Origin: Flagellimonas ochracea
Lineage (GTDB): Bacteria; Bacteroidota; Bacteroidia; Flavobacteriales; Flavobacteriaceae
Direction of reading: 5' to 3'
DNA length: 64,000 bases
NCBI RefSeq assembly: GCF_009903685.1
Contig: NZ_JAAABI010000001.1
Span: 1,054,001 to 1,118,000 of the forward strand
Shown one piece after another: positions 1 to 64,000 of this stretch. Position numbers and translations under genes: made by a program. The first letter of the stretch is position 1. The number at the start of each line of letters is the position of its first letter. Under the pieces are notes generated by a model, which worked only from the letters and a program-made list of their open reading frames with translations, made no database searches and was not told the DNA's origin.

Positions 1-987
1 TGAAGCCATACCTTCCACATCCCCTACCTCGGTCAAGAAACCAGAGATGCCTTCTTTATTTACTTCCGGAATACCTCCTACATTGCTCGAAACCACCGCC
101 ACTTTGTTGATCATGGCTTCCAAAGCGGCCAATCCAAAACTTTCCGATTCCGAAGGCAGTAAAAATAAATCTGAGAAGCATAAAATCCGATCAATTTCTG
201 TACTGTTGCCCAAGAACAATACTTTTTCCTTGATTTTCAGCTCATCACACAATTGTTCGGCATATTCTTTTTCTGGTCCCTCTCCTACCATGATAAGTTT
301 GGCAGGAATCTCCTTTTGAACCTTGTAAAAAACCTTGATCACATCAGGAATACGCTTGACTTTGCGGAAGTTGCTTATATGGGTAATGATGCGTTCATCA
401 TCATTGGCCATTAAGGAACGTTGGCAATCCGTGTACTCTTGGCTGTATTTGGAAATATCGATAAAATTGGGCACCACTTCTATTTCCTTCTTAATATCGA
501 AGATTTCCAAAGTGCTTTGTTTTAATGCTTCAGATACCGAAGTGACCACATCAGACATATTTATGCTAAAGTTTACCGCAGGTTTGTAAAAAGGGTGTTT
601 CCCTACCAAAGTAATATCTGTTCCGTGCAAGGTGGTAATCATGGGGATGAAAATACCTTCTTCTTGTAGCATTTTCTTGGCCATATAGCCTGCATAAGCG
701 TGGGGAATGGCATAGTGCACATGTAAAAGCTCTATATCATAAAGCCTAACGGTGTCCACCAGTTTACTGGACAAGGCCAACTCGTAGGGTTGATAATGGA
801 ACAACGGATATTCAGGAACATGAACCTCATGAAAGTGAATATTATTCCCCAAAAGTTCCAGCCGTACAGGTTGCTTGTACGTAATAAAATGAATTTCATG
901 GCCTCTTTCGGCCAATGCTATGCCCAGTTCGGTGGCAACAACTCCACTACCGCCAAAGGTGGGGTAACATACTATTGCTATCTTCAT
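1..987 (-). CDS. bshA: N-acetyl-alpha-D-glucosaminyl L-malate synthase BshA, C-terminus cut by window edge
   Basis: This is the first enzyme of bacillithiol synthesis, a GT4 glycosyltransferase that joins GlcNAc from UDP-GlcNAc to L-malate in the cytoplasm. Reading leftwards from the ATG at 987, the protein begins MKIAIVCYPTFGGSGVVATE, the typical BshA N-terminus with its glycine-rich GGSG loop. An ESFGLAALEAM segment (the GT4 E-x7-E motif) followed by SSNVGGIPEV lies near residues 288-315. The reading frame stays open for 329 codons to base 1, so roughly the last 45-50 residues of a family of about 375 are outside the window. It starts 28 bp after the GH3/beta-lactamase gene and is probably co-transcribed with it. 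Recognition is firm. Confidence 0.93.
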   Translation of the reverse strand, partial: MKIAIVCYPTFGGSGVVATELGIALAERGHEIHFITYKQPVRLELLGNNIHFHEVHVPEYPLFHYQPYELALSSKLVDTVRLYDIELLHVHYAIPHAYAGYMAKKMLQEEGIFIPMITTLHGTDITLVGKHPFYKPAVNFSINMSDVVTSVSEALKQSTLEIFDIKKEIEVVPNFIDISKYSQEYTDCQRSLMANDDERIITHISNFRKVKRIPDVIKVFYKVQKEIPAKLIMVGEGPEKEYAEQLCDELKIKEKVLFLGNSTEIDRILCFSDLFLLPSESESFGLAALEAMINKVAVVSSNVGGIPEVNKEGISGFLTEVGDVEGMAS

Positions 988-1015
988 AAGACAAATCTAA
1001 AGCAATATTTGTTGT

Positions 1016-3928
1016 CTAATTTATAATGGAATCATAAATCGCTTGTTGGATTCGGGTTCGCAGTCCCGATTTGATCAACAATGTATTTGTTGATTTCGGG
1101 TAGGTTCTATTGGACAAAAATACATAGATGATTTCTTCTTCAGGATCGGCCCAAGTATAGGTTCCCGTAAATCCACTATGTCCAAAACTCTTTCGGGATA
1201 CACATCCACAGGTTGGGCCTTTGTCCTCCAATTGTGGTTTATCAAACCCCACACCCCTTCGGACATTTTTATTACAGAAATAACAGGTGTTGAATTTTTT
1301 TATGGTTCTTTCATCCAAAAAACGTTTACCGCCATATATTCCTCCCTGTAAATACATTTGCATGATCTTGGCAACATCATTGGCGTTACTAAAAAGACCT
1401 GCATGACCTCCTACCCCACCTTGCATGGCAGCTCCCATGTCGTGAACATAACCTTGCACGGTCTGATATCGATAATAATTGTCCTGCTCTGTGGGTACAA
1501 TCTGCTCCTTGGAAAATTTCTCTAAAGGATTGAATGTTGTATGCTGCAACCCCATAGGAGTGAACAGAAAAGAATCTATCAGTTTATCCAGTGATTTTTG
1601 ATAGGTTTCCTCTATATATTTTTTGAAAACGTAATAACCCACATCACTATACCGATAGCGGTTGGATTTTAGACTCTGCCTGCCTATTCTATTGTAAATC
1701 GAATCTTTGTATGCATCGGTAATGTAAAGTTTGTCCGCCACCTTATGGGAAAAACCCTCCGCAGGGTGATTTCTGTAAAAATCAGGTGAAGGTTTCCTAT
1801 CCTTGTTCAATGTATCTAAATAAAAGGCAATCCAGGCTGGAAGACGACCGTAATGGGAGAGGGCTTTGAGCACCGTTACATCTTTCAGTTCTGTTTCCTC
1901 ATACTCCGGTATTAACTCCTTGAAGGTGGCGTTAAGGGTAATCTTTCCTTCTTCCTCCATTTTCATTATTAGCGGAAGAGTCGACAAAATCTTGGTCAAT
2001 GAAGCTAAATCATAGATGTGCTCACCGTTTATGGTTTCCTCGGATGCAAAGGTAGGTTTCCCAAAACTTTTGTTGTAAATCACTTTACCTTTTCGGGCTA
2101 TCAGCACTTGTGCTCCTGGAAACATCAATGAATCGAGGCCCACTTGTACCAGGCTGTCCACCTTTTCCAGTTTTTGAGAACTTAACCCAACACTTTCAGG
2201 AACACAATATCCCAAGCGTTGCAACGGTTTAAGATTGCTTCCCGTATTTACTGGAAACTCGGAATGGACTGAAACGGGAAGTTTTCCACGGGCCCCAAAT
2301 GCACCAAAAATAGATTCAGCGGCCTTTTCTTGGGCAACATCACTGTTTTGGTAGGCAACCACCAAAGCGTCCACTGTATTGAAATCAACAACATCCAAAA
2401 GTGCATAGGGCTTGGAAAAAACCGTTAAAATGGTATTGCTGGTGCGCAGTTTTGAAATTTCATGAAGCCAAAAAAGCTCATTCTTTGAGAGTTTGTAGGG
2501 CTTCCATGGACTTTCATTGCTTTTATGAAAGCCAATAATCACCAAATTGAAATCTTTTAGTGCATTCTTGTAGCCTGCAATGTCGGTTGCATCAATTTTA
2601 GTGACTTTTGTATACTTGGCCAAGGTCTTAAAAAATGTTGTCCCGGAATCATCTCCAAAGTGCACATAGGCAATTTTTTTGTTGTCTAATTTTCTAATGG
2701 GCAACAATGAAAAATTATTCTTTGCCACGGTAATGGCATGTTCCATGGTTTCTTCATAAATCACCTCATTCCCCACTTCATTGAGGTCCCCATACAGATT
2801 TTCCACTTCTATTGGTCGATACTTGTGCAAACCTACTTTGTACTTGGCCATCAGTATTTTCTTTACCGAATAGGCCAAACGCTGTGCAGGTATGATTCCT
2901 TTATTATAGGCCTCAATCAGCTTATTTTTTGCTTTTTGCACATCTTCAGGCATCAACAACACATCGTTCCCGGCCAAAAAAGCCTCCAATTCAACCTCAC
3001 CATCCGTGGCAAACTCTGAAACCGCATTCATATTCAATGCATCCGTGAAAATCAACCCTTTAAAACCCAATTCCCCTTGTAACACACCGGAGACAATTTT
3101 TCTGGACAGTGTGGATGGATGTCCATCTCTCCGCTCAAGACTGGGCACGTTCAAATGTGCCACCATTACAGAGCTTAAACCTTCGTCAATCAATTCTTGG
3201 AATGGATAGAGTTCAATGGAGTCCAACCGCTGTCTGTCTGAAGCAATGGTCGGCAAGGCTTTATGAGAGTCTGTTGCGGTATCACCATGACCTGGAAAAT
3301 GTTTGCCACAGGATAAAACTCCTGCTCGTGCCATTCCATTCATGATTGCAATCCCTTTTTGGGCTACATTTTTAGGGTCTTCCCCAAAAGAACGATTGCC
3401 TATGATGGGATTTCGTGGGTTATTGTTGACATCAATATCCGGCGCAAAGTTGATATGCACCCCCAATCGTCTTGCATGTTTCCCTATCTGGTAACCAACC
3501 TGCTCCACCACATCGTTCTCCTGAATGGCCCCCAAGGTCATATTCCAGGGAAAGGCGTAGGTAGAATCCAATCGCATGGCCAAACCCCATTCAGCATCCA
3601 TACCGACCAATAGGGGTATTTTTGACTTGGATTGGTATCTATTTGTCAATTTCGCTTGACGAACCGGCCCCCCTTTAGAAAAAATAACTCCTCCGATACC
3701 TTCTTTCTCAACTAATTTGGCAACCTTGTCCGTGGCTGCATCATTCTGTTCTGAGGCAACGCTGACCATGAACAACTGGGCCACCTTTTCTTCAAGGGAC
3801 ATATTCTTATACTGAAGCTCCACCCAATTTATTTGAGCTACAGAGTCTTTGGCGATCAAAGGGTTGTTTTGGCCTCTTGCTCCTAACACAAACAATAAGA
3901 AAAAGGGAATGTAGAGGTTTATGCGCAT
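1016..3928 (-). CDS. Exported fusion of GH3 beta-N-acetylhexosaminidase (NagZ-like) and class C beta-lactamase-like serine hydrolase
   Basis: The protein has 970 residues. Residues 1-19 are a Sec signal peptide. Residues about 40-365 form a GH3 catalytic domain with the NagZ signature KHFPGHGDT (209-217) and a candidate nucleophile Asp296 in FTDALNM. A GH3 C-terminal-like domain follows (about 390-570). Residues about 575-970 are a beta-lactamase/transpeptidase-like domain with S-L-T-K at 643-646, Y-S-D at 760-762 where Y-x-N is usual, and an H-S-G motif near the C-terminus. The likely role is periplasmic trimming of peptidoglycan or chitin fragments, with a peptidase or esterase activity attached; the exact substrate is unknown. 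It lies directly upstream of bshA, an arrangement I recall from other Flavobacteriaceae. Confidence 0.88.
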   Translation of the reverse strand: MRINLYIPFFLLFVLGARGQNNPLIAKDSVAQINWVELQYKNMSLEEKVAQLFMVSVASEQNDAATDKVAKLVEKEGIGGVIFSKGGPVRQAKLTNRYQSKSKIPLLVGMDAEWGLAMRLDSTYAFPWNMTLGAIQENDVVEQVGYQIGKHARRLGVHINFAPDIDVNNNPRNPIIGNRSFGEDPKNVAQKGIAIMNGMARAGVLSCGKHFPGHGDTATDSHKALPTIASDRQRLDSIELYPFQELIDEGLSSVMVAHLNVPSLERRDGHPSTLSRKIVSGVLQGELGFKGLIFTDALNMNAVSEFATDGEVELEAFLAGNDVLLMPEDVQKAKNKLIEAYNKGIIPAQRLAYSVKKILMAKYKVGLHKYRPIEVENLYGDLNEVGNEVIYEETMEHAITVAKNNFSLLPIRKLDNKKIAYVHFGDDSGTTFFKTLAKYTKVTKIDATDIAGYKNALKDFNLVIIGFHKSNESPWKPYKLSKNELFWLHEISKLRTSNTILTVFSKPYALLDVVDFNTVDALVVAYQNSDVAQEKAAESIFGAFGARGKLPVSVHSEFPVNTGSNLKPLQRLGYCVPESVGLSSQKLEKVDSLVQVGLDSLMFPGAQVLIARKGKVIYNKSFGKPTFASEETINGEHIYDLASLTKILSTLPLIMKMEEEGKITLNATFKELIPEYEETELKDVTVLKALSHYGRLPAWIAFYLDTLNKDRKPSPDFYRNHPAEGFSHKVADKLYITDAYKDSIYNRIGRQSLKSNRYRYSDVGYYVFKKYIEETYQKSLDKLIDSFLFTPMGLQHTTFNPLEKFSKEQIVPTEQDNYYRYQTVQGYVHDMGAAMQGGVGGHAGLFSNANDVAKIMQMYLQGGIYGGKRFLDERTIKKFNTCYFCNKNVRRGVGFDKPQLEDKGPTCGCVSRKSFGHSGFTGTYTWADPEEEIIYVFLSNRTYPKSTNTLLIKSGLRTRIQQAIYDSIIN

Positions 3929-4013
3929 AAATACTTGGTCATGAACTTAACACGCATAAAAATATTGTATTTCATCGAGGTAAGCGCCAGATTTAGGTCA
4001 AATTGGGAATCTT

Positions 4014-4496
4014 TTAGACAAAACGGGCGTGCCAGCTGTCACTGGCAGGAACTTCCCAATTCTCCAAATAATCCAGCTTTGTAGCAACCAAATTATTGAA
4101 AACAATAGTGTTTTTGGAGACGGCCTTTTCCTTTGCCATTTTCTTGAAATCCTTTAATGGTTTGTAAGTGACATATTCCCCTTGTTTAAAGGAAACATTC
4201 ATTCTGTCCAGTAGAGACACCTCATATTGCTGTTCCAAGCTTTGGATGAAATGCACCGAAGCATCAATAGAACAACCTGACGCACTTGCATTGGTTTGGT
4301 CTAAACCGATGATGATAAAGCGCTTGTATTTGATTTCAAAACCTGCATGAAGTTCACTTCCATGCGCTGTCCATTCTTTTAAAAAGCTCGACAACTGTTG
4401 TTCGATCTCGGCTATTTCATCATCAGTGAAACTCCTATTGCATTGATAAATCCAAACTCTGGAGTGGTCGGGTAATTTTGAAAAGTCTACCAACAT
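4014..4496 (-). CDS. Conserved flavobacterial small protein of unknown function
   Basis: A 160-residue soluble protein beginning MLVDFSKLPDHSRVWIYQCN. I chose the ATG at 4496 because it lies one base after the stop codon of the upstream Fe-S protein gene; an upstream extension to 4547 would run inside that gene. Similar proteins are often labelled 'ABC transporter ATPase' in flavobacterial genomes, but no Walker A, signature or Walker B motif is visible, so that label looks wrong. It has no signal peptide or membrane segment. Its place as last gene of the amidase-mlaD-Fe-S operon suggests a supporting role in that unit, but no function can be read from the sequence. Confidence 0.75.
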   Translation of the reverse strand: MLVDFSKLPDHSRVWIYQCNRSFTDDEIAEIEQQLSSFLKEWTAHGSELHAGFEIKYKRFIIIGLDQTNASASGCSIDASVHFIQSLEQQYEVSLLDRMNVSFKQGEYVTYKPLKDFKKMAKEKAVSKNTIVFNNLVATKLDYLENWEVPASDSWHARFV

Positions 4497-4497
4497 T

Positions 4498-5289
4498 TTA
4501 AAGGTCTTGTGCATTGGCCACCAGTTCCGCAATATCCAATACGGCAATGGAGGCTTCTTTCTCTTTATTTTTTACACCGTCTGTCATCATAGTATTGCAA
4601 AATGGGCAAGCTGCCGCGATAATTTCGGGTTGAGTGTCCAAAGCTTGTTCTGTACGTTCTATATTAACATCCTTATCTCCTTTTTCGGGCTCCTTGAACA
4701 TCTGTGCACCGCCTGCCCCACAGCAAAGTCCTCTTTTGCGGCAGTTTTTCATTTCTACCAATTCGGCATCCAGTTTTTTTATGAGTTCGCGTGGGGCTTC
4801 GTACACATTATTGGCCCTGCCCAAATAGCAAGGGTCATGATACGTGATTCGTTTACCTTTGTAAATGCCTCCTTCCAAGGTTATCTTTCCATCTTCAATC
4901 AATCCCTTTAGGAATTGAGTGTGGTGAACCACTTCGTAATTACCGCCCAACCCTGGATATTCGTTCTTCATTGTATTAAAACAATGGGGACATGCTGTTA
5001 CCACTTTCTTTACCTCGTAGCCATTTAAAACTTCTATGTTGGTCATGGCCTGCATCTGGAACAAAAACTCATTGCCCGCACGTTTGGCAGGATCACCTGT
5101 ACAGCTTTCTTCCGTACCTAACACCGCAAAGCTCACTCCGGCCTTGTTCAAGATTTTTACAAAGGCCTTGGTGATCTTTTTGGCTCTATCATCAAAACTT
5201 CCTGCACAACCCACCCAAAAAAGTATTTCAGGTTGTTTGCCCTCTGCAAAAAGGGCCGCCATGGTGGGTACATTGATTTCGTTTGCCAT
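4498..5289 (-). CDS. (Fe-S)-binding protein with two CCG domains (HdrB/GlpC-like)
   Basis: A 263-residue soluble protein with the cysteine-rich pattern of the CCG family (heterodisulfide reductase B, glycolate oxidase iron-sulfur subunit). Cysteine motifs seen include CTGDPAKR, ACPHCFNTMK, HDPCYLGR, a CCGAGGAQ block and ACPFCNTMM. These domains hold a non-cubane or 4Fe-4S cluster at an electron-exit site. The gene follows the membrane Fe-S protein by 11 bp and the two probably form one complex. Split in this way they resemble the two halves of the single-chain ETF:menaquinone oxidoreductase, so electron transfer from ETF to menaquinone is my best inference, not a demonstrated role. Confidence 0.85.
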   Translation of the reverse strand: MANEINVPTMAALFAEGKQPEILFWVGCAGSFDDRAKKITKAFVKILNKAGVSFAVLGTEESCTGDPAKRAGNEFLFQMQAMTNIEVLNGYEVKKVVTACPHCFNTMKNEYPGLGGNYEVVHHTQFLKGLIEDGKITLEGGIYKGKRITYHDPCYLGRANNVYEAPRELIKKLDAELVEMKNCRKRGLCCGAGGAQMFKEPEKGDKDVNIERTEQALDTQPEIIAAACPFCNTMMTDGVKNKEKEASIAVLDIAELVANAQDL

Positions 5290-5300
5290 TCTGTTATGTT

Positions 5301-6626
5301 TTATGATTCTTGGGCCCAGTTCAACCTGTCCATTTGGTTAAAAGGCCAAGGTGCTCCGTTGTTTTCCAAATTTCCCATCATATTGTTCAATTCTGATGGT
5401 GCCGCTGATTGCTCCATCACCAAGAACCTTCTCATCTCCACAATTATGGAAAGCGGGTCTATACTCACAGGACATGCTTGAACACAGGCATTGCACGTGG
5501 TACATGCCCAAAGTTCCTCACGGCTGATGTAGTCGTCCAATAACTGTTTTCCGTCGGGAATAAACTCACCTTTATTGGCATCGATGTTCTTGCCCACTTC
5601 TTCCAAGCGGTCGCGGGTGTCCATCATTATTTTTCTTGGGGACAGTTTCTTCCCTGTTTGGTTAGCTGGACATTCTGATGTGCAGCGTCCACATTCAGTA
5701 CAGGTGTATGCGTTGAGCAATTGCACCCAATTAAGGTCCATCACGTCGGATGCTCCAAACTTTTCCGGTTCAGGAGCGTCATCTGCAGCAGCGGCAAAAG
5801 GGTCTGCTGAGGGGTCCATCATCAGCTTCACCTCGTTGGTGACTGCTTCAAGGTTGTCAAATTCGCCTTGGGGTTTTATTTTTCCATAGTAGGTATTGGG
5901 AAATGCCAATAGAATGTGAAGATGTTTGGAATAGTACAAATAGTTCAAGAAGGCCAAAATGCCCAAAATATGTAACCACCAGGCTATTCTTTCAATCAGG
6001 ATTAGCGTTGATGTTGATAATCCATCAAACAATGGGACGATAACCTGACTTACAGGAAAAGCCCCTGCTTCAGCATAATGTTCCGCACCCAATTGCTGCA
6101 AACGAAAATCTGCGGCATTCATGGTTAAAAACAAAAGCATCAGCACAAACTCGATGTACAAAATCATGTTGCCATCCTTTTTTGGCCATCCTTTCATTTC
6201 TGGCTTTACAAATCTGGCCAGTTTGATGCCATTTCTTCGTATCCAAAAAACAACTACCGCGATGATGACCAAAAGTGCCAAGATTTCGAAAGAACCTATC
6301 AAAAAATCGTAGATGCCGCCCAAAGGAGCAAACAATCGATGAGTTCCCAAAATACCGTCCAATATAATCTCAAGCACTTCAATATTGATTATGACAAAAC
6401 CTACGTACACTAAAATATGCATAAGTCCTGCTATAGGCCTTACCACCATTTTGGTCTGGCCTAGCGCAATTTTTGCCATATTTTTCCAGCGCTGAGGTTT
6501 ATTGTCCCCCACTTCAACTTCTTTTCCCAACTTAATGTTACGGACAAGCTTTTTAACATTCTTAGTAAAGAATCCGATTCCTACTACCAGGGCAATGGCA
6601 AAGATGATATTGGGCAAGTACTCCAT
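5301..6626 (-). CDS. Membrane-anchored 4Fe-4S ferredoxin-type oxidoreductase subunit (NarI/HdrC-like)
   Basis: A 441-residue protein. The N-terminal half has about five hydrophobic helices (near residues 3-20, 65-90, 105-130, 150-170 and 215-245), like the NarI/gamma-subunit type of quinone-facing anchor. The C-terminal part has two 4Fe-4S motifs, CTECGRCTSECP and CTTCNACVQACP, arranged as in HdrC and GlpC. It probably carries electrons between the partner CCG protein encoded 11 bp downstream and the menaquinone pool. It starts 3 bp after the stop of mlaD, so translational coupling is likely. The donor is not visible; ETF from fatty-acid or amino-acid oxidation is a reasonable guess. Confidence 0.87.
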   Translation of the reverse strand: MEYLPNIIFAIALVVGIGFFTKNVKKLVRNIKLGKEVEVGDNKPQRWKNMAKIALGQTKMVVRPIAGLMHILVYVGFVIINIEVLEIILDGILGTHRLFAPLGGIYDFLIGSFEILALLVIIAVVVFWIRRNGIKLARFVKPEMKGWPKKDGNMILYIEFVLMLLFLTMNAADFRLQQLGAEHYAEAGAFPVSQVIVPLFDGLSTSTLILIERIAWWLHILGILAFLNYLYYSKHLHILLAFPNTYYGKIKPQGEFDNLEAVTNEVKLMMDPSADPFAAAADDAPEPEKFGASDVMDLNWVQLLNAYTCTECGRCTSECPANQTGKKLSPRKIMMDTRDRLEEVGKNIDANKGEFIPDGKQLLDDYISREELWACTTCNACVQACPVSIDPLSIIVEMRRFLVMEQSAAPSELNNMMGNLENNGAPWPFNQMDRLNWAQES

Positions 6627-6629
6627 GGG

Positions 6630-7595
6630 TTAGTTCTGTTTTTGAGCTGCTGGATCGTTTTCGGGAAGTTCGTACTCTTTTTGCTTTTTTCCAAAGACCG
6701 ATACGTTGACATACCGCTTTGGATTCAATCGAAAGTCCTGCAACAGCAAATCCAATTCTCTTGAGGCTTCACTCAAATTTGTATACAATGCGTCGTCATG
6801 AGCCAATTTCCCAAGGGTGCCTTCACCTTTCTCAATCTTGGATAGTACACTGTTCAATTTGTCGACGGTATTCTTAAAGTTCGAAATTGTCTCAGCCAAT
6901 CCCGCTTGCGCCAAAGAATCAGAAAATTTTGAAAAATTACTGGTGATGTTGTCCACGTTTTTGAGGGAGCTATCCAGTTGTTCTTTGTTATTTCTCAACA
7001 GCACGTTTATATTCTCTGCACTTTCCTTAAAAGAATGCACCCCTTCATTAAGGGCAGCAATTATCTGCCTTAAATCTTTTTTTGTTGGGTCGTCCAAGAC
7101 CTGGTTAACATTCATTAACAGCGAATCCGCATGAGAAAAAGCACCTTCAATCTTCATCTGCAGCGGTGTCAATTTTTGCTGTACCAATTCAGTAATTCCA
7201 GGTTTGATGTTGGAGGTTAAGGTATCTCCGGACATGGCCTTTGGAGCATCATCAAATACAGGATTTATCTGTATTCCCTTTCCTCCAATTATACCGGTAT
7301 CATAAATTTCAGCTATGCTATTTTTTGAAAACTCAAAGTCTTTGCTAACAGAAAAAGTAACTACCAACTTACCAGAGTTGTCTTTGAACTGGATAGTCTG
7401 CACATTTCCTACGTTAAGGCCATTGATGGATACCTGTGTGCCGGGCTGCAATCCGCCCACATGGTCGTACACAGCATAAAATATTTTGTTGTTTTCAAAA
7501 AAAGGGGATGATTTTAGATAGTTTAGCCCGAAAATGAAGGCTATGATTCCTGCCAGCACTATAATCCCAGTTTTAACTTCCCTGGATAGTTTCAA
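6630..7595 (-). CDS. mlaD: MlaD/MCE-domain lipid-transport protein
   Basis: A 321-residue periplasmic protein anchored by one N-terminal helix (about residues 11-29). An MCE domain (about 37-115) carries the sequence YDHVGGLQPGTQVSINGLNVG. A long helical C-terminal half (about 150-290) is rich in amphipathic heptads. MCE proteins form hexameric rings that pass phospholipids between inner and outer membrane together with the MlaE/MlaF ABC transporter; no mlaE or mlaF is in this window. The gene sits between a cell-wall amidase gene and Fe-S genes and close to lptD, so the neighbourhood is about the cell envelope. Confidence 0.9.
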   Translation of the reverse strand: MKLSREVKTGIIVLAGIIAFIFGLNYLKSSPFFENNKIFYAVYDHVGGLQPGTQVSINGLNVGNVQTIQFKDNSGKLVVTFSVSKDFEFSKNSIAEIYDTGIIGGKGIQINPVFDDAPKAMSGDTLTSNIKPGITELVQQKLTPLQMKIEGAFSHADSLLMNVNQVLDDPTKKDLRQIIAALNEGVHSFKESAENINVLLRNNKEQLDSSLKNVDNITSNFSKFSDSLAQAGLAETISNFKNTVDKLNSVLSKIEKGEGTLGKLAHDDALYTNLSEASRELDLLLQDFRLNPKRYVNVSVFGKKQKEYELPENDPAAQKQN

Positions 7596-7663
7596 AAGAT
7601 TCGGTTTATGGTTTTGAACAAAATTAGGAATATTTTTTACAAGCGGTCTATTCTAGCATCAAC

Positions 7664-8875
7664 CTATTTCAATGCTTGAGAAATCGTTACTCTTTTCCCG
7701 TTTTTGTAAGCCACTATGTACGAGGTAGGGTATCCTTTTGCATCGGCCTGACTTTTAAGCTTTTTGGCCTCCTCCAAAGAACTTGCCTCACCATACATAT
7801 AGCGATATAGGTTTTTATACGGTTCCTTGGAAAGCATGTCCAATCCTTTGAAGTTTTCTGGTTTTAAGGGAATATTCTTGGCGCTGGCCAAAAGCTGAAC
7901 CTTAAAAACAACATCCTTTTTGCTGTTTGCCGATTCGACTGAACTATTTTGAGTGCCCGGTTTCGAAACTTGTTCTGTTTTTGCCTGAGCCACCGCGTTT
8001 TCTTTTGGAGGTTCTTTCTCTTCATCTTTTTCCACAGGCACATTCACAGTAACTTCCGGATTTTCCAATTTTGCGACTTCGCTTGCATCCAACCCGCTGG
8101 CTACATCTTCCTTGTAAGCCAGGATGGCTGCAGCAATGGCCTTGCCCATTTCGGCTTGACCCTTATTGGAGTTAAGGTAACTTCCCTCATTTTTATTTGT
8201 CAGGAAACCTGTTTCTACCAATACACTGGGCATAAAGGTTTGGTGGAGCACAATGAATCCGGCCTGCTTCACCTTTCGGTCCTTGCGTCTCAATTTTTTG
8301 GTGAAATTGTCCTGCAACTTTTTTCCCAATAAAATACTTTGATCTAAAAACTCCTCTTGCATAATGGTCAACCCGATAATGGATTCTGGAGAGTTGATGT
8401 CGTATTCTGCATAACGGTTCTCGTAATCATCCTCGAGATAAATCACAGAGTTTTCTTTCTTGGCCACTTCAAAGTTTTGTCGATTGGCATGCAGCCCCAA
8501 AACGAAGGTGCCCGCTCCATGGGCATCGGAGTTATGGGAATCGCAGTGGACAGAAACAAAAAGATCGGCATTGGCTTGGTTGGCAATTTCACCCCGGCGG
8601 AACAAATCCACGAAGGTGTCGTCCTTTCGCGTATAAACCACCTTTACTCCCGGGGTTTTTTCCAATTCTTCACCTGCCTTGAGCACAATGCCCAGCGCGA
8701 TGCTTTTTTCTAGGTATCCATTGCCAAGATTTCCAGGATCATGTCCACCGTGTCCAGCATCAAGAACAACGACGAATTTGTCCTTGGGTGGTTTTTGCAA
8801 ATCAGCAATGTTAAATGAAATCAGTGTTGGGGTTATGAATAATAAAACGAAAAATGTAATCCAACTTTTATTCAT
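7664..8875 (-). CDS. N-acetylmuramoyl-L-alanine amidase (Amidase_3) with C-terminal SPOR domain
   Basis: A 403-residue exported protein with a signal peptide or N-terminal anchor (residues 1-22). The Amidase_3 domain (about 34-255) shows the zinc-site motifs VLDAGHGGHDPG (His42), SVHCDSH and VLVETGFLTN, the last holding the catalytic Glu. A low-complexity linker rich in E, K and P (about 265-320) leads to a SPOR domain (about 322-402) that binds denuded septal glycan strands. The enzyme cleaves the MurNAc-L-Ala bond during cell separation. It is the first gene of the operon continuing through mlaD and is divergent from lptD across 130 bp. Confidence 0.92.
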   Translation of the reverse strand: MNKSWITFFVLLFITPTLISFNIADLQKPPKDKFVVVLDAGHGGHDPGNLGNGYLEKSIALGIVLKAGEELEKTPGVKVVYTRKDDTFVDLFRRGEIANQANADLFVSVHCDSHNSDAHGAGTFVLGLHANRQNFEVAKKENSVIYLEDDYENRYAEYDINSPESIIGLTIMQEEFLDQSILLGKKLQDNFTKKLRRKDRKVKQAGFIVLHQTFMPSVLVETGFLTNKNEGSYLNSNKGQAEMGKAIAAAILAYKEDVASGLDASEVAKLENPEVTVNVPVEKDEEKEPPKENAVAQAKTEQVSKPGTQNSSVESANSKKDVVFKVQLLASAKNIPLKPENFKGLDMLSKEPYKNLYRYMYGEASSLEEAKKLKSQADAKGYPTSYIVAYKNGKRVTISQALK

Positions 8876-8951
8876 AAGAACTGTTTATTTATGGTGTCCT
8901 ATATTGGTTAAAAATATTGTAATCCCCAAGTAACAGAACGAAAAATATATG

Positions 8952-8959
8952 TAAGTTTG
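8952..8959 (+). promoter_or_regulatory. Candidate -7 box of the lptD promoter
   Basis: TAAGTTTG matches the Bacteroidota -7 consensus TAnnTTTG. Transcription would begin near 8966, about 40 bp before the lptD start. No good -33 TTTG lies at the usual distance, so confidence is limited. Confidence 0.4.
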
Positions 8960-9005
8960 ATCCCAAAAACCGAGCCAAACCAGCACAAAAATAGGATTTA
9001 TCACG

Positions 9006-11702
9006 TTGCAATCAAACAAACATCTTTTAGTTTTCCTATTTGTTCTTCTTTGCGGCATAGTAAGAGTGGTGGCTCAAGAGGACCTTATAAAGCCATTGCC
9101 CATTAAGGTGATGCAAGATTCCATTACCGCTCCCTTATTGCCTCCCAACATCTTAAATGACTCCATTGTTGTTGATTCTGTGGAAGTTGATTCCGTAGAT
9201 GGAAAGGCCCCCTTGCTGCTTGACAAAATCAAGTATAAAGCCAAGGATTATGTAAAATTGAGCCAAAAGGACACTAAAATCTATCTCTACAACGAAGCAG
9301 AAATCTATTATCAAGATACGGAGTTGAAGGCCGGTGTGATAATTATGGATTACGTGAAAAATGAAGTTTATGCCGGAAGGTTGAAGGATACACTGGGTAA
9401 TTACTCACAGCTACCCTATTTTAAACAAGGGGAAAATGAGGTTCGGCCCGATTCCATAAGGTTTAATTTTGACACCCAAAAAGCGCTCATTTGGAACTCG
9501 AGAACTGAACAGCAAGCTGGTTTAGGCCAGCTGGGAAGCGATGCCATGAAAGTATATGCTAAGGTCACCAAAAAAGAAAATGATTCGGTATACTTTTTAA
9601 GTGAAGGAAAGTTGACCACTTCCAAGGATACGGTCAACCCCGATTATTATATTAGGGTACGCAAGGCAAAATTTGTCCCCAAAAAGAAAATTATAGCAGG
9701 TTTCAGCAATATGTACATTGTTGATGTACCTACGCCCATTGCTTTACCCTTTGCCTATTTTCCCTTGACGACGGGCCGGGTGGCCGGTTTACTGTTTCCT
9801 ACATTTGGAAATGATCCACAACGGGGCTATTTCTTGCAAAATGGCGGCTATTACCTGCCCATAAGTGAATATGTGGATCTGAGCATCACAGGAGATTTTT
9901 ATACCAATGGAAGTTATGGGTTTCGTGGGCAGTCCATTTATACAAAACGCTATAAATTCAATGGAAACATCAACTTCAACTATGAAAATCTTATTCAAAG
10001 CCAAAAAGGCTTTGATGACTTTAGCCGGACGAGTAACTACAATATTCAAATACGGCACACACAGGATGCCAAAGCCAATCCCAATTCACGATTCTCTGCC
10101 TCGGTCAATTTGGGAAGCAGCCAATTTTTTACCAATTCGCTGAATCAGATAAACCGAAACAATGCACAAACCAATGTCTTTCAATCGTCAATAAGTTATT
10201 CAAAAACTTTTCCTGCATATCCATCGGTAAACGCTAGCATGACGTTGAGCCATACGCAAAACTCGAGGACACAATCGGTCAACATGTCGCTGCCTACTTT
10301 TCAGGCGAGCATGGAACGTATTTTTCCATTCGTCAAAAGGGATGGCATAAAGAAAGGGTTGATACAGAACATCAACTTTCAATATGATGTAAACGCCCAG
10401 AACAGCATAACCACCACCGAAGAGGATTTTTTCACCAGCGAAATGTTTGATGGAGCTCGTATTGGAGCCCGTCACCGTATCCCAATAGGCACCAATTTTA
10501 AAGTGGCAAAATACTTAAGTGTAAGCCTTAATGGCGCCTACGAAGATATTTGGGCCTTGGAAACTATCCGAAGGAGCTTTGACGAGGAAGAACAAACCGT
10601 AGTGACAGATACAATTGCAGGTTTTGATAGATTCAACCGCTATAATTTGGGTGCGAGCATTGGAACCACCTTATATGGTACCTTCAATTTTGGAGAGGAC
10701 AAAAAAATTCAGGCCATTCGGCACGTTATGAGCCCATCTATCGGGTATTCGTATACCCCGTCCTTCGAGCAGTTTTATGAATCCTATATTGATGGTGAAG
10801 GCGAAGAAGTACAGTATACTCCTTTCGAAACCAGTTTATATGGAAGGCCTTCGCTCAATAGGGGTAGCTCGCTTAGTTTTTCATTGCAGAACTCTTTGGA
10901 GGCCAAAGTGCGGGACAAAGACACTACCGCATTGGAACCCCGAAAAGTGAAAATATTAAGCAACCTTACTTTCTCCACGAGTTATAATTTTGAAGCTGAT
11001 TCACTAAAACTCAGCCCCGTTAACATGACCGGGGGCACCGAAATCATACGAAACGTCCCTATTAACTTTTCTGCCACCTTTGACCCCTACGCCATTGATA
11101 ATAATGGGCGAAGAATCAACACTTTTAATATTTCCAATGGCGGTGGCTTGTTTCGGTTGACCTCTGCAAGAATCAATACTGGTTTTTCATTGAACAGCGA
11201 AATGTTCAAAAAAGGTGGTGATAGGCAAAGTAAAGATTCTCAAACTCAAGATCCCAATTATGGAGCGAACCCCTTCGAACTTCGGGGTGCCCGGGATGAG
11301 CAGCCCTTTTTCGGGGACAAGTATTCTGAAGGTGATGGAGATGATGATAATCCTTTGTACAACACCAAGTTGCCATGGGACATGCGTCTTACCTATGTAG
11401 CGACCTATAACAATAGAAACCGGGAGAAAGAAATCACCAACCACTCACTCATGTTTTCTGGAAACATAAAGCTTTCTCCAAAATGGGAAGTGGGTTTTAA
11501 TTCGGGTTACGATTTAAAGAACAAAGGTTTTGCCGATACCCGTTTCAACTTCAGACGTGATTTGAACAGTTTTAGATTAAGTTTTGATTGGACCCCCTTC
11601 GGAAGATTTGAGCGATGGTATTTCTTTATTGGCATAAAGAGTTCCATACTCAGTGATCTTAAATGGGAAAACAGAAGTCAACCTTTTAGTAACAGACGCT
11701 AG
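9006..11702 (+). CDS. lptD: LPS-assembly protein LptD
   Basis: An 898-residue outer-membrane protein that inserts lipopolysaccharide into the outer leaflet. A signal peptide (about 1-23) is followed by an OstA/LptA-like beta-jellyroll (about residues 75-240, e.g. YLYNEAEIYYQDTELKAG). A very long C-terminal beta-barrel region follows, with alternating hydrophobic strands and an Arg/aromatic-rich end (RFNFRRDLNSFRLSFDW). The start is a TTG at 9006; no better in-frame ATG lies ahead of the signal peptide. ridA follows 45 bp downstream on the same strand. Like other Bacteroidota LptD proteins it diverges strongly from the E. coli form. Confidence 0.88.
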   Translation: MQSNKHLLVFLFVLLCGIVRVVAQEDLIKPLPIKVMQDSITAPLLPPNILNDSIVVDSVEVDSVDGKAPLLLDKIKYKAKDYVKLSQKDTKIYLYNEAEIYYQDTELKAGVIIMDYVKNEVYAGRLKDTLGNYSQLPYFKQGENEVRPDSIRFNFDTQKALIWNSRTEQQAGLGQLGSDAMKVYAKVTKKENDSVYFLSEGKLTTSKDTVNPDYYIRVRKAKFVPKKKIIAGFSNMYIVDVPTPIALPFAYFPLTTGRVAGLLFPTFGNDPQRGYFLQNGGYYLPISEYVDLSITGDFYTNGSYGFRGQSIYTKRYKFNGNINFNYENLIQSQKGFDDFSRTSNYNIQIRHTQDAKANPNSRFSASVNLGSSQFFTNSLNQINRNNAQTNVFQSSISYSKTFPAYPSVNASMTLSHTQNSRTQSVNMSLPTFQASMERIFPFVKRDGIKKGLIQNINFQYDVNAQNSITTTEEDFFTSEMFDGARIGARHRIPIGTNFKVAKYLSVSLNGAYEDIWALETIRRSFDEEEQTVVTDTIAGFDRFNRYNLGASIGTTLYGTFNFGEDKKIQAIRHVMSPSIGYSYTPSFEQFYESYIDGEGEEVQYTPFETSLYGRPSLNRGSSLSFSLQNSLEAKVRDKDTTALEPRKVKILSNLTFSTSYNFEADSLKLSPVNMTGGTEIIRNVPINFSATFDPYAIDNNGRRINTFNISNGGGLFRLTSARINTGFSLNSEMFKKGGDRQSKDSQTQDPNYGANPFELRGARDEQPFFGDKYSEGDGDDDNPLYNTKLPWDMRLTYVATYNNRNREKEITNHSLMFSGNIKLSPKWEVGFNSGYDLKNKGFADTRFNFRRDLNSFRLSFDWTPFGRFERWYFFIGIKSSILSDLKWENRSQPFSNRR

Positions 11703-11747
11703 TTGCTTCAACATTTAGTATATTGAAATAGAACAAACAATTCCATT

Positions 11748-12128
11748 ATGAAAAAAATAATAAACACTTCCAAAGCGCCAGCTCCTATTGGACCGTATAA
11801 TCAGGCTGTAATGGTAAAGGACACCCTTTATATTTCAGGTCAAATTCCTATAGATCCTTCTACAGGTTCATTGGTTGAAGGCGACATTAAAAAGGAAACC
11901 GCCCGAAGCATGGAAAACCTAAAAGCCATTCTTGCAGAAGCTGACATGACTTTTGACCATGTGATCAAAACCACTATTTTTCTAAAGGACATGCATCAGT
12001 TTTCCCAGGTAAACGAAGTATACGGAAGTTACTTTGATGTTGAAACTGCTCCAGCAAGAGAGACAGTGGAAGTAGCTAATCTTCCAGCTTTCGTGAATGT
12101 GGAAATTTCGATGATTGCGGTTAAATAG
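11748..12128 (+). CDS. ridA: RidA family reactive imine/enamine deaminase
   Basis: A 126-residue protein of the YjgF/YER057c/UK114 family, full length. It shows APIGPYNQAV near the N-terminus, the ISGQIPIDP strand, and the conserved Arg in PARETVEVANLP, which binds the carboxylate of 2-aminoacrylate-type intermediates. The protein normally works as a cytoplasmic trimer that hydrolyses reactive enamines made by PLP enzymes. Its 3' end overlaps the convergent kinase gene by 8 bp. It may be read through from lptD, 45 bp upstream. Confidence 0.93.
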   Translation: MKKIINTSKAPAPIGPYNQAVMVKDTLYISGQIPIDPSTGSLVEGDIKKETARSMENLKAILAEADMTFDHVIKTTIFLKDMHQFSQVNEVYGSYFDVETAPARETVEVANLPAFVNVEISMIAVK

Positions 12129-12972
12129 TTTCCCTATGGAATTCTACTAGACCATCTATCGGACGTTGTCTTATTACACCTAAAATCAAATCATTGCGCT
12201 CCAGTGCGGTGGCAAGTTCGTCCCTCAAAAAATGGGCTATGCTTCCTACAAAACTTATGGGCACCTTGGTAGCCAATTCGAATTGCATAATGTAATTGTT
12301 GATAAACTGTTGCAATCCTTTTTCGATGACCCCTTTGCAGTATGGATGGTCCTTGTTTTCAATTATAAAACGGGCAAAAGTGGCCAAATAAGTGTTTGGA
12401 TTGGGCTGTTTGTATAAATGGTCCTTGATCACGTCTGCATCCAAATCATACTCTTTGGCAAATTTGATTCCCAGGTCTTGGGGCATTTTATGAAAGTAGT
12501 AATCACGAAGTAGTTTTCTTCCAAAGAAATTGCCACTTCCATCATCCATGAGGATATACCCCAATGAAGTTACTTTTTGGAACAGTTGATGACCATCATA
12601 GTAACTGCAGTTGGAGCCAGTTCCCAAAATACATACAATCCCTTGATGACCTATTTTGGTTGTGGCATAGATAGCCGCAAAGGTGTCTTCCCTTACCTCT
12701 GTTTTTGCATTGGGGAAGAAGTCTTTGAAAATTTCCTTAAGAAAATTTTTCATCCGGTCCGTACCGCATCCTGCACCATAAAAATAAAGGTCGCTAACCT
12801 CATCCCTATTTTGGGAAAGCTCAAAATTGTTCGCCAACCTATCTTCTATTACTTCTCTGGTGAGCACTTCCGGACTAAGTCCCAAGGTTTGGGTAAGAAA
12901 TATTTGTTCCCCCTTGTTATCCAAAGCTATCCAGTCGGACTTGGTGGCCCCGCTGTCCACAATCAAAATCAT
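12121..12972 (-). CDS. BadF/BadG-type ATPase, probable N-acetylglucosamine kinase
   Basis: A 283-residue ASKHA-fold kinase. It shows the phosphate-1 loop IVDSGATKSDW at the N-terminus, the phosphate-2 segment CILGTGSNCSYYDG, and a Gly-rich LMDDGSGNFFGRK segment near the middle. Bacteroidota proteins of this type are usually called N-acetylglucosamine kinase and phosphorylate sugars from cell-wall recycling. I start it at the ATG at 12972. An in-frame extension upstream would run through the hairpin at 12996-13020 and into gapA. It follows gapA by 65 bp and is probably the last gene of the pfkA-gapA operon, separated by that hairpin. Confidence 0.87.
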   Translation of the reverse strand: MILIVDSGATKSDWIALDNKGEQIFLTQTLGLSPEVLTREVIEDRLANNFELSQNRDEVSDLYFYGAGCGTDRMKNFLKEIFKDFFPNAKTEVREDTFAAIYATTKIGHQGIVCILGTGSNCSYYDGHQLFQKVTSLGYILMDDGSGNFFGRKLLRDYYFHKMPQDLGIKFAKEYDLDADVIKDHLYKQPNPNTYLATFARFIIENKDHPYCKGVIEKGLQQFINNYIMQFELATKVPISFVGSIAHFLRDELATALERNDLILGVIRQRPIDGLVEFHRETI

Positions 12973-12995
12973 AGGTACGGTTTTTAAGGTTGGTG

Positions 12996-13020
12996 CCCGG
13001 AAAAGGCGGCCTTTTCCGGG
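12996..13020 (-). terminator. Perfect 11-bp hairpin between gapA and the kinase gene
   Basis: CCCGGAAAAGG, a 3-base loop CGG, then CCTTTTCCGGG form a perfect stem just after the gapA stop. On the minus transcript it is followed by CACCAACCTT, not by a U-run, so it is not a standard intrinsic terminator. It may act as a 3'-end stabiliser for gapA mRNA or partly reduce transcription into the kinase gene. Confidence 0.5.
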
Positions 13021-13037
13021 ATTTTCAATATGATAAA

Positions 13038-14060
<1,023 letters not shown>

Positions 14061-15047
14061 TTATGTTGTCATTATATCCGAGACCTTGATGAGTTCTTCA
14101 TCAACCTCTGTATGGGCCTTAATGGCCTCATGAATGGGTGTTAATATCAATTTGGTGTCGCGGATACCCACCATGTAGTTGCTTTTTCCCTCTAACAGGC
14201 TTTCTACTGCCTTTACTCCCATTCTACTGGCCAAAACACGGTCAAAACATGAAGGGCTCCCACCGCGCTGCATGTGCCCCAATACAGAAACACGCACATC
14301 GTAAATGGGCAGGTGCTGTTCTACATATTCTTTAAGTTCAAATACATTCTTACCTATTTTATCCCCTTCCGCAACAATTACAATACTAGACGATTTTCCA
14401 GATTTCTTACTTCGTTTCAAGGAATCCAATAAACGCTCAAGACCTAGATTCTGTTCAGGAATCAAGATTTCTTCTGCTCCGGCACCAACTCCTGCATTAA
14501 GGGCAATATGGCCAACATCCCTTCCCATTACCTCAACAAAGAAAAGTCGGTTGTGTGAACTTGCCGTATCCCTTATTTTATCTATTACCTCCACCACTGT
14601 ATTGATGGCTGTGTCAAAGCCAATGGTATATGATGATCCCAAGATATCATTATCGATGGTTCCTGGAATGCCTATTACAGGAAAACCAAATTCTGCATTA
14701 AATTTTTCCGCTCCGGCAAAACTTCCATTGCCCCCAATGACCACAAAAGCGTCAATGCCTTCTTTTTTTAATTGTTCATAGGCTTTTTTACGTCCTTCTG
14801 GTGTCCTAAAATCGTCACATCTAGCAGATTTTAGAATTGTCCCTCCTTTATTGATGATGTTGTTCACGCTTCGAGCATCCAAATCTTTGAAATCACCCTC
14901 TATCATTCCTTGATATCCTCTATAGATACCGACGCATGTTATTTTTAGATAAGCACAGGTACGGACCACAGAACGAATCGCCGCATTCATTCCTGGAGAA
15001 TCCCCTCCCGAGGTAAACACCCCAATTTTCTTGATTTCCGAAGCCAT
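14061..15047 (-). CDS. pfkA: ATP-dependent 6-phosphofructokinase
   Basis: A 328-residue enzyme of the bacterial PfkA type. It shows FTSGGDSPGMNAAIR (11-25), the ATP-site GGNGS (105-109) and the catalytic PGTIDND (128-134). The GGNGS form is typical of ATP-using enzymes; PPi-dependent enzymes usually carry GGDDT at that site. It makes fructose-1,6-bisphosphate and commits sugar to glycolysis. It leads the pfkA-gapA-kinase operon. Confidence 0.96.
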   Translation of the reverse strand: MASEIKKIGVFTSGGDSPGMNAAIRSVVRTCAYLKITCVGIYRGYQGMIEGDFKDLDARSVNNIINKGGTILKSARCDDFRTPEGRKKAYEQLKKEGIDAFVVIGGNGSFAGAEKFNAEFGFPVIGIPGTIDNDILGSSYTIGFDTAINTVVEVIDKIRDTASSHNRLFFVEVMGRDVGHIALNAGVGAGAEEILIPEQNLGLERLLDSLKRSKKSGKSSSIVIVAEGDKIGKNVFELKEYVEQHLPIYDVRVSVLGHMQRGGSPSCFDRVLASRMGVKAVESLLEGKSNYMVGIRDTKLILTPIHEAIKAHTEVDEELIKVSDIMTT

Positions 15048-15065
15048 TCAAAAATTTTAAGAGAT

Positions 15066-15073
15066 CAAAACTA
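15066..15073 (-). promoter_or_regulatory. Candidate -7 box of the pfkA operon promoter
   Basis: On the minus strand this reads TAGTTTTG, matching TAnnTTTG. The expected transcription start near 15060 lies 13 bases before the pfkA ATG. A TTTG (15086-15089) lies 12 bp upstream, closer than the usual 16-20 bp, so support is moderate. Confidence 0.4.
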
Positions 15074-15180
15074 GGAAACTTTATCCAAAATTGGAATGCC
15101 TTATTAACTTATTTGTTTTCAGAGATTTTCGCAAACGTTTTCGTATTTTTTTTGCTGAGAAATCTTCAAAAAAACAATGC

Positions 15181-18100
15181 TTATTGTAGTAATTTTTCTG
15201 CGGTGTTGCGCTTGGTGCGGAAGCGAATCAAGCTATCCTTCCCCATAACTTCCGTGGATTCCTTTTGAGGTTCTGGTAGGTCTTTGTTATCCTTCTTTTT
15301 AAATATTTTGCGCATTAACTCCTTGAAGCTGTTAAAATCCACTTGATATGAAAGTCCCAACCCCTGTGTATATCCCTGTCTTTCGGCCAAAAATTGCTGT
15401 ATTTGGTTTTCCCTGTTGAATATTTTGGCGCTGAGCGTGCCCTGTTCGTTGAGCAAAACCTGCACTTCCACATCTCCAGCCACTACAGTTTCCGAGACTC
15501 CGCCCACGGGAACCCCCACTCTACCATTGACCAAAATTCTATCTGAAATCTGCGTAGATACCGTGACCCCAATTCTATTTTCGGTCCTTATATCGGCGTT
15601 TGGGTCCAAAAGTCCTTGCTCGTAGGACACCCCCAAATTAAACTTGTCGTTATTGTCCGACAGAATTTGGTTGAGCATTCCGGATGCGGTTTGAATAAGG
15701 TTACCCGTCACGGCCTGCTGATTGATTCCCGTTTGTTCATTAACGAAGGTTCCTTGGGCCAAAAGAAAAAATGCATTACGTTCTTTTACGGTAGGGTCTT
15801 GTAAGCGATACTGTAACTCTGATTGCACCACAGAGTTGGTCCCGGGAAAGTCAATATCAAAGTTAATATTGGGACTTTCCAGTTCGCCATCCAAACGAAC
15901 CACCACTTCTGTTGGAATCCTACCCGTGAATCCAGGGTTGTCCAAAAGTGGTGCAGGATTGGCATTTAGGGAATACACAGCTTCCAGATTCAATTGGGCG
16001 GCCAATGGGTCGCGTTCCCATAAGATGGTACCTCCGGGCCGTACGCTGAAAGTTTTGTCTATTACACCTCCATATCTAAAGTTGTATTCTCCGGTAACCG
16101 CAACAAATTCTCCATACATATTGAACTTCCCATTGGTATTGATTTCTATGAGGAGAATTCCCTCGCCCGTTCCCTTTAGCGAACTGCCTGTGTTCTGGTC
16201 GACTACAATTTCAACTTCAGCTTCAGGTGTTACCGCTAAATCAAAGGCCATTTCCAATCCTTTGTAGTCTTCCAGCACGCGCTCTTCCTCAAAAGATTCC
16301 GCCCCGCTTTTTTCAATAAAATTGATAAAGGAATAATCGCCAACACTGGTTACGTCGCTCAATGGGATTTTAAGCGAAGTTCCTCTTGCCGTGGAAGCAT
16401 CCACAGCAATGTTTAATGCATCTGTCGGACCATAGATGCTTCCAGTTCCGTTGATGAATCCTGTGCCATAGTAAAGTGCTTCTTCATCGAATTCGGTATT
16501 CAATATCATAAATCGACCGTTGTTGGTGTCCACATCCAAATCTAGGGACCAATCTCCGAAAGCGGTGTGGTTAATGGTTCCATCCAAGGTGGCGGTTGTG
16601 CCTTCAGCCACATCGGAAAGGCCTATTTCCTCAAAATAGAAGGTTTGGTCAAAGAGACGTACCTTGGAATAAGGTGCAAAGTCATAATCTACATTAAGAT
16701 AGGGAATGCCAATTCCTGCATCATTCAGGCTCAAATTTCCATTGATGGATGGATTTTCTGCCCTACCTTCGATTTTTACACTTCCACTTAAAAGACCCCG
16801 AATGTTGGAAATCACATCTTCTCCCAAAGGACTGAAGGGCTCCAAATTGAAATCAGTAAAGTTAGCGGCCAAATCCAACTCCTGTACGTTGTTTATGTTG
16901 GTCACCTGACCGTTAATGCTCATTTTTTCCCTTCCATTCTCATTAAGCCAAGTGCTTACACCGAACTGGGTCAGGTCATTGTTTCCGAAAATACCAACTT
17001 CCAAATCACCCAAGTGCCTATCGTTAACACTAAAATCCCTAATATTTAAACTGGATGTGGGCAAATATTTGCCCTCCTTTTGCAAGATGTTCAAAAATCC
17101 ATCAACCGACCCTTCCAGTTTTAAGCTGTCAATTACGGGTGTTATTTTGTTGAGGGACACTATCTTAAATTGTAGGTCCAAATCCTTATAGGTTGAGTCG
17201 GCCAACTCCCCTCGAAGGCGTATCTGTTCCCGATTATTATTGTCCATGACAATTTCCTCTATTTGGATGCTGTCCAAAGTGCTATTGATGATAACCTTGT
17301 TCTTGTTGTTTCCTTGCTTGTTCAGCACCCAGGTATTTCCTTTAAAATTGACATCTGATTTTTTTAATCCGATGACAGACTTGTTCTCTTGGTTAAAGGT
17401 GTGATAAAAATTCAGGTTGTAGCTATCGTCAAAACCTCTGCCTCCCTTAAACTCAGTTCTAAAGAACAATGTATCTTTCAAGGTTGTATTGATAAGGCTA
17501 AAGTCCTGGATATCGTAATAAACGGTGGACATGTCCTGTACCGAAACAAAGGTGTTGAAAAGTGGGTTTTTATTGTCGATTTTTAACTCTACATTATCAA
17601 ACTCATTACCATACGCACTGATGCTAGGTGATTTAAAGGTAAGTTTGAAATCGCCTTCATCGGCGACAATGTTCCCTCGTATAAACGTATTGGCATCAAA
17701 GGTGACCTCTGGAAAAAATACATCAACTATTTTGTTGTAAATTTTGAAGTTGAAGTTTAAGCGTTGACCATCTGATATTTCATAGGGCCTGTAATTGGTA
17801 TAGATGCTTCCCACTGAGTTTTGTACCAACCTGCCGAGCTCCGCTACTCTAAATTTTCCTTTGGCATACCCTGTAATGATATCCGGTGAATTTATTTCCA
17901 CCGTGCGCACCGTATCTTGGTCAAAAGAAGAGGTTACCGCAAAATCCTCAAAATAGTATGTGTCATTTTTATTTTGATAGGTGGTATTGGAAAAACGGAT
18001 TTGCCCAATCATGTCATCCAGGGTATTTCCCTCAATGTTCATATCCAGGTCTCCTTTAAAAACGGATACGCTATCGTTTATAAAATTTAGTTTTTTTAAG

Positions 18101-19620
18101 TCGGCATAGGCCACTGAGGCAATAAAATTAAATGTGTTCTGGTCCTCACCAAAATCGGCCAACCCCTTGAAGTCGAAATTTATATTTTCGTCACCACTTA
18201 CCAAGGAACCATCAAATAGCTGTTCTTTCAAGATACCTGACACCCTTAAATTATTGTATTCATAGCCATTGTACTCCAGTTTATGCACTTCACCAATAAC
18301 TTCGGTATTTAGATATTCTGAAATAAAACCCTTTCCCTCCACATTTACGTCCAAGGAGGTAAGCCCAAGATTTTCCGTTTCCGTGAAATTTCCAAGATTA
18401 AAATCAACCAAGGAAATAAACCCTATGTAAGATGCTTCGTCAATGCTCTGAATATTGGTCATCTGCAGGTCGGTGTAGCTCCTACCAATGGCGGTATTAA
18501 GATTTATTTGAATATCCAACGAGGTTTCCGTTACCTCCGCATCTCCACGAATGGTAAATTGTCCCATTTTTTGAAACGATGAGGGAATATTTCGTCCTAA
18601 AATATTGGGCAACAAAGAACGGAGTTGAAAGTAACTGGAAGTGAGATTGTCGATATCGGCGTGCATAATAAAAGGAGCTTCCTGACTGAACATATTGTCA
18701 AATTCAAAATCGCCGTAAATTCCTGTATTCTCGGTTTGGACAAACAGATCTTCGGTTACCAATTTGTTGAGTACACCGCTTACCTTGCTTGAGAACGAGA
18801 CTTTTTTGTCCTTTCCAAATTCGTTGTAAAACGTGTTGATGTCATTTAAGGCCACCGTTGATTCCCCAAAATCAGCTTCAATCTGAACCCGGTCGACAAA
18901 CTTGGAAAGGTCTTCCCTGTTGTACATGAACTTTAGGTTACCATTGATTTGGGATTCCCTAGTATTTATCTGCAAGGTGTCAAATTGCATTTTTTGCTTC
19001 GTGTATGTGAAATGGGTGGAAAGCTTTTGCAACCGAATTCCCCTTGATGCATCTAAAGAAAGATCTTCAATGGCAAGACTTACGTCGGGGCCCAAAATCT
19101 GAAAATCCTTGGCCAGCACTTCCAAATTAGAGAAATTAAGCACTTCAGGTTTTTCCTCATTTTCATCAATCAACAAGAACCTTCCCTCAAAAACTTGAAT
19201 GCCCTCGGAGGACAAAAAGAAGGGGGGCGTGCCCGGTGCACGGGGCTGTCCATCATCTAACTTGGCCACAAATACATCCAGATTGGTGTCACTTTCCCCT
19301 TGATAGGTTTTCAAGTTAAAGAACAATCCCTCCATTTCAACATCCCCAAACTCCATTTTTCCGTTGGACATATTTCTAAGGTTAAGGATTGAAGTGTTCA
19401 ATTTTCTTATGTAAACCAATGTGTCTTTTTTGTAGTCTTCAACATATACGCCTTTTAGGCCCGCATTTAAATTGAATAACGACAGGCTCACCCTATCCAA
19501 GGAAATATTGGTTCCAAATTCTTGATTGATGGTCTCGGTCGCATATTTTGCCAGTCTAGTCTGCACAATGGGCAATGAAAGAATCAAAGAACCCAATACC
19601 ATAATCAGTAAGATTACCAA
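15181..19620 (-). CDS. tamB: Translocation/assembly module TamB family protein (start codon uncertain)
   Basis: About 1479 residues, a huge periplasm-spanning protein anchored by one N-terminal helix. The body is repetitive beta-sheet (AsmA/DUF490 fold, a hydrophobic groove). The C-terminal TamB domain includes ATGEYNFRYGGVIDKTF and GRIPTEVVVRLDGELESPNI. TamB-like proteins help insert outer-membrane proteins and carry phospholipids between the membranes. The first usable codon in frame is the TTG at 19620, but the reading frame continues upstream to an in-frame stop at 19663-19665 and encodes IKKLRKILLRFL from an ATC at 19654-19656. That is the normal basic start of TamB, so translation may really begin at 19656. 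It is divergent from tsaD. Confidence 0.87.
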   Translation of the reverse strand: MVILLIMVLGSLILSLPIVQTRLAKYATETINQEFGTNISLDRVSLSLFNLNAGLKGVYVEDYKKDTLVYIRKLNTSILNLRNMSNGKMEFGDVEMEGLFFNLKTYQGESDTNLDVFVAKLDDGQPRAPGTPPFFLSSEGIQVFEGRFLLIDENEEKPEVLNFSNLEVLAKDFQILGPDVSLAIEDLSLDASRGIRLQKLSTHFTYTKQKMQFDTLQINTRESQINGNLKFMYNREDLSKFVDRVQIEADFGESTVALNDINTFYNEFGKDKKVSFSSKVSGVLNKLVTEDLFVQTENTGIYGDFEFDNMFSQEAPFIMHADIDNLTSSYFQLRSLLPNILGRNIPSSFQKMGQFTIRGDAEVTETSLDIQINLNTAIGRSYTDLQMTNIQSIDEASYIGFISLVDFNLGNFTETENLGLTSLDVNVEGKGFISEYLNTEVIGEVHKLEYNGYEYNNLRVSGILKEQLFDGSLVSGDENINFDFKGLADFGEDQNTFNFIASVAYADLKKLNFINDSVSVFKGDLDMNIEGNTLDDMIGQIRFSNTTYQNKNDTYYFEDFAVTSSFDQDTVRTVEINSPDIITGYAKGKFRVAELGRLVQNSVGSIYTNYRPYEISDGQRLNFNFKIYNKIVDVFFPEVTFDANTFIRGNIVADEGDFKLTFKSPSISAYGNEFDNVELKIDNKNPLFNTFVSVQDMSTVYYDIQDFSLINTTLKDTLFFRTEFKGGRGFDDSYNLNFYHTFNQENKSVIGLKKSDVNFKGNTWVLNKQGNNKNKVIINSTLDSIQIEEIVMDNNNREQIRLRGELADSTYKDLDLQFKIVSLNKITPVIDSLKLEGSVDGFLNILQKEGKYLPTSSLNIRDFSVNDRHLGDLEVGIFGNNDLTQFGVSTWLNENGREKMSINGQVTNINNVQELDLAANFTDFNLEPFSPLGEDVISNIRGLLSGSVKIEGRAENPSINGNLSLNDAGIGIPYLNVDYDFAPYSKVRLFDQTFYFEEIGLSDVAEGTTATLDGTINHTAFGDWSLDLDVDTNNGRFMILNTEFDEEALYYGTGFINGTGSIYGPTDALNIAVDASTARGTSLKIPLSDVTSVGDYSFINFIEKSGAESFEEERVLEDYKGLEMAFDLAVTPEAEVEIVVDQNTGSSLKGTGEGILLIEINTNGKFNMYGEFVAVTGEYNFRYGGVIDKTFSVRPGGTILWERDPLAAQLNLEAVYSLNANPAPLLDNPGFTGRIPTEVVVRLDGELESPNINFDIDFPGTNSVVQSELQYRLQDPTVKERNAFFLLAQGTFVNEQTGINQQAVTGNLIQTASGMLNQILSDNNDKFNLGVSYEQGLLDPNADIRTENRIGVTVSTQISDRILVNGRVGVPVGGVSETVVAGDVEVQVLLNEQGTLSAKIFNRENQIQQFLAERQGYTQGLGLSYQVDFNSFKELMRKIFKKKDNKDLPEPQKESTEVMGKDSLIRFRTKRNTAEKLLQ

Positions 19621-19703
19621 CAGAAACCGAAGCAGTATTTTACGTAGTTTTTTGATAGGACTTTATGTTTTACCTTTGACCTCCAATTTTTATTCCAAAA
19701 CCA

Positions 19704-20735
19704 GTGACATCCAGAAAAACTTACATTCTCGGTATTGAATCATCCTGTGATGATACTTCTGCGGCTGTTTTGTGCAACAAAAAAGTTTTGAGCAATGTCG
19801 TAGCAACACAAGATATCCACAGACAATATGGGGGTGTAGTTCCAGAGTTGGCCTCAAGGGCCCATCAACAAAACATAGTTCCCGTAGTCCACCAGGCTTT
19901 GGCCAAAGCAAATATCGACAAAAAAGACCTATCAGCCATAGCATTTACCAAAGGACCGGGACTTATGGGATCTTTATTGGTAGGGACCTCATTTGCTAAA
20001 TCATTGGCATTGGGGCTTGACATTCCCTTGATTGCGGTAAACCACATGGAAGCACACATTTTGGCCCATTTTATCGAGGATGATGAAAACAACCGGGAAC
20101 CCTCATTTCCTTTTTTGGCAATGACCATAAGCGGGGGGCATACCCAAATTGTACTGGTCAAGGATTTTTTTGATATGGAGATATTGGGCGAGACTTTGGA
20201 TGATGCTGTTGGTGAAGCTTTTGACAAAAGTGCCAAACTCATGGGGCTCCCCTATCCTGGAGGACCATTGGTTGACAAACATGCGCAACAAGGAAATTCA
20301 GCAGCTTTCAATTTTCCAAAACCAAAAGTCGAAGGACTTAATTTTAGCTTCAGTGGCCTAAAGACCAGTATTCTCTATTTTCTGCAACGGGAGACTAAAA
20401 AAAACCCAGATTTTGTTGCAGAAAATATCGATGATATTTGTGCTTCCGTTCAAAACACGATTTTGGATATTTTAATGGACAAATTACAATTGGCCGTGCA
20501 ACAAACAGGTATTAATGAGATTGCCATAGGCGGTGGGGTTGCAGCCAACTCCGGAATTCGCACTCGACTAAAAGAGGCTGAGGAACAATTGGGCTTGCAT
20601 ACTTATATTCCAAAATTTCAATATTGTACGGACAATGCAGCAATGATTGGAATCACGGGATACCTAAAATATCGAAAAGGGCAATTTTCGAATCAAAGTG
20701 TGGCTGCTAAAGCTCGCTTTGCCATAGGAAGCTAA
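19704..20735 (+). CDS. tsaD: tRNA N6-adenosine threonylcarbamoyltransferase TsaD
   Basis: A 343-residue full-length enzyme of the Kae1/TsaD family. With TsaB and TsaE it transfers the threonylcarbamoyl group to A37 of ANN-decoding tRNAs. It shows IESSCDDTSAA (11-21), the metal-binding NHMEAH (113-118, His114 and His118), the MTISGGHTQI loop, and IAIGGGVAANSG near the C-terminus. It starts at a GTG. It is divergent from tamB across about 80 bp and is the first of a run of plus-strand genes to 24876. Confidence 0.96.
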   Translation: MTSRKTYILGIESSCDDTSAAVLCNKKVLSNVVATQDIHRQYGGVVPELASRAHQQNIVPVVHQALAKANIDKKDLSAIAFTKGPGLMGSLLVGTSFAKSLALGLDIPLIAVNHMEAHILAHFIEDDENNREPSFPFLAMTISGGHTQIVLVKDFFDMEILGETLDDAVGEAFDKSAKLMGLPYPGGPLVDKHAQQGNSAAFNFPKPKVEGLNFSFSGLKTSILYFLQRETKKNPDFVAENIDDICASVQNTILDILMDKLQLAVQQTGINEIAIGGGVAANSGIRTRLKEAEEQLGLHTYIPKFQYCTDNAAMIGITGYLKYRKGQFSNQSVAAKARFAIGS

Positions 20736-20785
20736 GCCATCTGTATTACCATATATTTAGTACCTTACATTTATAAAAAGAACCT

Positions 20786-21112
20786 ATGGCCTTTAATGCG
20801 GAAACTGCCGATAGAATCCGTGCAGCCAGCGCGCTTTTTTCTGAAGAATTTTTAGAAAAAAAGATGTTCGGTGGAATTGCCTTTCTACATAAAGGTAAAA
20901 TGACCATTGGTGTGGTCAAGGAAGATTTAGTGGTTCGGGTGGTAGATAATAAAATGGATTCCATTTTGAAAAAGGATTATGTGAGGCCCATGGACTTTAC
21001 TGGAAAACCCATGAAAGAATTCATTTTTGTATCCGCAAAGGGATTTGGTACCGAAGAACAATTGATGCAATGGATGGAACTGGGATTGGAACATGCAAAA
21101 ACTAAGCTATAG
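20786..21112 (+). CDS. TfoX/Sxy N-terminal domain protein
   Basis: A 108-residue protein matching only the N-terminal domain of TfoX/Sxy: FSEEFLEKKMFGGIAFLHKG, then a VVKEDLVVRV strand. In E. coli Sxy and H. influenzae TfoX the full protein regulates competence with CRP. Stand-alone N-terminal-domain proteins like this are common and their role is not established. It starts 50 bp after tsaD and its stop lies 3 bp before rsmE, so it probably belongs to the same transcript. Confidence 0.8.
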   Translation: MAFNAETADRIRAASALFSEEFLEKKMFGGIAFLHKGKMTIGVVKEDLVVRVVDNKMDSILKKDYVRPMDFTGKPMKEFIFVSAKGFGTEEQLMQWMELGLEHAKTKL

Positions 21113-21115
21113 GCC

Positions 21116-21820
21116 ATGCAACTATTTTATAACCCTTCCTTGGACAACAGTTACAAACAATTCTTTTTTACCCCTGAGGAAAGCAAGCATTTGGTCCGGG
21201 TTCTCAGGAAAAAGGAGAAAGATATTGTGCATATCACCAATGGTAAAGGATACCTTTTTGAAGCGGAAATTCTGATTGCCGACCAACGTAAATGTAAGGC
21301 CCAGATTGTTTCCACAAAAAAAACAGTTCCCAAAAGGTATAAGCTGCACATGGCAGTTGCACCCACCAAAATGAATGACCGCTATGAATGGTTCTTGGAA
21401 AAAGGCACCGAAATCGGAGTAGATGAAATTACACCGATTCTTTGCGAACATGCTGAACGAAAAACCGTAAAGCCTGAACGGATGGATCGTGTATTGCAAT
21501 CAGCCATGAAACAATCTTTACGAACGACCTTGCCCAAACTTAATCCCATGATTTCCCTAGAAGAGTTTTTGAAAAAAGAGAATTCAGGATTACGATTTAT
21601 CGCCCATTGTGCTGATAGCGAAAAAATGGAGTTGAAAAGGAGAGCTGTGGCAGATAAGGATATCATCATACTCATTGGTCCAGAGGGTGATTTTTCCCAA
21701 ACTGAGATTGATCTTGCAAAGGAATATGGATACGTTCCCATTTCTTTGGGGAAAAACCGTTTAAGAACCGAGACCGCGGCCATAGTGGCGTGCACAACCA
21801 TAGCTATTATTAATAGTTAA
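21116..21820 (+). CDS. rsmE: 16S rRNA (uracil1498-N3)-methyltransferase RsmE
   Basis: A 234-residue SPOUT-class methyltransferase. The N-terminal PUA-like part (FTPEESKHLVRVLRKKEKD) precedes the knotted SAM-binding domain, with LIGPEGDFSQTEIDLA and SLGKNRLRTETAA near the C-terminus. It methylates N3 of U1498 in the decoding region of 16S rRNA. It starts 3 bp after the TfoX-like gene. Confidence 0.94.
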   Translation: MQLFYNPSLDNSYKQFFFTPEESKHLVRVLRKKEKDIVHITNGKGYLFEAEILIADQRKCKAQIVSTKKTVPKRYKLHMAVAPTKMNDRYEWFLEKGTEIGVDEITPILCEHAERKTVKPERMDRVLQSAMKQSLRTTLPKLNPMISLEEFLKKENSGLRFIAHCADSEKMELKRRAVADKDIIILIGPEGDFSQTEIDLAKEYGYVPISLGKNRLRTETAAIVACTTIAIINS

Positions 21821-21900
21821 ACCAAAAATTTGCTTAAAGTAAATCATGGAACTGTTTGTATTGATTCAATGCTTATCATAGGAATTATGGATTCCTAACG

Positions 21901-22587
21901 ATGAAAACTGTACTTTTGAATCTACATTCCACCAGGATGAAACTGTTTCTGACCGTCTTAAATATATTTGCTCTTTTGGCACCTATTGTTATCAATGGAC
22001 AGGAAATCGCCGTGCTCAAATATGGTGGTGGTGGCGATTGGTATTCCAACCCCACCGCCCTGCCCAACCTTATTGAATTTTGCAATTCCAATATCGACAC
22101 CAAAATAGAACCAAAACCAGAAACCGTCGAGGCCAATAGCATCTCCATTTTTAAATACCCCTATCTGCACATGACTGGCCACGGCAATGTTTTTTTTTCC
22201 GATGAAGAAGCAGAGAATCTAAGAACCTATCTACTATCTGGAGGGTTCTTGCACATAGATGATAATTACGGCATGGAACCTTATGTGAAGAGAGAGCTGG
22301 AAAAGGTATTTCCAGACCGACAACTTGAAGAGTTGGGGACCGACCATCCCATTTTCAAACAAAAATATGCGTTTCCTGAAGGGCTTCCCAAAATACACGA
22401 GCATGACGGCAAGAGACCTCAGGCTTTTGGTATTTTTGACACAGGACGATTGATGGTTCTTTTTACCTATGAAAGTGACCTAGGGGATGGTTGGGAAGAT
22501 CCATCGGTGCATAACGATCCTGAGGAAATTAGGCTTAGGGCACTTCAAATGGGAGCCAATATCATAGAATACGCTTTTAAAAATTGA
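21901..22587 (+). CDS. DUF4159 domain-containing exported protein
   Basis: A 228-residue protein with a hydrophobic N-terminus that looks like a signal peptide; translation could also begin at the second ATG (21937, MKLFLTVLNIF). The mature part matches DUF4159, which has a flavodoxin/ThuA-like fold: YGGGGDWYSNPTALPNLIEFC, HMTGHGNVFFSDEEAENLRTYL and GGFLHIDDNYG. Such proteins often sit in MoxR/von Willebrand operons, but none is here. No activity is known. It leads into the AI-2E permease gene with a 4-base overlap. Confidence 0.82.
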   Translation: MKTVLLNLHSTRMKLFLTVLNIFALLAPIVINGQEIAVLKYGGGGDWYSNPTALPNLIEFCNSNIDTKIEPKPETVEANSISIFKYPYLHMTGHGNVFFSDEEAENLRTYLLSGGFLHIDDNYGMEPYVKRELEKVFPDRQLEELGTDHPIFKQKYAFPEGLPKIHEHDGKRPQAFGIFDTGRLMVLFTYESDLGDGWEDPSVHNDPEEIRLRALQMGANIIEYAFKN

Positions 22588-23690
22588 GTATGAATTCGAG
22601 AATCATTGCCAATGGTATCCTAAGGGCCGTGGCCATTATTGTGGGTATTGTCCTTTTAGGCTATTTTCTGTATGCCGTAAAATCAGTATTGGCCTATTTG
22701 GCCATTGCGGTTGTCATAGCGTTGTTGGGCAGACCTATAGTGCTCTTTTTAAGGCGAAAGTTGAAGTTTCCCAATACACTGGCCGTAATTGCGACCATGA
22801 TTTTCATGCTAACCATATTTCTCGGTATTTTGGCTTTGTTCATTCCGCTGATTTCAGAACAGAGTAGAAACCTTTCGTTATTGGATATCGAGGCATTAAA
22901 AGCAGATGTCAATACACTTTATATTCAAATTCTAGATTACTTTGGCGCCACTTCGGGCAGTGTTACAGATTTGATAGAGGATTCCAAAATTGAGGAAAGT
23001 GTTCTCCAAGAATTGGATCTGGGTTTTATACCTGATTTTTTGAACTCATTCGTGAATATTTTGAGCAACTTCAGCGTCGGCCTTTTTTCGGTGCTGTTTA
23101 TTTCATTCTTCTTTTTAAAGGATAGCAAACTATTTCAAAACGGTATGTTGACCTTTATTCCAGACAATAAAGAAAGTGGTGTTGTTAAATCCATTGACAA
23201 AATCAATGGGCTCCTTTCCAGATATTTTGCTGGAATTTTGTTGCAACTGTTCATTCTATTCGTCATTTACACCATTGCACTTTTGATTGTTGGAGTAGAA
23301 AATGCAATTGTTATCGCTTTCCTTTGTGCCTTGTTCAACATCATTCCCTACATCGGTCCAATTATAGGGGGTGTCATTATGATAACCCTCACCATGACCA
23401 GTTTTTTGGGAGCAGATTTCAGTACTGTGATTTTGCCAAAAGCACTCTACGTTTTCATCGGTCTGGTCATAGGTCAACTCATTGATAATTTCTTTTCTCA
23501 ACCGTTTATTTTTTCAACGAGCGTAAAATCACACCCACTGGAAATCTTCCTCATCATTATCATCGCTGGTTTATTGTTTGGTGTGGTGGGCATGGTGGTG
23601 GCTGTACCAGGTTATACCGCAATAAAAGTGGTTCTGCAAGAGTTTCTTGCCGAATATTCTTTCGTAAAAAAATTGACCAAAAACTTATAG
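22584..23690 (+). CDS. AI-2E family (YdiK/PerM-type) membrane permease
   Basis: A 368-residue polytopic protein of the AI-2E transporter family (PF01594). It has hydrophobic segments near residues 10-28, 30-50, 62-85, 150-175 and 210-350, with the family signature FNIIPYIGPIIGG and a late GLVIGQLIDNF. Members include exporters of autoinducer-2 and Na+/H+ antiporters; which applies here cannot be read. A TTG at 22584 overlaps the TGA of the previous gene, and an ATG at 22590 is an equally good start. Confidence 0.88.
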   Translation: MSMNSRIIANGILRAVAIIVGIVLLGYFLYAVKSVLAYLAIAVVIALLGRPIVLFLRRKLKFPNTLAVIATMIFMLTIFLGILALFIPLISEQSRNLSLLDIEALKADVNTLYIQILDYFGATSGSVTDLIEDSKIEESVLQELDLGFIPDFLNSFVNILSNFSVGLFSVLFISFFFLKDSKLFQNGMLTFIPDNKESGVVKSIDKINGLLSRYFAGILLQLFILFVIYTIALLIVGVENAIVIAFLCALFNIIPYIGPIIGGVIMITLTMTSFLGADFSTVILPKALYVFIGLVIGQLIDNFFSQPFIFSTSVKSHPLEIFLIIIIAGLLFGVVGMVVAVPGYTAIKVVLQEFLAEYSFVKKLTKNL

Positions 23691-23697
23691 TGTCAGT

Positions 23698-24876
23698 TTG
23701 AATAAATTGTTATTAAATACTGGTGTTCAATATTTTATAAAAAATTTTAGTGAGTCTGACACCTTGTCAGTCTTATTGAAAAAACCAATTTTTGAGGGTA
23801 TTTCCCAGAAAGAGTTGGTAGCGCAATTGGAAGCTCGAAAAAAATGCAAGGAAAAGCTGCCCACTTGGTTCAATACCGAAAATATTTATTATCCCAACAA
23901 ACTGAATATTGAGCAAAGTAGTTCCGAAATTACTGCACAATACAAGGCTGATTTAATTGAAGGAAAATCACTTTTGGACCTAACTGGGGGGTTCGGTGTG
24001 GACACCTATTACTTTGCCAAAAAAATAAATCGAGTGGTACACGTAGAACTGAATCCCGATTTAAGTGCTATTGCTGCCCATAATTTTAATGTATTGGGAA
24101 GCGAAAATGTAACCTGTGTTTCAAACGACGGGATTGCATTTTTGAACCAAACCAAGAATTCTTTTGACTGGATCTATGTGGACCCATCTCGTAGAGATGA
24201 TGTGAAGGGCAAGGTCTTTTTACTGAAAGATTGCCTGCCAAACCTCCCTCAACAACTCCCCCTTATTTTTAAACATACGGAAAATGTTTTGGTGAAGACC
24301 TCTCCGCTATTGGACATCAAACGGGTTATAAGTGAATTGAGTTTTGTGAAAGAAGTTCATGTTGTAGCCTTGCGGAATGAAGTAAAGGAACTGCTCTTTA
24401 CATTAGAACGCGATTATTTGGGTTCGGTTGTCATCAAAGCGGTTAATCTGAGGGTCAAGAACAATGTGGAGTTCAGTTTTATATGGGAGGAAGAAGCTGC
24501 AGCCAAAATAAATATGGGAATACCCGATCAATATTTGTATGAGCCCAATGCGGCCATTTTAAAATCAGGAGGGTTTAAATTGGTTGGTGAGAAATTTGGT
24601 GTGAAAAAGCTGCATCACCACTCGCATCTGTACACAGCTTCTGAACGGATTGATTTTCCTGGAAGACGATTTAAGATAGTTCAAGTTCACCCATACTCAA
24701 AAAGTCATTTGAAGCATCTTGAGAAGAAAAAAGCCAACATCACTAAAAGAAACTTTCCCATATCGGTAGCTGCAATTCGTAAGAAGCACAAAATTAAGGA
24801 TGGAGGTGAAATATATCTATTTTTCACCACTGACCTCAATGATGATTTGATAGTTCTGGAATGCAACAAGATTTAA
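23698..24876 (+). CDS. Class I SAM-dependent methyltransferase with C-terminal THUMP-like domain
   Basis: A 392-residue soluble protein. Residues about 75-215 hold a Rossmann methyltransferase core: LLDLTGGFGVDTYYFAKK (SAM loop) and VDPSRRD (the D-P-x-R variant of the catalytic motif). The C-terminal part (about 300-390) matches the THUMP-like domain, with FPGRRFKIVQVHPYSKSHLK. The likely substrate is an RNA base. The start is a TTG 7 bp after the permease stop. Its stop overlaps the convergent dipeptidase gene by 4 bp. Confidence 0.83.
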   Translation: MNKLLLNTGVQYFIKNFSESDTLSVLLKKPIFEGISQKELVAQLEARKKCKEKLPTWFNTENIYYPNKLNIEQSSSEITAQYKADLIEGKSLLDLTGGFGVDTYYFAKKINRVVHVELNPDLSAIAAHNFNVLGSENVTCVSNDGIAFLNQTKNSFDWIYVDPSRRDDVKGKVFLLKDCLPNLPQQLPLIFKHTENVLVKTSPLLDIKRVISELSFVKEVHVVALRNEVKELLFTLERDYLGSVVIKAVNLRVKNNVEFSFIWEEEAAAKINMGIPDQYLYEPNAAILKSGGFKLVGEKFGVKKLHHHSHLYTASERIDFPGRRFKIVQVHPYSKSHLKHLEKKKANITKRNFPISVAAIRKKHKIKDGGEIYLFFTTDLNDDLIVLECNKI

Positions 24877-25586
24877 TTGGTGCACTCCCATTTGAAATCG
24901 GCAACGGGGTCATTGGATGCCGCTGAAAGATTGTAGTGCCACCATTCTGTTCTTATGGACCAAAAACCATGCGCCTCCATGGTTTCTTTTAAGAGTTTTC
25001 TGTTTTCCAAAACTTCTTCAGGCAGATCAAGGTTGTCATGATACGCCCTTTTTCCAAAAAAATCAAAATCCGTTCCCATATCCAATTCGTTTCCTTCCAA
25101 ATCAACCAAAGTAATATCCACGGCTCCCCCTTTGTTGTGAATAGAGCCTTTTACCGGGTTTGCCACATATTGCGGATTGGGTACAATTTTCCACATTTTG
25201 TGCTGCACGGAATTGGGGCGATAACAATCAAAAAACTTGATTTTGACTCCTTTTTGCATAAAATCTATGTTGGCAGCAATAAGCGCTTTGGCGGTTTTTA
25301 CACGGGTATAGCATTCTGCACAGTCATATACCTTGGCCTTTAAAAAATTGTTCTCGGTGGCATAGCGCATATCATATGTAAAATCTTCACTGAAATCGGC
25401 CAACCGAACAAACGTTGTATCTGAAAGATTTTCAAATGTCTTTAATCTGGTTTCCATTTCCGGCTCCTCTTGGGCTACAACTTGCGTAGAAACCGTTTTT
25501 TTTGGAACAGGTTCTTTTGTTGTCACTTCTTTCCCTCGGCATCCTAAAATGAAAAGGGCAATATAGGCGTGCTTCAAATACTTCAT
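24873..25586 (-). CDS. D-alanyl-D-alanine dipeptidase lipoprotein (peptidase M15D, VanX/DdpX type)
   Basis: A 237-residue lipoprotein; the N-terminus MKYLKHAYIALFILGC carries a clear lipobox. The M15D domain shows the zinc-site motifs SIHNKGGAVDITLVD and EWWHYNLS, plus CYRPNSVQ near the middle. The enzyme splits D-Ala-D-Ala released from the wall; here a recycling or scavenging role in the periplasm seems more likely than vancomycin resistance, since no vanA/vanH partners are near. I chose the ATG at 25586 since it gives a proper lipoprotein signal 4 bp after the esterase stop. Confidence 0.88.
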   Translation of the reverse strand: MKYLKHAYIALFILGCRGKEVTTKEPVPKKTVSTQVVAQEEPEMETRLKTFENLSDTTFVRLADFSEDFTYDMRYATENNFLKAKVYDCAECYTRVKTAKALIAANIDFMQKGVKIKFFDCYRPNSVQHKMWKIVPNPQYVANPVKGSIHNKGGAVDITLVDLEGNELDMGTDFDFFGKRAYHDNLDLPEEVLENRKLLKETMEAHGFWSIRTEWWHYNLSAASNDPVADFKWECTN

Positions 25587-25590
25587 GATA

Positions 25591-26319
25591 TTAATCTTTC
25601 CTTTGTTGCTGCGCCAACCACGTATAGAGCGAATCTGTGGTGTAGGCTCTTCCCCATGAGTTGTGACCAACATCTTTATAGCGTGAATAGCGCACATCAT
25701 ATCCCATTTGATTTAGCTTTCTTACCATTTTATCTGATTCTCCTACATCGATAATTTCGTCTTTATCACCATGAAAAACCCAAATGGGCATTTCCTTATC
25801 AATCCAATGGGCATAAGGCACGGGAGCCATGCCACATACTACTGCCAATGCTGCAAATTTTTTGGGATATTGCGTGACCATTTCCCAAGCGGCACTTCCT
25901 CCCCGACTGAGGCCGGAAAGATAAATTCGCTTTTTGTCCACCCGATTAGACTCCACAACCTCATCCAAAAGAGCCGCAACCGCATGTATGTTCCACCATT
26001 TTCTTGTATGTGGATTTTGTGGCGCCAACACCAAGAAGGGAAACTGCTTGCCTTCCACCAACAGCTTGGGAGGGCCATTTTTTTTGATATCTTCCAATTC
26101 CCCTCCGGACTCACCTCCGCCATGCAAGAAAAGTAACAGTCCAAATTCAGACTCGGGATTCGCCTCATATTCTTCAGGATAATACAGATAATACCTCAGA
26201 TTTTCATGGGTCACAGTTTGTATATAATCTTCAACCAATCGGGATTGTGCCGAACATGCCTGTAAAAGAAAAATACTACTTAGAAAAAAGGATTCTGCAA
26301 AAATTTGAGACCATCGCAT
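25591..26319 (-). CDS. Alpha/beta-hydrolase (prolyl-oligopeptidase/esterase-D-like) lipoprotein
   Basis: A 242-residue exported hydrolase. The N-terminus MRWSQIFAESFFLSSIFLLQAC ends in a lipobox-like Cys. The fold shows an oxyanion LLLFLHGGGESG, the nucleophile elbow GLSRGG, an acid in FHGDKDEIID and the catalytic His in VGHNSWG, so the triad is intact. It resembles secreted CE1-like or phospholipase/carboxylesterase enzymes that act on polysaccharide esters; the substrate is not shown. It is upstream of, and probably co-transcribed with, the D-Ala-D-Ala dipeptidase gene. Confidence 0.85.
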   Translation of the reverse strand: MRWSQIFAESFFLSSIFLLQACSAQSRLVEDYIQTVTHENLRYYLYYPEEYEANPESEFGLLLFLHGGGESGGELEDIKKNGPPKLLVEGKQFPFLVLAPQNPHTRKWWNIHAVAALLDEVVESNRVDKKRIYLSGLSRGGSAAWEMVTQYPKKFAALAVVCGMAPVPYAHWIDKEMPIWVFHGDKDEIIDVGESDKMVRKLNQMGYDVRYSRYKDVGHNSWGRAYTTDSLYTWLAQQQRKD

Positions 26320-26420
26320 GGTCTAAGGTACAAAAGAATGTGTTTTTGAATTATCTGATTTCAAAGCCAAAATCAAAAAGTAGCATGAAGTATGTAAATC
26401 AGCTTGTTTAGACTTTAATC

Positions 26421-26870
26421 CTATTTTCTGGACAACCGACCATCCAAAGACCATTTACCTCCACCCCTCAAAACTAGAACGAGCAAAATCGACAAAACAA
26501 GTATGTGGTATTCGAAACCTTCTCCAACTTGAGGTTGCATATACCAGTTCATATAAAAACCCCATCGCCAATGAACCAGATAGATAGCGCCTAACATGAT
26601 AATGCCAATCAAAATGGCCCAAAACCGTGTTAAGAGCCCTAAAATCATCAAAGTTGCCCCTATGGATTCTATAAATATCACCAAATAAGTGAGGACGGAT
26701 GGAAGTCCCCACCATTGATGCCATGCATCAACGGTCCATTCAGGACCATGGCCGCCCCAAATTCCAAAAAGTTTTTGCGCTCCGTGAGCGGAAATAACCA
26801 CTCCCAAGATTACCCTCAAAACTAAAGGGGTGAAATCATTGGAATCTGTTTTAAGTACACTTCTAAACAT
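26421..26870 (-). CDS. DoxX family membrane protein
   Basis: A 149-residue inner-membrane protein with about four helices. It carries the DoxX family N-terminal pattern LVLRVILGVVISAHGAQKLF and the HQWWGLPSVLTYLVIFIESIGA segment. DoxX proteins form redox-active membrane complexes in some bacteria and are otherwise poorly understood. Its stop is separated from the esterase start by about 100 bp. It starts 13 bp downstream of the S41 peptidase gene, so the two may share a transcript. Confidence 0.88.
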   Translation of the reverse strand: MFRSVLKTDSNDFTPLVLRVILGVVISAHGAQKLFGIWGGHGPEWTVDAWHQWWGLPSVLTYLVIFIESIGATLMILGLLTRFWAILIGIIMLGAIYLVHWRWGFYMNWYMQPQVGEGFEYHILVLSILLVLVLRGGGKWSLDGRLSRK

Positions 26871-26883
26871 GGTGAACTACTAA

Positions 26884-27867
26884 TTACTTCTCATTTATCA
26901 ATGCCATGACTCTGTCTAAAGCTTCATCTGCAGAAACTTCAAAATGAGGTTTAACCCCGATTCCCTCCCAATTGGTTCCAGTAATGGGATTGATGGCCCT
27001 GCCCACAGGAATCAACACCTGAATTTCCTTATTCACCTCCATGGGTTGAACCGGATGTGCCGCACCTCCCGTGAGCTCACCTACCAAAGTTCCACGTTTT
27101 AAATGCTTTATATCATAGGCAAATTCCTCCCCGCAACTAAAGGTGGTGCTGCCCGTTAGAACGTATACCGGAGTATTTGGCATTCTCTTACCTGGCACTT
27201 TGTCCAAGGTGTACGTCTGGTCATATTGATCCATTGGGCGAAAATAAAATGTATTCAAGTGTATCTTTTGGTTCTCAGGATACAAGTATGTAACCAGATA
27301 ATTCAACATTTCGGGATCTCCCCCCTTACAGTTCCGCACGTCAAATATGATTGCTTTACAATCTTGAAGTTTCTCCATGGCCTTGGCTGCCGCTAGGGCC
27401 GCCCCTTTGTTCATGTTAATGGGAAAAAAGAATGTAATTTCCAAAAGGCCAATATTACCTTCCAGAACCTCCACCTTGGTAAGTCCAAAATTTTCAAGAT
27501 TCTTGAAAAAATCAGTCATGGGGTTCTCCGGTGTATCCCTTTTCCCCTCTATTTGTTTCTTCACGATGAAATTTACATGTTTGTCATTGGTGATAAAGAG
27601 TATGTCCTTTCTTAATTGGTCCGTGAGGCTATCAATTGCCTCAAATCTATCATAAACCCCCTCTTGTTGCCTTTGGGCAAGGTACTGCTTCACTTCCTTT
27701 CCTTTTTCAGGAAAAACATAATTTTTGTTGAAGAGTTCGCCTGTTTTTTCCACCACAGTATTCACATGAACCTTAGAAAGTATGGCGTTTTGCCCATCTG
27801 CACTTGGCAGATGGGCGAAAACCATAATCAAACAAACAACCAAATAGTTTTTATAACCAAGTTTCAT
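26884..27867 (-). CDS. Secreted S41 (C-terminal-processing/tricorn-type) serine peptidase
   Basis: A 327-residue protein with a Sec signal peptide (about 1-26, ending SADGQ). The S41 core shows IIFDVRNCKGGDPEMLNYL, YVLTGSTTFSCGEEFAYDIK (candidate Ser and, downstream, Lys) and VGELTGGAAHPVQP. No PDZ domain is present, as in the tricorn/IRBP-like secreted branch. It probably degrades peptides in the periplasm or outside. It is the first of an apparent pair with doxX. Confidence 0.86.
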   Translation of the reverse strand: MKLGYKNYLVVCLIMVFAHLPSADGQNAILSKVHVNTVVEKTGELFNKNYVFPEKGKEVKQYLAQRQQEGVYDRFEAIDSLTDQLRKDILFITNDKHVNFIVKKQIEGKRDTPENPMTDFFKNLENFGLTKVEVLEGNIGLLEITFFFPINMNKGAALAAAKAMEKLQDCKAIIFDVRNCKGGDPEMLNYLVTYLYPENQKIHLNTFYFRPMDQYDQTYTLDKVPGKRMPNTPVYVLTGSTTFSCGEEFAYDIKHLKRGTLVGELTGGAAHPVQPMEVNKEIQVLIPVGRAINPITGTNWEGIGVKPHFEVSADEALDRVMALINEK

Positions 27868-27931
27868 TTTTGCTGTTTTTTTTGAAGGTGTTGATTATCA
27901 TTCATGAGCAGTAAAAAGAACATTTACATAG

Positions 27932-29257
27932 TCAGCCTATTTTAATTCGACATGTTTGTAGTTTAAAAATTCCTGACCTACTATCGCTCCAAATCAATTG
28001 AAAACTACCATCGGCCCGTGTTGTTATTCCCAAATAATGACCACCTCCAATAAATTTATTGGCCACATCGGCATTGGCTTGTGTTCGAGGATTAGAGCTA
28101 ACCTTGCTAACACGAACAGGACGCTGAAAGCTTACTCCACCATCCTTGGATATGGCAAAGTAAACATCATAAGCTTTTTGGTCCGTTGAGTGCTGGCCAT
28201 CTACCCATGATATGCCGACAACACCGTCTTTATTGACAGCTACGCTGGCCACATTGGCTTTACTGGGTAAACCATTTTTAAAGAGGTCCACTCTTTTTTC
28301 TTTCGTCCATGTCTTCCCTTTATCCATAGAAAAGTTCAACCACACCCCTTCGGAACTAGAACCATCCGCAACCGCCCTCACAAAGTAAATTCTATTCTGA
28401 AACTTTGAATTGAGATTGGTATCTGCGGCCATTCTGGAATATCCCCTGCCCAGCTTTGGGTTGTCAGAAATTATGTAAGTGTCAGATATTCTGTCAGTAT
28501 TGGGATTGTATACATTGGCCCAAATTTTTTCGCTGCCGTGCATTGTGGGGATCACCACCGAACCATCTGTGAGTATGGCCGGTTCACAAAAGTTCAATCG
28601 CTTACCATTTCCCCTTATGGAAATAACCTCCTCAAAGGGTCCCTGTTTCTTGGATTCATACAAAACCACATCCGCCCCCATATCCGCATTAAAACGAACG
28701 GTGGTCAAATAAAAGGCATCATTAAAACCGACCAACTTGGTACCGTCATGCCCGTGACCAAAACCATTGAAAACCTGCATTTCGCTTAACCAACTCCTGC
28801 CCCCATCGTCTGATGAAAAAATCTGTAACGGAAATTGATGCTTGAAAACCGTAGGCGTGCCCAACCAACTCATAGTTGTTGTTCCATTATCCAGCATGGC
28901 GACCCAAGGATCGTACCCCCAATAATCATGTGCAGTCTCTTCCCATGTTTTGCCTCCATCGTTACTGAAAAAACTGGAGAGTCTGCAGCTTTGGTAGGGT
29001 CTATCCACATCGGTAACCACCATGGCCGCTGCCACAAGTAGGCGATTGTTTTCAGGATGGGCAGCAATGGTCGGCTCCACCAAAGGGAGGTTTTCAAACT
29101 GTGATGGAACGGGTATGTTCTTTTCAGGTCTGGCCTCGATTGCGTTATCCAGTTTGACATGTGTTAGAGCATTTTGGGCCTTTCCCATACAACCCGAAAG
29201 CACCAAAACCATGGTCCAAATTATACTGTTTTTAAATGAAAAATTCATGATTCTCAT
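27932..29257 (-). CDS. BNR/Asp-box (sialidase-fold) lipoprotein
   Basis: A 441-residue protein whose N-terminus (an ATG at 29257 or 29248) leads to a lipobox VLSGC. The mature part is a six-bladed-propeller type with at least four Asp-box repeats: SNDGGKTWEE, SSDDGGRSWLSE, SMDKGKTWTKE and SKDGGVSF. True sialidases need an Arg triad and a FRIP motif; I see no FRIP, so 'exo-alpha-sialidase' should be treated with caution. It follows the DJ-1/PfpI gene with a 1-bp gap, suggesting translational coupling. Confidence 0.8.
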   Translation of the reverse strand: MRIMNFSFKNSIIWTMVLVLSGCMGKAQNALTHVKLDNAIEARPEKNIPVPSQFENLPLVEPTIAAHPENNRLLVAAAMVVTDVDRPYQSCRLSSFFSNDGGKTWEETAHDYWGYDPWVAMLDNGTTTMSWLGTPTVFKHQFPLQIFSSDDGGRSWLSEMQVFNGFGHGHDGTKLVGFNDAFYLTTVRFNADMGADVVLYESKKQGPFEEVISIRGNGKRLNFCEPAILTDGSVVIPTMHGSEKIWANVYNPNTDRISDTYIISDNPKLGRGYSRMAADTNLNSKFQNRIYFVRAVADGSSSEGVWLNFSMDKGKTWTKEKRVDLFKNGLPSKANVASVAVNKDGVVGISWVDGQHSTDQKAYDVYFAISKDGGVSFQRPVRVSKVSSNPRTQANADVANKFIGGGHYLGITTRADGSFQLIWSDSRSGIFKLQTCRIKIG

Positions 29258-29258
29258 T

Positions 29259-30395
29259 TTAGAATGAATAATTTTCGACTCTTTTGGCGCTCAGGGAAGC
29301 TTCATATATTCCGTCCACGTTTCTTAACTTCAAAACTATTTTGCCCTTTCCCAGATTTGGGTGTTCGTAAACTCCCTCCAATAAATCTTTTTGTTTGGAC
29401 TCCCAATCAAAATTTGGTAGTTTCTGAAATTCTGCCTCCATTAAACCCATAAACCCATCAATTTCGACGCCCTTCCAGAGCAAATATTTAAACTCCCACG
29501 CATTCATATCCCCATCGGAATAATGGTATTTTGTAGCAAATCTTCTTACCAAATTCCCCATTGTTATGATGTAGTTGTCCGCCAACTGGGACCTTGCATA
29601 GTCGTTTCTACGTTTCCAAGGATATTCCATACGGTTGGCAATATCCTGTGCCAGTCCCAACCCATAATATTTTGCCACTACTTCAAAGGAAGCATCAATA
29701 CCGGAAGAAAGTCCAGAGGACGTGATGACATGTCCATTGTTCGCATACTTAACATTATCGAGGACTTTTACTTTTGGAAATTGCGCCCTTAGATTAGGTA
29801 TCAAGGAAGCAAAGGTCGTAGCCTCGTTACCATCCAAAATTCCTGCCAATCCCAAAAAAAAGGCCCCGCTACAAACCGAGAACATGGTGTCCGTTCGGGC
29901 ATCCCTTGTTCTTAACCAATTCACAATATCATTATCTTGATTACTTTCTGCAGGGCCTCCTCCTGGAACCATGATTATATCAACATCGGGAAGTGATTCA
30001 AAAGTATGGTCGGGAGCTAATTTCATATACATCCCAATCTGTTTGGGTTTCTCATCCTTAGCCACAGTTATGATGTTGAATCCAGCATGTTCAAATACAG
30101 ACATAGGGCCTGTTACATCCATAATGTCGGCCCCATTAAAAAGCACTATGGCTGCCGTTCTTCTCGACATTGACGTTCTTGGTTTGTTTTCCATACCTTT
30201 TAATTGGGTAGTATAGGCCATATTGCACTCGGAGCAAATACCGGGTGCATCAAAATGCTCCCCATCTTGTGTACATCCACAGGGCGGACAAACATATTTT
30301 ACTGTGTATTTTTGTGGTGAACTTGCGAACAAGTCTTGCCCATTTCCTTGAAAAGTCAATGTAATCATGGTCAGTACTAGAAGTGCTTTTTTCAT
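29259..30395 (-). CDS. Exported DJ-1/PfpI-family protein with N-terminal heavy-metal-binding zinc ribbon
   Basis: A 378-residue protein with a Sec signal (about 1-19). Residues about 32-65 are a short metal-binding segment YVCPPCGCTQDG plus CSECNMAY, as in 'heavy metal binding domain' proteins. Residues about 82-260 form a DJ-1/PfpI/GlxA amidotransferase-like domain with MVPGGGPAESN and the nucleophile elbow VCSGAFFLG. No AraC-type HTH follows, unlike GlxA. The last 110 residues are unassigned. An exported DJ-1-like domain joined to a metal ribbon is unusual. The enzyme activity (glyoxalase, hydratase or chaperone) cannot be told. Confidence 0.78.
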   Translation of the reverse strand: MKKALLVLTMITLTFQGNGQDLFASSPQKYTVKYVCPPCGCTQDGEHFDAPGICSECNMAYTTQLKGMENKPRTSMSRRTAAIVLFNGADIMDVTGPMSVFEHAGFNIITVAKDEKPKQIGMYMKLAPDHTFESLPDVDIIMVPGGGPAESNQDNDIVNWLRTRDARTDTMFSVCSGAFFLGLAGILDGNEATTFASLIPNLRAQFPKVKVLDNVKYANNGHVITSSGLSSGIDASFEVVAKYYGLGLAQDIANRMEYPWKRRNDYARSQLADNYIITMGNLVRRFATKYHYSDGDMNAWEFKYLLWKGVEIDGFMGLMEAEFQKLPNFDWESKQKDLLEGVYEHPNLGKGKIVLKLRNVDGIYEASLSAKRVENYSF

Positions 30396-30466
30396 GCTTG
30401 TGGAACTAGTTTATAGCGAACTTAGGCCCACATATTCTTTATGAATTGTATAATTTAGACATTAAC

Positions 30467-30485
30467 CAATCGTTAACAACGATTG
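30467..30485. repeat. Perfect 8-bp inverted repeat with 3-base centre
   Basis: CAATCGTT-AAC-AACGATTG lies between the end of the FG-GAP gene and the start of the DJ-1/PfpI gene. Neither strand has a following T-run, so an operator is as likely as a terminator. Confidence 0.45.
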
Positions 30486-30507
30486 TATGGGCTAGAAAAA
30501 GAGTGGG

Positions 30508-31701
30508 TCAATCTTGTAGCAGCAATATATCACTTGCCCTAAAGCAGCCAATGAAAATATCCAATTTACCATCCCCGTTGAAGTCAGCAATCTCAGTATC
30601 CACGCCATCACCTTTTACTACCCCGAAAGCGGTTTTTGTAATATCCTGAAAGTAACCTTTGCCGTCGTTCTGAAATAGTTTGGGGCCGACATGGGTGAGC
30701 AAAACCAAATCCAAATCGCCATCGGCATCCAAATCAGAGAACGTTCCATCAATTATGCTGTACTCTTTGGTAAAACCAAGACGTTCCGCCGTTTCATCTG
30801 CAAACCTGTTTCCTTTACCCTTATTGACCAGCAAGCGCTGAATGGGTTCCACCTGCTGAAACATGTAGACATTGGCAAAGTAAACATCATAATCTCCATC
30901 GTTATCTATATCAGCAAAAGTCGCTTCGCGGGTTTCATCAAGTAAAGATTCCTCTTCAAAGTAATCCGAGGTCGCATCAGAAAACTTACCCTGACCGTTG
31001 TTCAATAGCAAACGATTTGCCTTTTCATTTGCCACTATAACATCCAAATCACCATCATTATCAAAATCTACAGCTTGCAGGTCTTGGGTAATATCGTTTG
31101 TAGTTGGCAATCTATCCATGGTCTCATCAACAAACTTTCCGTTGGTGTTTTTCAGGTAGTTGTTCTGTCCATTGTTTCCAACAATGATGTCCATCCATCC
31201 ATCGTTGTCAAAGTCACCGGCCAAAACACCATTGGAGACTCCTTGTGCCGGAAATTCTTTTGTGTTGTCTTCGAAATGTCCGTTACCCTTGTTCAGGTAG
31301 AATTCATTCACCTTATCATCTTCGGTAACAAAAATTAAATCCAGGTCGCTATCATTATCGAAATCTTCCAAAGCGATGTCCTCGGTGTCATGATAGGGAT
31401 AATAGGGATATGGTTTTGATGCTTGAACGGCCTCTATGTCCGGAAGCCTAAAGCTATCGTTAGAAAATTTCCCATTTCCGTCATTAACCAAAATGATGTT
31501 CTTGTAAAATTCAACAGCTACCACAACATCCAAATCACCATCACCATCAATATCACCCACTTTGGCATCCATCGAGTTTCTTTCAGATTGTGAAATACTG
31601 GGGAGATTTTGTTCTGTTTTGTTGGTAAACGAAAGTTGCTGAGCGTGATTGAACCAGCAAATCAAAGAAAACAGTATCAATAATTGGGTAGACTTTTTCA
31701 T
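30508..31701 (-). CDS. Secreted FG-GAP/VCBS repeat beta-propeller protein
   Basis: A 397-residue exported protein (signal about 1-20, WFNHAQ). It has seven calcium-binding FG-GAP repeats of the type D-x-D-x-D-G-D-x-D: DIDGDGDLDVVVA, DFDNDSDLDLIFV, DFDNDGWMDIIVG, DFDNDGDLDVIVA, DIDNDGDYDVYFA, DLDADGDLDLVLL and DFNGDGKLDIFIG. Seven repeats fit one seven-bladed propeller. Such domains bind proteins or glycans outside the cell and need Ca2+. Its ATG overlaps the dioxygenase TGA (ATGA), so the two are coupled. Confidence 0.87.
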   Translation of the reverse strand: MKKSTQLLILFSLICWFNHAQQLSFTNKTEQNLPSISQSERNSMDAKVGDIDGDGDLDVVVAVEFYKNIILVNDGNGKFSNDSFRLPDIEAVQASKPYPYYPYHDTEDIALEDFDNDSDLDLIFVTEDDKVNEFYLNKGNGHFEDNTKEFPAQGVSNGVLAGDFDNDGWMDIIVGNNGQNNYLKNTNGKFVDETMDRLPTTNDITQDLQAVDFDNDGDLDVIVANEKANRLLLNNGQGKFSDATSDYFEEESLLDETREATFADIDNDGDYDVYFANVYMFQQVEPIQRLLVNKGKGNRFADETAERLGFTKEYSIIDGTFSDLDADGDLDLVLLTHVGPKLFQNDGKGYFQDITKTAFGVVKGDGVDTEIADFNGDGKLDIFIGCFRASDILLLQD

Positions 31702-32294
31702 ATGTTTTTTGGCTTTATGGCCAAATTAAATGTGACTTTCAGCTCCCCTTTTTCATTTGTGGTCGGAGTCATGGCTCTTTTCATTCCGCGATTGCGAATC
31801 ACAAAAAAATCACTCTTCAATTTTTCGTCGCCAGCAAAATAGAGCTGTGTCGTTAATTCTTGATATCCCTCCGCTCTAACTTTATAGTGGATATGTTTTG
31901 GCCTGTCCAAACCACCATCCCGATATCCCTTTGGGAGCAGGGTTTTGTATTCATAGAACCCATTGTCATCAGTCCTCAACCTTCCTCTGAAAAGAAATGT
32001 ATCAGAATTAAGATCATATTGGCCTTTGGGACTGGCATGCCAAATATCAATTGTGGCATTTTTCACTGGCTCGATACATTTTTTTCCAAAGACATGTCCT
32101 TGAACATATAAGATTGTACCCTTTTCTTTATATCCTTCGGCCAAATTAAGGCGTTTTGGCGCTCCCTTTCTAAAAAAAGGACCCTCTACATCAGCATCTG
32201 TAAAACACGTTTTTTTCTGTCCACTTTTTCCAAATGCGAAAAAAGGAAGTGACAATCCAACTAAAAAGCTTTTTAAAAAGTCTTTCCGTTTCAT
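31698..32294 (-). CDS. Exported intradiol ring-cleavage dioxygenase-like protein
   Basis: A 198-residue protein with the catechol/protocatechuate intradiol dioxygenase fold. The N-terminal signal MKRKDFLKSFLVGLSLPFF is Tat-like (K-R rather than R-R). The four non-haem iron ligands can be matched: Tyr in KGQYDLN, Tyr in LPKGYRDG, and two His in RPKHIHYKV. The EGPFFRKGAP start is typical. Known members split aromatic rings between the hydroxyls, but exported versions of this kind have no settled substrate. The gene overlaps both neighbours by 4 bases, inside a group of exported hydrolases. Confidence 0.85.
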   Translation of the reverse strand: MKRKDFLKSFLVGLSLPFFAFGKSGQKKTCFTDADVEGPFFRKGAPKRLNLAEGYKEKGTILYVQGHVFGKKCIEPVKNATIDIWHASPKGQYDLNSDTFLFRGRLRTDDNGFYEYKTLLPKGYRDGGLDRPKHIHYKVRAEGYQELTTQLYFAGDEKLKSDFFVIRNRGMKRAMTPTTNEKGELKVTFNLAIKPKNI

Positions 32295-33742
32295 GATCCG
32301 GTATTGATTTTTTGAATGCTTTTCTTTATCTCAAAGATTTTTTCCGAATCAAACACCCGACCATCCCGAATTACATTGCTTATGCTCCTGATGGCATTAA
32401 TATCCTCCAGTGGGTTACCTTCCAGTAGTACCAAATCAGCCCTTTTTCCTTCGGAAACAGTTCCGTATTCCTCAGTAATCTCAAAAAACAAAGCTGGGTT
32501 TAAAGTCGCTGTCTTCAGGGCTTCCGCTGGAGTAAGTCCAGCTTCTACAAGGGCCTCCAGTTCGTTGTGCACCCCAACTCCTGGATGACAAAGTGGATTT
32601 GCTCCCACATCCGTACCGGCCAACAACAACACCCCTTTGTCGTTCATATTCTTGACCATTTCCTGATAAAGCTGATATAGTCGTTGCTTTGTTTTTATAA
32701 AATCCGTATTGTCCCTAAATTGAAGATGATCGTTGTGTTCGGGTGTCCAATATGCTTGTAAATAAGGTGGAAGTAGCTCTGTTAGCTCTAGGTCTCTCCC
32801 CCACTCTTGCTCGTACCAAGCATTTTTATACCACATGCTCAACGTGGGACAATGCCAAATTCCTTGTTCTTTAAAGATGGAATAGAGCGAGTCTGCTTTA
32901 AACCCATCAAAGGTTTTAAGCCTAAAATCATTGATTTTGTTTGAGCGTTCTATTCGATTTTCAATGCTGCCGAGTTTTTTCAAAAATTGCTCATCCGGTT
33001 TATCCGCGCATTCCTTGAGTATCTCCAGTAAATGCTCTTGGCTTTTCATGCCAGTGGCTGCCGCTTCAGATGGGAGCACCGTAAAAGGAACGTGCCCTAC
33101 AAACGGAAAATCAATTTCCTGGGCATATCTACTGAGTTCAAGATAAGTTTCCCGTGGAAGCAACGAATACACCTTTAAAAAATCCACACCTTCGTGAATC
33201 AGTGAATCCACGACATATTTGACCTGTTCGGGACCTGCTATGCCCACTGAACCGTCCCACATGGGATTGGGGCCATCCAATAAAGGACCCCCTGCAAAAA
33301 TTTTGGGGACCAGCAACTCTCCATTGGCATATTTACTCTGCCAACGTTTCACCAAATTAAGATCGCCACCCATATCCCTAATACCGGTTACCCCGTTGAC
33401 GACAAAAAGTGGGAGTAATCTTTCCTTTTCTTCTTCTTTAGGATTCATGCGCCAAACCTCTGGGTCATCGGGATGTGCATGCATGTCCCATAAACCAGGG
33501 ATGATGTACTTACCCTCCCCGTCTATGTGGCTTTGCTTTGCATAGTTTGCGGTATTGGAGGGGCGAATACTTGCAATATGATCCCCATCTATAAGGATAT
33601 CCTGTGTGGGAAGGATTTTGCCTGTTTTAACATCAACAATATTGATGTTTGAAATCAAGGTGTCCCCGATTAGTTTTTCCTTTTCTTGACAAGCAGATGC
33701 CAAGAGCCCAATTAACAGGCAATACAATATTTTGACTCTCAT
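32291..33742 (-). CDS. Amidohydrolase-family lipoprotein (imidazolonepropionase/prolidase-like)
   Basis: A 483-residue metal-dependent hydrolase exported as a lipoprotein (MRVKILYCLLIGLLASAC). The TIM-barrel metal ligands are visible: H-x-H in GLWDMHAHPDD, Lys in VDFLKVYS, His in FVGHVPF and in SQEHLLEI, and Asp in LLAGTDVGAN. The GKRADLVLLEGNPLEDI end is typical. Related secreted enzymes split Xaa-Pro dipeptides or lactones. It starts 4 bp after the beta-lactamase-like gene stop and overlaps the dioxygenase gene by 4 bases. Confidence 0.86.
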   Translation of the reverse strand: MRVKILYCLLIGLLASACQEKEKLIGDTLISNINIVDVKTGKILPTQDILIDGDHIASIRPSNTANYAKQSHIDGEGKYIIPGLWDMHAHPDDPEVWRMNPKEEEKERLLPLFVVNGVTGIRDMGGDLNLVKRWQSKYANGELLVPKIFAGGPLLDGPNPMWDGSVGIAGPEQVKYVVDSLIHEGVDFLKVYSLLPRETYLELSRYAQEIDFPFVGHVPFTVLPSEAAATGMKSQEHLLEILKECADKPDEQFLKKLGSIENRIERSNKINDFRLKTFDGFKADSLYSIFKEQGIWHCPTLSMWYKNAWYEQEWGRDLELTELLPPYLQAYWTPEHNDHLQFRDNTDFIKTKQRLYQLYQEMVKNMNDKGVLLLAGTDVGANPLCHPGVGVHNELEALVEAGLTPAEALKTATLNPALFFEITEEYGTVSEGKRADLVLLEGNPLEDINAIRSISNVIRDGRVFDSEKIFEIKKSIQKINTGS

Positions 33743-33746
33743 ATGC

Positions 33747-35273
33747 TCAACTTGAATGGTCAGTAATCATCAGCCATTTCCCATTAATTTTTTTCATGTT
33801 GACGGAAAACCATCCTCTTGCCAAATCTTCCCTATCCGGAAACCTGAGGTTAAATCTTCCTGTCACGAAATATAGGTTATCGCTCAGTCTTCGTGTGTTG
33901 ATGTTATCAAAATACAGCTTTCCCATCCTTTCCTTTGGAAAATACTTGCGATAATTTCCAATAATATTGTCATATCCATATGTTATTCCCCCTCGGGAAG
34001 CTGTTTGAATGTGTTCGGTGGTAGCATACGCTTCCATATAGCATGCTATATCAGCGTTGTTCCAACATGCTTCTTGTTTTTTAAAATTCTGCCTAATCTT
34101 GTAATCATCTATTTCATCCAAATGTCCCTCTATAACTTGTTCTAAATCGAACAAAAATTGCTGCAAATAGGCATACGCCCCGTCATAATTTACTTGGATG
34201 GCCAGTGCATATTGACGATTTTTGGAATATTCCACATGAGAGACATATCCTGGAAAAAAACCAGAATGTCCGTATCGGGTATCCTCGTTTTTGCTCCAAA
34301 CAAAGCTCCCCAATCCATATCCCTGATCATAGGGCTGACCTGTAGCCATATTTACAGCGGATGTGAGCAAATCTTTAGTTTCCTGATTTAAATAGTCACC
34401 TTCATGAATAAACTTTACCATTTTTGTCAAATCAGAGGGAGTTGTGGCAAAACCACCCCCGGTCCATTCAAAGGCGGGATGCACAAGCAACTCTCCAGTA
34501 TCGCCCATTACTTTTTCAGGCAATTGAAACGGATTTTGAGGACCGATATATCCTTGCACCAACCCCGCTATTCTTCGGTCAACGGCAGGAAGCGTATTTT
34601 TTAGGTGAAGCGGTTGTAGCAATTCTGTATCCACTAAAGCATAAATATCTTCTCCGGTCATTTGTTCAATGATAAGACCCAGTAAAATATAATTGGTATC
34701 CGAATAAGCCCAGCCAGCACCCACTGGATGCACCGCAGGCTTGTTTGCGATTGATTGAATACACTGTTCGGGGTCTCTTTTCTCCAGGGGGTCCTTTAAA
34801 AACTCTTGTAAAAACTCCGGCTGAAACAGATGTCGAGGCAGTCCCGAAGTATGGTTCAATAGATTAATTATTTTGATTTCTGAGTGGTTTGGAAAAGTGT
34901 TGAACCATTCCCTATCTCCCAAATATTTTGATGCGAGATCGTCAAGGTTCAATTTTCCATCTTGTACCATATTCAAGGCCAAAGTGCTGAAGAAAATTTT
35001 GCCCACACTGCCAGACAGCATTTTGCTATCCACTTGCATCGGTAGTTTTTGTTGTCTGTCTTGATAACCTGCTGCCAGATTGATTTGATGTTCGTCATCA
35101 AAAAGCAGGGAAAATGTGATTCCTGGCAATTCGTTTTCAACAACAATGGAATTCAATTCTTTTTGAAGTTCTGAACTTAGTTCAGTATAAAAGTCTTGGG
35201 CGATTGTTGCCTGGTAAAACAGTAAAATGACAAAGCATCCCAAAAAGACAGTTATGCGGTTCCTTATTTTCAT
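33747..35273 (-). CDS. Exported class C beta-lactamase-like serine hydrolase with C-terminal NTF2-like domain
   Basis: A 508-residue protein with a Sec signal (about 1-25). Residues about 30-380 are a beta-lactamase/PBP4*-like domain: the S-x-x-K is in LSGSVGKIFF, Y-x-N is YSDTNY (a YSD variant), and the third motif is HSGFFPG. Residues about 395-508 resemble a DUF4440/SnoaL (NTF2-like) domain, ending GKWLMITDHSS. Family members act as D-amino-acid peptidases or esterases; resistance to beta-lactams is not implied. It follows the M13 peptidase by 36 bp. Confidence 0.85.
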   Translation of the reverse strand: MKIRNRITVFLGCFVILLFYQATIAQDFYTELSSELQKELNSIVVENELPGITFSLLFDDEHQINLAAGYQDRQQKLPMQVDSKMLSGSVGKIFFSTLALNMVQDGKLNLDDLASKYLGDREWFNTFPNHSEIKIINLLNHTSGLPRHLFQPEFLQEFLKDPLEKRDPEQCIQSIANKPAVHPVGAGWAYSDTNYILLGLIIEQMTGEDIYALVDTELLQPLHLKNTLPAVDRRIAGLVQGYIGPQNPFQLPEKVMGDTGELLVHPAFEWTGGGFATTPSDLTKMVKFIHEGDYLNQETKDLLTSAVNMATGQPYDQGYGLGSFVWSKNEDTRYGHSGFFPGYVSHVEYSKNRQYALAIQVNYDGAYAYLQQFLFDLEQVIEGHLDEIDDYKIRQNFKKQEACWNNADIACYMEAYATTEHIQTASRGGITYGYDNIIGNYRKYFPKERMGKLYFDNINTRRLSDNLYFVTGRFNLRFPDREDLARGWFSVNMKKINGKWLMITDHSS

Positions 35274-35309
35274 GAAGTTAATTTTGGTTAGAATAAAACT
35301 GTTTATCGG

Positions 35310-37304
35310 CTACCAAATCTCTACCGTTTCTTCGCGTCTCATTTTGGTCCCTTTGGGAATATCAAAGGCCTTAAAAAACTCCTCAAAATTGGAGAGGGTC
35401 CCATTGGTCCGAAATTCTCCTGGGGAATGTGGGTCGGTCTTCACTTGATTCGCCAACACATTGTCCCTAAACTTAATCCTCCACATTTTGGCATAGGCTA
35501 TAAAAAAGCGTTGCGCATCGGTAAGTCCATTAATAACTTTAGGACCTTTTCTTTTTTGGTTGAGTTTCATCGCTTCAAAGGCAATGGCCATCCCACCCAA
35601 ATCACCAATGTTTTCTCCCAGGGTAAGTTTTCCATTTATACTTATGGAATCCAGTACTTTGTACTCATTGAATTGCTCTTCGATTTTTTGGGCCCGCTGT
35701 TCAAACTTCTCGCGATCTTCTGTGGTCCACCATGATTTTAGGTTCCCTTCCGCATCGTAAAGACTACCTTTATCGTCAAACCCATGTGAAATCTCATGTC
35801 CAATAATCACACCTGCGGAACCAAAGTTGGTGGCATCGTCTGCTTCATAATCAAAAAATGGTGGGTTTAGTATTCCCGCCGGGAATACTATCTCGTTGCG
35901 GGTAGGTGAATAATAGGCATTCACGGTAGGTGGTGTCATTCCCCAATAATTGGGGTCAATCGATTCTCCAACTCTGTTGATTTCCCTGTTAAAGTTGAAT
36001 TCTGTGGAACGTACTATGTTTCCAAAATAATCATCAGCTTTAATTTCCAAGTTGGAGTAGTCCAACCATCTATCCGGATAGCCCATTTTTACACCGATAT
36101 TTCCCAACTTATGTTGTGCTGCTGCTTTTGTGGCTTGCGACATCCAATCATAGCCATCAATCCGATTGGACAAGGCTTCTTTTAGTCCAGCTACCAATTC
36201 GAGCATTTTATCCTTGTTCTTTTTTGGAAAGTGTTTTTCTACATAGAGTTTGCCCAGGGGTTGACCAACATTGCCGTTCAACGTTCCCAAGACCGTTTTC
36301 CATCGGGGTTGTTGTTTTGGGGTACCGTAAAAAACCGTTTGGTAAAAATGAAACTGTTGGTCCCTAAAACTCTTGGACAAATAAGTACCTGTGCTCTGTA
36401 ATAGTTTCCATTGCGTGTAATTTTTCCAATCCTCCACAGTATAGTCCTGTAGCATACGATCAAAAACAGCAATGAACTCTGGTTCTTGAACAATTGCGTA
36501 TTCCATGTCGTCTTCAATACCCAAGGCCTGAAAATAGCCAGGCCAATCTATGTTGAAGGTCATTTTCTTGAGTTCTTCCATGGTCTTCTTATTATAGCTT
36601 CGCTCACTGTCCCTTCCCTGCACCGGTGTTCTGTGAATACGTGCCATTACGGTTTCCATTTCGAAAACTTTCTTTGCTTTTTCGGTCTCCTTACCTTCAT
36701 TGATCCCTGCTAATTGGAACATTTTGGTAATATGCGCCACATATTCTTTTCTTATGTTTTCGTATTTTTCATTATCCTCCAAATAATATGCACGATTACC
36801 CATTCCCAAGCCGGACTGGGCGATATATAAGGCATAAACAACGCTGTTTTTTTCATCTGGACTGGCCCATACATAAAATGGTGCCTGTATACCCATGGCA
36901 TAGAACTTTGGTATAAGGTCCAAGTAATCTTTTATGGACTGTATTTCCCCTATTTGCTTCAAGTAGGTCAATAATGGTTGCTTACCCAAAGCCTCGAGAG
37001 CCATAGTGTCCATACCACTGTTGTAAAAATCCCTAACAATTTGTTTTTCTGAGCCTTTGCCGAGATTAACACTATTTGTTTGAAGACTGGTTAATATTTC
37101 CTTGAGATAGTCTTGGTTGTTTTGATACACCTCATGGAAGCTTCCCCATGAACCATATTCATCTGGAATCTCGGTATTGTTTATCCAAGCTTGGTTTACA
37201 TAGGTGTAAAAATCTTCGGAGGGTTCCACCTTGGTGATTTGAGCGTTCAACAAGCAAAAACTGAAGCTCAGTAACAGAATGCACATTCTTCTATTTACAA
37301 CCAT
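35310..37304 (-). CDS. M13 family zinc endopeptidase (neprilysin/PepO type)
   Basis: A 664-residue metalloprotease with a Sec signal (about 1-21, ending LLNAQ). It has the gluzincin motif HEISHGFDDKG (H-E-x-x-H), the third ligand in ENIGDLGG, and the substrate-binding NAYYSPTRNEIVFPAGIL. The conserved C-terminal region with RFFIAYA and DPHSPGEFR is complete, so length and active site are normal. It probably degrades extracellular peptides. It is the first gene of the minus-strand group running to the FG-GAP gene; the AraC gene is 139 bp upstream on the same strand. Confidence 0.92.
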   Translation of the reverse strand: MVVNRRMCILLLSFSFCLLNAQITKVEPSEDFYTYVNQAWINNTEIPDEYGSWGSFHEVYQNNQDYLKEILTSLQTNSVNLGKGSEKQIVRDFYNSGMDTMALEALGKQPLLTYLKQIGEIQSIKDYLDLIPKFYAMGIQAPFYVWASPDEKNSVVYALYIAQSGLGMGNRAYYLEDNEKYENIRKEYVAHITKMFQLAGINEGKETEKAKKVFEMETVMARIHRTPVQGRDSERSYNKKTMEELKKMTFNIDWPGYFQALGIEDDMEYAIVQEPEFIAVFDRMLQDYTVEDWKNYTQWKLLQSTGTYLSKSFRDQQFHFYQTVFYGTPKQQPRWKTVLGTLNGNVGQPLGKLYVEKHFPKKNKDKMLELVAGLKEALSNRIDGYDWMSQATKAAAQHKLGNIGVKMGYPDRWLDYSNLEIKADDYFGNIVRSTEFNFNREINRVGESIDPNYWGMTPPTVNAYYSPTRNEIVFPAGILNPPFFDYEADDATNFGSAGVIIGHEISHGFDDKGSLYDAEGNLKSWWTTEDREKFEQRAQKIEEQFNEYKVLDSISINGKLTLGENIGDLGGMAIAFEAMKLNQKRKGPKVINGLTDAQRFFIAYAKMWRIKFRDNVLANQVKTDPHSPGEFRTNGTLSNFEEFFKAFDIPKGTKMRREETVEIW

Positions 37305-37443
37305 AATCTATCTTCGTTTATTTAGTGTTTTTTACCCTTTTAGATCTGACTTCGTTGGGCATTTGACGCACTATGGGTAAGCGTCGTTGATTCGTTTCAA
37401 TAATACGGTGGGTATTGGGAGCATAATTGTAAAAATTAGACAA

Positions 37444-38295
37444 TCATTCAATCCATCGTTTAGAAATCATAGCCATCAATATCTTTTCTGAAGATGATAG
37501 CTCTTTGGTAAAAAACTCCTTTGGGGTAAGATTTGAGAAGGTCTTGAACTCACGGATAAAATGGGACTGATCAAAAAAACCAACTTCATTGCCGATTTGG
37601 GTAAGATTAAGCTCTTTCAATTGGTTTTTAAGATGGATTGTTGCATTGAAACGAATTATTCGGATATAGGTTTTGGGATTTACCCCAAGATAATGTTGAA
37701 ACAAACGTTCGATTTTTTTGTAGTTAAGGTTGAAGTGGGATGTTAATGAATCAAAGCGCACTTCTCCTTTTTTCTCCTTGATATGCTCAATGATAGCTAC
37801 AAAAAGTAAGTAATCGGGGTTTGCATTAATCTTTGAGATACTCTGTAGCAAAAATTGCTCCACCACCTGAATTTTGTCTCCAACATTGGTTTTCTCCAAT
37901 ACTTTTTCCTCCAACTCCATCAGACCTTTGTCCATGACATAGTCCAATTCAACATATAGATTTTTGAAGTCTTTGGAACTATCACTCAAAAACAAGGGAA
38001 GTCCTTCGGGGTTTATTTTAATACCGAAAGATTGGGTCTTGCCGGGAGAGTAGTAATAATTGACCGATTTGGTTTTCTGTCCAAAAAGACTGGACTTTTT
38101 CAAAGTTATAGGAGGAGCCTGTGTGGGCACGTTCCTTTTTATGGAGTCTTGCGAATCAATGAACAACAATCCAAATGTGCCATCTGGCACCACCAAATCT
38201 GTAATATCTTCATATATAAATGAAGTATCTATGGTGAAGTAACTATCAATATACCTAGAGAAAAAAGCCTCTGGATAATATTCCTTAAAGTACAT
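37444..38295 (-). CDS. AraC-family transcriptional regulator
   Basis: A 283-residue protein. The N-terminal part (about 1-150, starting MYFKEYYPEAFFSRYIDSYF) matches the DUF6597 type of sensor domain found in AraC regulators. The C-terminal part is an AraC HTH with LNYKKIERLFQHYLGVNPKTY and FFDQSHFIREFKTFSNLTPKEF. It is upstream of the exported-enzyme group and on the same strand, so it may regulate that group or the divergent gene at 38400; the ligand is unknown. Confidence 0.87.
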   Translation of the reverse strand: MYFKEYYPEAFFSRYIDSYFTIDTSFIYEDITDLVVPDGTFGLLFIDSQDSIKRNVPTQAPPITLKKSSLFGQKTKSVNYYYSPGKTQSFGIKINPEGLPLFLSDSSKDFKNLYVELDYVMDKGLMELEEKVLEKTNVGDKIQVVEQFLLQSISKINANPDYLLFVAIIEHIKEKKGEVRFDSLTSHFNLNYKKIERLFQHYLGVNPKTYIRIIRFNATIHLKNQLKELNLTQIGNEVGFFDQSHFIREFKTFSNLTPKEFFTKELSSSEKILMAMISKRWIE

Positions 38296-38399
38296 ACGAG
38301 ATCCTATCTGAAAATATAGGTGTCTAAAATGTACAATTTGTTACAGGGGTTGCTGTCTACTTTTGGTTTTCATAATAATCTGCAATACTTTAAAACTGT

Positions 38400-39212
38400 A
38401 TGAAATTAAGGTCGCTTTTCGTAATTGCCGGTGTATCCCTTGTCCTTTTTTTGGTCTCAGCCTATTTCTTGCTTAATCCCAAAGTACCTGTCAATGTAAC
38501 GGCAGGAAGTGAGGATTTCGAGAGTACGTCAGCATTGATTGAACACATAAAAAGCCAACATGCCAAAGATCACTTGAAAGCCTTCACCTTTATTCAAGAG
38601 ACCGTCAGGTTCAATCAGCAAGGCTCTCCAACCGATACAACCATTTGGTACGAGGCGATTCGCTATCCCAAAGATTTTAGAATTGATTTTGGAGATCCTG
38701 AAAATGGAAATGCCAATATTAACAGGAATGACAGTATTTATGTCTTTCGAGGGAACGAGCTCGTCCACCGAGGCCCTGAAATTCAGGAGTTTCTTATACT
38801 TGAGGGTGGACTCTTCCATTATTCCGTGGAAGAAACCTTGGAACGATTGGAAAAATTGGGGGTTGATACCGATGTTTTCAGTAAATCCAATTATAAAAAC
38901 AAGCCTATCTATATTATTGGTTCCACAGAAGGGAAATTGAACAAGCCCCAAATATGGTTGGATGAAGAAAAGCTATATGTGGTTAGGCGATTTAGTAAGG
39001 GAAAACAGGGAGAGCTTTATGAAGTGAATTACGATGAATTCAAAAATTTTGATGGGCATTGGATTGAAACTTGGATTGAGTTTCGAGTGGATGGCAATCT
39101 AATTCAAACAGAGCGGTATAAGGACATTGATGTGGGGCCAAGTCTTGATGATGCCGATTTTAATCCCAATCTCTTTGGAAAGCAGTATTGGTTCGATACC
39201 GAAAAATCATAA
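38400..39212 (+). CDS. Membrane-anchored LolA-like protein of unknown function
   Basis: A 270-residue protein with one N-terminal hydrophobic helix (about 5-26), which may be an uncleaved anchor. The periplasmic part is mostly antiparallel beta-sheet with repeated short strands (AFTFIQETVRFNQQG, YEAIRYPKDFRIDFGD, KPQIWLDEEKLYVVRRF). That pattern recalls the LolA/LolB lipoprotein-carrier fold (outer-membrane lipoprotein-sorting-like). No lipobox and no catalytic motif are seen. It stands alone, divergent from the AraC gene by 104 bp. Confidence 0.7.
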   Translation: MKLRSLFVIAGVSLVLFLVSAYFLLNPKVPVNVTAGSEDFESTSALIEHIKSQHAKDHLKAFTFIQETVRFNQQGSPTDTTIWYEAIRYPKDFRIDFGDPENGNANINRNDSIYVFRGNELVHRGPEIQEFLILEGGLFHYSVEETLERLEKLGVDTDVFSKSNYKNKPIYIIGSTEGKLNKPQIWLDEEKLYVVRRFSKGKQGELYEVNYDEFKNFDGHWIETWIEFRVDGNLIQTERYKDIDVGPSLDDADFNPNLFGKQYWFDTEKS

Positions 39213-39291
39213 TGATTCAATACACGGTTCAAGAAGTAAAATCCAGATTACTGGGACCACAATTTATAAGAAGGTACAGAACAAGAAACAC

Positions 39292-39319
39292 AAAAAAAGC
39301 CATCAATTAAGATGGCTTT
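39292..39319 (-). terminator. Intrinsic terminator of cspA
   Basis: On the minus strand AAAGCCATC, loop TTAATT, and GATGGCTTT form a 9-bp stem that runs into seven T. It lies 22 bp after the cspA stop codon. On the plus strand there is no T-run. Confidence 0.85.
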
Positions 39320-39341
39320 GAACTATTATGAGTAAGGTAAA

Positions 39342-39536
39342 TTAGTCGATTAATTCAACATTAACCGCATTCATACCCTTCTGTCCTCTTTCTACCGTAA
39401 ATTTTACGTTGTCGTTTTCTCTTATTTCATCAATAAGACCACTTTGATGTACAAATACATCCTCGTCAGAATCTACGGGTTTAATAAAACCAAATCCTTT
39501 GGCACTATTGAAAAATTTTACTGTTCCTTCTTGCAT
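39342..39536 (-). CDS. Cold-shock protein (CspA family)
   Basis: A 64-residue single-stranded nucleic-acid-binding OB-fold protein. It has the RNP1 motif KGFGFIKP and the RNP2-like VFVHQSGL, both complete. It acts as an RNA chaperone. A Bacteroidota -7 box at 39911-39919 would give a leader of about 365 bases, and long leaders are known to control translation of E. coli cspA with temperature. A strong terminator follows. The gene is monocistronic. Confidence 0.95.
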   Translation of the reverse strand: MQEGTVKFFNSAKGFGFIKPVDSDEDVFVHQSGLIDEIRENDNVKFTVERGQKGMNAVNVELID

Positions 39537-39919
39537 TACTTTATATTTATTGTTTACTATTCTTTTTAATGTTCTTTGGAAATAATTCCCAACCCTGTCC
39601 TTAGATGTTTTTTGTAGAACGTGGGCTTGTTCTCTTTGAGAACTTTAGATTTTTTGTCAATCTCTATTAATATTTAAATCTATTCGCTAAAAGTTCAAAA
39701 ACAAGGAAAAGGCAAAAGGATGGATAACAAACAGAAATATATCTAAAGATGAAGACTTGTCTTTATTAAAAACAACGTCATTACTAATGTTGCTATCCTA
39801 ATGTTTAGCTTAAAAATGTTTTTGCACTATTGCTAAAAAATGAAGAGAGCTTAAACGAATACTGAATCTGTGAAGACTTAACTAATCTGGGCTTTCCCAA
39901 TTTTATTGATGCAAAGATA
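39537..39919 (-). promoter_or_regulatory. Long cspA leader with candidate promoter
   Basis: No coding gene is supported here. At 39911-39919 the minus strand reads TATCTTTGC, an excellent match to TAnnTTTG. TTTTG lies 12 bp further upstream, closer than usual. A start near 39904 would leave about 365 untranslated bases before the cspA ATG. The leader is AT-rich; I could not fold it by eye. Confidence 0.5.
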
Positions 39920-40016
39920 GTCTTAATTTTCCAAAATATATAAAAAAAGTGTAAAATGCAGGAAATAAGTCCATTAAAGATTAAATAAACCAATAAGTCG
40001 ACCAAAACTGAATAGT

Positions 40017-40706
40017 ATGGCTCTGCAATAGTTGGAATTCCAGAAGGAACTATCTGACAAATTTAAAGTGGTGACCTATGACAGGGCGGGTTGCGGATGG
40101 AGCGACCCATCCCCATATTCAAGAACAGCAGTAAACATTGTGGAAGAACTCAATACTGGGCTTGAAAAAATGGGAATAGGTAGATCATTTATACTTATTG
40201 GACATTCATATGGGGCCTCATCGTGAAAGCTTTTGCCAAACAGTTTCCAGAAAAGGTAAAAGTGCTTATTCTGGTTGATTCCGCTTTAGAATATCAATTC
40301 GACCATCTACCACCAATGATTTCCAACGTACTGGAAGCTGGAAAGCAGCAGTTTAAATAGATCAGATCAATGGCCCGAATGGGACACCTCAAATCAAACC
40401 ACATTCCCATTGATTCTACATTGGATAAAAAATACTAGAACGCATATCAGCATAATTCTCCCAAACCTTCATATTATGATGCCATGTATAGCGAAATGGA
40501 CTTGCTGCCCTTGACCTACGAACAAAGTGAAATCAAAACTCCAATGGATATTCCACTATTGGTAATCTCCGCCTGGGACAGCTTCGAAGCTTTTTAGAAA
40601 GTACCAAATCTACCCAAAGAAGAGAGTAATAAAGCTTGGGCAGTGCTGCAGAAAAAACTTTTTGAATATATATACAAACGGCCAACATCATATTATTGAC
40701 CCTTGA
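40017..40706 (+). pseudogene. Decayed alpha/beta-hydrolase gene
   Basis: Joining two frames gives a recognisable alpha/beta-hydrolase: VVTYDRAGCGWSDPSP, then the nucleophile elbow GHSYG, then, after a one-base deletion near 40213 (four G where five are needed), GLIVKAFAKQFPEKVKVLIL. In-frame stops lie at 40029-40031, 40358-40360, 40436-40438 and 40595-40597. A further shift near 40680 is needed to read the NGQHHIID end. The normal signal peptide and N-terminal beta-strands are missing. This gene is dead; at most a 64-residue fragment could be made. It sits between cspA and ybbP. Confidence 0.85.
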
Positions 40707-40723
40707 TTTGTTTTTTCGAAATT

Positions 40724-43279
40724 TTACCCCCCTTCCTTCCGGAGCACTTCAAGTGGAGGGCTTTTCAGTACACTTTTGCTGTTCAACAATCCAATGACAA
40801 GTACAAGGACCATTATACCGGGCAATACCACTAAAAAAGGAATACCTGAAGGCACAAAGCTTACCTCAAAGACAAACCGTGCTAACAGCAGACTGCCCAA
40901 TAAGGACAAAAGTATGCCGATACCTCCTCCCAAAAGTCCCAAATAGAGGTATTCAAGCGCAGCAATGCGCAGAATTTGTTTGCCTTTAGCTCCCAAAGTA
41001 CGCAAAAGCACATTTTCTTTGATTCTTTGGTATTTACTCGTCCGTACCGAACCAATAAGCACAATAATTCCAGTTAAAATGCTGAAGAAGGCCATAAAGT
41101 TGATTACCCAAGCAATTTTGTTCAGAATATCTTCGATGACCGTAAAAATCTGTCTTAAATCGATAATGGACACTGTTGGAAATTTTCGCACGAGGTCACG
41201 TTGTAATGCGGCCGATTTGGCTGCATCTGGAGCTTTGGTGGTCAAGACATGAAACTGGGGGGCCCCTTCCAAAACCCCTGAAGGAAACAGAATAGAAAAA
41301 TTGACCTGCATACGGGCCCAATCCACTTCACGAAGATGGGCCACTTTGGTTTCCATCAATACCCCCTGTACATTGAATACTATAGTATCCCCTATTTTGA
41401 CCTGTGCATCGGCTGCCACGTTATCGGACATCGATATGGGAATAATTCCATTACCTTCACGTGCAAGCGGCCAAGTACCTTCTACCGTTCGCTCAGAGGC
41501 GACCAGTGAATCACGATAGGTGACCCTGAATTCATGGAACAAAACCCAACGATTCATGGTAACGGTGGAATCTAGAATAAGTTCTCGTACTGGACGCTCC
41601 TTGATTTGATGCATCCGCATGGTGATAATGGGAATATTGTTCAAAACAGGCAGTCCTGATGCTTCGATACTATTGGCAGCAGCTTGTTTTTCATTGCTTT
41701 GTACGTCCAATAGGATAAGGTTGGGTGTATCCTCCGAAGCTTCGAAGGAAACTTGGGCCAATAGAATATCTTTTGTGAAGTAAAGCGTACTAATCAAAAA
41801 GGTGCCCACGCCAATGGCCAAAACAAGGACCGTTGTCTGGTTGTTGGGCCGATACAGGTTCAAGAGACTCTGCCGGGCCGTAAACCCCCAGGAAGTTGGA
41901 AAATATTTTTTGATGGCCCGCATAAAAAGTGTCGCGACACCTCCCAAAAGTGCAAAGACCACCAAGATGCCCAGCACAAAATACAGCGCATATCGAACAC
42001 TGCCCAATAACCAAAAAGAGAAGGAGAAAATAAACAGTACAATACCCAATAAGACCCATAACTGTGCTTTTCGTGATTTTTGATATCCGTTCTCTTCAAC
42101 CCGCAACACCTGTAGGGGTGAAACAAACCAAGTGTTCAATAAGGGCATCAGCGCAAACAATACCGATAACAATATTCCCAATACCAATCCAGACCAAAGG
42201 GCATTGGGCACGAGGGAAATCTGGACTTCAAACGGTAAAAAACCCTGTAACAGTAAAGGAAAGGACTGTTGCAGGAGCAATCCGCCCAGCACTCCAAAAA
42301 TACCGCCCAATAGTCCCATACCCGCAATTTGCAGCAGATAGATCAAAAAGGTTTGTCTTCGGGTAGCTCCGATACATTTTAATACGGCCACGGACCGTAA
42401 TTTCTCTTTGATATAGATATGCACCGAACTGGCAACACCTACACAGCCCAATAAAAGCGCAATAAAGGCGATAAGATTAAGAAACTTTCCGAAATTATCA
42501 TAGCTTCTCCCAAGCTGTTTTGCAGTACTGATGTGCGTATCCAAATCTGCGTTTTCAACATCGAGTTGAGGATCGACAACCCTATCCAACTCCTCCAAAT
42601 CCTGTCCGGGTTCGGCAACAAAATAATAGTCATATCCTATTCGACTTCCCACTTGTATTAGTCCTGTGCCTTCTACCACATCGTAGGGAATAATTACGGG
42701 AGGAGCCACCGCAGCCCCAATTCCCGAGGTTCCTGGAGCGGAAATCAAAGTGCCCACAATGGGGAACACCGTATTTCCCACCTTAATCGAATCCCCTTTT
42801 TGCATCCCATATTGTAGCATAAGTGTTGCATCTACGAGGGCGCCGCCTGACTCTTGATAGGTTTGGGCTGCGGCTACAGGTTTAGTTTCCAGTTCACCGT
42901 AAAACGGGTATCCGCCTTCAATGCCGCGTACCCCGACCAATTTAGTATCCCCAGTTTTCGGGAAAACCGCCATTGAGGCAAACCCCACAGAACGCCCATC
43001 AGCCCCTCCAAGGGAATCTATAATGGCCAATACCTTTTCATTCGGGGGCTTGTTACTATCAATTACAAAATCGGCCCCCATTAAGGCCTTGGATTGAATT
43101 GCAATGTTTTCTTCCAAGTTCTTACTAAAGGACTGAATGGACACAACCGCGGCAATGCCCAAAATAATGGAAGCCATAAACAAAAGCAGACGACTGCCAC
43201 TGGCCTTGCTGTCGCGCCAAGCCATTTTCAGCAGCCATTTCCATCCTGGCCCGGATATCTTTTTAGAGGAATTTCTCAC
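40724..43279 (-). CDS. ybbP: ABC transporter permease, YbbP-like (FtsX/MacB type)
   Basis: An 851-residue inner-membrane protein with two FtsX domains and about ten helices: one near the N-terminus (LLLFMASIILGIAAVVSI), a cluster of helices in the middle and three at the end. I start it at the GTG at 43279, which overlaps the ybbA TGA as GTGA; an ATG at 43225 is an alternative. E. coli YbbP pairs with the YbbA ATPase next to tesA, and the same three-gene layout occurs here. Such type VII ABC systems drive periplasmic events rather than classical transport; the substrate is unknown. Confidence 0.88.
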   Translation of the reverse strand: MRNSSKKISGPGWKWLLKMAWRDSKASGSRLLLFMASIILGIAAVVSIQSFSKNLEENIAIQSKALMGADFVIDSNKPPNEKVLAIIDSLGGADGRSVGFASMAVFPKTGDTKLVGVRGIEGGYPFYGELETKPVAAAQTYQESGGALVDATLMLQYGMQKGDSIKVGNTVFPIVGTLISAPGTSGIGAAVAPPVIIPYDVVEGTGLIQVGSRIGYDYYFVAEPGQDLEELDRVVDPQLDVENADLDTHISTAKQLGRSYDNFGKFLNLIAFIALLLGCVGVASSVHIYIKEKLRSVAVLKCIGATRRQTFLIYLLQIAGMGLLGGIFGVLGGLLLQQSFPLLLQGFLPFEVQISLVPNALWSGLVLGILLSVLFALMPLLNTWFVSPLQVLRVEENGYQKSRKAQLWVLLGIVLFIFSFSFWLLGSVRYALYFVLGILVVFALLGGVATLFMRAIKKYFPTSWGFTARQSLLNLYRPNNQTTVLVLAIGVGTFLISTLYFTKDILLAQVSFEASEDTPNLILLDVQSNEKQAAANSIEASGLPVLNNIPIITMRMHQIKERPVRELILDSTVTMNRWVLFHEFRVTYRDSLVASERTVEGTWPLAREGNGIIPISMSDNVAADAQVKIGDTIVFNVQGVLMETKVAHLREVDWARMQVNFSILFPSGVLEGAPQFHVLTTKAPDAAKSAALQRDLVRKFPTVSIIDLRQIFTVIEDILNKIAWVINFMAFFSILTGIIVLIGSVRTSKYQRIKENVLLRTLGAKGKQILRIAALEYLYLGLLGGGIGILLSLLGSLLLARFVFEVSFVPSGIPFLVVLPGIMVLVLVIGLLNSKSVLKSPPLEVLRKEGG

Positions 43280-43965
43280 GACTCGACCAATACTTCGTTC
43301 GAGATCACTTTGCCGCCTCGTAATCGCAGTAGGCGTTGGCATTTTTGGGCCAATTCCAAATCGTGGGAGACAATGACCAAAGTAGTTCCTGCCTCTTGGT
43401 TGAGCTCAAACAGCAGTTGTACCACACGGTCGCCCGTATCTTGATCGAGATTGCCCGTAGGCTCATCTGCAAATAAAATTGAAGGGCTATTTGAAAAGGC
43501 CCGTGCCAGGGCCACCCGTTGCTGCTCTCCACCTGAAAGCTGTGATGGATAATGGTGCAGGCGGTCGCCCAAACCGACCTTGCCTAAAAGTTCCTTACCA
43601 ATTTTCGTTGGATTCTTTGCTCCTTGTAATTCCAAAGGTACTATTACATTTTCAAGGGCAGTCAAAGTGGGCAACAACTGAAAATTCTGAAAGATAAAGC
43701 CAACCTCTTGGTTGCGCAATTGGGCACGCTCATCTTCGTTGAGCGTACTTAAATTGGTGCCACATAGTTCCACAGTTCCTGTATCGGGATAATCCAGTCC
43801 TGCACAAAGGCCCAATAGGGTGGTCTTTCCACTGCCCGAGGGCCCTACGATGGAGAAGGTCTCCCCTGCTTCGATACTGAAATTGATGTCATCCAACACC
43901 GTTAATTGTTTCGAGCCACTCGTATAGGTCTTCCCTAGGTGCTCGACGTTTAATATCTTTGACAT
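43276..43965 (-). CDS. ybbA: ABC transporter ATP-binding protein, YbbA/LolD-like
   Basis: A 229-residue ATPase with all motifs: Walker [14 protein letters not shown]-loop [17 protein letters not shown], signature [14 protein letters not shown], Walker [13 protein letters not shown] and H-loop [10 protein letters not shown]. It powers the YbbP permease encoded immediately downstream with a 4-base overlap. I chose the ATG at 43965 ([14 protein letters not shown]). It is divergent from the tesA-like gene by 71 bp, as in E. coli. Confidence 0.93.
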
Positions 43966-44036
43966 AGCAATTTTGCTTCCTTTTTTCTCAAACAAGAAAA
44001 ATAGGCAAATGATTTTGATTTTAAGGCCCGTAACCT

Positions 44037-44723
44037 ATGCAAGACCTCTTAAAGTTTCGTTATTTTTTTCTGCTTTTCTGCCTAATTTCCTGTGGGGATG
44101 CCCCAAAAAAAGCTCCAGATACCACAGATGGCAATAGCAGCCCGGAAAACACCATTGCCACGGAAACCACCGGAAAAGTAATCCTGTTCTTTGGGGATAG
44201 CCTTACCGCGGGCTATGGTTTGGAACTCGAAGAGGCCTTCCCGGCACTGATTCAAAACCGTTTGGATTCATTGGGTCTCAATTATACGGTGATCAATTCA
44301 GGACTCAGCGGAGAAACTACTTCAGGTGGGCGCAACCGTCTGGATTGGGTATTGAACCAAAAGGTCGATGTGTTTGTGTTGGAGCTGGGTGCCAATGATG
44401 GGCTTCGTGGTATTCCTTTAGCAGAAACCCGCAGCAATTTGCAAGCGATAATCGATTTGGTAAGAAAAAGGAATCCTGATACCGAAATTGTACTTGCTGG
44501 CATGCAAATACCACCTAATATGGGCCCAGAATACACCACAGAATTTCGCAAAATCTTCCCCGAACTGGCCGAAGAGAATGGAATCGCTTTAATCCCTTTT
44601 TTATTGGAAGGCGTTGCAGGTAACCCTGAATTAAATTTGGAAGATGGCATACACCCTACTCCAGAAGGGCACCAAATTGTTAGGGACAATGTTTGGACAG
44701 TGTTGGAAAAAGTGTTACAGTAG
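44037..44723 (+). CDS. tesA: GDSL arylesterase/lysophospholipase (TesA-like) lipoprotein
   Basis: A 228-residue lipoprotein (LLFCLISC lipobox) followed by a short Ala/Thr/Pro-rich linker. The SGNH-hydrolase blocks are complete: FFGDSLTAGYGL (Ser), NSGLSGETTSGG (Gly), ELGANDGLRG (Asn) and DGIHPTPEGH (Asp and His). E. coli TesA is a periplasmic thioesterase/protease I/lysophospholipase L1; here a lipid-anchored form is predicted. It is divergent from ybbA, and the two may share a control region. Confidence 0.9.
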   Translation: MQDLLKFRYFFLLFCLISCGDAPKKAPDTTDGNSSPENTIATETTGKVILFFGDSLTAGYGLELEEAFPALIQNRLDSLGLNYTVINSGLSGETTSGGRNRLDWVLNQKVDVFVLELGANDGLRGIPLAETRSNLQAIIDLVRKRNPDTEIVLAGMQIPPNMGPEYTTEFRKIFPELAEENGIALIPFLLEGVAGNPELNLEDGIHPTPEGHQIVRDNVWTVLEKVLQ

Positions 44724-44845
44724 ACTGTTTCTTAAGAACCACAGAATTTGTTTCCATGGTTTACGCAAGGATGAAATGTGTTGAGGCAAATTCAATAAAA
44801 GATTGAATACTCTTTAATACCAATTGATCATAACTGCAGAATATA

Positions 44846-44867
44846 TCTGATATAAGATCATATCAGA
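44846..44867. repeat. 8-bp inverted repeat downstream of tesA
   Basis: TCTGATAT, loop AAGATC, ATATCAGA. The span 44724-44968 holds no gene. The stem may help end tesA transcription, but no T-run follows directly. Confidence 0.4.
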
Positions 44868-44968
44868 GAGAAAAAATGACTTTTTAACCACTTATGAAAA
44901 TGCTTCAAAATCAGAAATCCACCTGAACTACATTGCGGTACTTGCTATACCCGTAAAACCATTACCGA

Positions 44969-45352
44969 CTACTTCTGTAATTGATAAAATAAATAAGGTG
45001 CCAGAGTAATCCAAATCAGTACTAGAATCCAAACCCGTCCAGCAATAATATTGTAATCATTTAGCAATTTACTCCAAGAATGACCCGCAACATAGTGTCC
45101 AAATAAAAATTCAAATACTACAGTCAGCGCGAGCCAGAATAGCCCAATATTGAAGGCTTGTTGAGATGATTCAGGCTTGAATAATCGAAGGATTAGCCAT
45201 ATGTAAATCCCAAAAAAAAAGATTAATGTGAGCGTTGAGACTTGATGGGCATTTAATTCTTTTAGGCGCCTTGTAATAATCTTCTCTCGCAGTAATCCGT
45301 TGGCAATTGCGATAAATACCATTGGTAGCCATGCCAAAACATATTTCCACAT
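44969..45352 (-). CDS. Small polytopic membrane protein of unknown function
   Basis: A 127-residue protein with four predicted helices (about 4-19, 38-58, 70-90 and 104-124). It has conserved-looking charged patches LLREKIITRRLKELNAHQVS and FGHYVAGHSWSKLLNDYNI. I recognise the general type from many genomes but no function is known. It is the last gene before the tRNA remnant and would belong to the host side of the junction. Confidence 0.72.
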   Translation of the reverse strand: MWKYVLAWLPMVFIAIANGLLREKIITRRLKELNAHQVSTLTLIFFFGIYIWLILRLFKPESSQQAFNIGLFWLALTVVFEFLFGHYVAGHSWSKLLNDYNIIAGRVWILVLIWITLAPYLFYQLQK

Positions 45353-45455
45353 AATTCCTTTTTTATATTATGAATTCGTTCTTCCTCAATTTAGCGCATC
45401 TAATTAGAAAATCAAATGATTTTATCCGCTTACTCCAAAAACGACAAGAAAAGAA

Positions 45456-45480
45456 AAAACCTCAGGAATACCGAGGTTTT
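45456..45480 (-). terminator. Intrinsic terminator of the tRNA-Arg gene (remnant)
   Basis: The minus strand reads AAAACCTC-GG-TATT-CC-(T)-GAGGTTTT followed by a T-rich stretch. It lies 8 bases beyond the tRNA discriminator base and is what one expects after an intact tRNA gene, which marks this side as original host sequence. Confidence 0.75.
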
Positions 45481-45487
45481 GAAATAG

Positions 45488-45529
45488 TGATCGCGACAGG
45501 ATTCGAACCTGTGACCGTCTGCTTAGAAG
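45488..45529 (-). other. 3' remnant of tRNA-Arg(UCU): attachment-site core
   Basis: The minus strand matches a tRNA from the anticodon loop to the discriminator base. It has loop CTTCTAA (anticodon TCT at 45527-45525), 3' anticodon arm GCAGA (45522-45518), T-arm ACAGG-TTCGAAT-CCTGT (45512-45496), acceptor strand CGCGATC and discriminator A (45488). The 5' side of the anticodon stem should read TCTGC but is GACG-like, and no D-arm or 5' acceptor strand follows. Starting at the anticodon loop and ending at the 3' end is typical of tRNA attachment sites for tyrosine recombinases, and an integrase gene lies 150 bp away. Confidence 0.82.
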
Positions 45530-45611
45530 CGTCTTCGGAAAGAAATCTCAAAAAAGGAAAAACACTATAATTTATTGATTTTTAGATATATACATAATTT
45601 TTAGTATCATT

Positions 45612-45658
45612 TGATATGGTTTAATATCACCCATTTGTTTGCAAATTGTTTGCAAATT
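45612..45658. repeat. Inverted and tandem repeats just upstream of the integrase gene
   Basis: TGATAT (45612-45617) and ATATCA (45624-45629) form an inverted repeat. GTTTGCAAATT occurs twice in tandem (45637-45647 and 45648-45658), placing two TTTGCAAA palindromes 11 bp apart, one helical turn. These could be integrase arm sites or an operator for the integrase promoter. Confidence 0.5.
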
Positions 45659-45678
45659 TTTTTAGTACCTTGAAGAAT

Positions 45679-46899
45679 ATGAGGACGTATTTGATGCTTT
45701 TATTGGATACTCGAAGAGCTAAAAAAGATGGCTCTTTTCCCATTATTTTTCGCCTTACCCACTTGCGAAAAACAACTTCTATTGCGACTGGGTATTCAAT
45801 ATTAGAAAAATATTGGGACTCTCAAAAATGTGCCATAAAAAGGACCTACACCAAAGTAGAGTACATAGCGAGGTTGAATACTTTGCTCCTCAAGGAGGAA
45901 GCAAGGGCAAATGATATTATCAACAGACTTTATGATAGTGGAAAACTCAATTATTTATCCATTACCCAAGTAAAGAACAGAATAACCCAAAACAGCACCT
46001 ATGTTTCATTCTATACTTTTGGAGAGTCTTTAGCGGAAGACCTTAGAACTGCACACCGATACGGGACCGCCCGAAATTATACTGGTATTATCTCTATTTT
46101 GAGAACATTTACCAAGGGAAAAGATCTAAAGTTCAATGAATTGAACTATGATTTTATCAAAAGATTTGAGCATTATCATTTGGCCAAAGGCAACGGATAT
46201 AATAGTCTTTCCACTTACCTAAGAGCTATCAAGGCAATTTATAACAAAGGTATCAAGGCTGGATTGATTGAGCGTGAGGCATATCCTTTCACACACTATA
46301 CTATCAGACAAGTTCCTACAGAAAAGAGGGCACTGTCAATGGAGAACATAAGAAAAATAATGGATTTAAAACTTCCAAAGGATATGGTTCTCTTTAGGTA
46401 CCGTAATTACTTCATTTGCTCATTTCTACTTTATGGCATGAACTTTACTGATATGGCCTACTTAAAAGTTGGAGACATCATCGATGGACGAATTAAGTTC
46501 AGGCGAAAGAAAACCGGCAAATTGTACGATATCAAAATTACTGAGCAGCTTTCAGAAATTCTCAAGATTTATCTTGATGGAAAATCAAAGATGGATTATA
46601 TCTTTCCTGTAATCAAAAGAAAAAGTCCAGCATTGCAAGAACGTGAAATCTCTTGGGAACGCCAACGTTACAATCGAGGCTTGAAAATCATTGGAGAAAT
46701 GTGCGATATTGAGCAAAAACTAACCACCTACGTTTCACGTCATAGTTTTGCAACCCAAGCGATGCTAAATGATATTCCGCTACATGCTATATCCACTATG
46801 CTCGGGCACAGTAAATTAAATACCACGCAGATTTATCTGAAGTCGCTACCAACAAACATCTTAGATGATTACAATGAAAAGCTAGTTGCTTCTTTGTAG
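45679..46899 (+). CDS. Tyrosine recombinase/site-specific integrase (Bacteroidota CTn type)
   Basis: A 406-residue integrase. It has an N-terminal arm-binding domain (MRTYLMLLLDTRRAKKDGSF), a SAM-like core-binding domain (about 100-200), and a catalytic domain with RRKKTGKLY (Lys), TYVSRHSFAT (Arg354), MLGHSK (His377) and the nucleophile Tyr386 in TQIYLKSL. In the box I region it has LLYGMNFTDMAYL, without the usual Arg; the related IntDOT of CTnDOT also lacks it. I prefer the ATG at 45679 to an upstream TTG. It lies beside a tRNA-Arg remnant, so it probably inserted this region. It converges on the DUF983 gene, 16 bp away. Confidence 0.9.
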   Translation: MRTYLMLLLDTRRAKKDGSFPIIFRLTHLRKTTSIATGYSILEKYWDSQKCAIKRTYTKVEYIARLNTLLLKEEARANDIINRLYDSGKLNYLSITQVKNRITQNSTYVSFYTFGESLAEDLRTAHRYGTARNYTGIISILRTFTKGKDLKFNELNYDFIKRFEHYHLAKGNGYNSLSTYLRAIKAIYNKGIKAGLIEREAYPFTHYTIRQVPTEKRALSMENIRKIMDLKLPKDMVLFRYRNYFICSFLLYGMNFTDMAYLKVGDIIDGRIKFRRKKTGKLYDIKITEQLSEILKIYLDGKSKMDYIFPVIKRKSPALQEREISWERQRYNRGLKIIGEMCDIEQKLTTYVSRHSFATQAMLNDIPLHAISTMLGHSKLNTTQIYLKSLPTNILDDYNEKLVASL

Positions 46900-46915
46900 T
46901 TATCAATAAACTCTA

Positions 46916-47269
46916 CTATTTCCGATATTCCTTAAAAAGATATATCCAGAGTATCCTAGATAACCTCATGTTGAAGGAAGAAAGCAATACCAAAACCACT
47001 GCAATAACACCAACGATTCCCAAGTCAAATCGTTCTTCAAAAAAAGGACTGGCCATTAGAAATGTTGCTATCCCCTGTGCCACGGTAAGCACATAACTCA
47101 CATACATGGCTCCAAAGAAAAAACCGAGTTCCTTTTGATAGTTGAAGCCACAAGTAGGACATTGACCGTACATCTGGGGCCTACGGAAATTGAAGTAAAT
47201 ATTGGTCTCCTTAAAGATCCTGCCTATACCGCAATGGGGACATTTATTGGTCAAAATATTTTTCATCAT
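46916..47269 (-). CDS. DUF983 zinc-ribbon membrane protein
   Basis: A 117-residue protein. The N-terminal zinc ribbon has two pairs, CPHCG and CPTCG, separated by about 27 residues. Two hydrophobic helices follow (near 47-70 and 78-100). DUF983 proteins are widespread; some are encoded near cytochrome oxidase assembly genes, but none is here. I start it at 47269 (or 47266), 11 bp after the formylglycine-generating enzyme stop. It is the last gene of the five-gene operon driven from the promoter near 50730. Confidence 0.8.
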   Translation of the reverse strand: MMKNILTNKCPHCGIGRIFKETNIYFNFRRPQMYGQCPTCGFNYQKELGFFFGAMYVSYVLTVAQGIATFLMASPFFEERFDLGIVGVIAVVLVLLSSFNMRLSRILWIYLFKEYRK

Positions 47270-47280
47270 GATTGCCGATT

Positions 47281-48162
47281 TTATGGGTTGGAAATATCCT
47301 TTACACATCGAAAGCCAACGTGCATCAATGAAGTCTCGGGAGTTGAGCCACTCCGTCCTGATACCCTAAAGCCATGGCAGACCATTGGGTCACATAAAAA
47401 GGAACCTCCCCGCTGGGCCTTTTCGCTTTCAGGGTTGGGATTGAAGTTTTTCAAGTCCTCACTGTATGGAACTTTCCAATTCTCACACCACTCCCAAACA
47501 TTACCCGCCATGTCTTGAAGGCCTAAGGGCGATTCTCCAAAAGCCCCTACAGGAGAGGTATATCTATAGCCATCCTTTTGGCTGTTGTACAAGGGGAAGG
47601 CTCCCTGCCAGACATTGGCCTGGTATTCGCCATCTTTCATCAACGTATCGGAACCCCAAGGATATTTAGCTGTTTTGATCAATCCTCCATTTCTGGCTGC
47701 GTGCTCCCATTCCTGTTCTGTGGGCAAACGTTTCCCGGCCCAATTGCAATAGGCTTTGGCATCGTTCCAAGAGACTTGGGTTACCGGGTGATTGTCTTTC
47801 GCTTGTTCACCCTTAGGACCTTGAGGGAACATCCAGTTGGCTCCATCGACCAAGGTCCAACGACCTGTTTCCATTTGGAAGACACCTGCGCTGCCAAATT
47901 TTTGTGCATCGGTAACATAATGGGTCTCTGCTACAAATGTTCTGAATTGGGCTACGGTTACTGGATGAATGTCCATATAAAAGGCTTTGGTAACCTTTTC
48001 ATGGACCGGGCCTTCCTGTGCAAAGACTTCATTAGATCCGATGATGCTTTTTCCACCGGGCACCAATACCATTCCTGCAGGGACCTCTTCTTTTGAAATC
48101 GCAAAAGAACTTGCGAAAACCACAATAGCTATGGCCACTATAAAAATTATGCTTCGTTTCAT
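47281..48162 (-). CDS. Exported formylglycine-generating enzyme (SUMF1-type sulfatase maturase)
   Basis: A 293-residue protein with a Sec signal (1-22). The FGE-sulfatase domain fills the rest: GMVLVPGG, VTVAQFRTFV, NHPVTQVSWNDAKAYCNWAG, RLPTEQEWEHAAR and GLQDMAGNVWEW. The active site RGGSFLCDPMVCHGFR has both catalytic cysteines, Cys257 and Cys262, with the same spacing as human Cys336/Cys341. It is therefore a likely O2-dependent enzyme that turns the Cys of a CxPxR motif into formylglycine. The natural client is the arylsulfatase at 51889-53676, also exported. It starts 4 bp after the protease stop. Confidence 0.9.
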   Translation of the reverse strand: MKRSIIFIVAIAIVVFASSFAISKEEVPAGMVLVPGGKSIIGSNEVFAQEGPVHEKVTKAFYMDIHPVTVAQFRTFVAETHYVTDAQKFGSAGVFQMETGRWTLVDGANWMFPQGPKGEQAKDNHPVTQVSWNDAKAYCNWAGKRLPTEQEWEHAARNGGLIKTAKYPWGSDTLMKDGEYQANVWQGAFPLYNSQKDGYRYTSPVGAFGESPLGLQDMAGNVWEWCENWKVPYSEDLKNFNPNPESEKAQRGGSFLCDPMVCHGFRVSGRSGSTPETSLMHVGFRCVKDISNP

Positions 48163-48166
48163 GGTC

Positions 48167-49198
48167 TTATTTATTTAATTGAATGGTTATATTTTCAGTT
48201 TTTCCGCCCCTTACAATTTCCAATTCCAAGGGACTATTGGTTTTTTTAGATTTTTGAACTATCCTGACAACTTCTTCCAAAACATCAACAGATTCAAGTT
48301 TGATCCCGTTCACCCTCAGAATGACGTCACCACCTAGAATGATTTTTTCTTCGTTGAGTTCTATTGCTACATTTCCACCTTTTAACCCAGCGAAGTCTGC
48401 AGGTGAAAGTGGAACCACACGTTGCACCAGTAACCCACCACTTTGGGGAACATTAAGTAGGTAGGCGGAGGCTTCATCGAGCAGATAGCCATCCAGTCCT
48501 GTATAAAGACTATTTTCATCGACTACCAACTTTTTAGTTACGTTGGAGGTAGCGGCAAAGCCAATGCCTTCAAAACCACCCGACTCTGTCAAAATTGAAC
48601 TAACGATGCCGATTACATTACCGTTTGAATTGAACATAGGACCTCCGGAATTACCATGATTAATGGCGGCATCGGTTTGAAAGAATTCCGCCCTTACAAA
48701 GCCACTGGTCATATTGATTTCTTGGTGCTTTCCACTGATGTGACCCACTGAAAGGGAATGGGATAGACCATACGGCGCCCCTATGATGCAAATCTTTTCT
48801 CCGATTTTTACTTCATCAGAATCTGCAAGTTCAGCAACGGCAAGATCTTCAGGTATCCAAGCGAGTTTTAATAGAGCTACATCCGCACCTTTGGAAAGTC
48901 TAATGATTTTTGCTGGTATCTCCTTCCCAAATGTGAACTTGATTTTGACTTTTTCAGCAGTCTGTACTACATGTGCAGCGGTCAGGATCAAGCCATCCTC
49001 AGAAATCACCACGCCGGAACCAAGACCCTCCTCATAAACTGTATATTCTGGGTTCGAACGGTCTTTTGAGTTGGAGATGATTTCCACAACGGCATCATTC
49101 ACCTTTAGGTAAATTTCAGCAGGTTCTAAACTGGTTTGGGCCATCGCAAATTGTAAACCAATTGCCAATACTGTCAAAAAACTAAGTAACATTTTCAT
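48167..49198 (-). CDS. Secreted trypsin-like (DegP/HtrA-type) serine protease with one PDZ domain
   Basis: A 343-residue protein with a Sec signal (1-21). The catalytic triad is intact: His76 in LTAAHVV, Asp106 in KGADVALLKL and Ser184 in NHGNSGGPMF. A PDZ domain (about 245-335) contains LSPADFAGLKGG and GGDVILRVNG. It probably works in periplasmic protein quality control or in processing the exported proteins encoded around it. It lies between the beta-barrel gene (49 bp) and the sulfatase-maturase gene (4 bp). Confidence 0.87.
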   Translation of the reverse strand: MKMLLSFLTVLAIGLQFAMAQTSLEPAEIYLKVNDAVVEIISNSKDRSNPEYTVYEEGLGSGVVISEDGLILTAAHVVQTAEKVKIKFTFGKEIPAKIIRLSKGADVALLKLAWIPEDLAVAELADSDEVKIGEKICIIGAPYGLSHSLSVGHISGKHQEINMTSGFVRAEFFQTDAAINHGNSGGPMFNSNGNVIGIVSSILTESGGFEGIGFAATSNVTKKLVVDENSLYTGLDGYLLDEASAYLLNVPQSGGLLVQRVVPLSPADFAGLKGGNVAIELNEEKIILGGDVILRVNGIKLESVDVLEEVVRIVQKSKKTNSPLELEIVRGGKTENITIQLNK

Positions 49199-49247
49199 TG
49201 AGATCGCTTTATACGTTGAAATCCAATTTCCCTTACGGTTTTTAGAA

Positions 49248-50141
49248 TTACTTTATTAAAAGGAAGCTGGCTTTTAGAAAAGCACCGTTTTCAAGTCCGT
49301 AATCTTCGGTATCACCGTTCACATCGGTCGCCGTCAGCTTTCTTTTCAATGAAATTCCTCCTGATAATTGAAGCCTAACACTTTTCGAAAGGTCAGTGGC
49401 TATAGTGGGCCCGATATTGTACCTTGAAAATTTCACACTTTGAACCTGCCCTATATTGCCATTGGCATCCTCAACATTCAACGCATATTCGTTGCCCTGA
49501 AGATCTACTCGGAATCCCAATATGACCTTATTGAGTCGATAGCGCACCGCAGCCTGTATCGGGGCCAAGATCACGATATCCAGATTGCCCTTGCGATATA
49601 CAAACTCCGCCAAAGGCACCAGTTGGGGCTCACCAAATCCATTGATATAGGCCGCACCCAGACCATATGTAAAGCCATTTTCAGTGATGTGCCGAACAAG
49701 GCCCGATGCCTGCAGTGTAAAAGCATCGGAACTTAAGCTTCCTGAAAAATCGGATGCAATCGTCGGTGAAAGAATGGCCCGAATCGCCCAACGATCATTC
49801 AACTTTTGATTGATTCCAGCTGAAAATTTGAGTGCATGAAGGTTGGCTTCAACATTTCGATCATTGGGGAGGTCATTTAAGGGCCCTCCAAGAAAGGTGT
49901 AGTCAACTCCTGCAAAAAGGGTGGTTTTTTCATTTTTTAGTTTGAAAGGCGCTAGAAAGAATGCCCGAAATTCAGAAAGGTTGATTTCTGTGTCCCCAAG
50001 TTGTTCATTTGAGGGGTTCTCCAAACGTACCGCTGGGTTGAATGTATAGGTAATCCCTGCTACGTTGAAACCCTCATCTTGTGCCTTTATTTGAAAAAGG
50101 ATGGTCAAAAAAAATATCGTTGTTATGATTCTAGTTTTCAT
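49248..50141 (-). CDS. Outer-membrane beta-barrel-like protein
   Basis: A 297-residue protein; I start it at the ATG at 50141 (MKTRIITTIFFLTILFQ), 10 bp after the DUF4136 stop. After a Sec signal the sequence has regular amphipathic strands, such as TTLFAGVDYTFLGGPL, GFTYGLGAAYINGFG and VRLQLSGGISLKRKL, and ends in hydrophobic residues, consistent with a small barrel or porin-like channel. It has no family I can name with confidence. It may move substrate or product of the sulfatase system across the outer membrane. Confidence 0.72.
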   Translation of the reverse strand: MKTRIITTIFFLTILFQIKAQDEGFNVAGITYTFNPAVRLENPSNEQLGDTEINLSEFRAFFLAPFKLKNEKTTLFAGVDYTFLGGPLNDLPNDRNVEANLHALKFSAGINQKLNDRWAIRAILSPTIASDFSGSLSSDAFTLQASGLVRHITENGFTYGLGAAYINGFGEPQLVPLAEFVYRKGNLDIVILAPIQAAVRYRLNKVILGFRVDLQGNEYALNVEDANGNIGQVQSVKFSRYNIGPTIATDLSKSVRLQLSGGISLKRKLTATDVNGDTEDYGLENGAFLKASFLLIK

Positions 50142-50151
50142 GATGTTTGTT

Positions 50152-50691
50152 TTAACTATTTTGGTCTGTCTTATATTGATCAAAAATGGCCTTGACCGCT
50201 TCGTTTATCTTCTCTTCCAATTTGATGGAATTGGGATTGATTATACCAGTAGTGCTCCCATGCCATACGACTTGTTTGGTCTTTGCATCGACAAAGTCAA
50301 CAATCAAGGTGCCTTCAGTATATTCCCGGACGTCGACATCCGTGATTTGATATTGCCACCTTCTTCTTCCGTAGTAATTTGTATATACATTATAATCCTG
50401 TTTGGTATCGACAATTACAAAGTAGCTGACCAACACATCTGGACCGGTCACACCAGAATTGTTCTGTACAGTTGAAAGGGCAGCAGCCTGTTCTGCTATC
50501 GCTTTTTCCAACTGCATCTTTTGCGTTGGATTTACATTGGGTAAAAACCCCTTCTCGGTATCTGCGACCGTGTAGAAATTGTATTTGTTCAAGTCGGCAG
50601 TATCAGCGGTTTCACTGGATACCTTCAGACTGGAACAAGCTGTGACCAGCAAAACCAGAAATACCGATAAAATTCTTAGCGTTGTTTTCAT
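50152..50691 (-). CDS. DUF4136 lipoprotein
   Basis: A 179-residue lipoprotein (signal MKTTLRILSVFLVLLVTAC, then SSLKVSSE). The mature part matches DUF4136: LNKYNFYTVADTEK, KAIAEQAAALSTVQN, DVLVSYFVIVDTKQDYNVYTN, YTEGTLIVDFVDAKTKQVVWHG and INEAVKAIFDQY. The role of this family is unknown. It is the first gene of the operon with the beta-barrel, protease, FGE and DUF983 genes. Its promoter carries one of the four shared direct-repeat sites. Confidence 0.85.
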   Translation of the reverse strand: MKTTLRILSVFLVLLVTACSSLKVSSETADTADLNKYNFYTVADTEKGFLPNVNPTQKMQLEKAIAEQAAALSTVQNNSGVTGPDVLVSYFVIVDTKQDYNVYTNYYGRRRWQYQITDVDVREYTEGTLIVDFVDAKTKQVVWHGSTTGIINPNSIKLEEKINEAVKAIFDQYKTDQNS

Positions 50692-50728
50692 GACATTTAT
50701 TTTTAGGTTGTTAAACATAAATTCTGGT

Positions 50729-50797
50729 CAAACTTACCCTTGAATAGCCCTAGAAACACGCGAGAATTTCCCATCGCTTCATATGGGTTTCCCAACG
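50729..50797 (-). promoter_or_regulatory. Promoter A with LytTR-type direct repeats, for the DUF4136-barrel-protease-FGE-DUF983 operon
   Basis: Reading the minus strand, repeat one CGTTGGGAAA (50797-50788), 11 bp, and repeat two CGATGGGAAA (50776-50767) are 21 bp apart. After 10 bp comes TTTC (50756-50753), then 16 bp, then the -7 box TAAGTTTG (50736-50729). The leader would be about 32 bases. Three other promoters in this region have the same layout. Confidence 0.8.
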
Positions 50798-50868
50798 GGA
50801 AGTAGTAGTTTTTGACATAAAAAAACCACCTGTGATCAACAGGTGGTCCAAACAACAAAACTTGAAAA

Positions 50869-51870
50869 CTAATTGCTCTCTATGTAGTTTTTGAATTTTT
50901 CCTGAAAGTCGTGAAAACTCCAGCTTAACGTGATCTTGGTCACCGTACCATCTAAGGAAACATTATCATTTCCTGAAGAAAAGGTTTGGTTATGGGTCAG
51001 GAAAAGATTTAGGTTGTCATTGATGTTGAACCCAACCGTTGCACCGATCAAGTGCACATTTTGACCTGCCTGTTCACTGATCATCATTCCCGTTTCCTTT
51101 GAGATGAACTCTGAACTTCCGCCATTCATGTAACTGTAGTCCAGGGATAAGAAGCTGTTTTTGGTAATATCCTTTGTCAAATGGCTTTCTACCACAAAGA
51201 GGCCACTTTGCTCTATCTCTTGACCTTGAAAATCATTGTTTCTTGAAAACAAGGTGTATGATGGAAAGACTTCCAATGTTGTTTTCTTGCCCTGTACCCA
51301 TGGACCTATGCGCTGAACAAAGGGCAGACCGAATTTAAACTTGAATTGGTTGCTACCGATGTTTACGGGATTCTCCGAATCGTATTGGCCAGTGGGAAAA
51401 CTTACCGCTGCTTGGAGATACAACAAGCTAGGATTTTCATGGCGTACAAAATCCTTGATCATCAAGCCCTCAGCTCCAATAAGGTTGATGGTGTTTGACC
51501 ACATCAAATCGCCAAAACCATGCTGAAAAATAGTGTTTGAAGCTGCTGCCGGACCTTCGGGGTCTACATTTACCGTGGCCGTAATATTTCCGGCAGGCAC
51601 GAATAGGGTTGAATAAAAAGTTCTTCCAAAAATGGGCTGGCTTCTAGTATAGGTCAGCATATATAAATTATTGTCAACGGTTGCATTGGGATTGATAAAG
51701 CTCAGATTGTTGGCCGAGGCATTCACCTTGGCATTGATGAAATGGGCACTTAAGATGTTCAAATTTTTGGGTAGCGCCCAATAGGTCCTGGGGCCGTCTA
51801 ACTGTGCATTCGTTTTTCCGAATAAAAGAAATGTTATGATAATGAGATATACATATTTCATGATTTCCAA
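50869..51870 (-). CDS. Outer-membrane beta-barrel transporter-like protein (MetA/phenol-degradation type)
   Basis: A 333-residue protein with a Sec signal (to about residue 22, KTNAQ; an alternative start is the ATG at 51861). The body has the strand pattern and aromatic girdle of the 'MetA-pathway of phenol degradation' barrels: NLYMLTYTRSQPIFGRTFYS, LYLQAAVSFPTGQYDSENPV, VFPSYTLFSRNNDF and FLSLDYSYMNGGSS. Such barrels are usually taken to admit hydrophobic compounds. It starts 18 bp after the arylsulfatase gene, so the two share a transcript. Confidence 0.75.
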   Translation of the reverse strand: MEIMKYVYLIIITFLLFGKTNAQLDGPRTYWALPKNLNILSAHFINAKVNASANNLSFINPNATVDNNLYMLTYTRSQPIFGRTFYSTLFVPAGNITATVNVDPEGPAAASNTIFQHGFGDLMWSNTINLIGAEGLMIKDFVRHENPSLLYLQAAVSFPTGQYDSENPVNIGSNQFKFKFGLPFVQRIGPWVQGKKTTLEVFPSYTLFSRNNDFQGQEIEQSGLFVVESHLTKDITKNSFLSLDYSYMNGGSSEFISKETGMMISEQAGQNVHLIGATVGFNINDNLNLFLTHNQTFSSGNDNVSLDGTVTKITLSWSFHDFQEKFKNYIESN

Positions 51871-51888
51871 TTTTTTAGGGTTGTTTGC

Positions 51889-53676
51889 TTATTGCTTGTT
51901 ATCTATTTCAGGTACAGTTTCAGAACCTCTGTCGAACTCAGGGTCATAGAAAGCCGGTCTTGGGGGAAGTTTATCCTCCAAACCATCGTAAACCGTGCGG
52001 TTTGGTGCGATGACGTTATTGGTGGTTCTATATTCTTCCCAATCGGCTACGAGTTCCTTTAATTTTTCAGGATGGGATTGGGCCAGATTGTGTCGTTCAC
52101 CAGGGTCGTTCTCAAGATTGTACAACTCCCATGAGCCATTTCCATAAGGAACCACCATGCTGACCAATTTCCAAGGTCCTTTGCGAATCGCTTTGCAATT
52201 CCATAGCTCCACACCGATATATTCTTCATCTGTTCTCGGGGAACTTTTCTCACCTTTGAGGGTAGCCACCCAAGATTTTCCTTGCATGGGCAGTGTTGTT
52301 TGACCTTTGAACGTATTAGGTGCCGTTATCCCGGCCAGTTCTAAAAAGGTGGGTGCTATATCTTTCACCTGCATTACGGCCTCGGTATTTATTTGGCCAG
52401 CGTTGGTCTTATCGGGGCTCACAACAATAAGCGGTGAACGGATGCCGCCTTCGTAGGTCGTATACTTGGTACCATTGAAAGGGGCCGCGGAAACTTGTGC
52501 CCATGAAGGGCCATATGCCGTCCAAGAACCCTTTCTTCCCCAGTTTTCAAAGCCATGGGTATATTCACTGGCAAACCAATTGGCCTTTTCCGTAGCAGGG
52601 TAATTTTTGTAGTTGTCGGCCTTCTGGGCAGCGTCAGGGCCGTTGTCGGAGAAGAAAACAATGTAAGTGTTCTTGCGAAGGTCATTTTTTTCGAGATACT
52701 CCATCAACCTTCCAATCTCCATGTCCATATAATCCAATACCGCGGCAAAAACCTCCATTTTTCTGGCTGTGATAGTCTGTGCAAGCGGTTTGAGCTTATC
52801 AAAACCCGGCACGTACCAAAGTCGCTCACCCATTTCGGTTTTTTCGGACAGTATGCCCATTTTAACCATTCTCTTCAAACGCTCATCCCTTAATACATCC
52901 CATCCTTTATCGAAGACACCCTGATACTTCCGCAACCATTTGTTTGGAACGGCCAAGGGGTCGTGTGGTGCTTGGTGGGCCAGATACGCAAAGAAGGGCC
53001 TGCCATCGGTCTTGTTCGCATCAATGTAATCAATGATCTTATTGGTGAATGTGGTGGTGGCATAATAGTTCTTGGGTAGCTCTTCAAGATATTCCCCATC
53101 TTCGGAGAAATGGTTCTTGTCGATATGTGAATCCGGACCTTTGAAGTCGAAATAACTTCCTGCACCCGATAGCATGGCGAACGACTTTTCAAAGCCTCTT
53201 GAATGCGGTAGATTTTCCTTGGCCTTTCCCAAATGCCATTTCCCGGCCATATAGGTGTGATAACCATTGTCTTTCAGTATCTCGGAAATTGCGGGAATAT
53301 CTGTTCGCAGGTATCCTTCATAACCGACAACATCCATTTGGTTCTGTGCCGTTTTTTCATACATATTTCCCAAGCCTGCCAAATGGCTGTCCATCCCTGA
53401 GAGCAGCATTGACCTCGTCGGGGAACAGGTGGGTGCCACATAGAAATTGGTATAGCGCACCCCATCTTGGGCGAGCTTATCAATGTTAGGGGTATTGATT
53501 TCACCACCAAAAGCCCCCACGTCCGAAAAGCCCATGTCATCGGCGACAATGACAATGAAGTTGGGTTGGTCCGTTTTCTTTGTCTGGGCATTCATCTGGC
53601 CACTGATAAACACGACCATCAATGCCACAAGAGCGAACATCTCAGATTTTACTTTGTTTGTTTTCATCGTTTTCAA
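51889..53676 (-). CDS. Exported arylsulfatase (type I, formylglycine-dependent)
   Basis: A 595-residue sulfatase with a Sec signal (to about residue 31). The metal-binding Asp46-Asp47 lie in VIVADDMGFSDVG. The formylglycine motif is C-S-P-T-R, Cys84-Arg88, in APTCSPTRSMLLSG, so it needs an FGE. TYMAGKWHLG (Lys146, His148), HQAPHDPLAVP and FFSDNGPD complete the active site. The overall layout resembles Pseudomonas AtsA-type arylsulfatases rather than short polysaccharide exosulfatases. It releases sulfate from an aromatic or related ester; the natural substrate is unknown. Its promoter carries a shared direct-repeat site. Confidence 0.92.
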   Translation of the reverse strand: MKTMKTNKVKSEMFALVALMVVFISGQMNAQTKKTDQPNFIVIVADDMGFSDVGAFGGEINTPNIDKLAQDGVRYTNFYVAPTCSPTRSMLLSGMDSHLAGLGNMYEKTAQNQMDVVGYEGYLRTDIPAISEILKDNGYHTYMAGKWHLGKAKENLPHSRGFEKSFAMLSGAGSYFDFKGPDSHIDKNHFSEDGEYLEELPKNYYATTTFTNKIIDYIDANKTDGRPFFAYLAHQAPHDPLAVPNKWLRKYQGVFDKGWDVLRDERLKRMVKMGILSEKTEMGERLWYVPGFDKLKPLAQTITARKMEVFAAVLDYMDMEIGRLMEYLEKNDLRKNTYIVFFSDNGPDAAQKADNYKNYPATEKANWFASEYTHGFENWGRKGSWTAYGPSWAQVSAAPFNGTKYTTYEGGIRSPLIVVSPDKTNAGQINTEAVMQVKDIAPTFLELAGITAPNTFKGQTTLPMQGKSWVATLKGEKSSPRTDEEYIGVELWNCKAIRKGPWKLVSMVVPYGNGSWELYNLENDPGERHNLAQSHPEKLKELVADWEEYRTTNNVIAPNRTVYDGLEDKLPPRPAFYDPEFDRGSETVPEIDNKQ

Positions 53677-53710
53677 ATTATTAGGTTGTATTTCGTTTTA
53701 AATGTTGATA

Positions 53711-53779
53711 CAATGTTATGGTAGTGAAGCAAACAACACTACCGAGTATTACCCAATGTTGCCTTTCGCTTTCCGAACG
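53711..53779 (-). promoter_or_regulatory. Promoter D with LytTR-type direct repeats, for the arylsulfatase-barrel operon
   Basis: Minus strand: CGTTCGGAAA (53779-53770), 11 bp, CATTGGGTAA (53758-53749), 10 bp, TGTT (53738-53735), 16 bp, then TAACATTG (53718-53711) as -7. The site ends one base before the stop codon of the next gene. A perfect inverted repeat GGTAGTG/CACTACC (53720-53726 and 53737-53743) overlaps the -33 region and could be a second operator. Confidence 0.77.
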
Positions 53780-54586
53780 TTACGGTTTGCTCGCCTTCTT
53801 TTTGAATATGACCTTTGGAATCAATGCGGTAAAAGTGAATTTGAATGTCCAGTCCCCTCCACTGAGCTCCGGGCTTTCCATAAGATAATCGGCCCCGACC
53901 TGTATATTAAAGGGAAGAAAGCCTTTTGGCTTTACTATTTTTCCAAAACCTATGCCCACAGGTATGGTCCAGCGGTTATCTGAATCAGCTTGCCAGTTGG
54001 CCACCACTTTGGGCGAAGTGGATAGATAATAACCATTGGGCAGGTTGTAGTTGATAAAGGGTTGAACCGTGAACGCAGCATTATCACTCTCTAAGGACCA
54101 AACATTGTTGATCAGCATCCCGATTACCCAATTACTGGGCTTCACAACACCCACTACCGATGGTCCCACGCCCCACTCTTGAATTCCCAAATTATCCCCT
54201 GCCGTGGGTAGATTGAATACGGGACCAACACCCCAGCTCACCTTGCCTTTTTTTGTATAAAACACGGAAAGATTCACATCCCCAATGCCATTGAAATTGC
54301 CCGACTCGGCAAAAACATTGGGTTGGTTTACAATGGGTAAGATGACCCTTGCGATGATCTTACCATCGGCCATGGGTATTACAGGCTGTAGGTTGGTAAT
54401 GCTCAGTGTCCGGTCAAATGGGCCAATACCAAAAGTAGTATTGTTTTGAAAGGGTATACTGATGATGTTCGCAATGGGATCTTGGGCAATTTTGGCCAAA
54501 TCTTCTTCGGTAAGTTGGCCATAAATGTGTTGATTGCCCAAATACAGGCTTAACACAGTGATGAATATGCATCTGAAATTTTTCAT
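53780..54586 (-). CDS. Outer-membrane transporter-like protein ('neuromedin U' type)
   Basis: A 268-residue exported protein (signal to about residue 23, HIYGQ). It has the family start LTEEDLAKIAQDPIANIISIPFQNNTTF (in two parts, around residues 24-52), then FNLPTAGDN, NVWSLESDNAAFTVQPFINY and NLPNGYYLSTSPKV, all typical of the family misnamed 'neuromedin U' in databases. The strands suggest an outer-membrane barrel. Function is unknown. It has its own promoter with a shared direct-repeat site, and the next shared site lies at its 3' end. Confidence 0.8.
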   Translation of the reverse strand: MKNFRCIFITVLSLYLGNQHIYGQLTEEDLAKIAQDPIANIISIPFQNNTTFGIGPFDRTLSITNLQPVIPMADGKIIARVILPIVNQPNVFAESGNFNGIGDVNLSVFYTKKGKVSWGVGPVFNLPTAGDNLGIQEWGVGPSVVGVVKPSNWVIGMLINNVWSLESDNAAFTVQPFINYNLPNGYYLSTSPKVVANWQADSDNRWTIPVGIGFGKIVKPKGFLPFNIQVGADYLMESPELSGGDWTFKFTFTALIPKVIFKKKASKP

Positions 54587-54612
54587 TACTTGCGGATTTA
54601 TTGATTATGGTT

Positions 54613-54691
54613 CAAAGCTAGAAGTGCAGTACGCTACAAACACCTTGTAATTACCCATCGTAGCGATACCATTTCCCAACGCGTTACAAGG
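54613..54691 (-). promoter_or_regulatory. Promoter C with LytTR-type direct repeats, for the neuromedin-U-like gene
   Basis: Minus strand: CGTTGGGAAA (54681-54672), 11 bp, CGATGGGTAA (54660-54651), 10 bp, TTTG (54640-54637), 16 bp, TAGCTTTG (54620-54613). Both core boxes match the Bacteroidota consensus. The direct repeats are bracketed by a perfect inverted repeat CCTTGTAA (54643-54650) and TTACAAGG (54684-54691). The site also lies upstream of the divergent cyclase gene. Confidence 0.82.
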
Positions 54692-54732
54692 AAATTCAGT
54701 GATTAGTATCTTTAGCTAACATTGAATCGGAA

Positions 54733-55851
54733 ATGGAAATCCACCCGAAACACAAGCGATATTTTAGGCAAGCCTTGACCTTTGGCCTTATATGGTTCCT
54801 ATTCGGAATTATCTACTGCCTGGTGGAAAGAGGACTTATGGGAAGGGAAACCATCTACCCTTCAACCGGTAACCAATATGATTTTAAAAACTCACTGCTT
54901 TTTGTTGGTATCGGTTCTTTTGTCTTGGGTGGAATTCAGGGGTGGATAGAAGCGGTATGGTTCAAAAAACTTTTCCAAACGAAGCCTCTTTGGTTCAAAT
55001 TATTGGTAAAGGGCAGCTATTATTTGGTATTCCTGATTGTGTTTCTCTCAACAATTGCTATTGCCATCAATAGTTACTACTTGAATTTGAGTCCCTTCGA
55101 CCCAATGGTCTTAAAGACGTATTTCATCTTCATTGGAAGGTTTCCATTTTGGAGCGTGATTATTTATGCCGCAGCCATTCTCACCATTGCCCTCTTTTTA
55201 TCAGAGGTGAACAACTACATTGGGGTTGGGATGTTCCGCAACTTCTTTCTAGGTAAATATCATCGTCCTATAAAAGAGATTCGAATATTCATGTTCCTGG
55301 ATATGAAATCCTCCACCAAGATTGCCGAATCATTGGGTCATGAACAGTATTTTGATTTGTTGAAATTGTATTATTCCCATATGTCAGACGCCATTTTGGA
55401 AACTTATGGAGAGATCTATCAATATGTCGGTGATGAAATTGTTGTGTCATGGCCTGAAGGAATTGGGCTGAAAAGCAATAACTGTATGCGTTGCTTTGAA
55501 CGGATCTCAGAGACCATCTCAACAAATGAGGGGCTATTTCTATCCCGGTTTGGGCTGGTTCCCGAATTCAAGGCAGGATACCATATTGGGGAGGTGACCA
55601 CTGGTGAAATTGGCAACATTAAAAAAGAAATCATATACACGGGGGATATCTTGAACACGGCGGCACGAATTCAAGCGGAATGTAATACCTATAATGCGAA
55701 AGTATTGGTATCAGGCAACTTACTGGAGAGATTGAGTCCTGTATCGCATAGGGAATTTACAGAAGTTGGCACTCCCTTATTGCGGGGTAAACAGGAAGCG
55801 ATCCGCCTCTTTAAATGGGAGCCTGACCTTCACCCTGCCACTGGCTCTTGA
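54733..55851 (+). CDS. Membrane-bound class III adenylate cyclase
   Basis: A 372-residue protein. It has four hydrophobic helices (about 12-30, 53-72, 95-115 and 138-157) and then a cyclase catalytic domain (about 183-345). Metal-binding residues are Asp190 (MFLDMKSST) and Asp234 (YVGDEIVVSW). The substrate pair Lys280 (EFKAGYH) and Asp305 (YTGDILNTAAR) indicates ATP rather than GTP; Asn308 and Arg312 for transition-state binding are present. It probably makes cAMP at the inner membrane. It is divergent from the neuromedin-U-like gene, and its 3' end overlaps the convergent channel gene by 22 bp. Confidence 0.88.
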   Translation: MEIHPKHKRYFRQALTFGLIWFLFGIIYCLVERGLMGRETIYPSTGNQYDFKNSLLFVGIGSFVLGGIQGWIEAVWFKKLFQTKPLWFKLLVKGSYYLVFLIVFLSTIAIAINSYYLNLSPFDPMVLKTYFIFIGRFPFWSVIIYAAAILTIALFLSEVNNYIGVGMFRNFFLGKYHRPIKEIRIFMFLDMKSSTKIAESLGHEQYFDLLKLYYSHMSDAILETYGEIYQYVGDEIVVSWPEGIGLKSNNCMRCFERISETISTNEGLFLSRFGLVPEFKAGYHIGEVTTGEIGNIKKEIIYTGDILNTAARIQAECNTYNAKVLVSGNLLERLSPVSHREFTEVGTPLLRGKQEAIRLFKWEPDLHPATGS

Positions 55852-56528
55852 ATCAGATATTTTCCGACCAGCATAGCCACCAAAATAGTAAGATATAGCT
55901 GACCGGTGATACCGATTAAAAGCGCTAAGGATTGTACAGGGGGTGTTAATGGGAGCACATCCCCAAACCCTAGGGAAGTCAAGGTGGTAAATGAAAAATA
56001 AGTGAGTTGGTACATCTCACTTCCATTTTCCAAATTGTAGGAGCCCGGAATCCACAAATGGATAAATTGGCATAGCTGACCTCCAAAAAGACCAATCAAG
56101 AAATACCCTGATATCGCAGCCGAAATGATATTCAACGTAATACGCTTGCTCTTCCATATAATACTGAACAGACGATATCCCAAAAAAGTCAAAAAAATGC
56201 TGGTGAAAAAAACCCTAAAGAATTTGAGTATTCCCCATTGTCCGGTTTGCACACCTAGCCAAATAAAAATGATAGCTATGGAGCCCATAATCAAACCGAT
56301 CAAGAAATGACGGACTGAATTGGATATCAACTGGATTCCCGTAAACACTACAAATGATAGGGTTACCTGAAAAATCATAGCTTTTAAATCAGGTAATACA
56401 TATACGGGAATGGGTATTATCAGCAAAACAATAAGACTCAACAAAAGCCATTTCGAGTTGTTTTTGCCCCTAAACAGAAACTGCTGTAATTTCAAATGGT
56501 ATCGATATGCTTTTCGTAATCTTTTCAT
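55830..56528 (-). CDS. Two-pore-type potassium channel-like protein (Ion_trans_2)
   Basis: A 232-residue inner-membrane protein with about six helices (near 28-46, 50-70, 75-92, 103-125, 132-152 and 200-222). The pore loop at 176-190 reads FSFTTLTSLGFGD: a K+-filter-like T-S-L-G-F-G-D where T-V-G-Y-G-D is standard. No cyclic-nucleotide-binding domain or RCK domain is attached. It lies 6 bp downstream of the small gene at 56535-56846 and is transcribed with it from promoter B. It overlaps the cyclase gene tail to tail. Confidence 0.83.
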   Translation of the reverse strand: MKRLRKAYRYHLKLQQFLFRGKNNSKWLLLSLIVLLIIPIPVYVLPDLKAMIFQVTLSFVVFTGIQLISNSVRHFLIGLIMGSIAIIFIWLGVQTGQWGILKFFRVFFTSIFLTFLGYRLFSIIWKSKRITLNIISAAISGYFLIGLFGGQLCQFIHLWIPGSYNLENGSEMYQLTYFSFTTLTSLGFGDVLPLTPPVQSLALLIGITGQLYLTILVAMLVGKYLIQEPVAG

Positions 56529-56534
56529 GGCAGC

Positions 56535-56846
56535 TCATTTGATGTTATATCGAAGCTTCAATAGCAATAATTCTTCCTCAAGTTCTTGGCGTAGCTCAGA
56601 TAATCGATCATTACCCCCTCTACCTTTTTGACCCGCTATCAAACCGTTGATACATTTTTTCAAATAGCCCATATCTACCTGCTCTTTGTTATTGAGGTAG
56701 GAAAGGGTGCCTTTGATGGCGACCAAAAAATACTGGGTTTCCGCCGTGTCTTGGTAAAGGCTCATCACACTTTCAGTCTTGTTTAGATAATACTGCAATA
56801 CCGTTTGGCATTCTTTTAATAGGCTTTTGGTATCATAGACAGTCAT
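56535..56846 (-). CDS. Small helical protein of unknown function
   Basis: A 103-residue soluble protein, nearly all helical and charged (MTVYDTKSLLKECQTVLQYY, ending ELRQELEEELLLLKLRYNIK, a likely coiled coil). I start it at the ATG at 56846, since the promoter -7 box at 56862-56869 overlaps any longer reading and puts the transcript start near 56856. No family is recognised. It is encoded 6 bp upstream of the channel gene and might be a channel partner. Confidence 0.65.
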   Translation of the reverse strand: MTVYDTKSLLKECQTVLQYYLNKTESVMSLYQDTAETQYFLVAIKGTLSYLNNKEQVDMGYLKKCINGLIAGQKGRGGNDRLSELRQELEEELLLLKLRYNIK

Positions 56847-56861
56847 GGCATAGATTTTTTT

Positions 56862-56930
56862 CAAAAGTATTTTGTACATCCCCGTATTTATATAGTGAGT
56901 TTCCCATCGTTCTGTTTTGATTTCCGAACG
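56862..56930 (-). promoter_or_regulatory. Promoter B with LytTR-type direct repeats, for the small helical protein-channel operon
   Basis: Minus strand: CGTTCGGAAA (56930-56921), 11 bp, CGATGGGAAA (56909-56900), 10 bp, AAAT (56889-56886), 16 bp, TACTTTTG (56869-56862). The leader would be about 10 bases. The site lies 54 bp upstream of the divergent sensor-kinase gene, so it may also affect that gene. Confidence 0.8.
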
Positions 56931-56984
56931 GGAAGCATAATGTGCTATTATTCATTAACTTGAGGTAATCATAATCGCTGTTCA

Positions 56985-59900
56985 ATGTCTTTTTCGGCAA
57001 AATTTTCCGATGTTGAAATCAATGTGCAGAACATTGAAGGAAAACCCTTGTTGACGGAACAGATTGTTTCAAATCGGGAGGCAAAAACAATAAATGTCGA
57101 TAACCCCATTTTCTTAAGGCCAAAAAACTCCGCTACGACCCAGAATTTCGTGCATGCATTTGACCATGTACAACTGCAGCCTTTTGACCCAAAGATTCCC
57201 AGAAGCAAAGAAGAAGTAAGTCAATTATTGGTCAAGTGTATTTCTTTGGTCGAAGCCATAAAATCACTTCACCAAAACAATTTGTCGATAGGATTGCTTA
57301 CTTCTGGTCGATTTAGTTTGAACCAAAAAGGTGGCCTTGTGCTGCTCGGCAATTCTTTGATCAATGATGCCCCGGCCGAACATCGCTTTGAGCATTATGC
57401 CTTGGAGGATTTCTACTTTTTGGCGCCGGAATGCTACCAGAACGTTCAGCTCACCCCTGATTACCGTGCCGACTTTTATTGCCTTGGCGTCAATATGTAC
57501 ATCTGGTTTACAGGGAGCCTCCCCATTAAGGGAGATGACCAATTGGAGTTAATGCACCATCATCTTACAAGATTGCCCAAAACCCCCAAAGAAATCAACC
57601 CTGCCATTCCCAAAGGCCTTAGTGAGATGCTGTTGACCTTATTGGCCAAACAGCCAGAGGGTCGCTATGCCTCGGCATTCGGAATTCTCCAAGACCTTGA
57701 AGCCATTCGCAGGGCACATGAAACAGGAAGTGATTCGCCCATTCACTTGCACACCGACTATAACCCCGGTAAAATCGATTTTGGCACTACACTCTACGGG
57801 CGGGATAGTCTATCGAAAGACTTGGAAGACTGCTTTGGCAAGTCAGAGCACTTTTATTCCCAAATGGCGTTCGTGGAAGGATTTTCCGGTGTTGGAAAGA
57901 CGAGCTTGCTCCGAAAATTTATCAATAGTGTTTCCTCCAGCAAAACAATTGCTTTGGAGGGTAAGTTCAACCAATACAAACAAGCCCCTTATGCCGCCAT
58001 TCAAATGGCCTTCGGTGACCTGGAAAGACAATTATTGCTAAAGTCCAATATTGACAAAAATCAGCTCAAGCAAATTTTGGTCAAGGATTTGGGGAAAAAT
58101 CTGGGTGTACTTCAAGAAATCATCCCTGATATTGGTTTTTTGGTCGGAGATCTAGAGCCCGCGGAACTCTTGAACCCCATTGAGACTCGAAACCGTTTCA
58201 ATTACGTATTTCATAAATTTTGTGAGGCCATTACTGATCTGGGCTTACAGCTAATTTTGTTTTTGGACGATTGGCAGTGGTCTGACCCGCCATCCTTGGA
58301 ATTGATAAAATCACTCACCCGACAAGAAAGCAAGGGTATTTTGTTCTTATTTGCCTTTAGGGGCGATGAAGTGGATACCAACCATCCCTTTCATCTATTT
58401 AAAACGGAACATGCCAAGCTTCCCCATTCCCATCATTTTGTGGTCGATCCACTCGATAGAACATTGGCAAATCGGATGGTGGCCACTGCCTTGGGAATGG
58501 ACGAATCAAAAACAATCGAACTTTCCAGTTTGATTTTCGAGAAGACAGAAGGCAATCCGTTTTTCATCAAACAGTTTGTCAATTCGTTGCATCAAAAAGA
58601 ACTGCTATGCTATAATTATGACAAGCATGTTTGGAAGTGGAATGCATCCAACATAAAAAAAGAGGGGCTTACCCAGAATGTGGTCGATTTAATTACCCAA
58701 AAAATTGACAAACTTTCCTACGAGGTACAGATACTATTTAAAATTGCCTCATGCACAAGCGGGAAATTTGATTTGGATTTGATTTCTGAAATCAGTGGAA
58801 TTGAAAAAACACTGATTCCGATACTGCTTGATGTTTCCATCGGTAGCGGATATATCACAAAATCAAAACAAATGGACGTAGTGCAATACCAGTTTACCCA
58901 TGACCGAGTGCAACAGGCGTCCTATCAATTGCACATTCCAGCATTTCAACTGACCAATGAAAAATTACATCTTCGCATCGGGGAGTATTTAATGAAAAGA
59001 AGGGATGGTGAAAATTATACCAAAGGCGAAATCCTACTACACTTTTTAACGGCCAAGGAATTAATTACCAAAGGGAGTGCTTCGGAAATAATTAAGCTCG
59101 TACTTGAATTAAATGACGATTCAACCCTCTCGGTAACACCAGAAGCGAGCGAACAACATTTTGAGCTGGCCCTTTATTTGAGTGACAAGTTCAACATCAA
59201 GGAACACCTATTTGATTGTTATTTGGGCCTATCGCAAGCAAATTGTCTTCTAAACGATTTGCCGTCTGCTGAAATCTATGCCGACAAAGCCTACAACTCG
59301 ACGGAAAACATCTTGAAAAAAGTGAGGCTGTTACGCATGAAGATGCTTTTTTATGAAAGTTATGCCTTGTTCGAAAAAAATATAGAAACGGGTCTGAAGG
59401 CCCTTAGCTTATTTAAGATAGATGGGGAAGAACACTTTGCGAACAATACGTTGGGGCCATTGATTGAAAAGGAGTATCAGCTTTTCAATTCGCTGACCGA
59501 AAAGAAAAATCTCTTCAAAGAGTTCTCCGAAAGAAAAATGACGTCCCCCAAGGCATTGGCCATTATGGATGTCTTGGTCAATATGAATGCATCTGCCTAT
59601 TTTGTCAACCTGTATTTGTTTGCTTGGAGCACTTTGAAAATGGCCAATCAGACCCTACGCCATGGCCTTACCAATTCTACTCCCTTTGCGTTGGTTTTTG
59701 TGGGATCATTGCTAGTGGCCCTGTATAAAGAATTTGATCGTGGCTATGATTTTGGAAAACTGGGGGTCGATCTTTTGAAAAAGGTGGAAAATGACCAATA
59801 TAAAAGCAGGACCCTATCTGTTTTTCCAATTTTCATCCAGCACTTCAAGGAACCCATTCTCGCGGGCACCCAGAATCTTGATGAATCCATTTACAGCGGT

Positions 59901-62051
59901 CTTGAAACGGGCGACCTCCCTTATGCCGGGTATTCGTTCTATGCCAAGGTCCGGGATGCTTTTTTAGCGGCTGATGATCTCAATGAAACATTGGATCTTT
60001 GTGATGAAAGCATTGCATTCATGCAGAACGTCAACAATCAAGGCTTGTTGGCACTTATGCGCTTACTAAAGGGCAGTATTCTAAAACTATTGAACAGGTA
60101 TGAGCCAAACTATGAGATGATAGAAAAGGAAGCCCTGCAATTTCTTCTGGATGTTAAATTCTTTACGGCCGTATCACATCATTATATTTTTAGAAGTTGG
60201 GCACATTGTATTTTAAAGGAGTTTAAACCCGCAAGTGCTTTGTTGAAGCAAAATGAGGAGATTGTTGTATATGCAGCATCCCAACCCCATGTGCCAAAGC
60301 ATTATTTTTTGGATTCGCTGTGCCTGCTTTACCAAAATCAACGCTTATCCAAGGAACAGGAAAGAAGAATAAAGGATAATCAAAACACCTTAAGGCTTTG
60401 GGGGGAGAGTATGCCTGAAAACTTCAGTGCAGAATACCATCTAACCGACACTCTCTTAAAAGGCCGGGAAGGAAAGATTACAGATGCACTGACCTCCTTT
60501 AACGTAGCACTGAAATGGGCAGAAAAAGGGGGGCTCTTGGGGGTGAAGGCCCTCGCCTATGAAGTGGCTTCCGACATGCTCAAATCCAGTGATTATTCCG
60601 TGCTTGCGGAGGGTTTTGAAAGAAATGCCAAGGATGTGTATGAAAAATGGAACGCTCTGGCCAAAACAGGGATTCGAAAAAAAGCTATCGATGATTATGG
60701 AAAAGGGAGCGACCTCAACACCGCCAGTCTTATCAAATCAATGCAGGCCATTTCCGCTGAGGTAAACAAGAAAAATGTGATTGAAAAGCTTCTGGGTGTA
60801 ATTATGGAAAATGCAGGTGCTGACCGAAGCGTTTTGATTTTGATTGAAAATGGTATAGCGTACGTTGAGGCCGAGACTACCTCGGAAAAGGAAATGAAAT
60901 ATCTTGAAAAAAGACCTTTGGTCAAAAGCAAGGTTCCTTTGAATATTATCGAATATGTGATTGGTTCAAAAAAGGAATTTGTGCTAGAAAACCAAACGGC
61001 TATTTCTGATGTTGATGTCGAATACATTGAGAAAAATAAAATTCTCTCTTTATTGGTGCTGCCACTGGTCAGACAACAAGAACTTATAGGGATTTTGTAT
61101 TTGGAGAACCACAGGTTTGCAAGTTTATTTCAAGGTAGTGATCTTGAGATACTCAAGGTTGTTGCCTCACAGGCCGCTATATCCATTTATAACACTTTAT
61201 TGTTTGAAGAGACTTCAGGTCTCAATATGGAGCTTCAGAAATCAAAAGATGAACTAAGCAAGATGAACTTGTTGTTGGAGCAGAAGATAAAAGATCGAAC
61301 CAAAGTACTTCGCCAAGAAATCGAAACAAGGAAAAAAATAGAGGAGGAACTGAAAAAAGCGCAGAAAAAAGCGGAAAAATTCCATGCACAGCAAATCAAG
61401 CAAGAACGTCAAGAGGTGCTACAGTCAAAGATGATGATGCTTTCTTCGCAAATGAATCCCCATTTTATTTTCAATTCGCTCGGATCGGTACAGTCGTACA
61501 TCTTAAATAATGAAACCAATAGAGCGGTAGATTTCATTTCTGAGTTTGCCGGCCTGATGCGGAAGAATCTGGTCAATTCAACCACAAAATATATTTCCAT
61601 CTCCGAAGAACTTGAATTTTTGGATAAATATTTATTGCTTGAAAAAATACGCTTCAACAATAGTTTTGATTATAGCATTACCGAAACGATCGACAATCCG
61701 CACGATACATTGGTTCCCCCTATGCTTTTGCAGCCTTTTATAGAAAATGCCGTAATACATGGGCTTAGTAAACTCAGTGACCGAAAAGGTGAATTGACGA
61801 TTAGCTTGGATGAAGTTGAAGATAGAATTGTCTGTACCATCGTAGATAATGGTATTGGGAGGGAGAATGCTTCAAAGCTCCGCAGCCCCGGCCATAAATC
61901 GGTAGCCATAAGTAATTTGGAAACCCGTTTGGAGCTGTTGAACAACTCTGAGCAGACCGATGAATACTCGTATGAAATTGTGGATTTAAAGGACAAAAAA
62001 GGACCCATTGGAACTAAGGTCACCGTGTGCTTTCCAAACGATTTACATTAA
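56985..62051 (+). CDS. Giant cytoplasmic sensor: pseudokinase, STAND-type AAA ATPase, TPR-like region, GAF, LytS-type histidine kinase
   Basis: A 1688-residue protein without signal or membrane segment. Residues about 75-245 match the C-lobe of a Ser/Thr kinase (LAPE at 146-149, RADFYCLG at 161-168), but the HRD region reads NLSIGLLTSG and the DFG region VLLGNS, and the P-loop lobe is missing. It is therefore a pseudokinase. Residues about 268-700 are an AAA_16 ATPase (Walker A GFSGVGKTS 299-307, Walker B LFLDDWQW 425-432), followed by a TPR-like helical region, a GAF domain (about 1255-1410), a coiled coil and a His_kinase domain with His1493 in QMNPHFIFN and DNGIGREN for ATP. It should phosphorylate the LytTR regulator encoded convergently. 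Confidence 0.9.
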   Translation: MSFSAKFSDVEINVQNIEGKPLLTEQIVSNREAKTINVDNPIFLRPKNSATTQNFVHAFDHVQLQPFDPKIPRSKEEVSQLLVKCISLVEAIKSLHQNNLSIGLLTSGRFSLNQKGGLVLLGNSLINDAPAEHRFEHYALEDFYFLAPECYQNVQLTPDYRADFYCLGVNMYIWFTGSLPIKGDDQLELMHHHLTRLPKTPKEINPAIPKGLSEMLLTLLAKQPEGRYASAFGILQDLEAIRRAHETGSDSPIHLHTDYNPGKIDFGTTLYGRDSLSKDLEDCFGKSEHFYSQMAFVEGFSGVGKTSLLRKFINSVSSSKTIALEGKFNQYKQAPYAAIQMAFGDLERQLLLKSNIDKNQLKQILVKDLGKNLGVLQEIIPDIGFLVGDLEPAELLNPIETRNRFNYVFHKFCEAITDLGLQLILFLDDWQWSDPPSLELIKSLTRQESKGILFLFAFRGDEVDTNHPFHLFKTEHAKLPHSHHFVVDPLDRTLANRMVATALGMDESKTIELSSLIFEKTEGNPFFIKQFVNSLHQKELLCYNYDKHVWKWNASNIKKEGLTQNVVDLITQKIDKLSYEVQILFKIASCTSGKFDLDLISEISGIEKTLIPILLDVSIGSGYITKSKQMDVVQYQFTHDRVQQASYQLHIPAFQLTNEKLHLRIGEYLMKRRDGENYTKGEILLHFLTAKELITKGSASEIIKLVLELNDDSTLSVTPEASEQHFELALYLSDKFNIKEHLFDCYLGLSQANCLLNDLPSAEIYADKAYNSTENILKKVRLLRMKMLFYESYALFEKNIETGLKALSLFKIDGEEHFANNTLGPLIEKEYQLFNSLTEKKNLFKEFSERKMTSPKALAIMDVLVNMNASAYFVNLYLFAWSTLKMANQTLRHGLTNSTPFALVFVGSLLVALYKEFDRGYDFGKLGVDLLKKVENDQYKSRTLSVFPIFIQHFKEPILAGTQNLDESIYSGLETGDLPYAGYSFYAKVRDAFLAADDLNETLDLCDESIAFMQNVNNQGLLALMRLLKGSILKLLNRYEPNYEMIEKEALQFLLDVKFFTAVSHHYIFRSWAHCILKEFKPASALLKQNEEIVVYAASQPHVPKHYFLDSLCLLYQNQRLSKEQERRIKDNQNTLRLWGESMPENFSAEYHLTDTLLKGREGKITDALTSFNVALKWAEKGGLLGVKALAYEVASDMLKSSDYSVLAEGFERNAKDVYEKWNALAKTGIRKKAIDDYGKGSDLNTASLIKSMQAISAEVNKKNVIEKLLGVIMENAGADRSVLILIENGIAYVEAETTSEKEMKYLEKRPLVKSKVPLNIIEYVIGSKKEFVLENQTAISDVDVEYIEKNKILSLLVLPLVRQQELIGILYLENHRFASLFQGSDLEILKVVASQAAISIYNTLLFEETSGLNMELQKSKDELSKMNLLLEQKIKDRTKVLRQEIETRKKIEEELKKAQKKAEKFHAQQIKQERQEVLQSKMMMLSSQMNPHFIFNSLGSVQSYILNNETNRAVDFISEFAGLMRKNLVNSTTKYISISEELEFLDKYLLLEKIRFNNSFDYSITETIDNPHDTLVPPMLLQPFIENAVIHGLSKLSDRKGELTISLDEVEDRIVCTIVDNGIGRENASKLRSPGHKSVAISNLETRLELLNNSEQTDEYSYEIVDLKDKKGPIGTKVTVCFPNDLH

Positions 62052-62810
62052 TCGATTCAGCAAATCATCTTTTTTTCTGACCGAAACATCCACATGGGAA
62101 CCATCGTTCATGATGACATAGCCTCCCTTTCCCTTTACATACTTTTCCAAATGCGTGAGGTTGATCATATGCGATTTATGAACCCTAAAGAAATTACATT
62201 GTTCCAAGAGGGCTTCATATTCCTTCAATGGCTTGGAGACCAAAATCTTTTTACCATTTTGTAAATAGAAATTGGAATAGGAACGTTCCGCTTCCGCCCT
62301 TATGATGGCCTCTGCTTCAATAAAGTCTATACCGTCTGACGAGGGAAGTGCTATTTTGGTAAATCGTTGATCTTCCAATCTTAGATTTGATTTCAGGACA
62401 TTTATCTTTTCGGTACTCGTTGTGTTTTCCTTTTTGCCAATGACTTTCGTAGCACGAGCCACGGCATCCTGTAATTCCTTGATATTAACAGGCTTCATTA
62501 AGTAATCAAGAGCCGCATATTTAATGGCATTGATGGCATAAAGGTCGTGGGCAGTGGTGAAAATTACTTCAAATGGGGGCTCTTCAAAATGGTCAAACAA
62601 TGTGAAACCATTACCCCCGGGCATTTCGATATCCAAAAAGATGATTTGGGGATTTTTTTCGTGTATTAATCCCACAGCCTCATCAACATTGTAAGCATCC
62701 CCAAGAATTTCAATACTGGGACAAAAATTATCGAGCATTTTGCCCAATGTTTCATGGTGTCGTTCTTCATCGTCGACAATGATGGCCCCAATTTTGCTTT
62801 TGTCTTCCAT
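62043..62810 (-). CDS. LytTR-family response regulator
   Basis: A 255-residue regulator. The receiver domain (8-125) has Asp13-Asp14, phospho-acceptor Asp60 in IIFLDIEMPGG, Thr in IFTTAHD, and Lys106 in YLMKPVN. A linker leads to a LytTR DNA-binding domain (about 155-250) with CNFFRVHKSHMINLTHLEKY and GSHVDVSVRKKDDLL. It is the natural partner of the sensor kinase; the genes converge and overlap by 9 bp. LytTR domains bind direct repeats with a period of about 21 bp, and four such sites lie upstream of operons at 50.8, 53.8, 54.7 and 56.9 kb. Confidence 0.92.
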   Translation of the reverse strand: MEDKSKIGAIIVDDEERHHETLGKMLDNFCPSIEILGDAYNVDEAVGLIHEKNPQIIFLDIEMPGGNGFTLFDHFEEPPFEVIFTTAHDLYAINAIKYAALDYLMKPVNIKELQDAVARATKVIGKKENTTSTEKINVLKSNLRLEDQRFTKIALPSSDGIDFIEAEAIIRAEAERSYSNFYLQNGKKILVSKPLKEYEALLEQCNFFRVHKSHMINLTHLEKYVKGKGGYVIMNDGSHVDVSVRKKDDLLNRLM

Positions 62811-62887
62811 TTTCAGATGAATGCCACATAAATATACGGTTAATACTTCTTTTTAAATTCTGGGTTATTCTCTAAATTAGAAGGCAT

Positions 62888-63520
62888 ATGATAAGCTTAG
62901 GGTCCACAGCACCAGATTTTTACGCCAGAACCAACATGGGGGATATACAATTTCACGAATGGCTTGGATCGAGTTGGTACCTTCTGTTTTCGCATCCTGA
63001 AGATTACACCCCAGTTTGTACCACTGAATTGGGAGTAGTGGCAAACCTGCAGGAAGAATTTGAAAAACGCGATGTGAAAGCCATTGCCTTAAGTGTTGAC
63101 AGCCTTGAATCCCATAAAGGTTGGATCAAGGATATTGAGGAGTCCATGAAAACCAAAATCAACTTTCCAATTATTGCGGATGAGCAGGCCGAGGTGGCAC
63201 AGCTATATGGCATGATTCATAAAGACAGTTCAGAGAAGCACACCATTCGTTCTGTTTTCGTTATCGGACCAGAGAAAGACGTAAAGCTGATGCTCACCTA
63301 CCCCATGGCGGTCGGAAGGAACTTTGATGAGATTCTCAGAGTCGTAGATGCACTTCAACTCTGTTCCAAACACCTCGTGGTCACTCCCGCCAATTGGGAA
63401 CAGAAGGGAAAAGTCATTATCGACCCGTCATTGTTAGAAAAAGAAGCGGAGAAGGCCTTTCCCATGGGCCACGATAAGGTTACCTCTTATCTAAGGTATA
63501 CCAACAGCCCAGTCGATTGA
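62888..63520 (+). CDS. 1-Cys peroxiredoxin (Prx6-type)
   Basis: A 210-residue thiol peroxidase. The active site HPEDYTPVCTTELG (Thr41, peroxidatic Cys44) is complete, and the extended C-terminal domain (about 160-210, VTPANWEQKGKVIIDP) is that of the Prx6 subfamily. It reduces H2O2 and organic peroxides in the cytoplasm. It starts 77 bp from the LytTR gene, divergently, and no shared direct-repeat site is seen in between. Confidence 0.93.
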   Translation: MISLGSTAPDFYARTNMGDIQFHEWLGSSWYLLFSHPEDYTPVCTTELGVVANLQEEFEKRDVKAIALSVDSLESHKGWIKDIEESMKTKINFPIIADEQAEVAQLYGMIHKDSSEKHTIRSVFVIGPEKDVKLMLTYPMAVGRNFDEILRVVDALQLCSKHLVVTPANWEQKGKVIIDPSLLEKEAEKAFPMGHDKVTSYLRYTNSPVD

Positions 63521-64000
63521 ATGTGCTTTCAAATTCTTACGACATTGTTCCTTTTTTAATTGAATCTTTCAATAAGGGCGAAAAAGCACTTCATAAAAAA
63601 ATATGGTCTCATTTGTAATTTTCCATCTTCAAATAAAATTTCTAATTAGACTATTTTCATTAAGACTTAAGAACTAATGAAATTTGAGGTGTTTTGTCAA
63701 AAAATTATGGTTGCGTAAAGCACAAAGTGTTTACATTTTTTGTCCTGCAAGCAGGACGAAGAATGTAAAGCAAGAGGGTAACACGCTAACGCGATGTTAC
63801 AATTTATAGTTGATTGATTTTCAGTTAGTTGATGTAATCAAGAATTTCGTGAAAAACAGTTTTTACGCCAAAAACCCTGGGAAGCACTATAAACACTGAA
63901 AGTTTTTGGCGCAAAAAATATTATTTGATGCTTATTGTTGACGTTTGAACCGCCTTTTTTCAAGGATTTAGTTTAAAGTTATTTGTTGCGATTTGAAGAA
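63521..64000. other. Non-coding, AT-rich region with clustered inverted repeats
   Basis: I see no supported gene in these 480 bases. They hold TTTCATTA/TAATGAAA (63655-63682) and a 40-base near-perfect hairpin (63730-63769: outer TTTACATT/AATGTAAA, inner GTCCTGC/GCAGGAC, joined by T-A and G-U pairs). They also hold a 9-bp stem with one bulge (63778-63800: GTAACA-CGC, TAAC, GCG-A-TGTTAC) and a 16-bp inverted repeat with one mismatch (63860-63875 and 63902-63917: core CGCCAAAAAC/GTTTTTGGCG). GTAAAGCA occurs at 63715 and again at 63765. Confidence 0.6.

Follow-up and report, generated by a model that had tools for sequence, protein, structure and literature searches.

The window (the whole stretch of 64,000 nucleotides analyzed here, from the marine flavobacterium Flagellimonas ochracea) contains, between 46916 and 62810, a regulator gene, a sensor gene, and four operons. 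The regulator, on the minus strand at 62043..62810, is a LytTR response regulator, as the earlier note had read it: Pfam finds a receiver (PF00072, 3e-19) and a LytTR domain (PF04397, 1.5e-13), and the receiver D60, the loop E175-R176-S177, and the FFRVHKS motif are present. Its best NCBIfam match is BtsR (108.5 bits, under the cut-off of 246), and its AlphaFold model is of low confidence (55.0). LytTR is the only DNA-binding Pfam family among the cluster proteins. On the plus strand, at 56985..62051, a giant sensor combines, in Pfam, a degenerate protein-kinase-like part, AAA_16, GAF, and a LytS-type His_kinase with NPHFIFN (PF06580, E 9.2e-21). The sensor is probably cytoplasmic.

All four operons are on the minus strand. 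Operon 1 comprises, with Pfam assignments, a DUF4136 lipoprotein-like gene (50152..50691, the nearest gene 3′ of site 1), a DUF6268 protein or barrel A (49248..50138, start codon uncertain), an HtrA/Deg-like serine protease with PDZ (48167..49198, its NCBIfam matches falling under cut-off), a formylglycine-generating enzyme (47281..48162), and a DUF983 protein (46916..47308). Protease and maturase have signal-like N-termini, and the maturase has both active-site cysteines (GGSFLCDPMVC at residue 252). Operon 2 contains barrel B (PF13557; 50869..51861) and an arylsulfatase (51889..53667) assigned by Pfam, with the type I sulfatase hallmark CSPTR at residue 81 and, by eye, a signal-like N-terminus. 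Operon 3 is a strand-rich protein and putative barrel, barrel C (53780..54586), without match in the Pfam scan and with a weak, low-confidence model (AlphaFold mean pLDDT 56.6). Operon 4 has an open reading frame for a 103-aa protein (56535..56846) and an ion channel (PF07885; 55830..56528). The plus-strand gene for an adenylate/guanylate-cyclase-domain protein (54733..55851), divergent from site 3, is left outside the regulon. The targets had been listed earlier as a sulfatase, its maturase, a protease, a channel, and three barrels; Pfam bears out the first four and two of the barrels (by PF13557 and DUF6268, which we take to be barrel families), but the third barrel has no Pfam match. A polysaccharide utilization locus was considered and appears unlikely: the Pfam scan of the cluster proteins (46916-62810) gave neither a SusC/SusD pair nor a glycoside hydrolase. 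An integrase was noted when a mobile island was considered.

Each operon is preceded on the minus strand by a predicted LytTR-type site made of two 10-bp direct repeats with a 21-bp period (N11 between them) and, downstream of the site, by a −7 box. Site 1 (50767..50797) has the box TAAGTTTG at 50729..50736; site 2, at the sulfatase promoter (53749..53779), has the variant box TAACATTG at 53711..53718; site 3, at the barrel C promoter (54651..54681), has TAGCTTTG at 54613..54620; and site 4, at the promoter of the 103-aa gene and the channel (56900..56930), has TACTTTTG at 56862..56869. The four sites, placed there by the earlier note, all match C[GA][TA]T[CG]GG[AT]AA-N11-C[GA][TA]T[CG]GG[AT]AA with 0 mismatches. 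When up to three mismatches are allowed, the window holds six matches (0.76 expected; maximum of 4 in 100 shuffles), the remaining two having 3 mismatches each. The distance from site end to −7 box start is exactly 30 bp at the four promoters which, with the 8-bp box, reproduces the constant 38 bp described before. In the window, TAnnTTTG or TAACATTG has a background frequency of 0.0005 per position. These −7 boxes are ordinary flavobacterial sigma-A boxes. With the −7 box taken as −12 to −5 (PMC9723704), the sites span about −73 to −43 and are centered near −58.

The four promoters had also been called identical, with a shared −33 tetramer. The layout is indeed common to all four, but the sequences are not identical and no −33 element is conserved: the tetramers TTTC, TGTT, TTTG, and AAAT are unlike one another, and columns 43-46 carry at most 0.33 bit each over 31 promoters. 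"Identical" is therefore too strong. As to gene starts, the ATGs of the mechanical open reading frames at 56879 and 50718 are poor, since they fall 5′ of the −7 box and 11 nt past it, respectively; ATGs farther inside the frames, at 56846 and 50691, would be better starts for the first genes of these two operons. A terminator-like hairpin with an 11-pair stem (50823..50849, minus strand) lies in the gap between barrel B and site 1; in a simple scan such hairpins number 13 against 18.9 expected, with no excess over chance.

LytTR proteins have no common consensus, according to an account in PMC4847170, and LytTR boxes are for that reason hard to predict. The geometry is more regular in the published descriptions: repeats of 9–11 nt with 11–13 nt spacing (PMC4847170), a bias toward 10 bp upstream of −35 (PMC6193735), and a site center near −60 (PMC4227749). 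The repeats of the window agree with these three descriptions, as the earlier note expected for a period of about 21 bp; 10-nt repeats with N11 are found at 4/4 sites both in the window and in genome G461. A general LytTR half-site consensus, [TA][AC][CA]GTTN[AG][TG], was dropped as evidence because it matches fully in 18/31 distal and 4/31 proximal half-sites.

Known systems offer several parallels. At P2/P3 of Staphylococcus aureus, AgrA is likewise a LytTR response regulator with two direct repeats before the promoter, the proximal pair being centered near −60 (PMC4227749, PMC4064291). AgrA and the present regulator have in common the FhRhH-x-S motif and a C-terminal Arg (Arg233 of AgrA, kept in SVRK). 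In the alignment, the loop E175-R176-S177 corresponds to AgrA residues 165-167, which end two positions ahead of His169. The differences are Ser179 and Lys212 in place of the AgrA contacts His169 and Asn201, another half-site, and a flavobacterial −7 box; further, the AgrA system has a membrane peptide receptor, whereas here the sensor is giant and probably cytoplasmic. The E. coli kinases YpdA and BtsS are membrane sensors. Both YpdA/YpdB and BtsS/BtsR consist, as here, of a LytS-type kinase and a LytTR regulator, and the YpdB site, according to PMC4847170, consists of a 10-nt motif in direct repeat, as do the sites here. In contrast to these two pairs, the predicted targets here are four operons within the regulator's own locus. 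LRS regulators are not known to have a receiver domain and pair with membrane inhibitors, whereas the cluster here has a receiver and a histidine kinase. For the "LRS-like" operons of Bacteroides, the prediction outlined in PMC6193735 places repeats of 11 nt, with 11 bp between them, at a distance of 11 bp upstream of TGTA-19-TATCTTTG. The nearest solved structure to the sulfatase is the Pseudomonas aeruginosa arylsulfatase (1hdh; E 1.1e-130, residues 36-556 of 595), and C-x-P-x-R is common to both; the protein here differs in being flavobacterial, in its signal-like N-terminus, and in its place within a LytTR-linked envelope cluster.

The paired repeat of the four promoters is very probably read by the cluster-encoded regulator, so that sensor, switch, and targets would travel as one unit. 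We consider it likely, from what the sequence offers, that the locus is a self-contained two-component module in which the regulator, served by the giant sensor, activates four operons with one predicted LytTR-type site each. The stimulated sensor would transfer a phosphoryl group to D60 of the regulator, a regulator dimer would bind head-to-tail on both repeats, on one DNA face centered near −58, and the bound regulator would recruit RNA polymerase to promoters too weak by themselves. The output would then be the AtsA-type arylsulfatase, the formylglycine-generating enzyme, barrel-like proteins, the Deg-like protease, the lipoprotein, and the channel. The kinase-proximal site may in addition feed back on the sensor gene. 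Such a predicted switch is of an already known kind, a LytTR regulon, here private to its locus, with an envelope module and its AtsA-type arylsulfatase as targets and with sensor kinases that can be exchanged.

The direction of regulation cannot be told from sequence, and the LytTR protein could bind the sites yet repress, or merely poise, the operons. Activation is expected because the sites, at about −73 to −43, are placed ahead of a core promoter that lacks a conserved −33 element, and AgrA and HdrR sites so placed activate, as described for them in PMC4227749 and PMC6193735. Repression or poising is accordingly given little credence.

In orthologous loci, the motif precedes equivalent genes. 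It occurs in 10/11 loci from one sulfatase scan, with one to four sites per locus. Of the 31 sites assembled, 27 are orthologous sites picked by the repeat pattern itself, and many of the 31 are near copies from close relatives; the consensus is ACGTTsGGAAr-N11-aCGtTgGGaAr. Matches scoring 12-17 were left out (6837, 36109, and a shifted 56909 in the window; L042 1614; L045 21021; L046 9639; L047 5080; L049 7837), and so was the duplicate locus L040, whose contig is the same as that of L049. A −7 box at 30 bp is found for 30/31 sites, with 21 strict TAnnTTTG (all at 30 bp), 6 TAACATTG, and 3 other variants, the accepted variants having been defined after the sequences had been viewed; the promoter of L044 at 8245 has no good −7 box at 30 bp. 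Site 1 before the DUF4136 gene is kept in L045, L047, L048, L049, and G461, and site 2 in L041, L042, L043, L045, L049, L051, and G461. The variant TAACATTG recurs in five orthologous sulfatase promoters and in G461. L044 and L047 have no site immediately 5′ of the sulfatase, and L044 has none 5′ of DUF4136 either; these genes without a site of their own start 20–42 bp past the preceding gene. No gene for the maturase turned up in the stretches of L045 and G461 that were examined.

Fourteen related loci belong to a second type (type B), where the loop predicted to contact DNA and base six of the repeat change together. The loop is E-R-S in 9/9 type-A regulators (including G461) and N-[HQ]-V in 14/14 type-B regulators; the sixth base is G in 62/62 type-A half-sites and A in 28/28 type-B half-sites. 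LytTR contact loops are reported to be variable (PMC4847170). The type-B regulators form a single clade, and the co-change therefore counts as one evolutionary event. Site 4, whose distance to the ATG of the divergent kinase gene is 55 bp, has the same relative position as the type-B site (CGTTAAGAAG twice). Type-B promoters have another 21-bp repeat, in register with the first and 63 bp farther downstream (64 bp in 1/13), and this double repeat is possibly a two-dimer, same-face array.

Also present in type-B loci are an AraC gene and another repeat element, which keeps the 30-bp spacing but differs in its half-sites. AraC-family activators likewise use direct repeats with a 21-bp period. Alternatively, the 21-bp repeats could be bound by an activator of the AraC family whose gene lies elsewhere or immediately past the peroxiredoxin gene, with the LytTR gene a mere neighbor. 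The type-B repeat element lies exactly 30 bp before the −7 box of the AraC gene in 13/13 testable loci, and the AraC-side element of G035 reaches 19.6 bits with the type-A matrix. In type-A loci G461, L041, and L042, another AraC gene adjoins the peroxiredoxin gene (82%–83% identity of the L041 and L042 proteins to that of G461). However, this AraC is unmatched in the window, in L059 (19.9 kb reaching beyond the window), in the F. flava stretches L049, L057, and L058, and in L044, L046, L047, L048, and L051, and has just a 31% relative in L045, even though the sites are present in all of these loci. The type-B AraC is without orthologue in 3/3 type-A genomes tested (best HTH 27%–31%, against 26%–40% in six controls). 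Hence, among the type-B and peroxiredoxin-side AraC genes tested, no regulator common and specific to the site-bearing genomes was found. Binding by an AraC protein appears improbable, all the more since the sites and the LytTR gene are present or absent jointly in the genus and family samples.

The 31-site matrix was run on the whole genome (3.57 Mb), a search of the kind that the earlier note had proposed. It gives four matches, 39.3–44.1 bits (E 5.6e-11 to 1.8e-9), all of them the cluster sites, and the next is at 13.3 bits. A motif common at unrelated promoters, named beforehand as a refutation, is thus not what is found. In 71 genomes of the genus, 8 matches reach 38 bits or more, and every one falls in G000 or G266, the only genus genomes (2/71) with a close (type A) regulator; in the remaining 69/71, nothing exceeds 19.6 bits among the matches listed at E ≤0.01. 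In the family sample of 397 genomes, sites occur in two, the own genome and G461, and a close regulator in the same two; the remaining 395/397 give one match at E ≤0.001 (23.6 bits, in G253), with no cluster gene matched in the 19.9 kb examined there. Absences of regulator or site were judged among 6–150 candidates scored per genome. Beyond the own genome, 199 family genomes sampled first give regulator relatives of at best 46%–49% identity and no sulfatase relative at E 1e-150. G461, a genome not used to build the matrix, contains the cluster together with a regulator of 94% identity and four matches (35.3–51.2 bits) with −7 boxes at 30 bp in 4/4; these four are similar to the sites in L048 and L051. 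The predicted regulon would be private to its locus. The ordinary sigma-A boxes would suit repeats that are a general promoter class or the site of a global regulator with no locus-specific switch, but the counts in the own genome, the genus, and the family largely refute this reading already and make it very improbable. The LytTR regulon put forward in the earlier note holds up as a prediction, with four sites only, co-occurrence of sites and regulator, and a geometry that fits the published descriptions.

In the open-access full-text literature (subscription papers being outside the scope), we found no LytTR site of this kind in Flavobacteriia and no study linking LytTR to a sulfatase; in the relevant passages of the flavobacterial PMC5395568, PMC10197871, and PMC7440613, LytTR genes or domains are merely mentioned. 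In the present case the sequence by itself shows a box, the regulator that probably reads it, and a naturally occurring partner of altered specificity, and a LytTR recognition code (three loop residues and one base) therefore becomes directly testable. A promoter rule for Flavobacteriia is suggested, two 10-mers with a 21-bp period placed 30 bp before TAnnTTTG, which could help to locate further LytTR regulons. The sulfatase module, predicted to be regulated and apparently not a polysaccharide locus, also opens the way to a search for its substrate.

The sensors vary among the loci. A search for the giant kinase in 59 genomes gave, besides the own one, seven relatives at 27%–33% identity, and 5/7 led to type-B loci. 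L044 and L046 have different sensors, yet keep the loop and the motif; a separate receiver-His_kinase protein is present in both and in type-B L053. A tentative reading, somewhat short of probable, is that locus-private LytTR relays have spread sporadically in marine Flavobacteriia, with regulator, box, and output evolving as a unit, loop and base changing together, sensors exchanged, and output rewired. The sensors concerned are the protein-kinase-like/AAA/GAF giant, a hybrid phosphorelay, and a short hybrid kinase. The outputs are one box per genome beside an AraC gene, versus four boxes with four envelope/sulfatase operons.

On the minus strand between 46.9 and 56.9 kb of the window, four transcription units share a common promoter layout at their starts: two 10-bp repeats separated by 11 bp, then a 30-bp gap and a flavobacterial -7 box. 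Unit 1 (site at 50767-50797) encodes DUF4136, DUF6268 (barrel A), a Deg-like protease, a formylglycine-generating enzyme and DUF983; unit 2 (53749-53779), an arylsulfatase and barrel B (PF13557); unit 3 (54651-54681), barrel C; and unit 4 (56900-56930), a 103-aa protein and an ion channel. A terminator-like hairpin (50849-50823) lies between unit 2 and site 1. The genes of a giant kinase (56985-62051, plus strand) and of a LytTR response regulator (62043-62810, minus strand) adjoin the block. The four repeat sites of the earlier note are indeed the four exact pattern matches in the window; with up to three mismatches, six matches occur versus 0.76 expected.

The sulfatase is closest to the arylsulfatase of P. 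aeruginosa (1hdh, E 1.1e-130), its maturase keeps both cysteines, and no indication of a polysaccharide locus was found among the scanned cluster proteins. The cluster may be mobile, as just 2 of the 71 genus genomes have the sulfatase; 17 bp separate the end of a tyrosine recombinase gene (Arm-DNA-bind_5, SAM-like, Phage_integrase; 45646-46899, plus strand) from the final gene of unit 1. A cyclase-domain gene (54733-55851) runs divergently from site 3, its start 52 bp away. Its counterparts among the relatives are the gene that follows barrel A in L044 (Pelagihabitans pacificus), a weak relative in L046 (a Bacteroidia bin) and a remnant in genome G461, at L102:14175-14898, where the sulfatase and 103-aa genes have no barrel C or channel gene between them.

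A single sulfatase scan of a genome collection spanning 84,980 species gave 11 loci, ten of them orthologous clusters, including those of Flagellimonas flava (L049), Aestuariivivens sediminis (L045), P. pacificus and metagenome bins. In all ten the motif precedes equivalent genes, with 1 to 4 sites each within contig reach. The eleventh locus, with a gammaproteobacterial sulfatase of 39% identity, lacks both motif and regulator. No site stands directly before the sulfatase in L047 and L044, nor before DUF4136 in L044; these genes start 20-42 bp after the upstream gene. In L048 (3052-4386) and L102 (9370-10704) an extra DUF3300-like gene separates DUF4136 from barrel A, which there has its own candidate LytTR site. 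L046 (13072-16315) has genes for Hsp20, universal stress protein, AAA and weakly APH-like proteins after its sulfatase-barrel genes, a hint of a stress connection.

Thirty-one sites, many from close relatives and thus non-independent, were taken (four from the window and 27 others), box distance playing no role in the selection. The -7 box starts exactly 30 bp past the site in 30 of the 31, the sole exception being one L044 promoter; the boxes at 30 bp are strict TAnnTTTG (21), TAACATTG (6, at sulfatase promoters) or other variants (3). The two repeats and the -7 box carry the bulk of the information. The distal half-site, ACGTT[GC]GGAA[AG], is nearly invariant, and the proximal one is looser. 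The -33 tetramer of the earlier note is not borne out: columns 43-46 hold at most 0.33 bit, and column 42 has one conserved G (1.0 bit).

A sequence-only matrix from these sites (R1) was run on whole genomes. In the own genome it gives exactly the four sites (39.3-44.1 bits, E 5.6e-11 to 1.8e-9), the next-best match scoring 13.3 bits. Over 71 genus genomes, own included, eight matches score 38 bits or more, split evenly between the own genome and F. flava, with three further matches of 18-19.6 bits in other genomes; the close form of the regulator (type A) is present in the same two genomes. Over 397 family genomes, own included, R1 finds the four own sites, four in G461 (35.3-51.2 bits; a genome absent from model building, though its sites are similar to the ones in L048 and L051) and one in G253 (23.6 bits), where no cluster gene matched within the 19.9 kb fetched. 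The G461 sites lie in the same cluster, with a 94% identical regulator and boxes at 30 bp in 4/4. A regulator search of 397 family genomes drawn the same way finds it, like the sites, in the own genome and G461. All these whole-genome searches score a limited number of candidates per genome (6 to 150), and the absences are not absolute.

A related system (type B) occurs in 14 other genus genomes, its regulator 66-72% identical. It includes a receiver-His_kinase protein and a hybrid kinase of ~1925 aa (domains scanned in L053; homologues in 14/14). The same peroxiredoxin gene flanks one side and a divergent AraC gene the other, each in 13 of 14, with locus L080 cut short. At the place equivalent to site 4, CGTTAAGAAG-like repeats occur twice with the same 21-bp period in 14/14; in L052-L056, the five loci measured, they lie 42-51 bp ahead of the kinase ATG. 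A matrix built from them (R2) finds one site per genome in all 14, these being its training sites, no second site in any, and nothing above 19.0 bits in nine other genomes. Three neighboring residues of the DNA-binding domain split the groups, E175-R176-S177 in 9/9 type A and N-[HQ]-V in 14/14 type B; at the repeat's sixth position, 62/62 type-A half-sites have G and 28/28 type-B half-sites have A. In a profile alignment these residues match AgrA 165-167, shortly ahead of His169, which is reported to contact bases (PMC4064291). Type A and type B form a predicted natural altered-specificity pair, loop and base differing together; as type B is a single clade, this counts as one event.

An AraC-family protein could read the repeats instead, and a different AraC gene does lie just past the peroxiredoxin gene in G461 (L103:1831-2970), L041 (2-1105) and L042 (2-1108). 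However, this gene finds no match in the window, in L059 (which extends past the window) or in the examined parts of F. flava, L044, L046, L047, L048 and L051, which nonetheless carry sites; L045 has only a 31% relative. Nor has the type-B AraC an orthologue in the three type-A genomes tested (best-scoring matches 27-31% over the HTH; six controls 26-40%), and LytTR is the sole DNA-binding Pfam family among the cluster proteins. Genes beyond the query set, mostly unannotated, recur in at most 4 of the 11 stretches compared. Type-B promoters (L053:12507-12700, L052, L054-L056, L075-L079, L081-L083) carry another repeat element, 63 bp farther downstream than the first (64 bp in L081); in 13/13 loci long enough to test, precisely 30 bp lie between it and the AraC gene's -7 box. 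This element, with two unlike half-sites in two subgroups, could serve AraC autoregulation or be another LytTR site.

The LytTR reading of the sites, predicted in the earlier note, is well supported at the sequence level. LytTR activator repeats are 9-11 nt long and 11-13 nt apart (PMC4847170); they tend to lie 10 bp upstream of -35, and a Bacteroides case with N11 and TATCTTTG has been predicted (PMC6193735); the proximal AgrA repeat pair is centered near -60 (PMC4227749), and the flavobacterial box TAnnTTTG lies at -12 to -5 (PMC9723704). The window promoters have the geometry of the activators so described, in repeat length, gap and placement. The regulator would, upon phosphorylation, activate a desulfation and envelope module. 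This predicted regulon is a further example of an already known LytTR type, with an unusually clean putative pairing of regulator and box.

The window kinase has an H-box (NPHFIFN) and a P-loop; its hydrophobic stretches number just two, both borderline, and it would be cytoplasmic. The protein-kinase-like part falls short of the Pfam cut-off. The sensors are a 680-aa hybrid kinase in L044 and a hybrid giant in L046, each with a receiver-His_kinase protein. Both loci retain the type-A loop and motif, so that in these loci the motif tracks the regulator rather than the sensor. Two-component genes are usually co-directional. Those of regulator and kinase in the window are convergent, with a tail-to-tail 9-bp overlap (62043-62051); this overlap, absent in L052, L077, L078, L079 and L046, recurs in L041, L044, L045, L049 and L053-L056, of both type A and type B.
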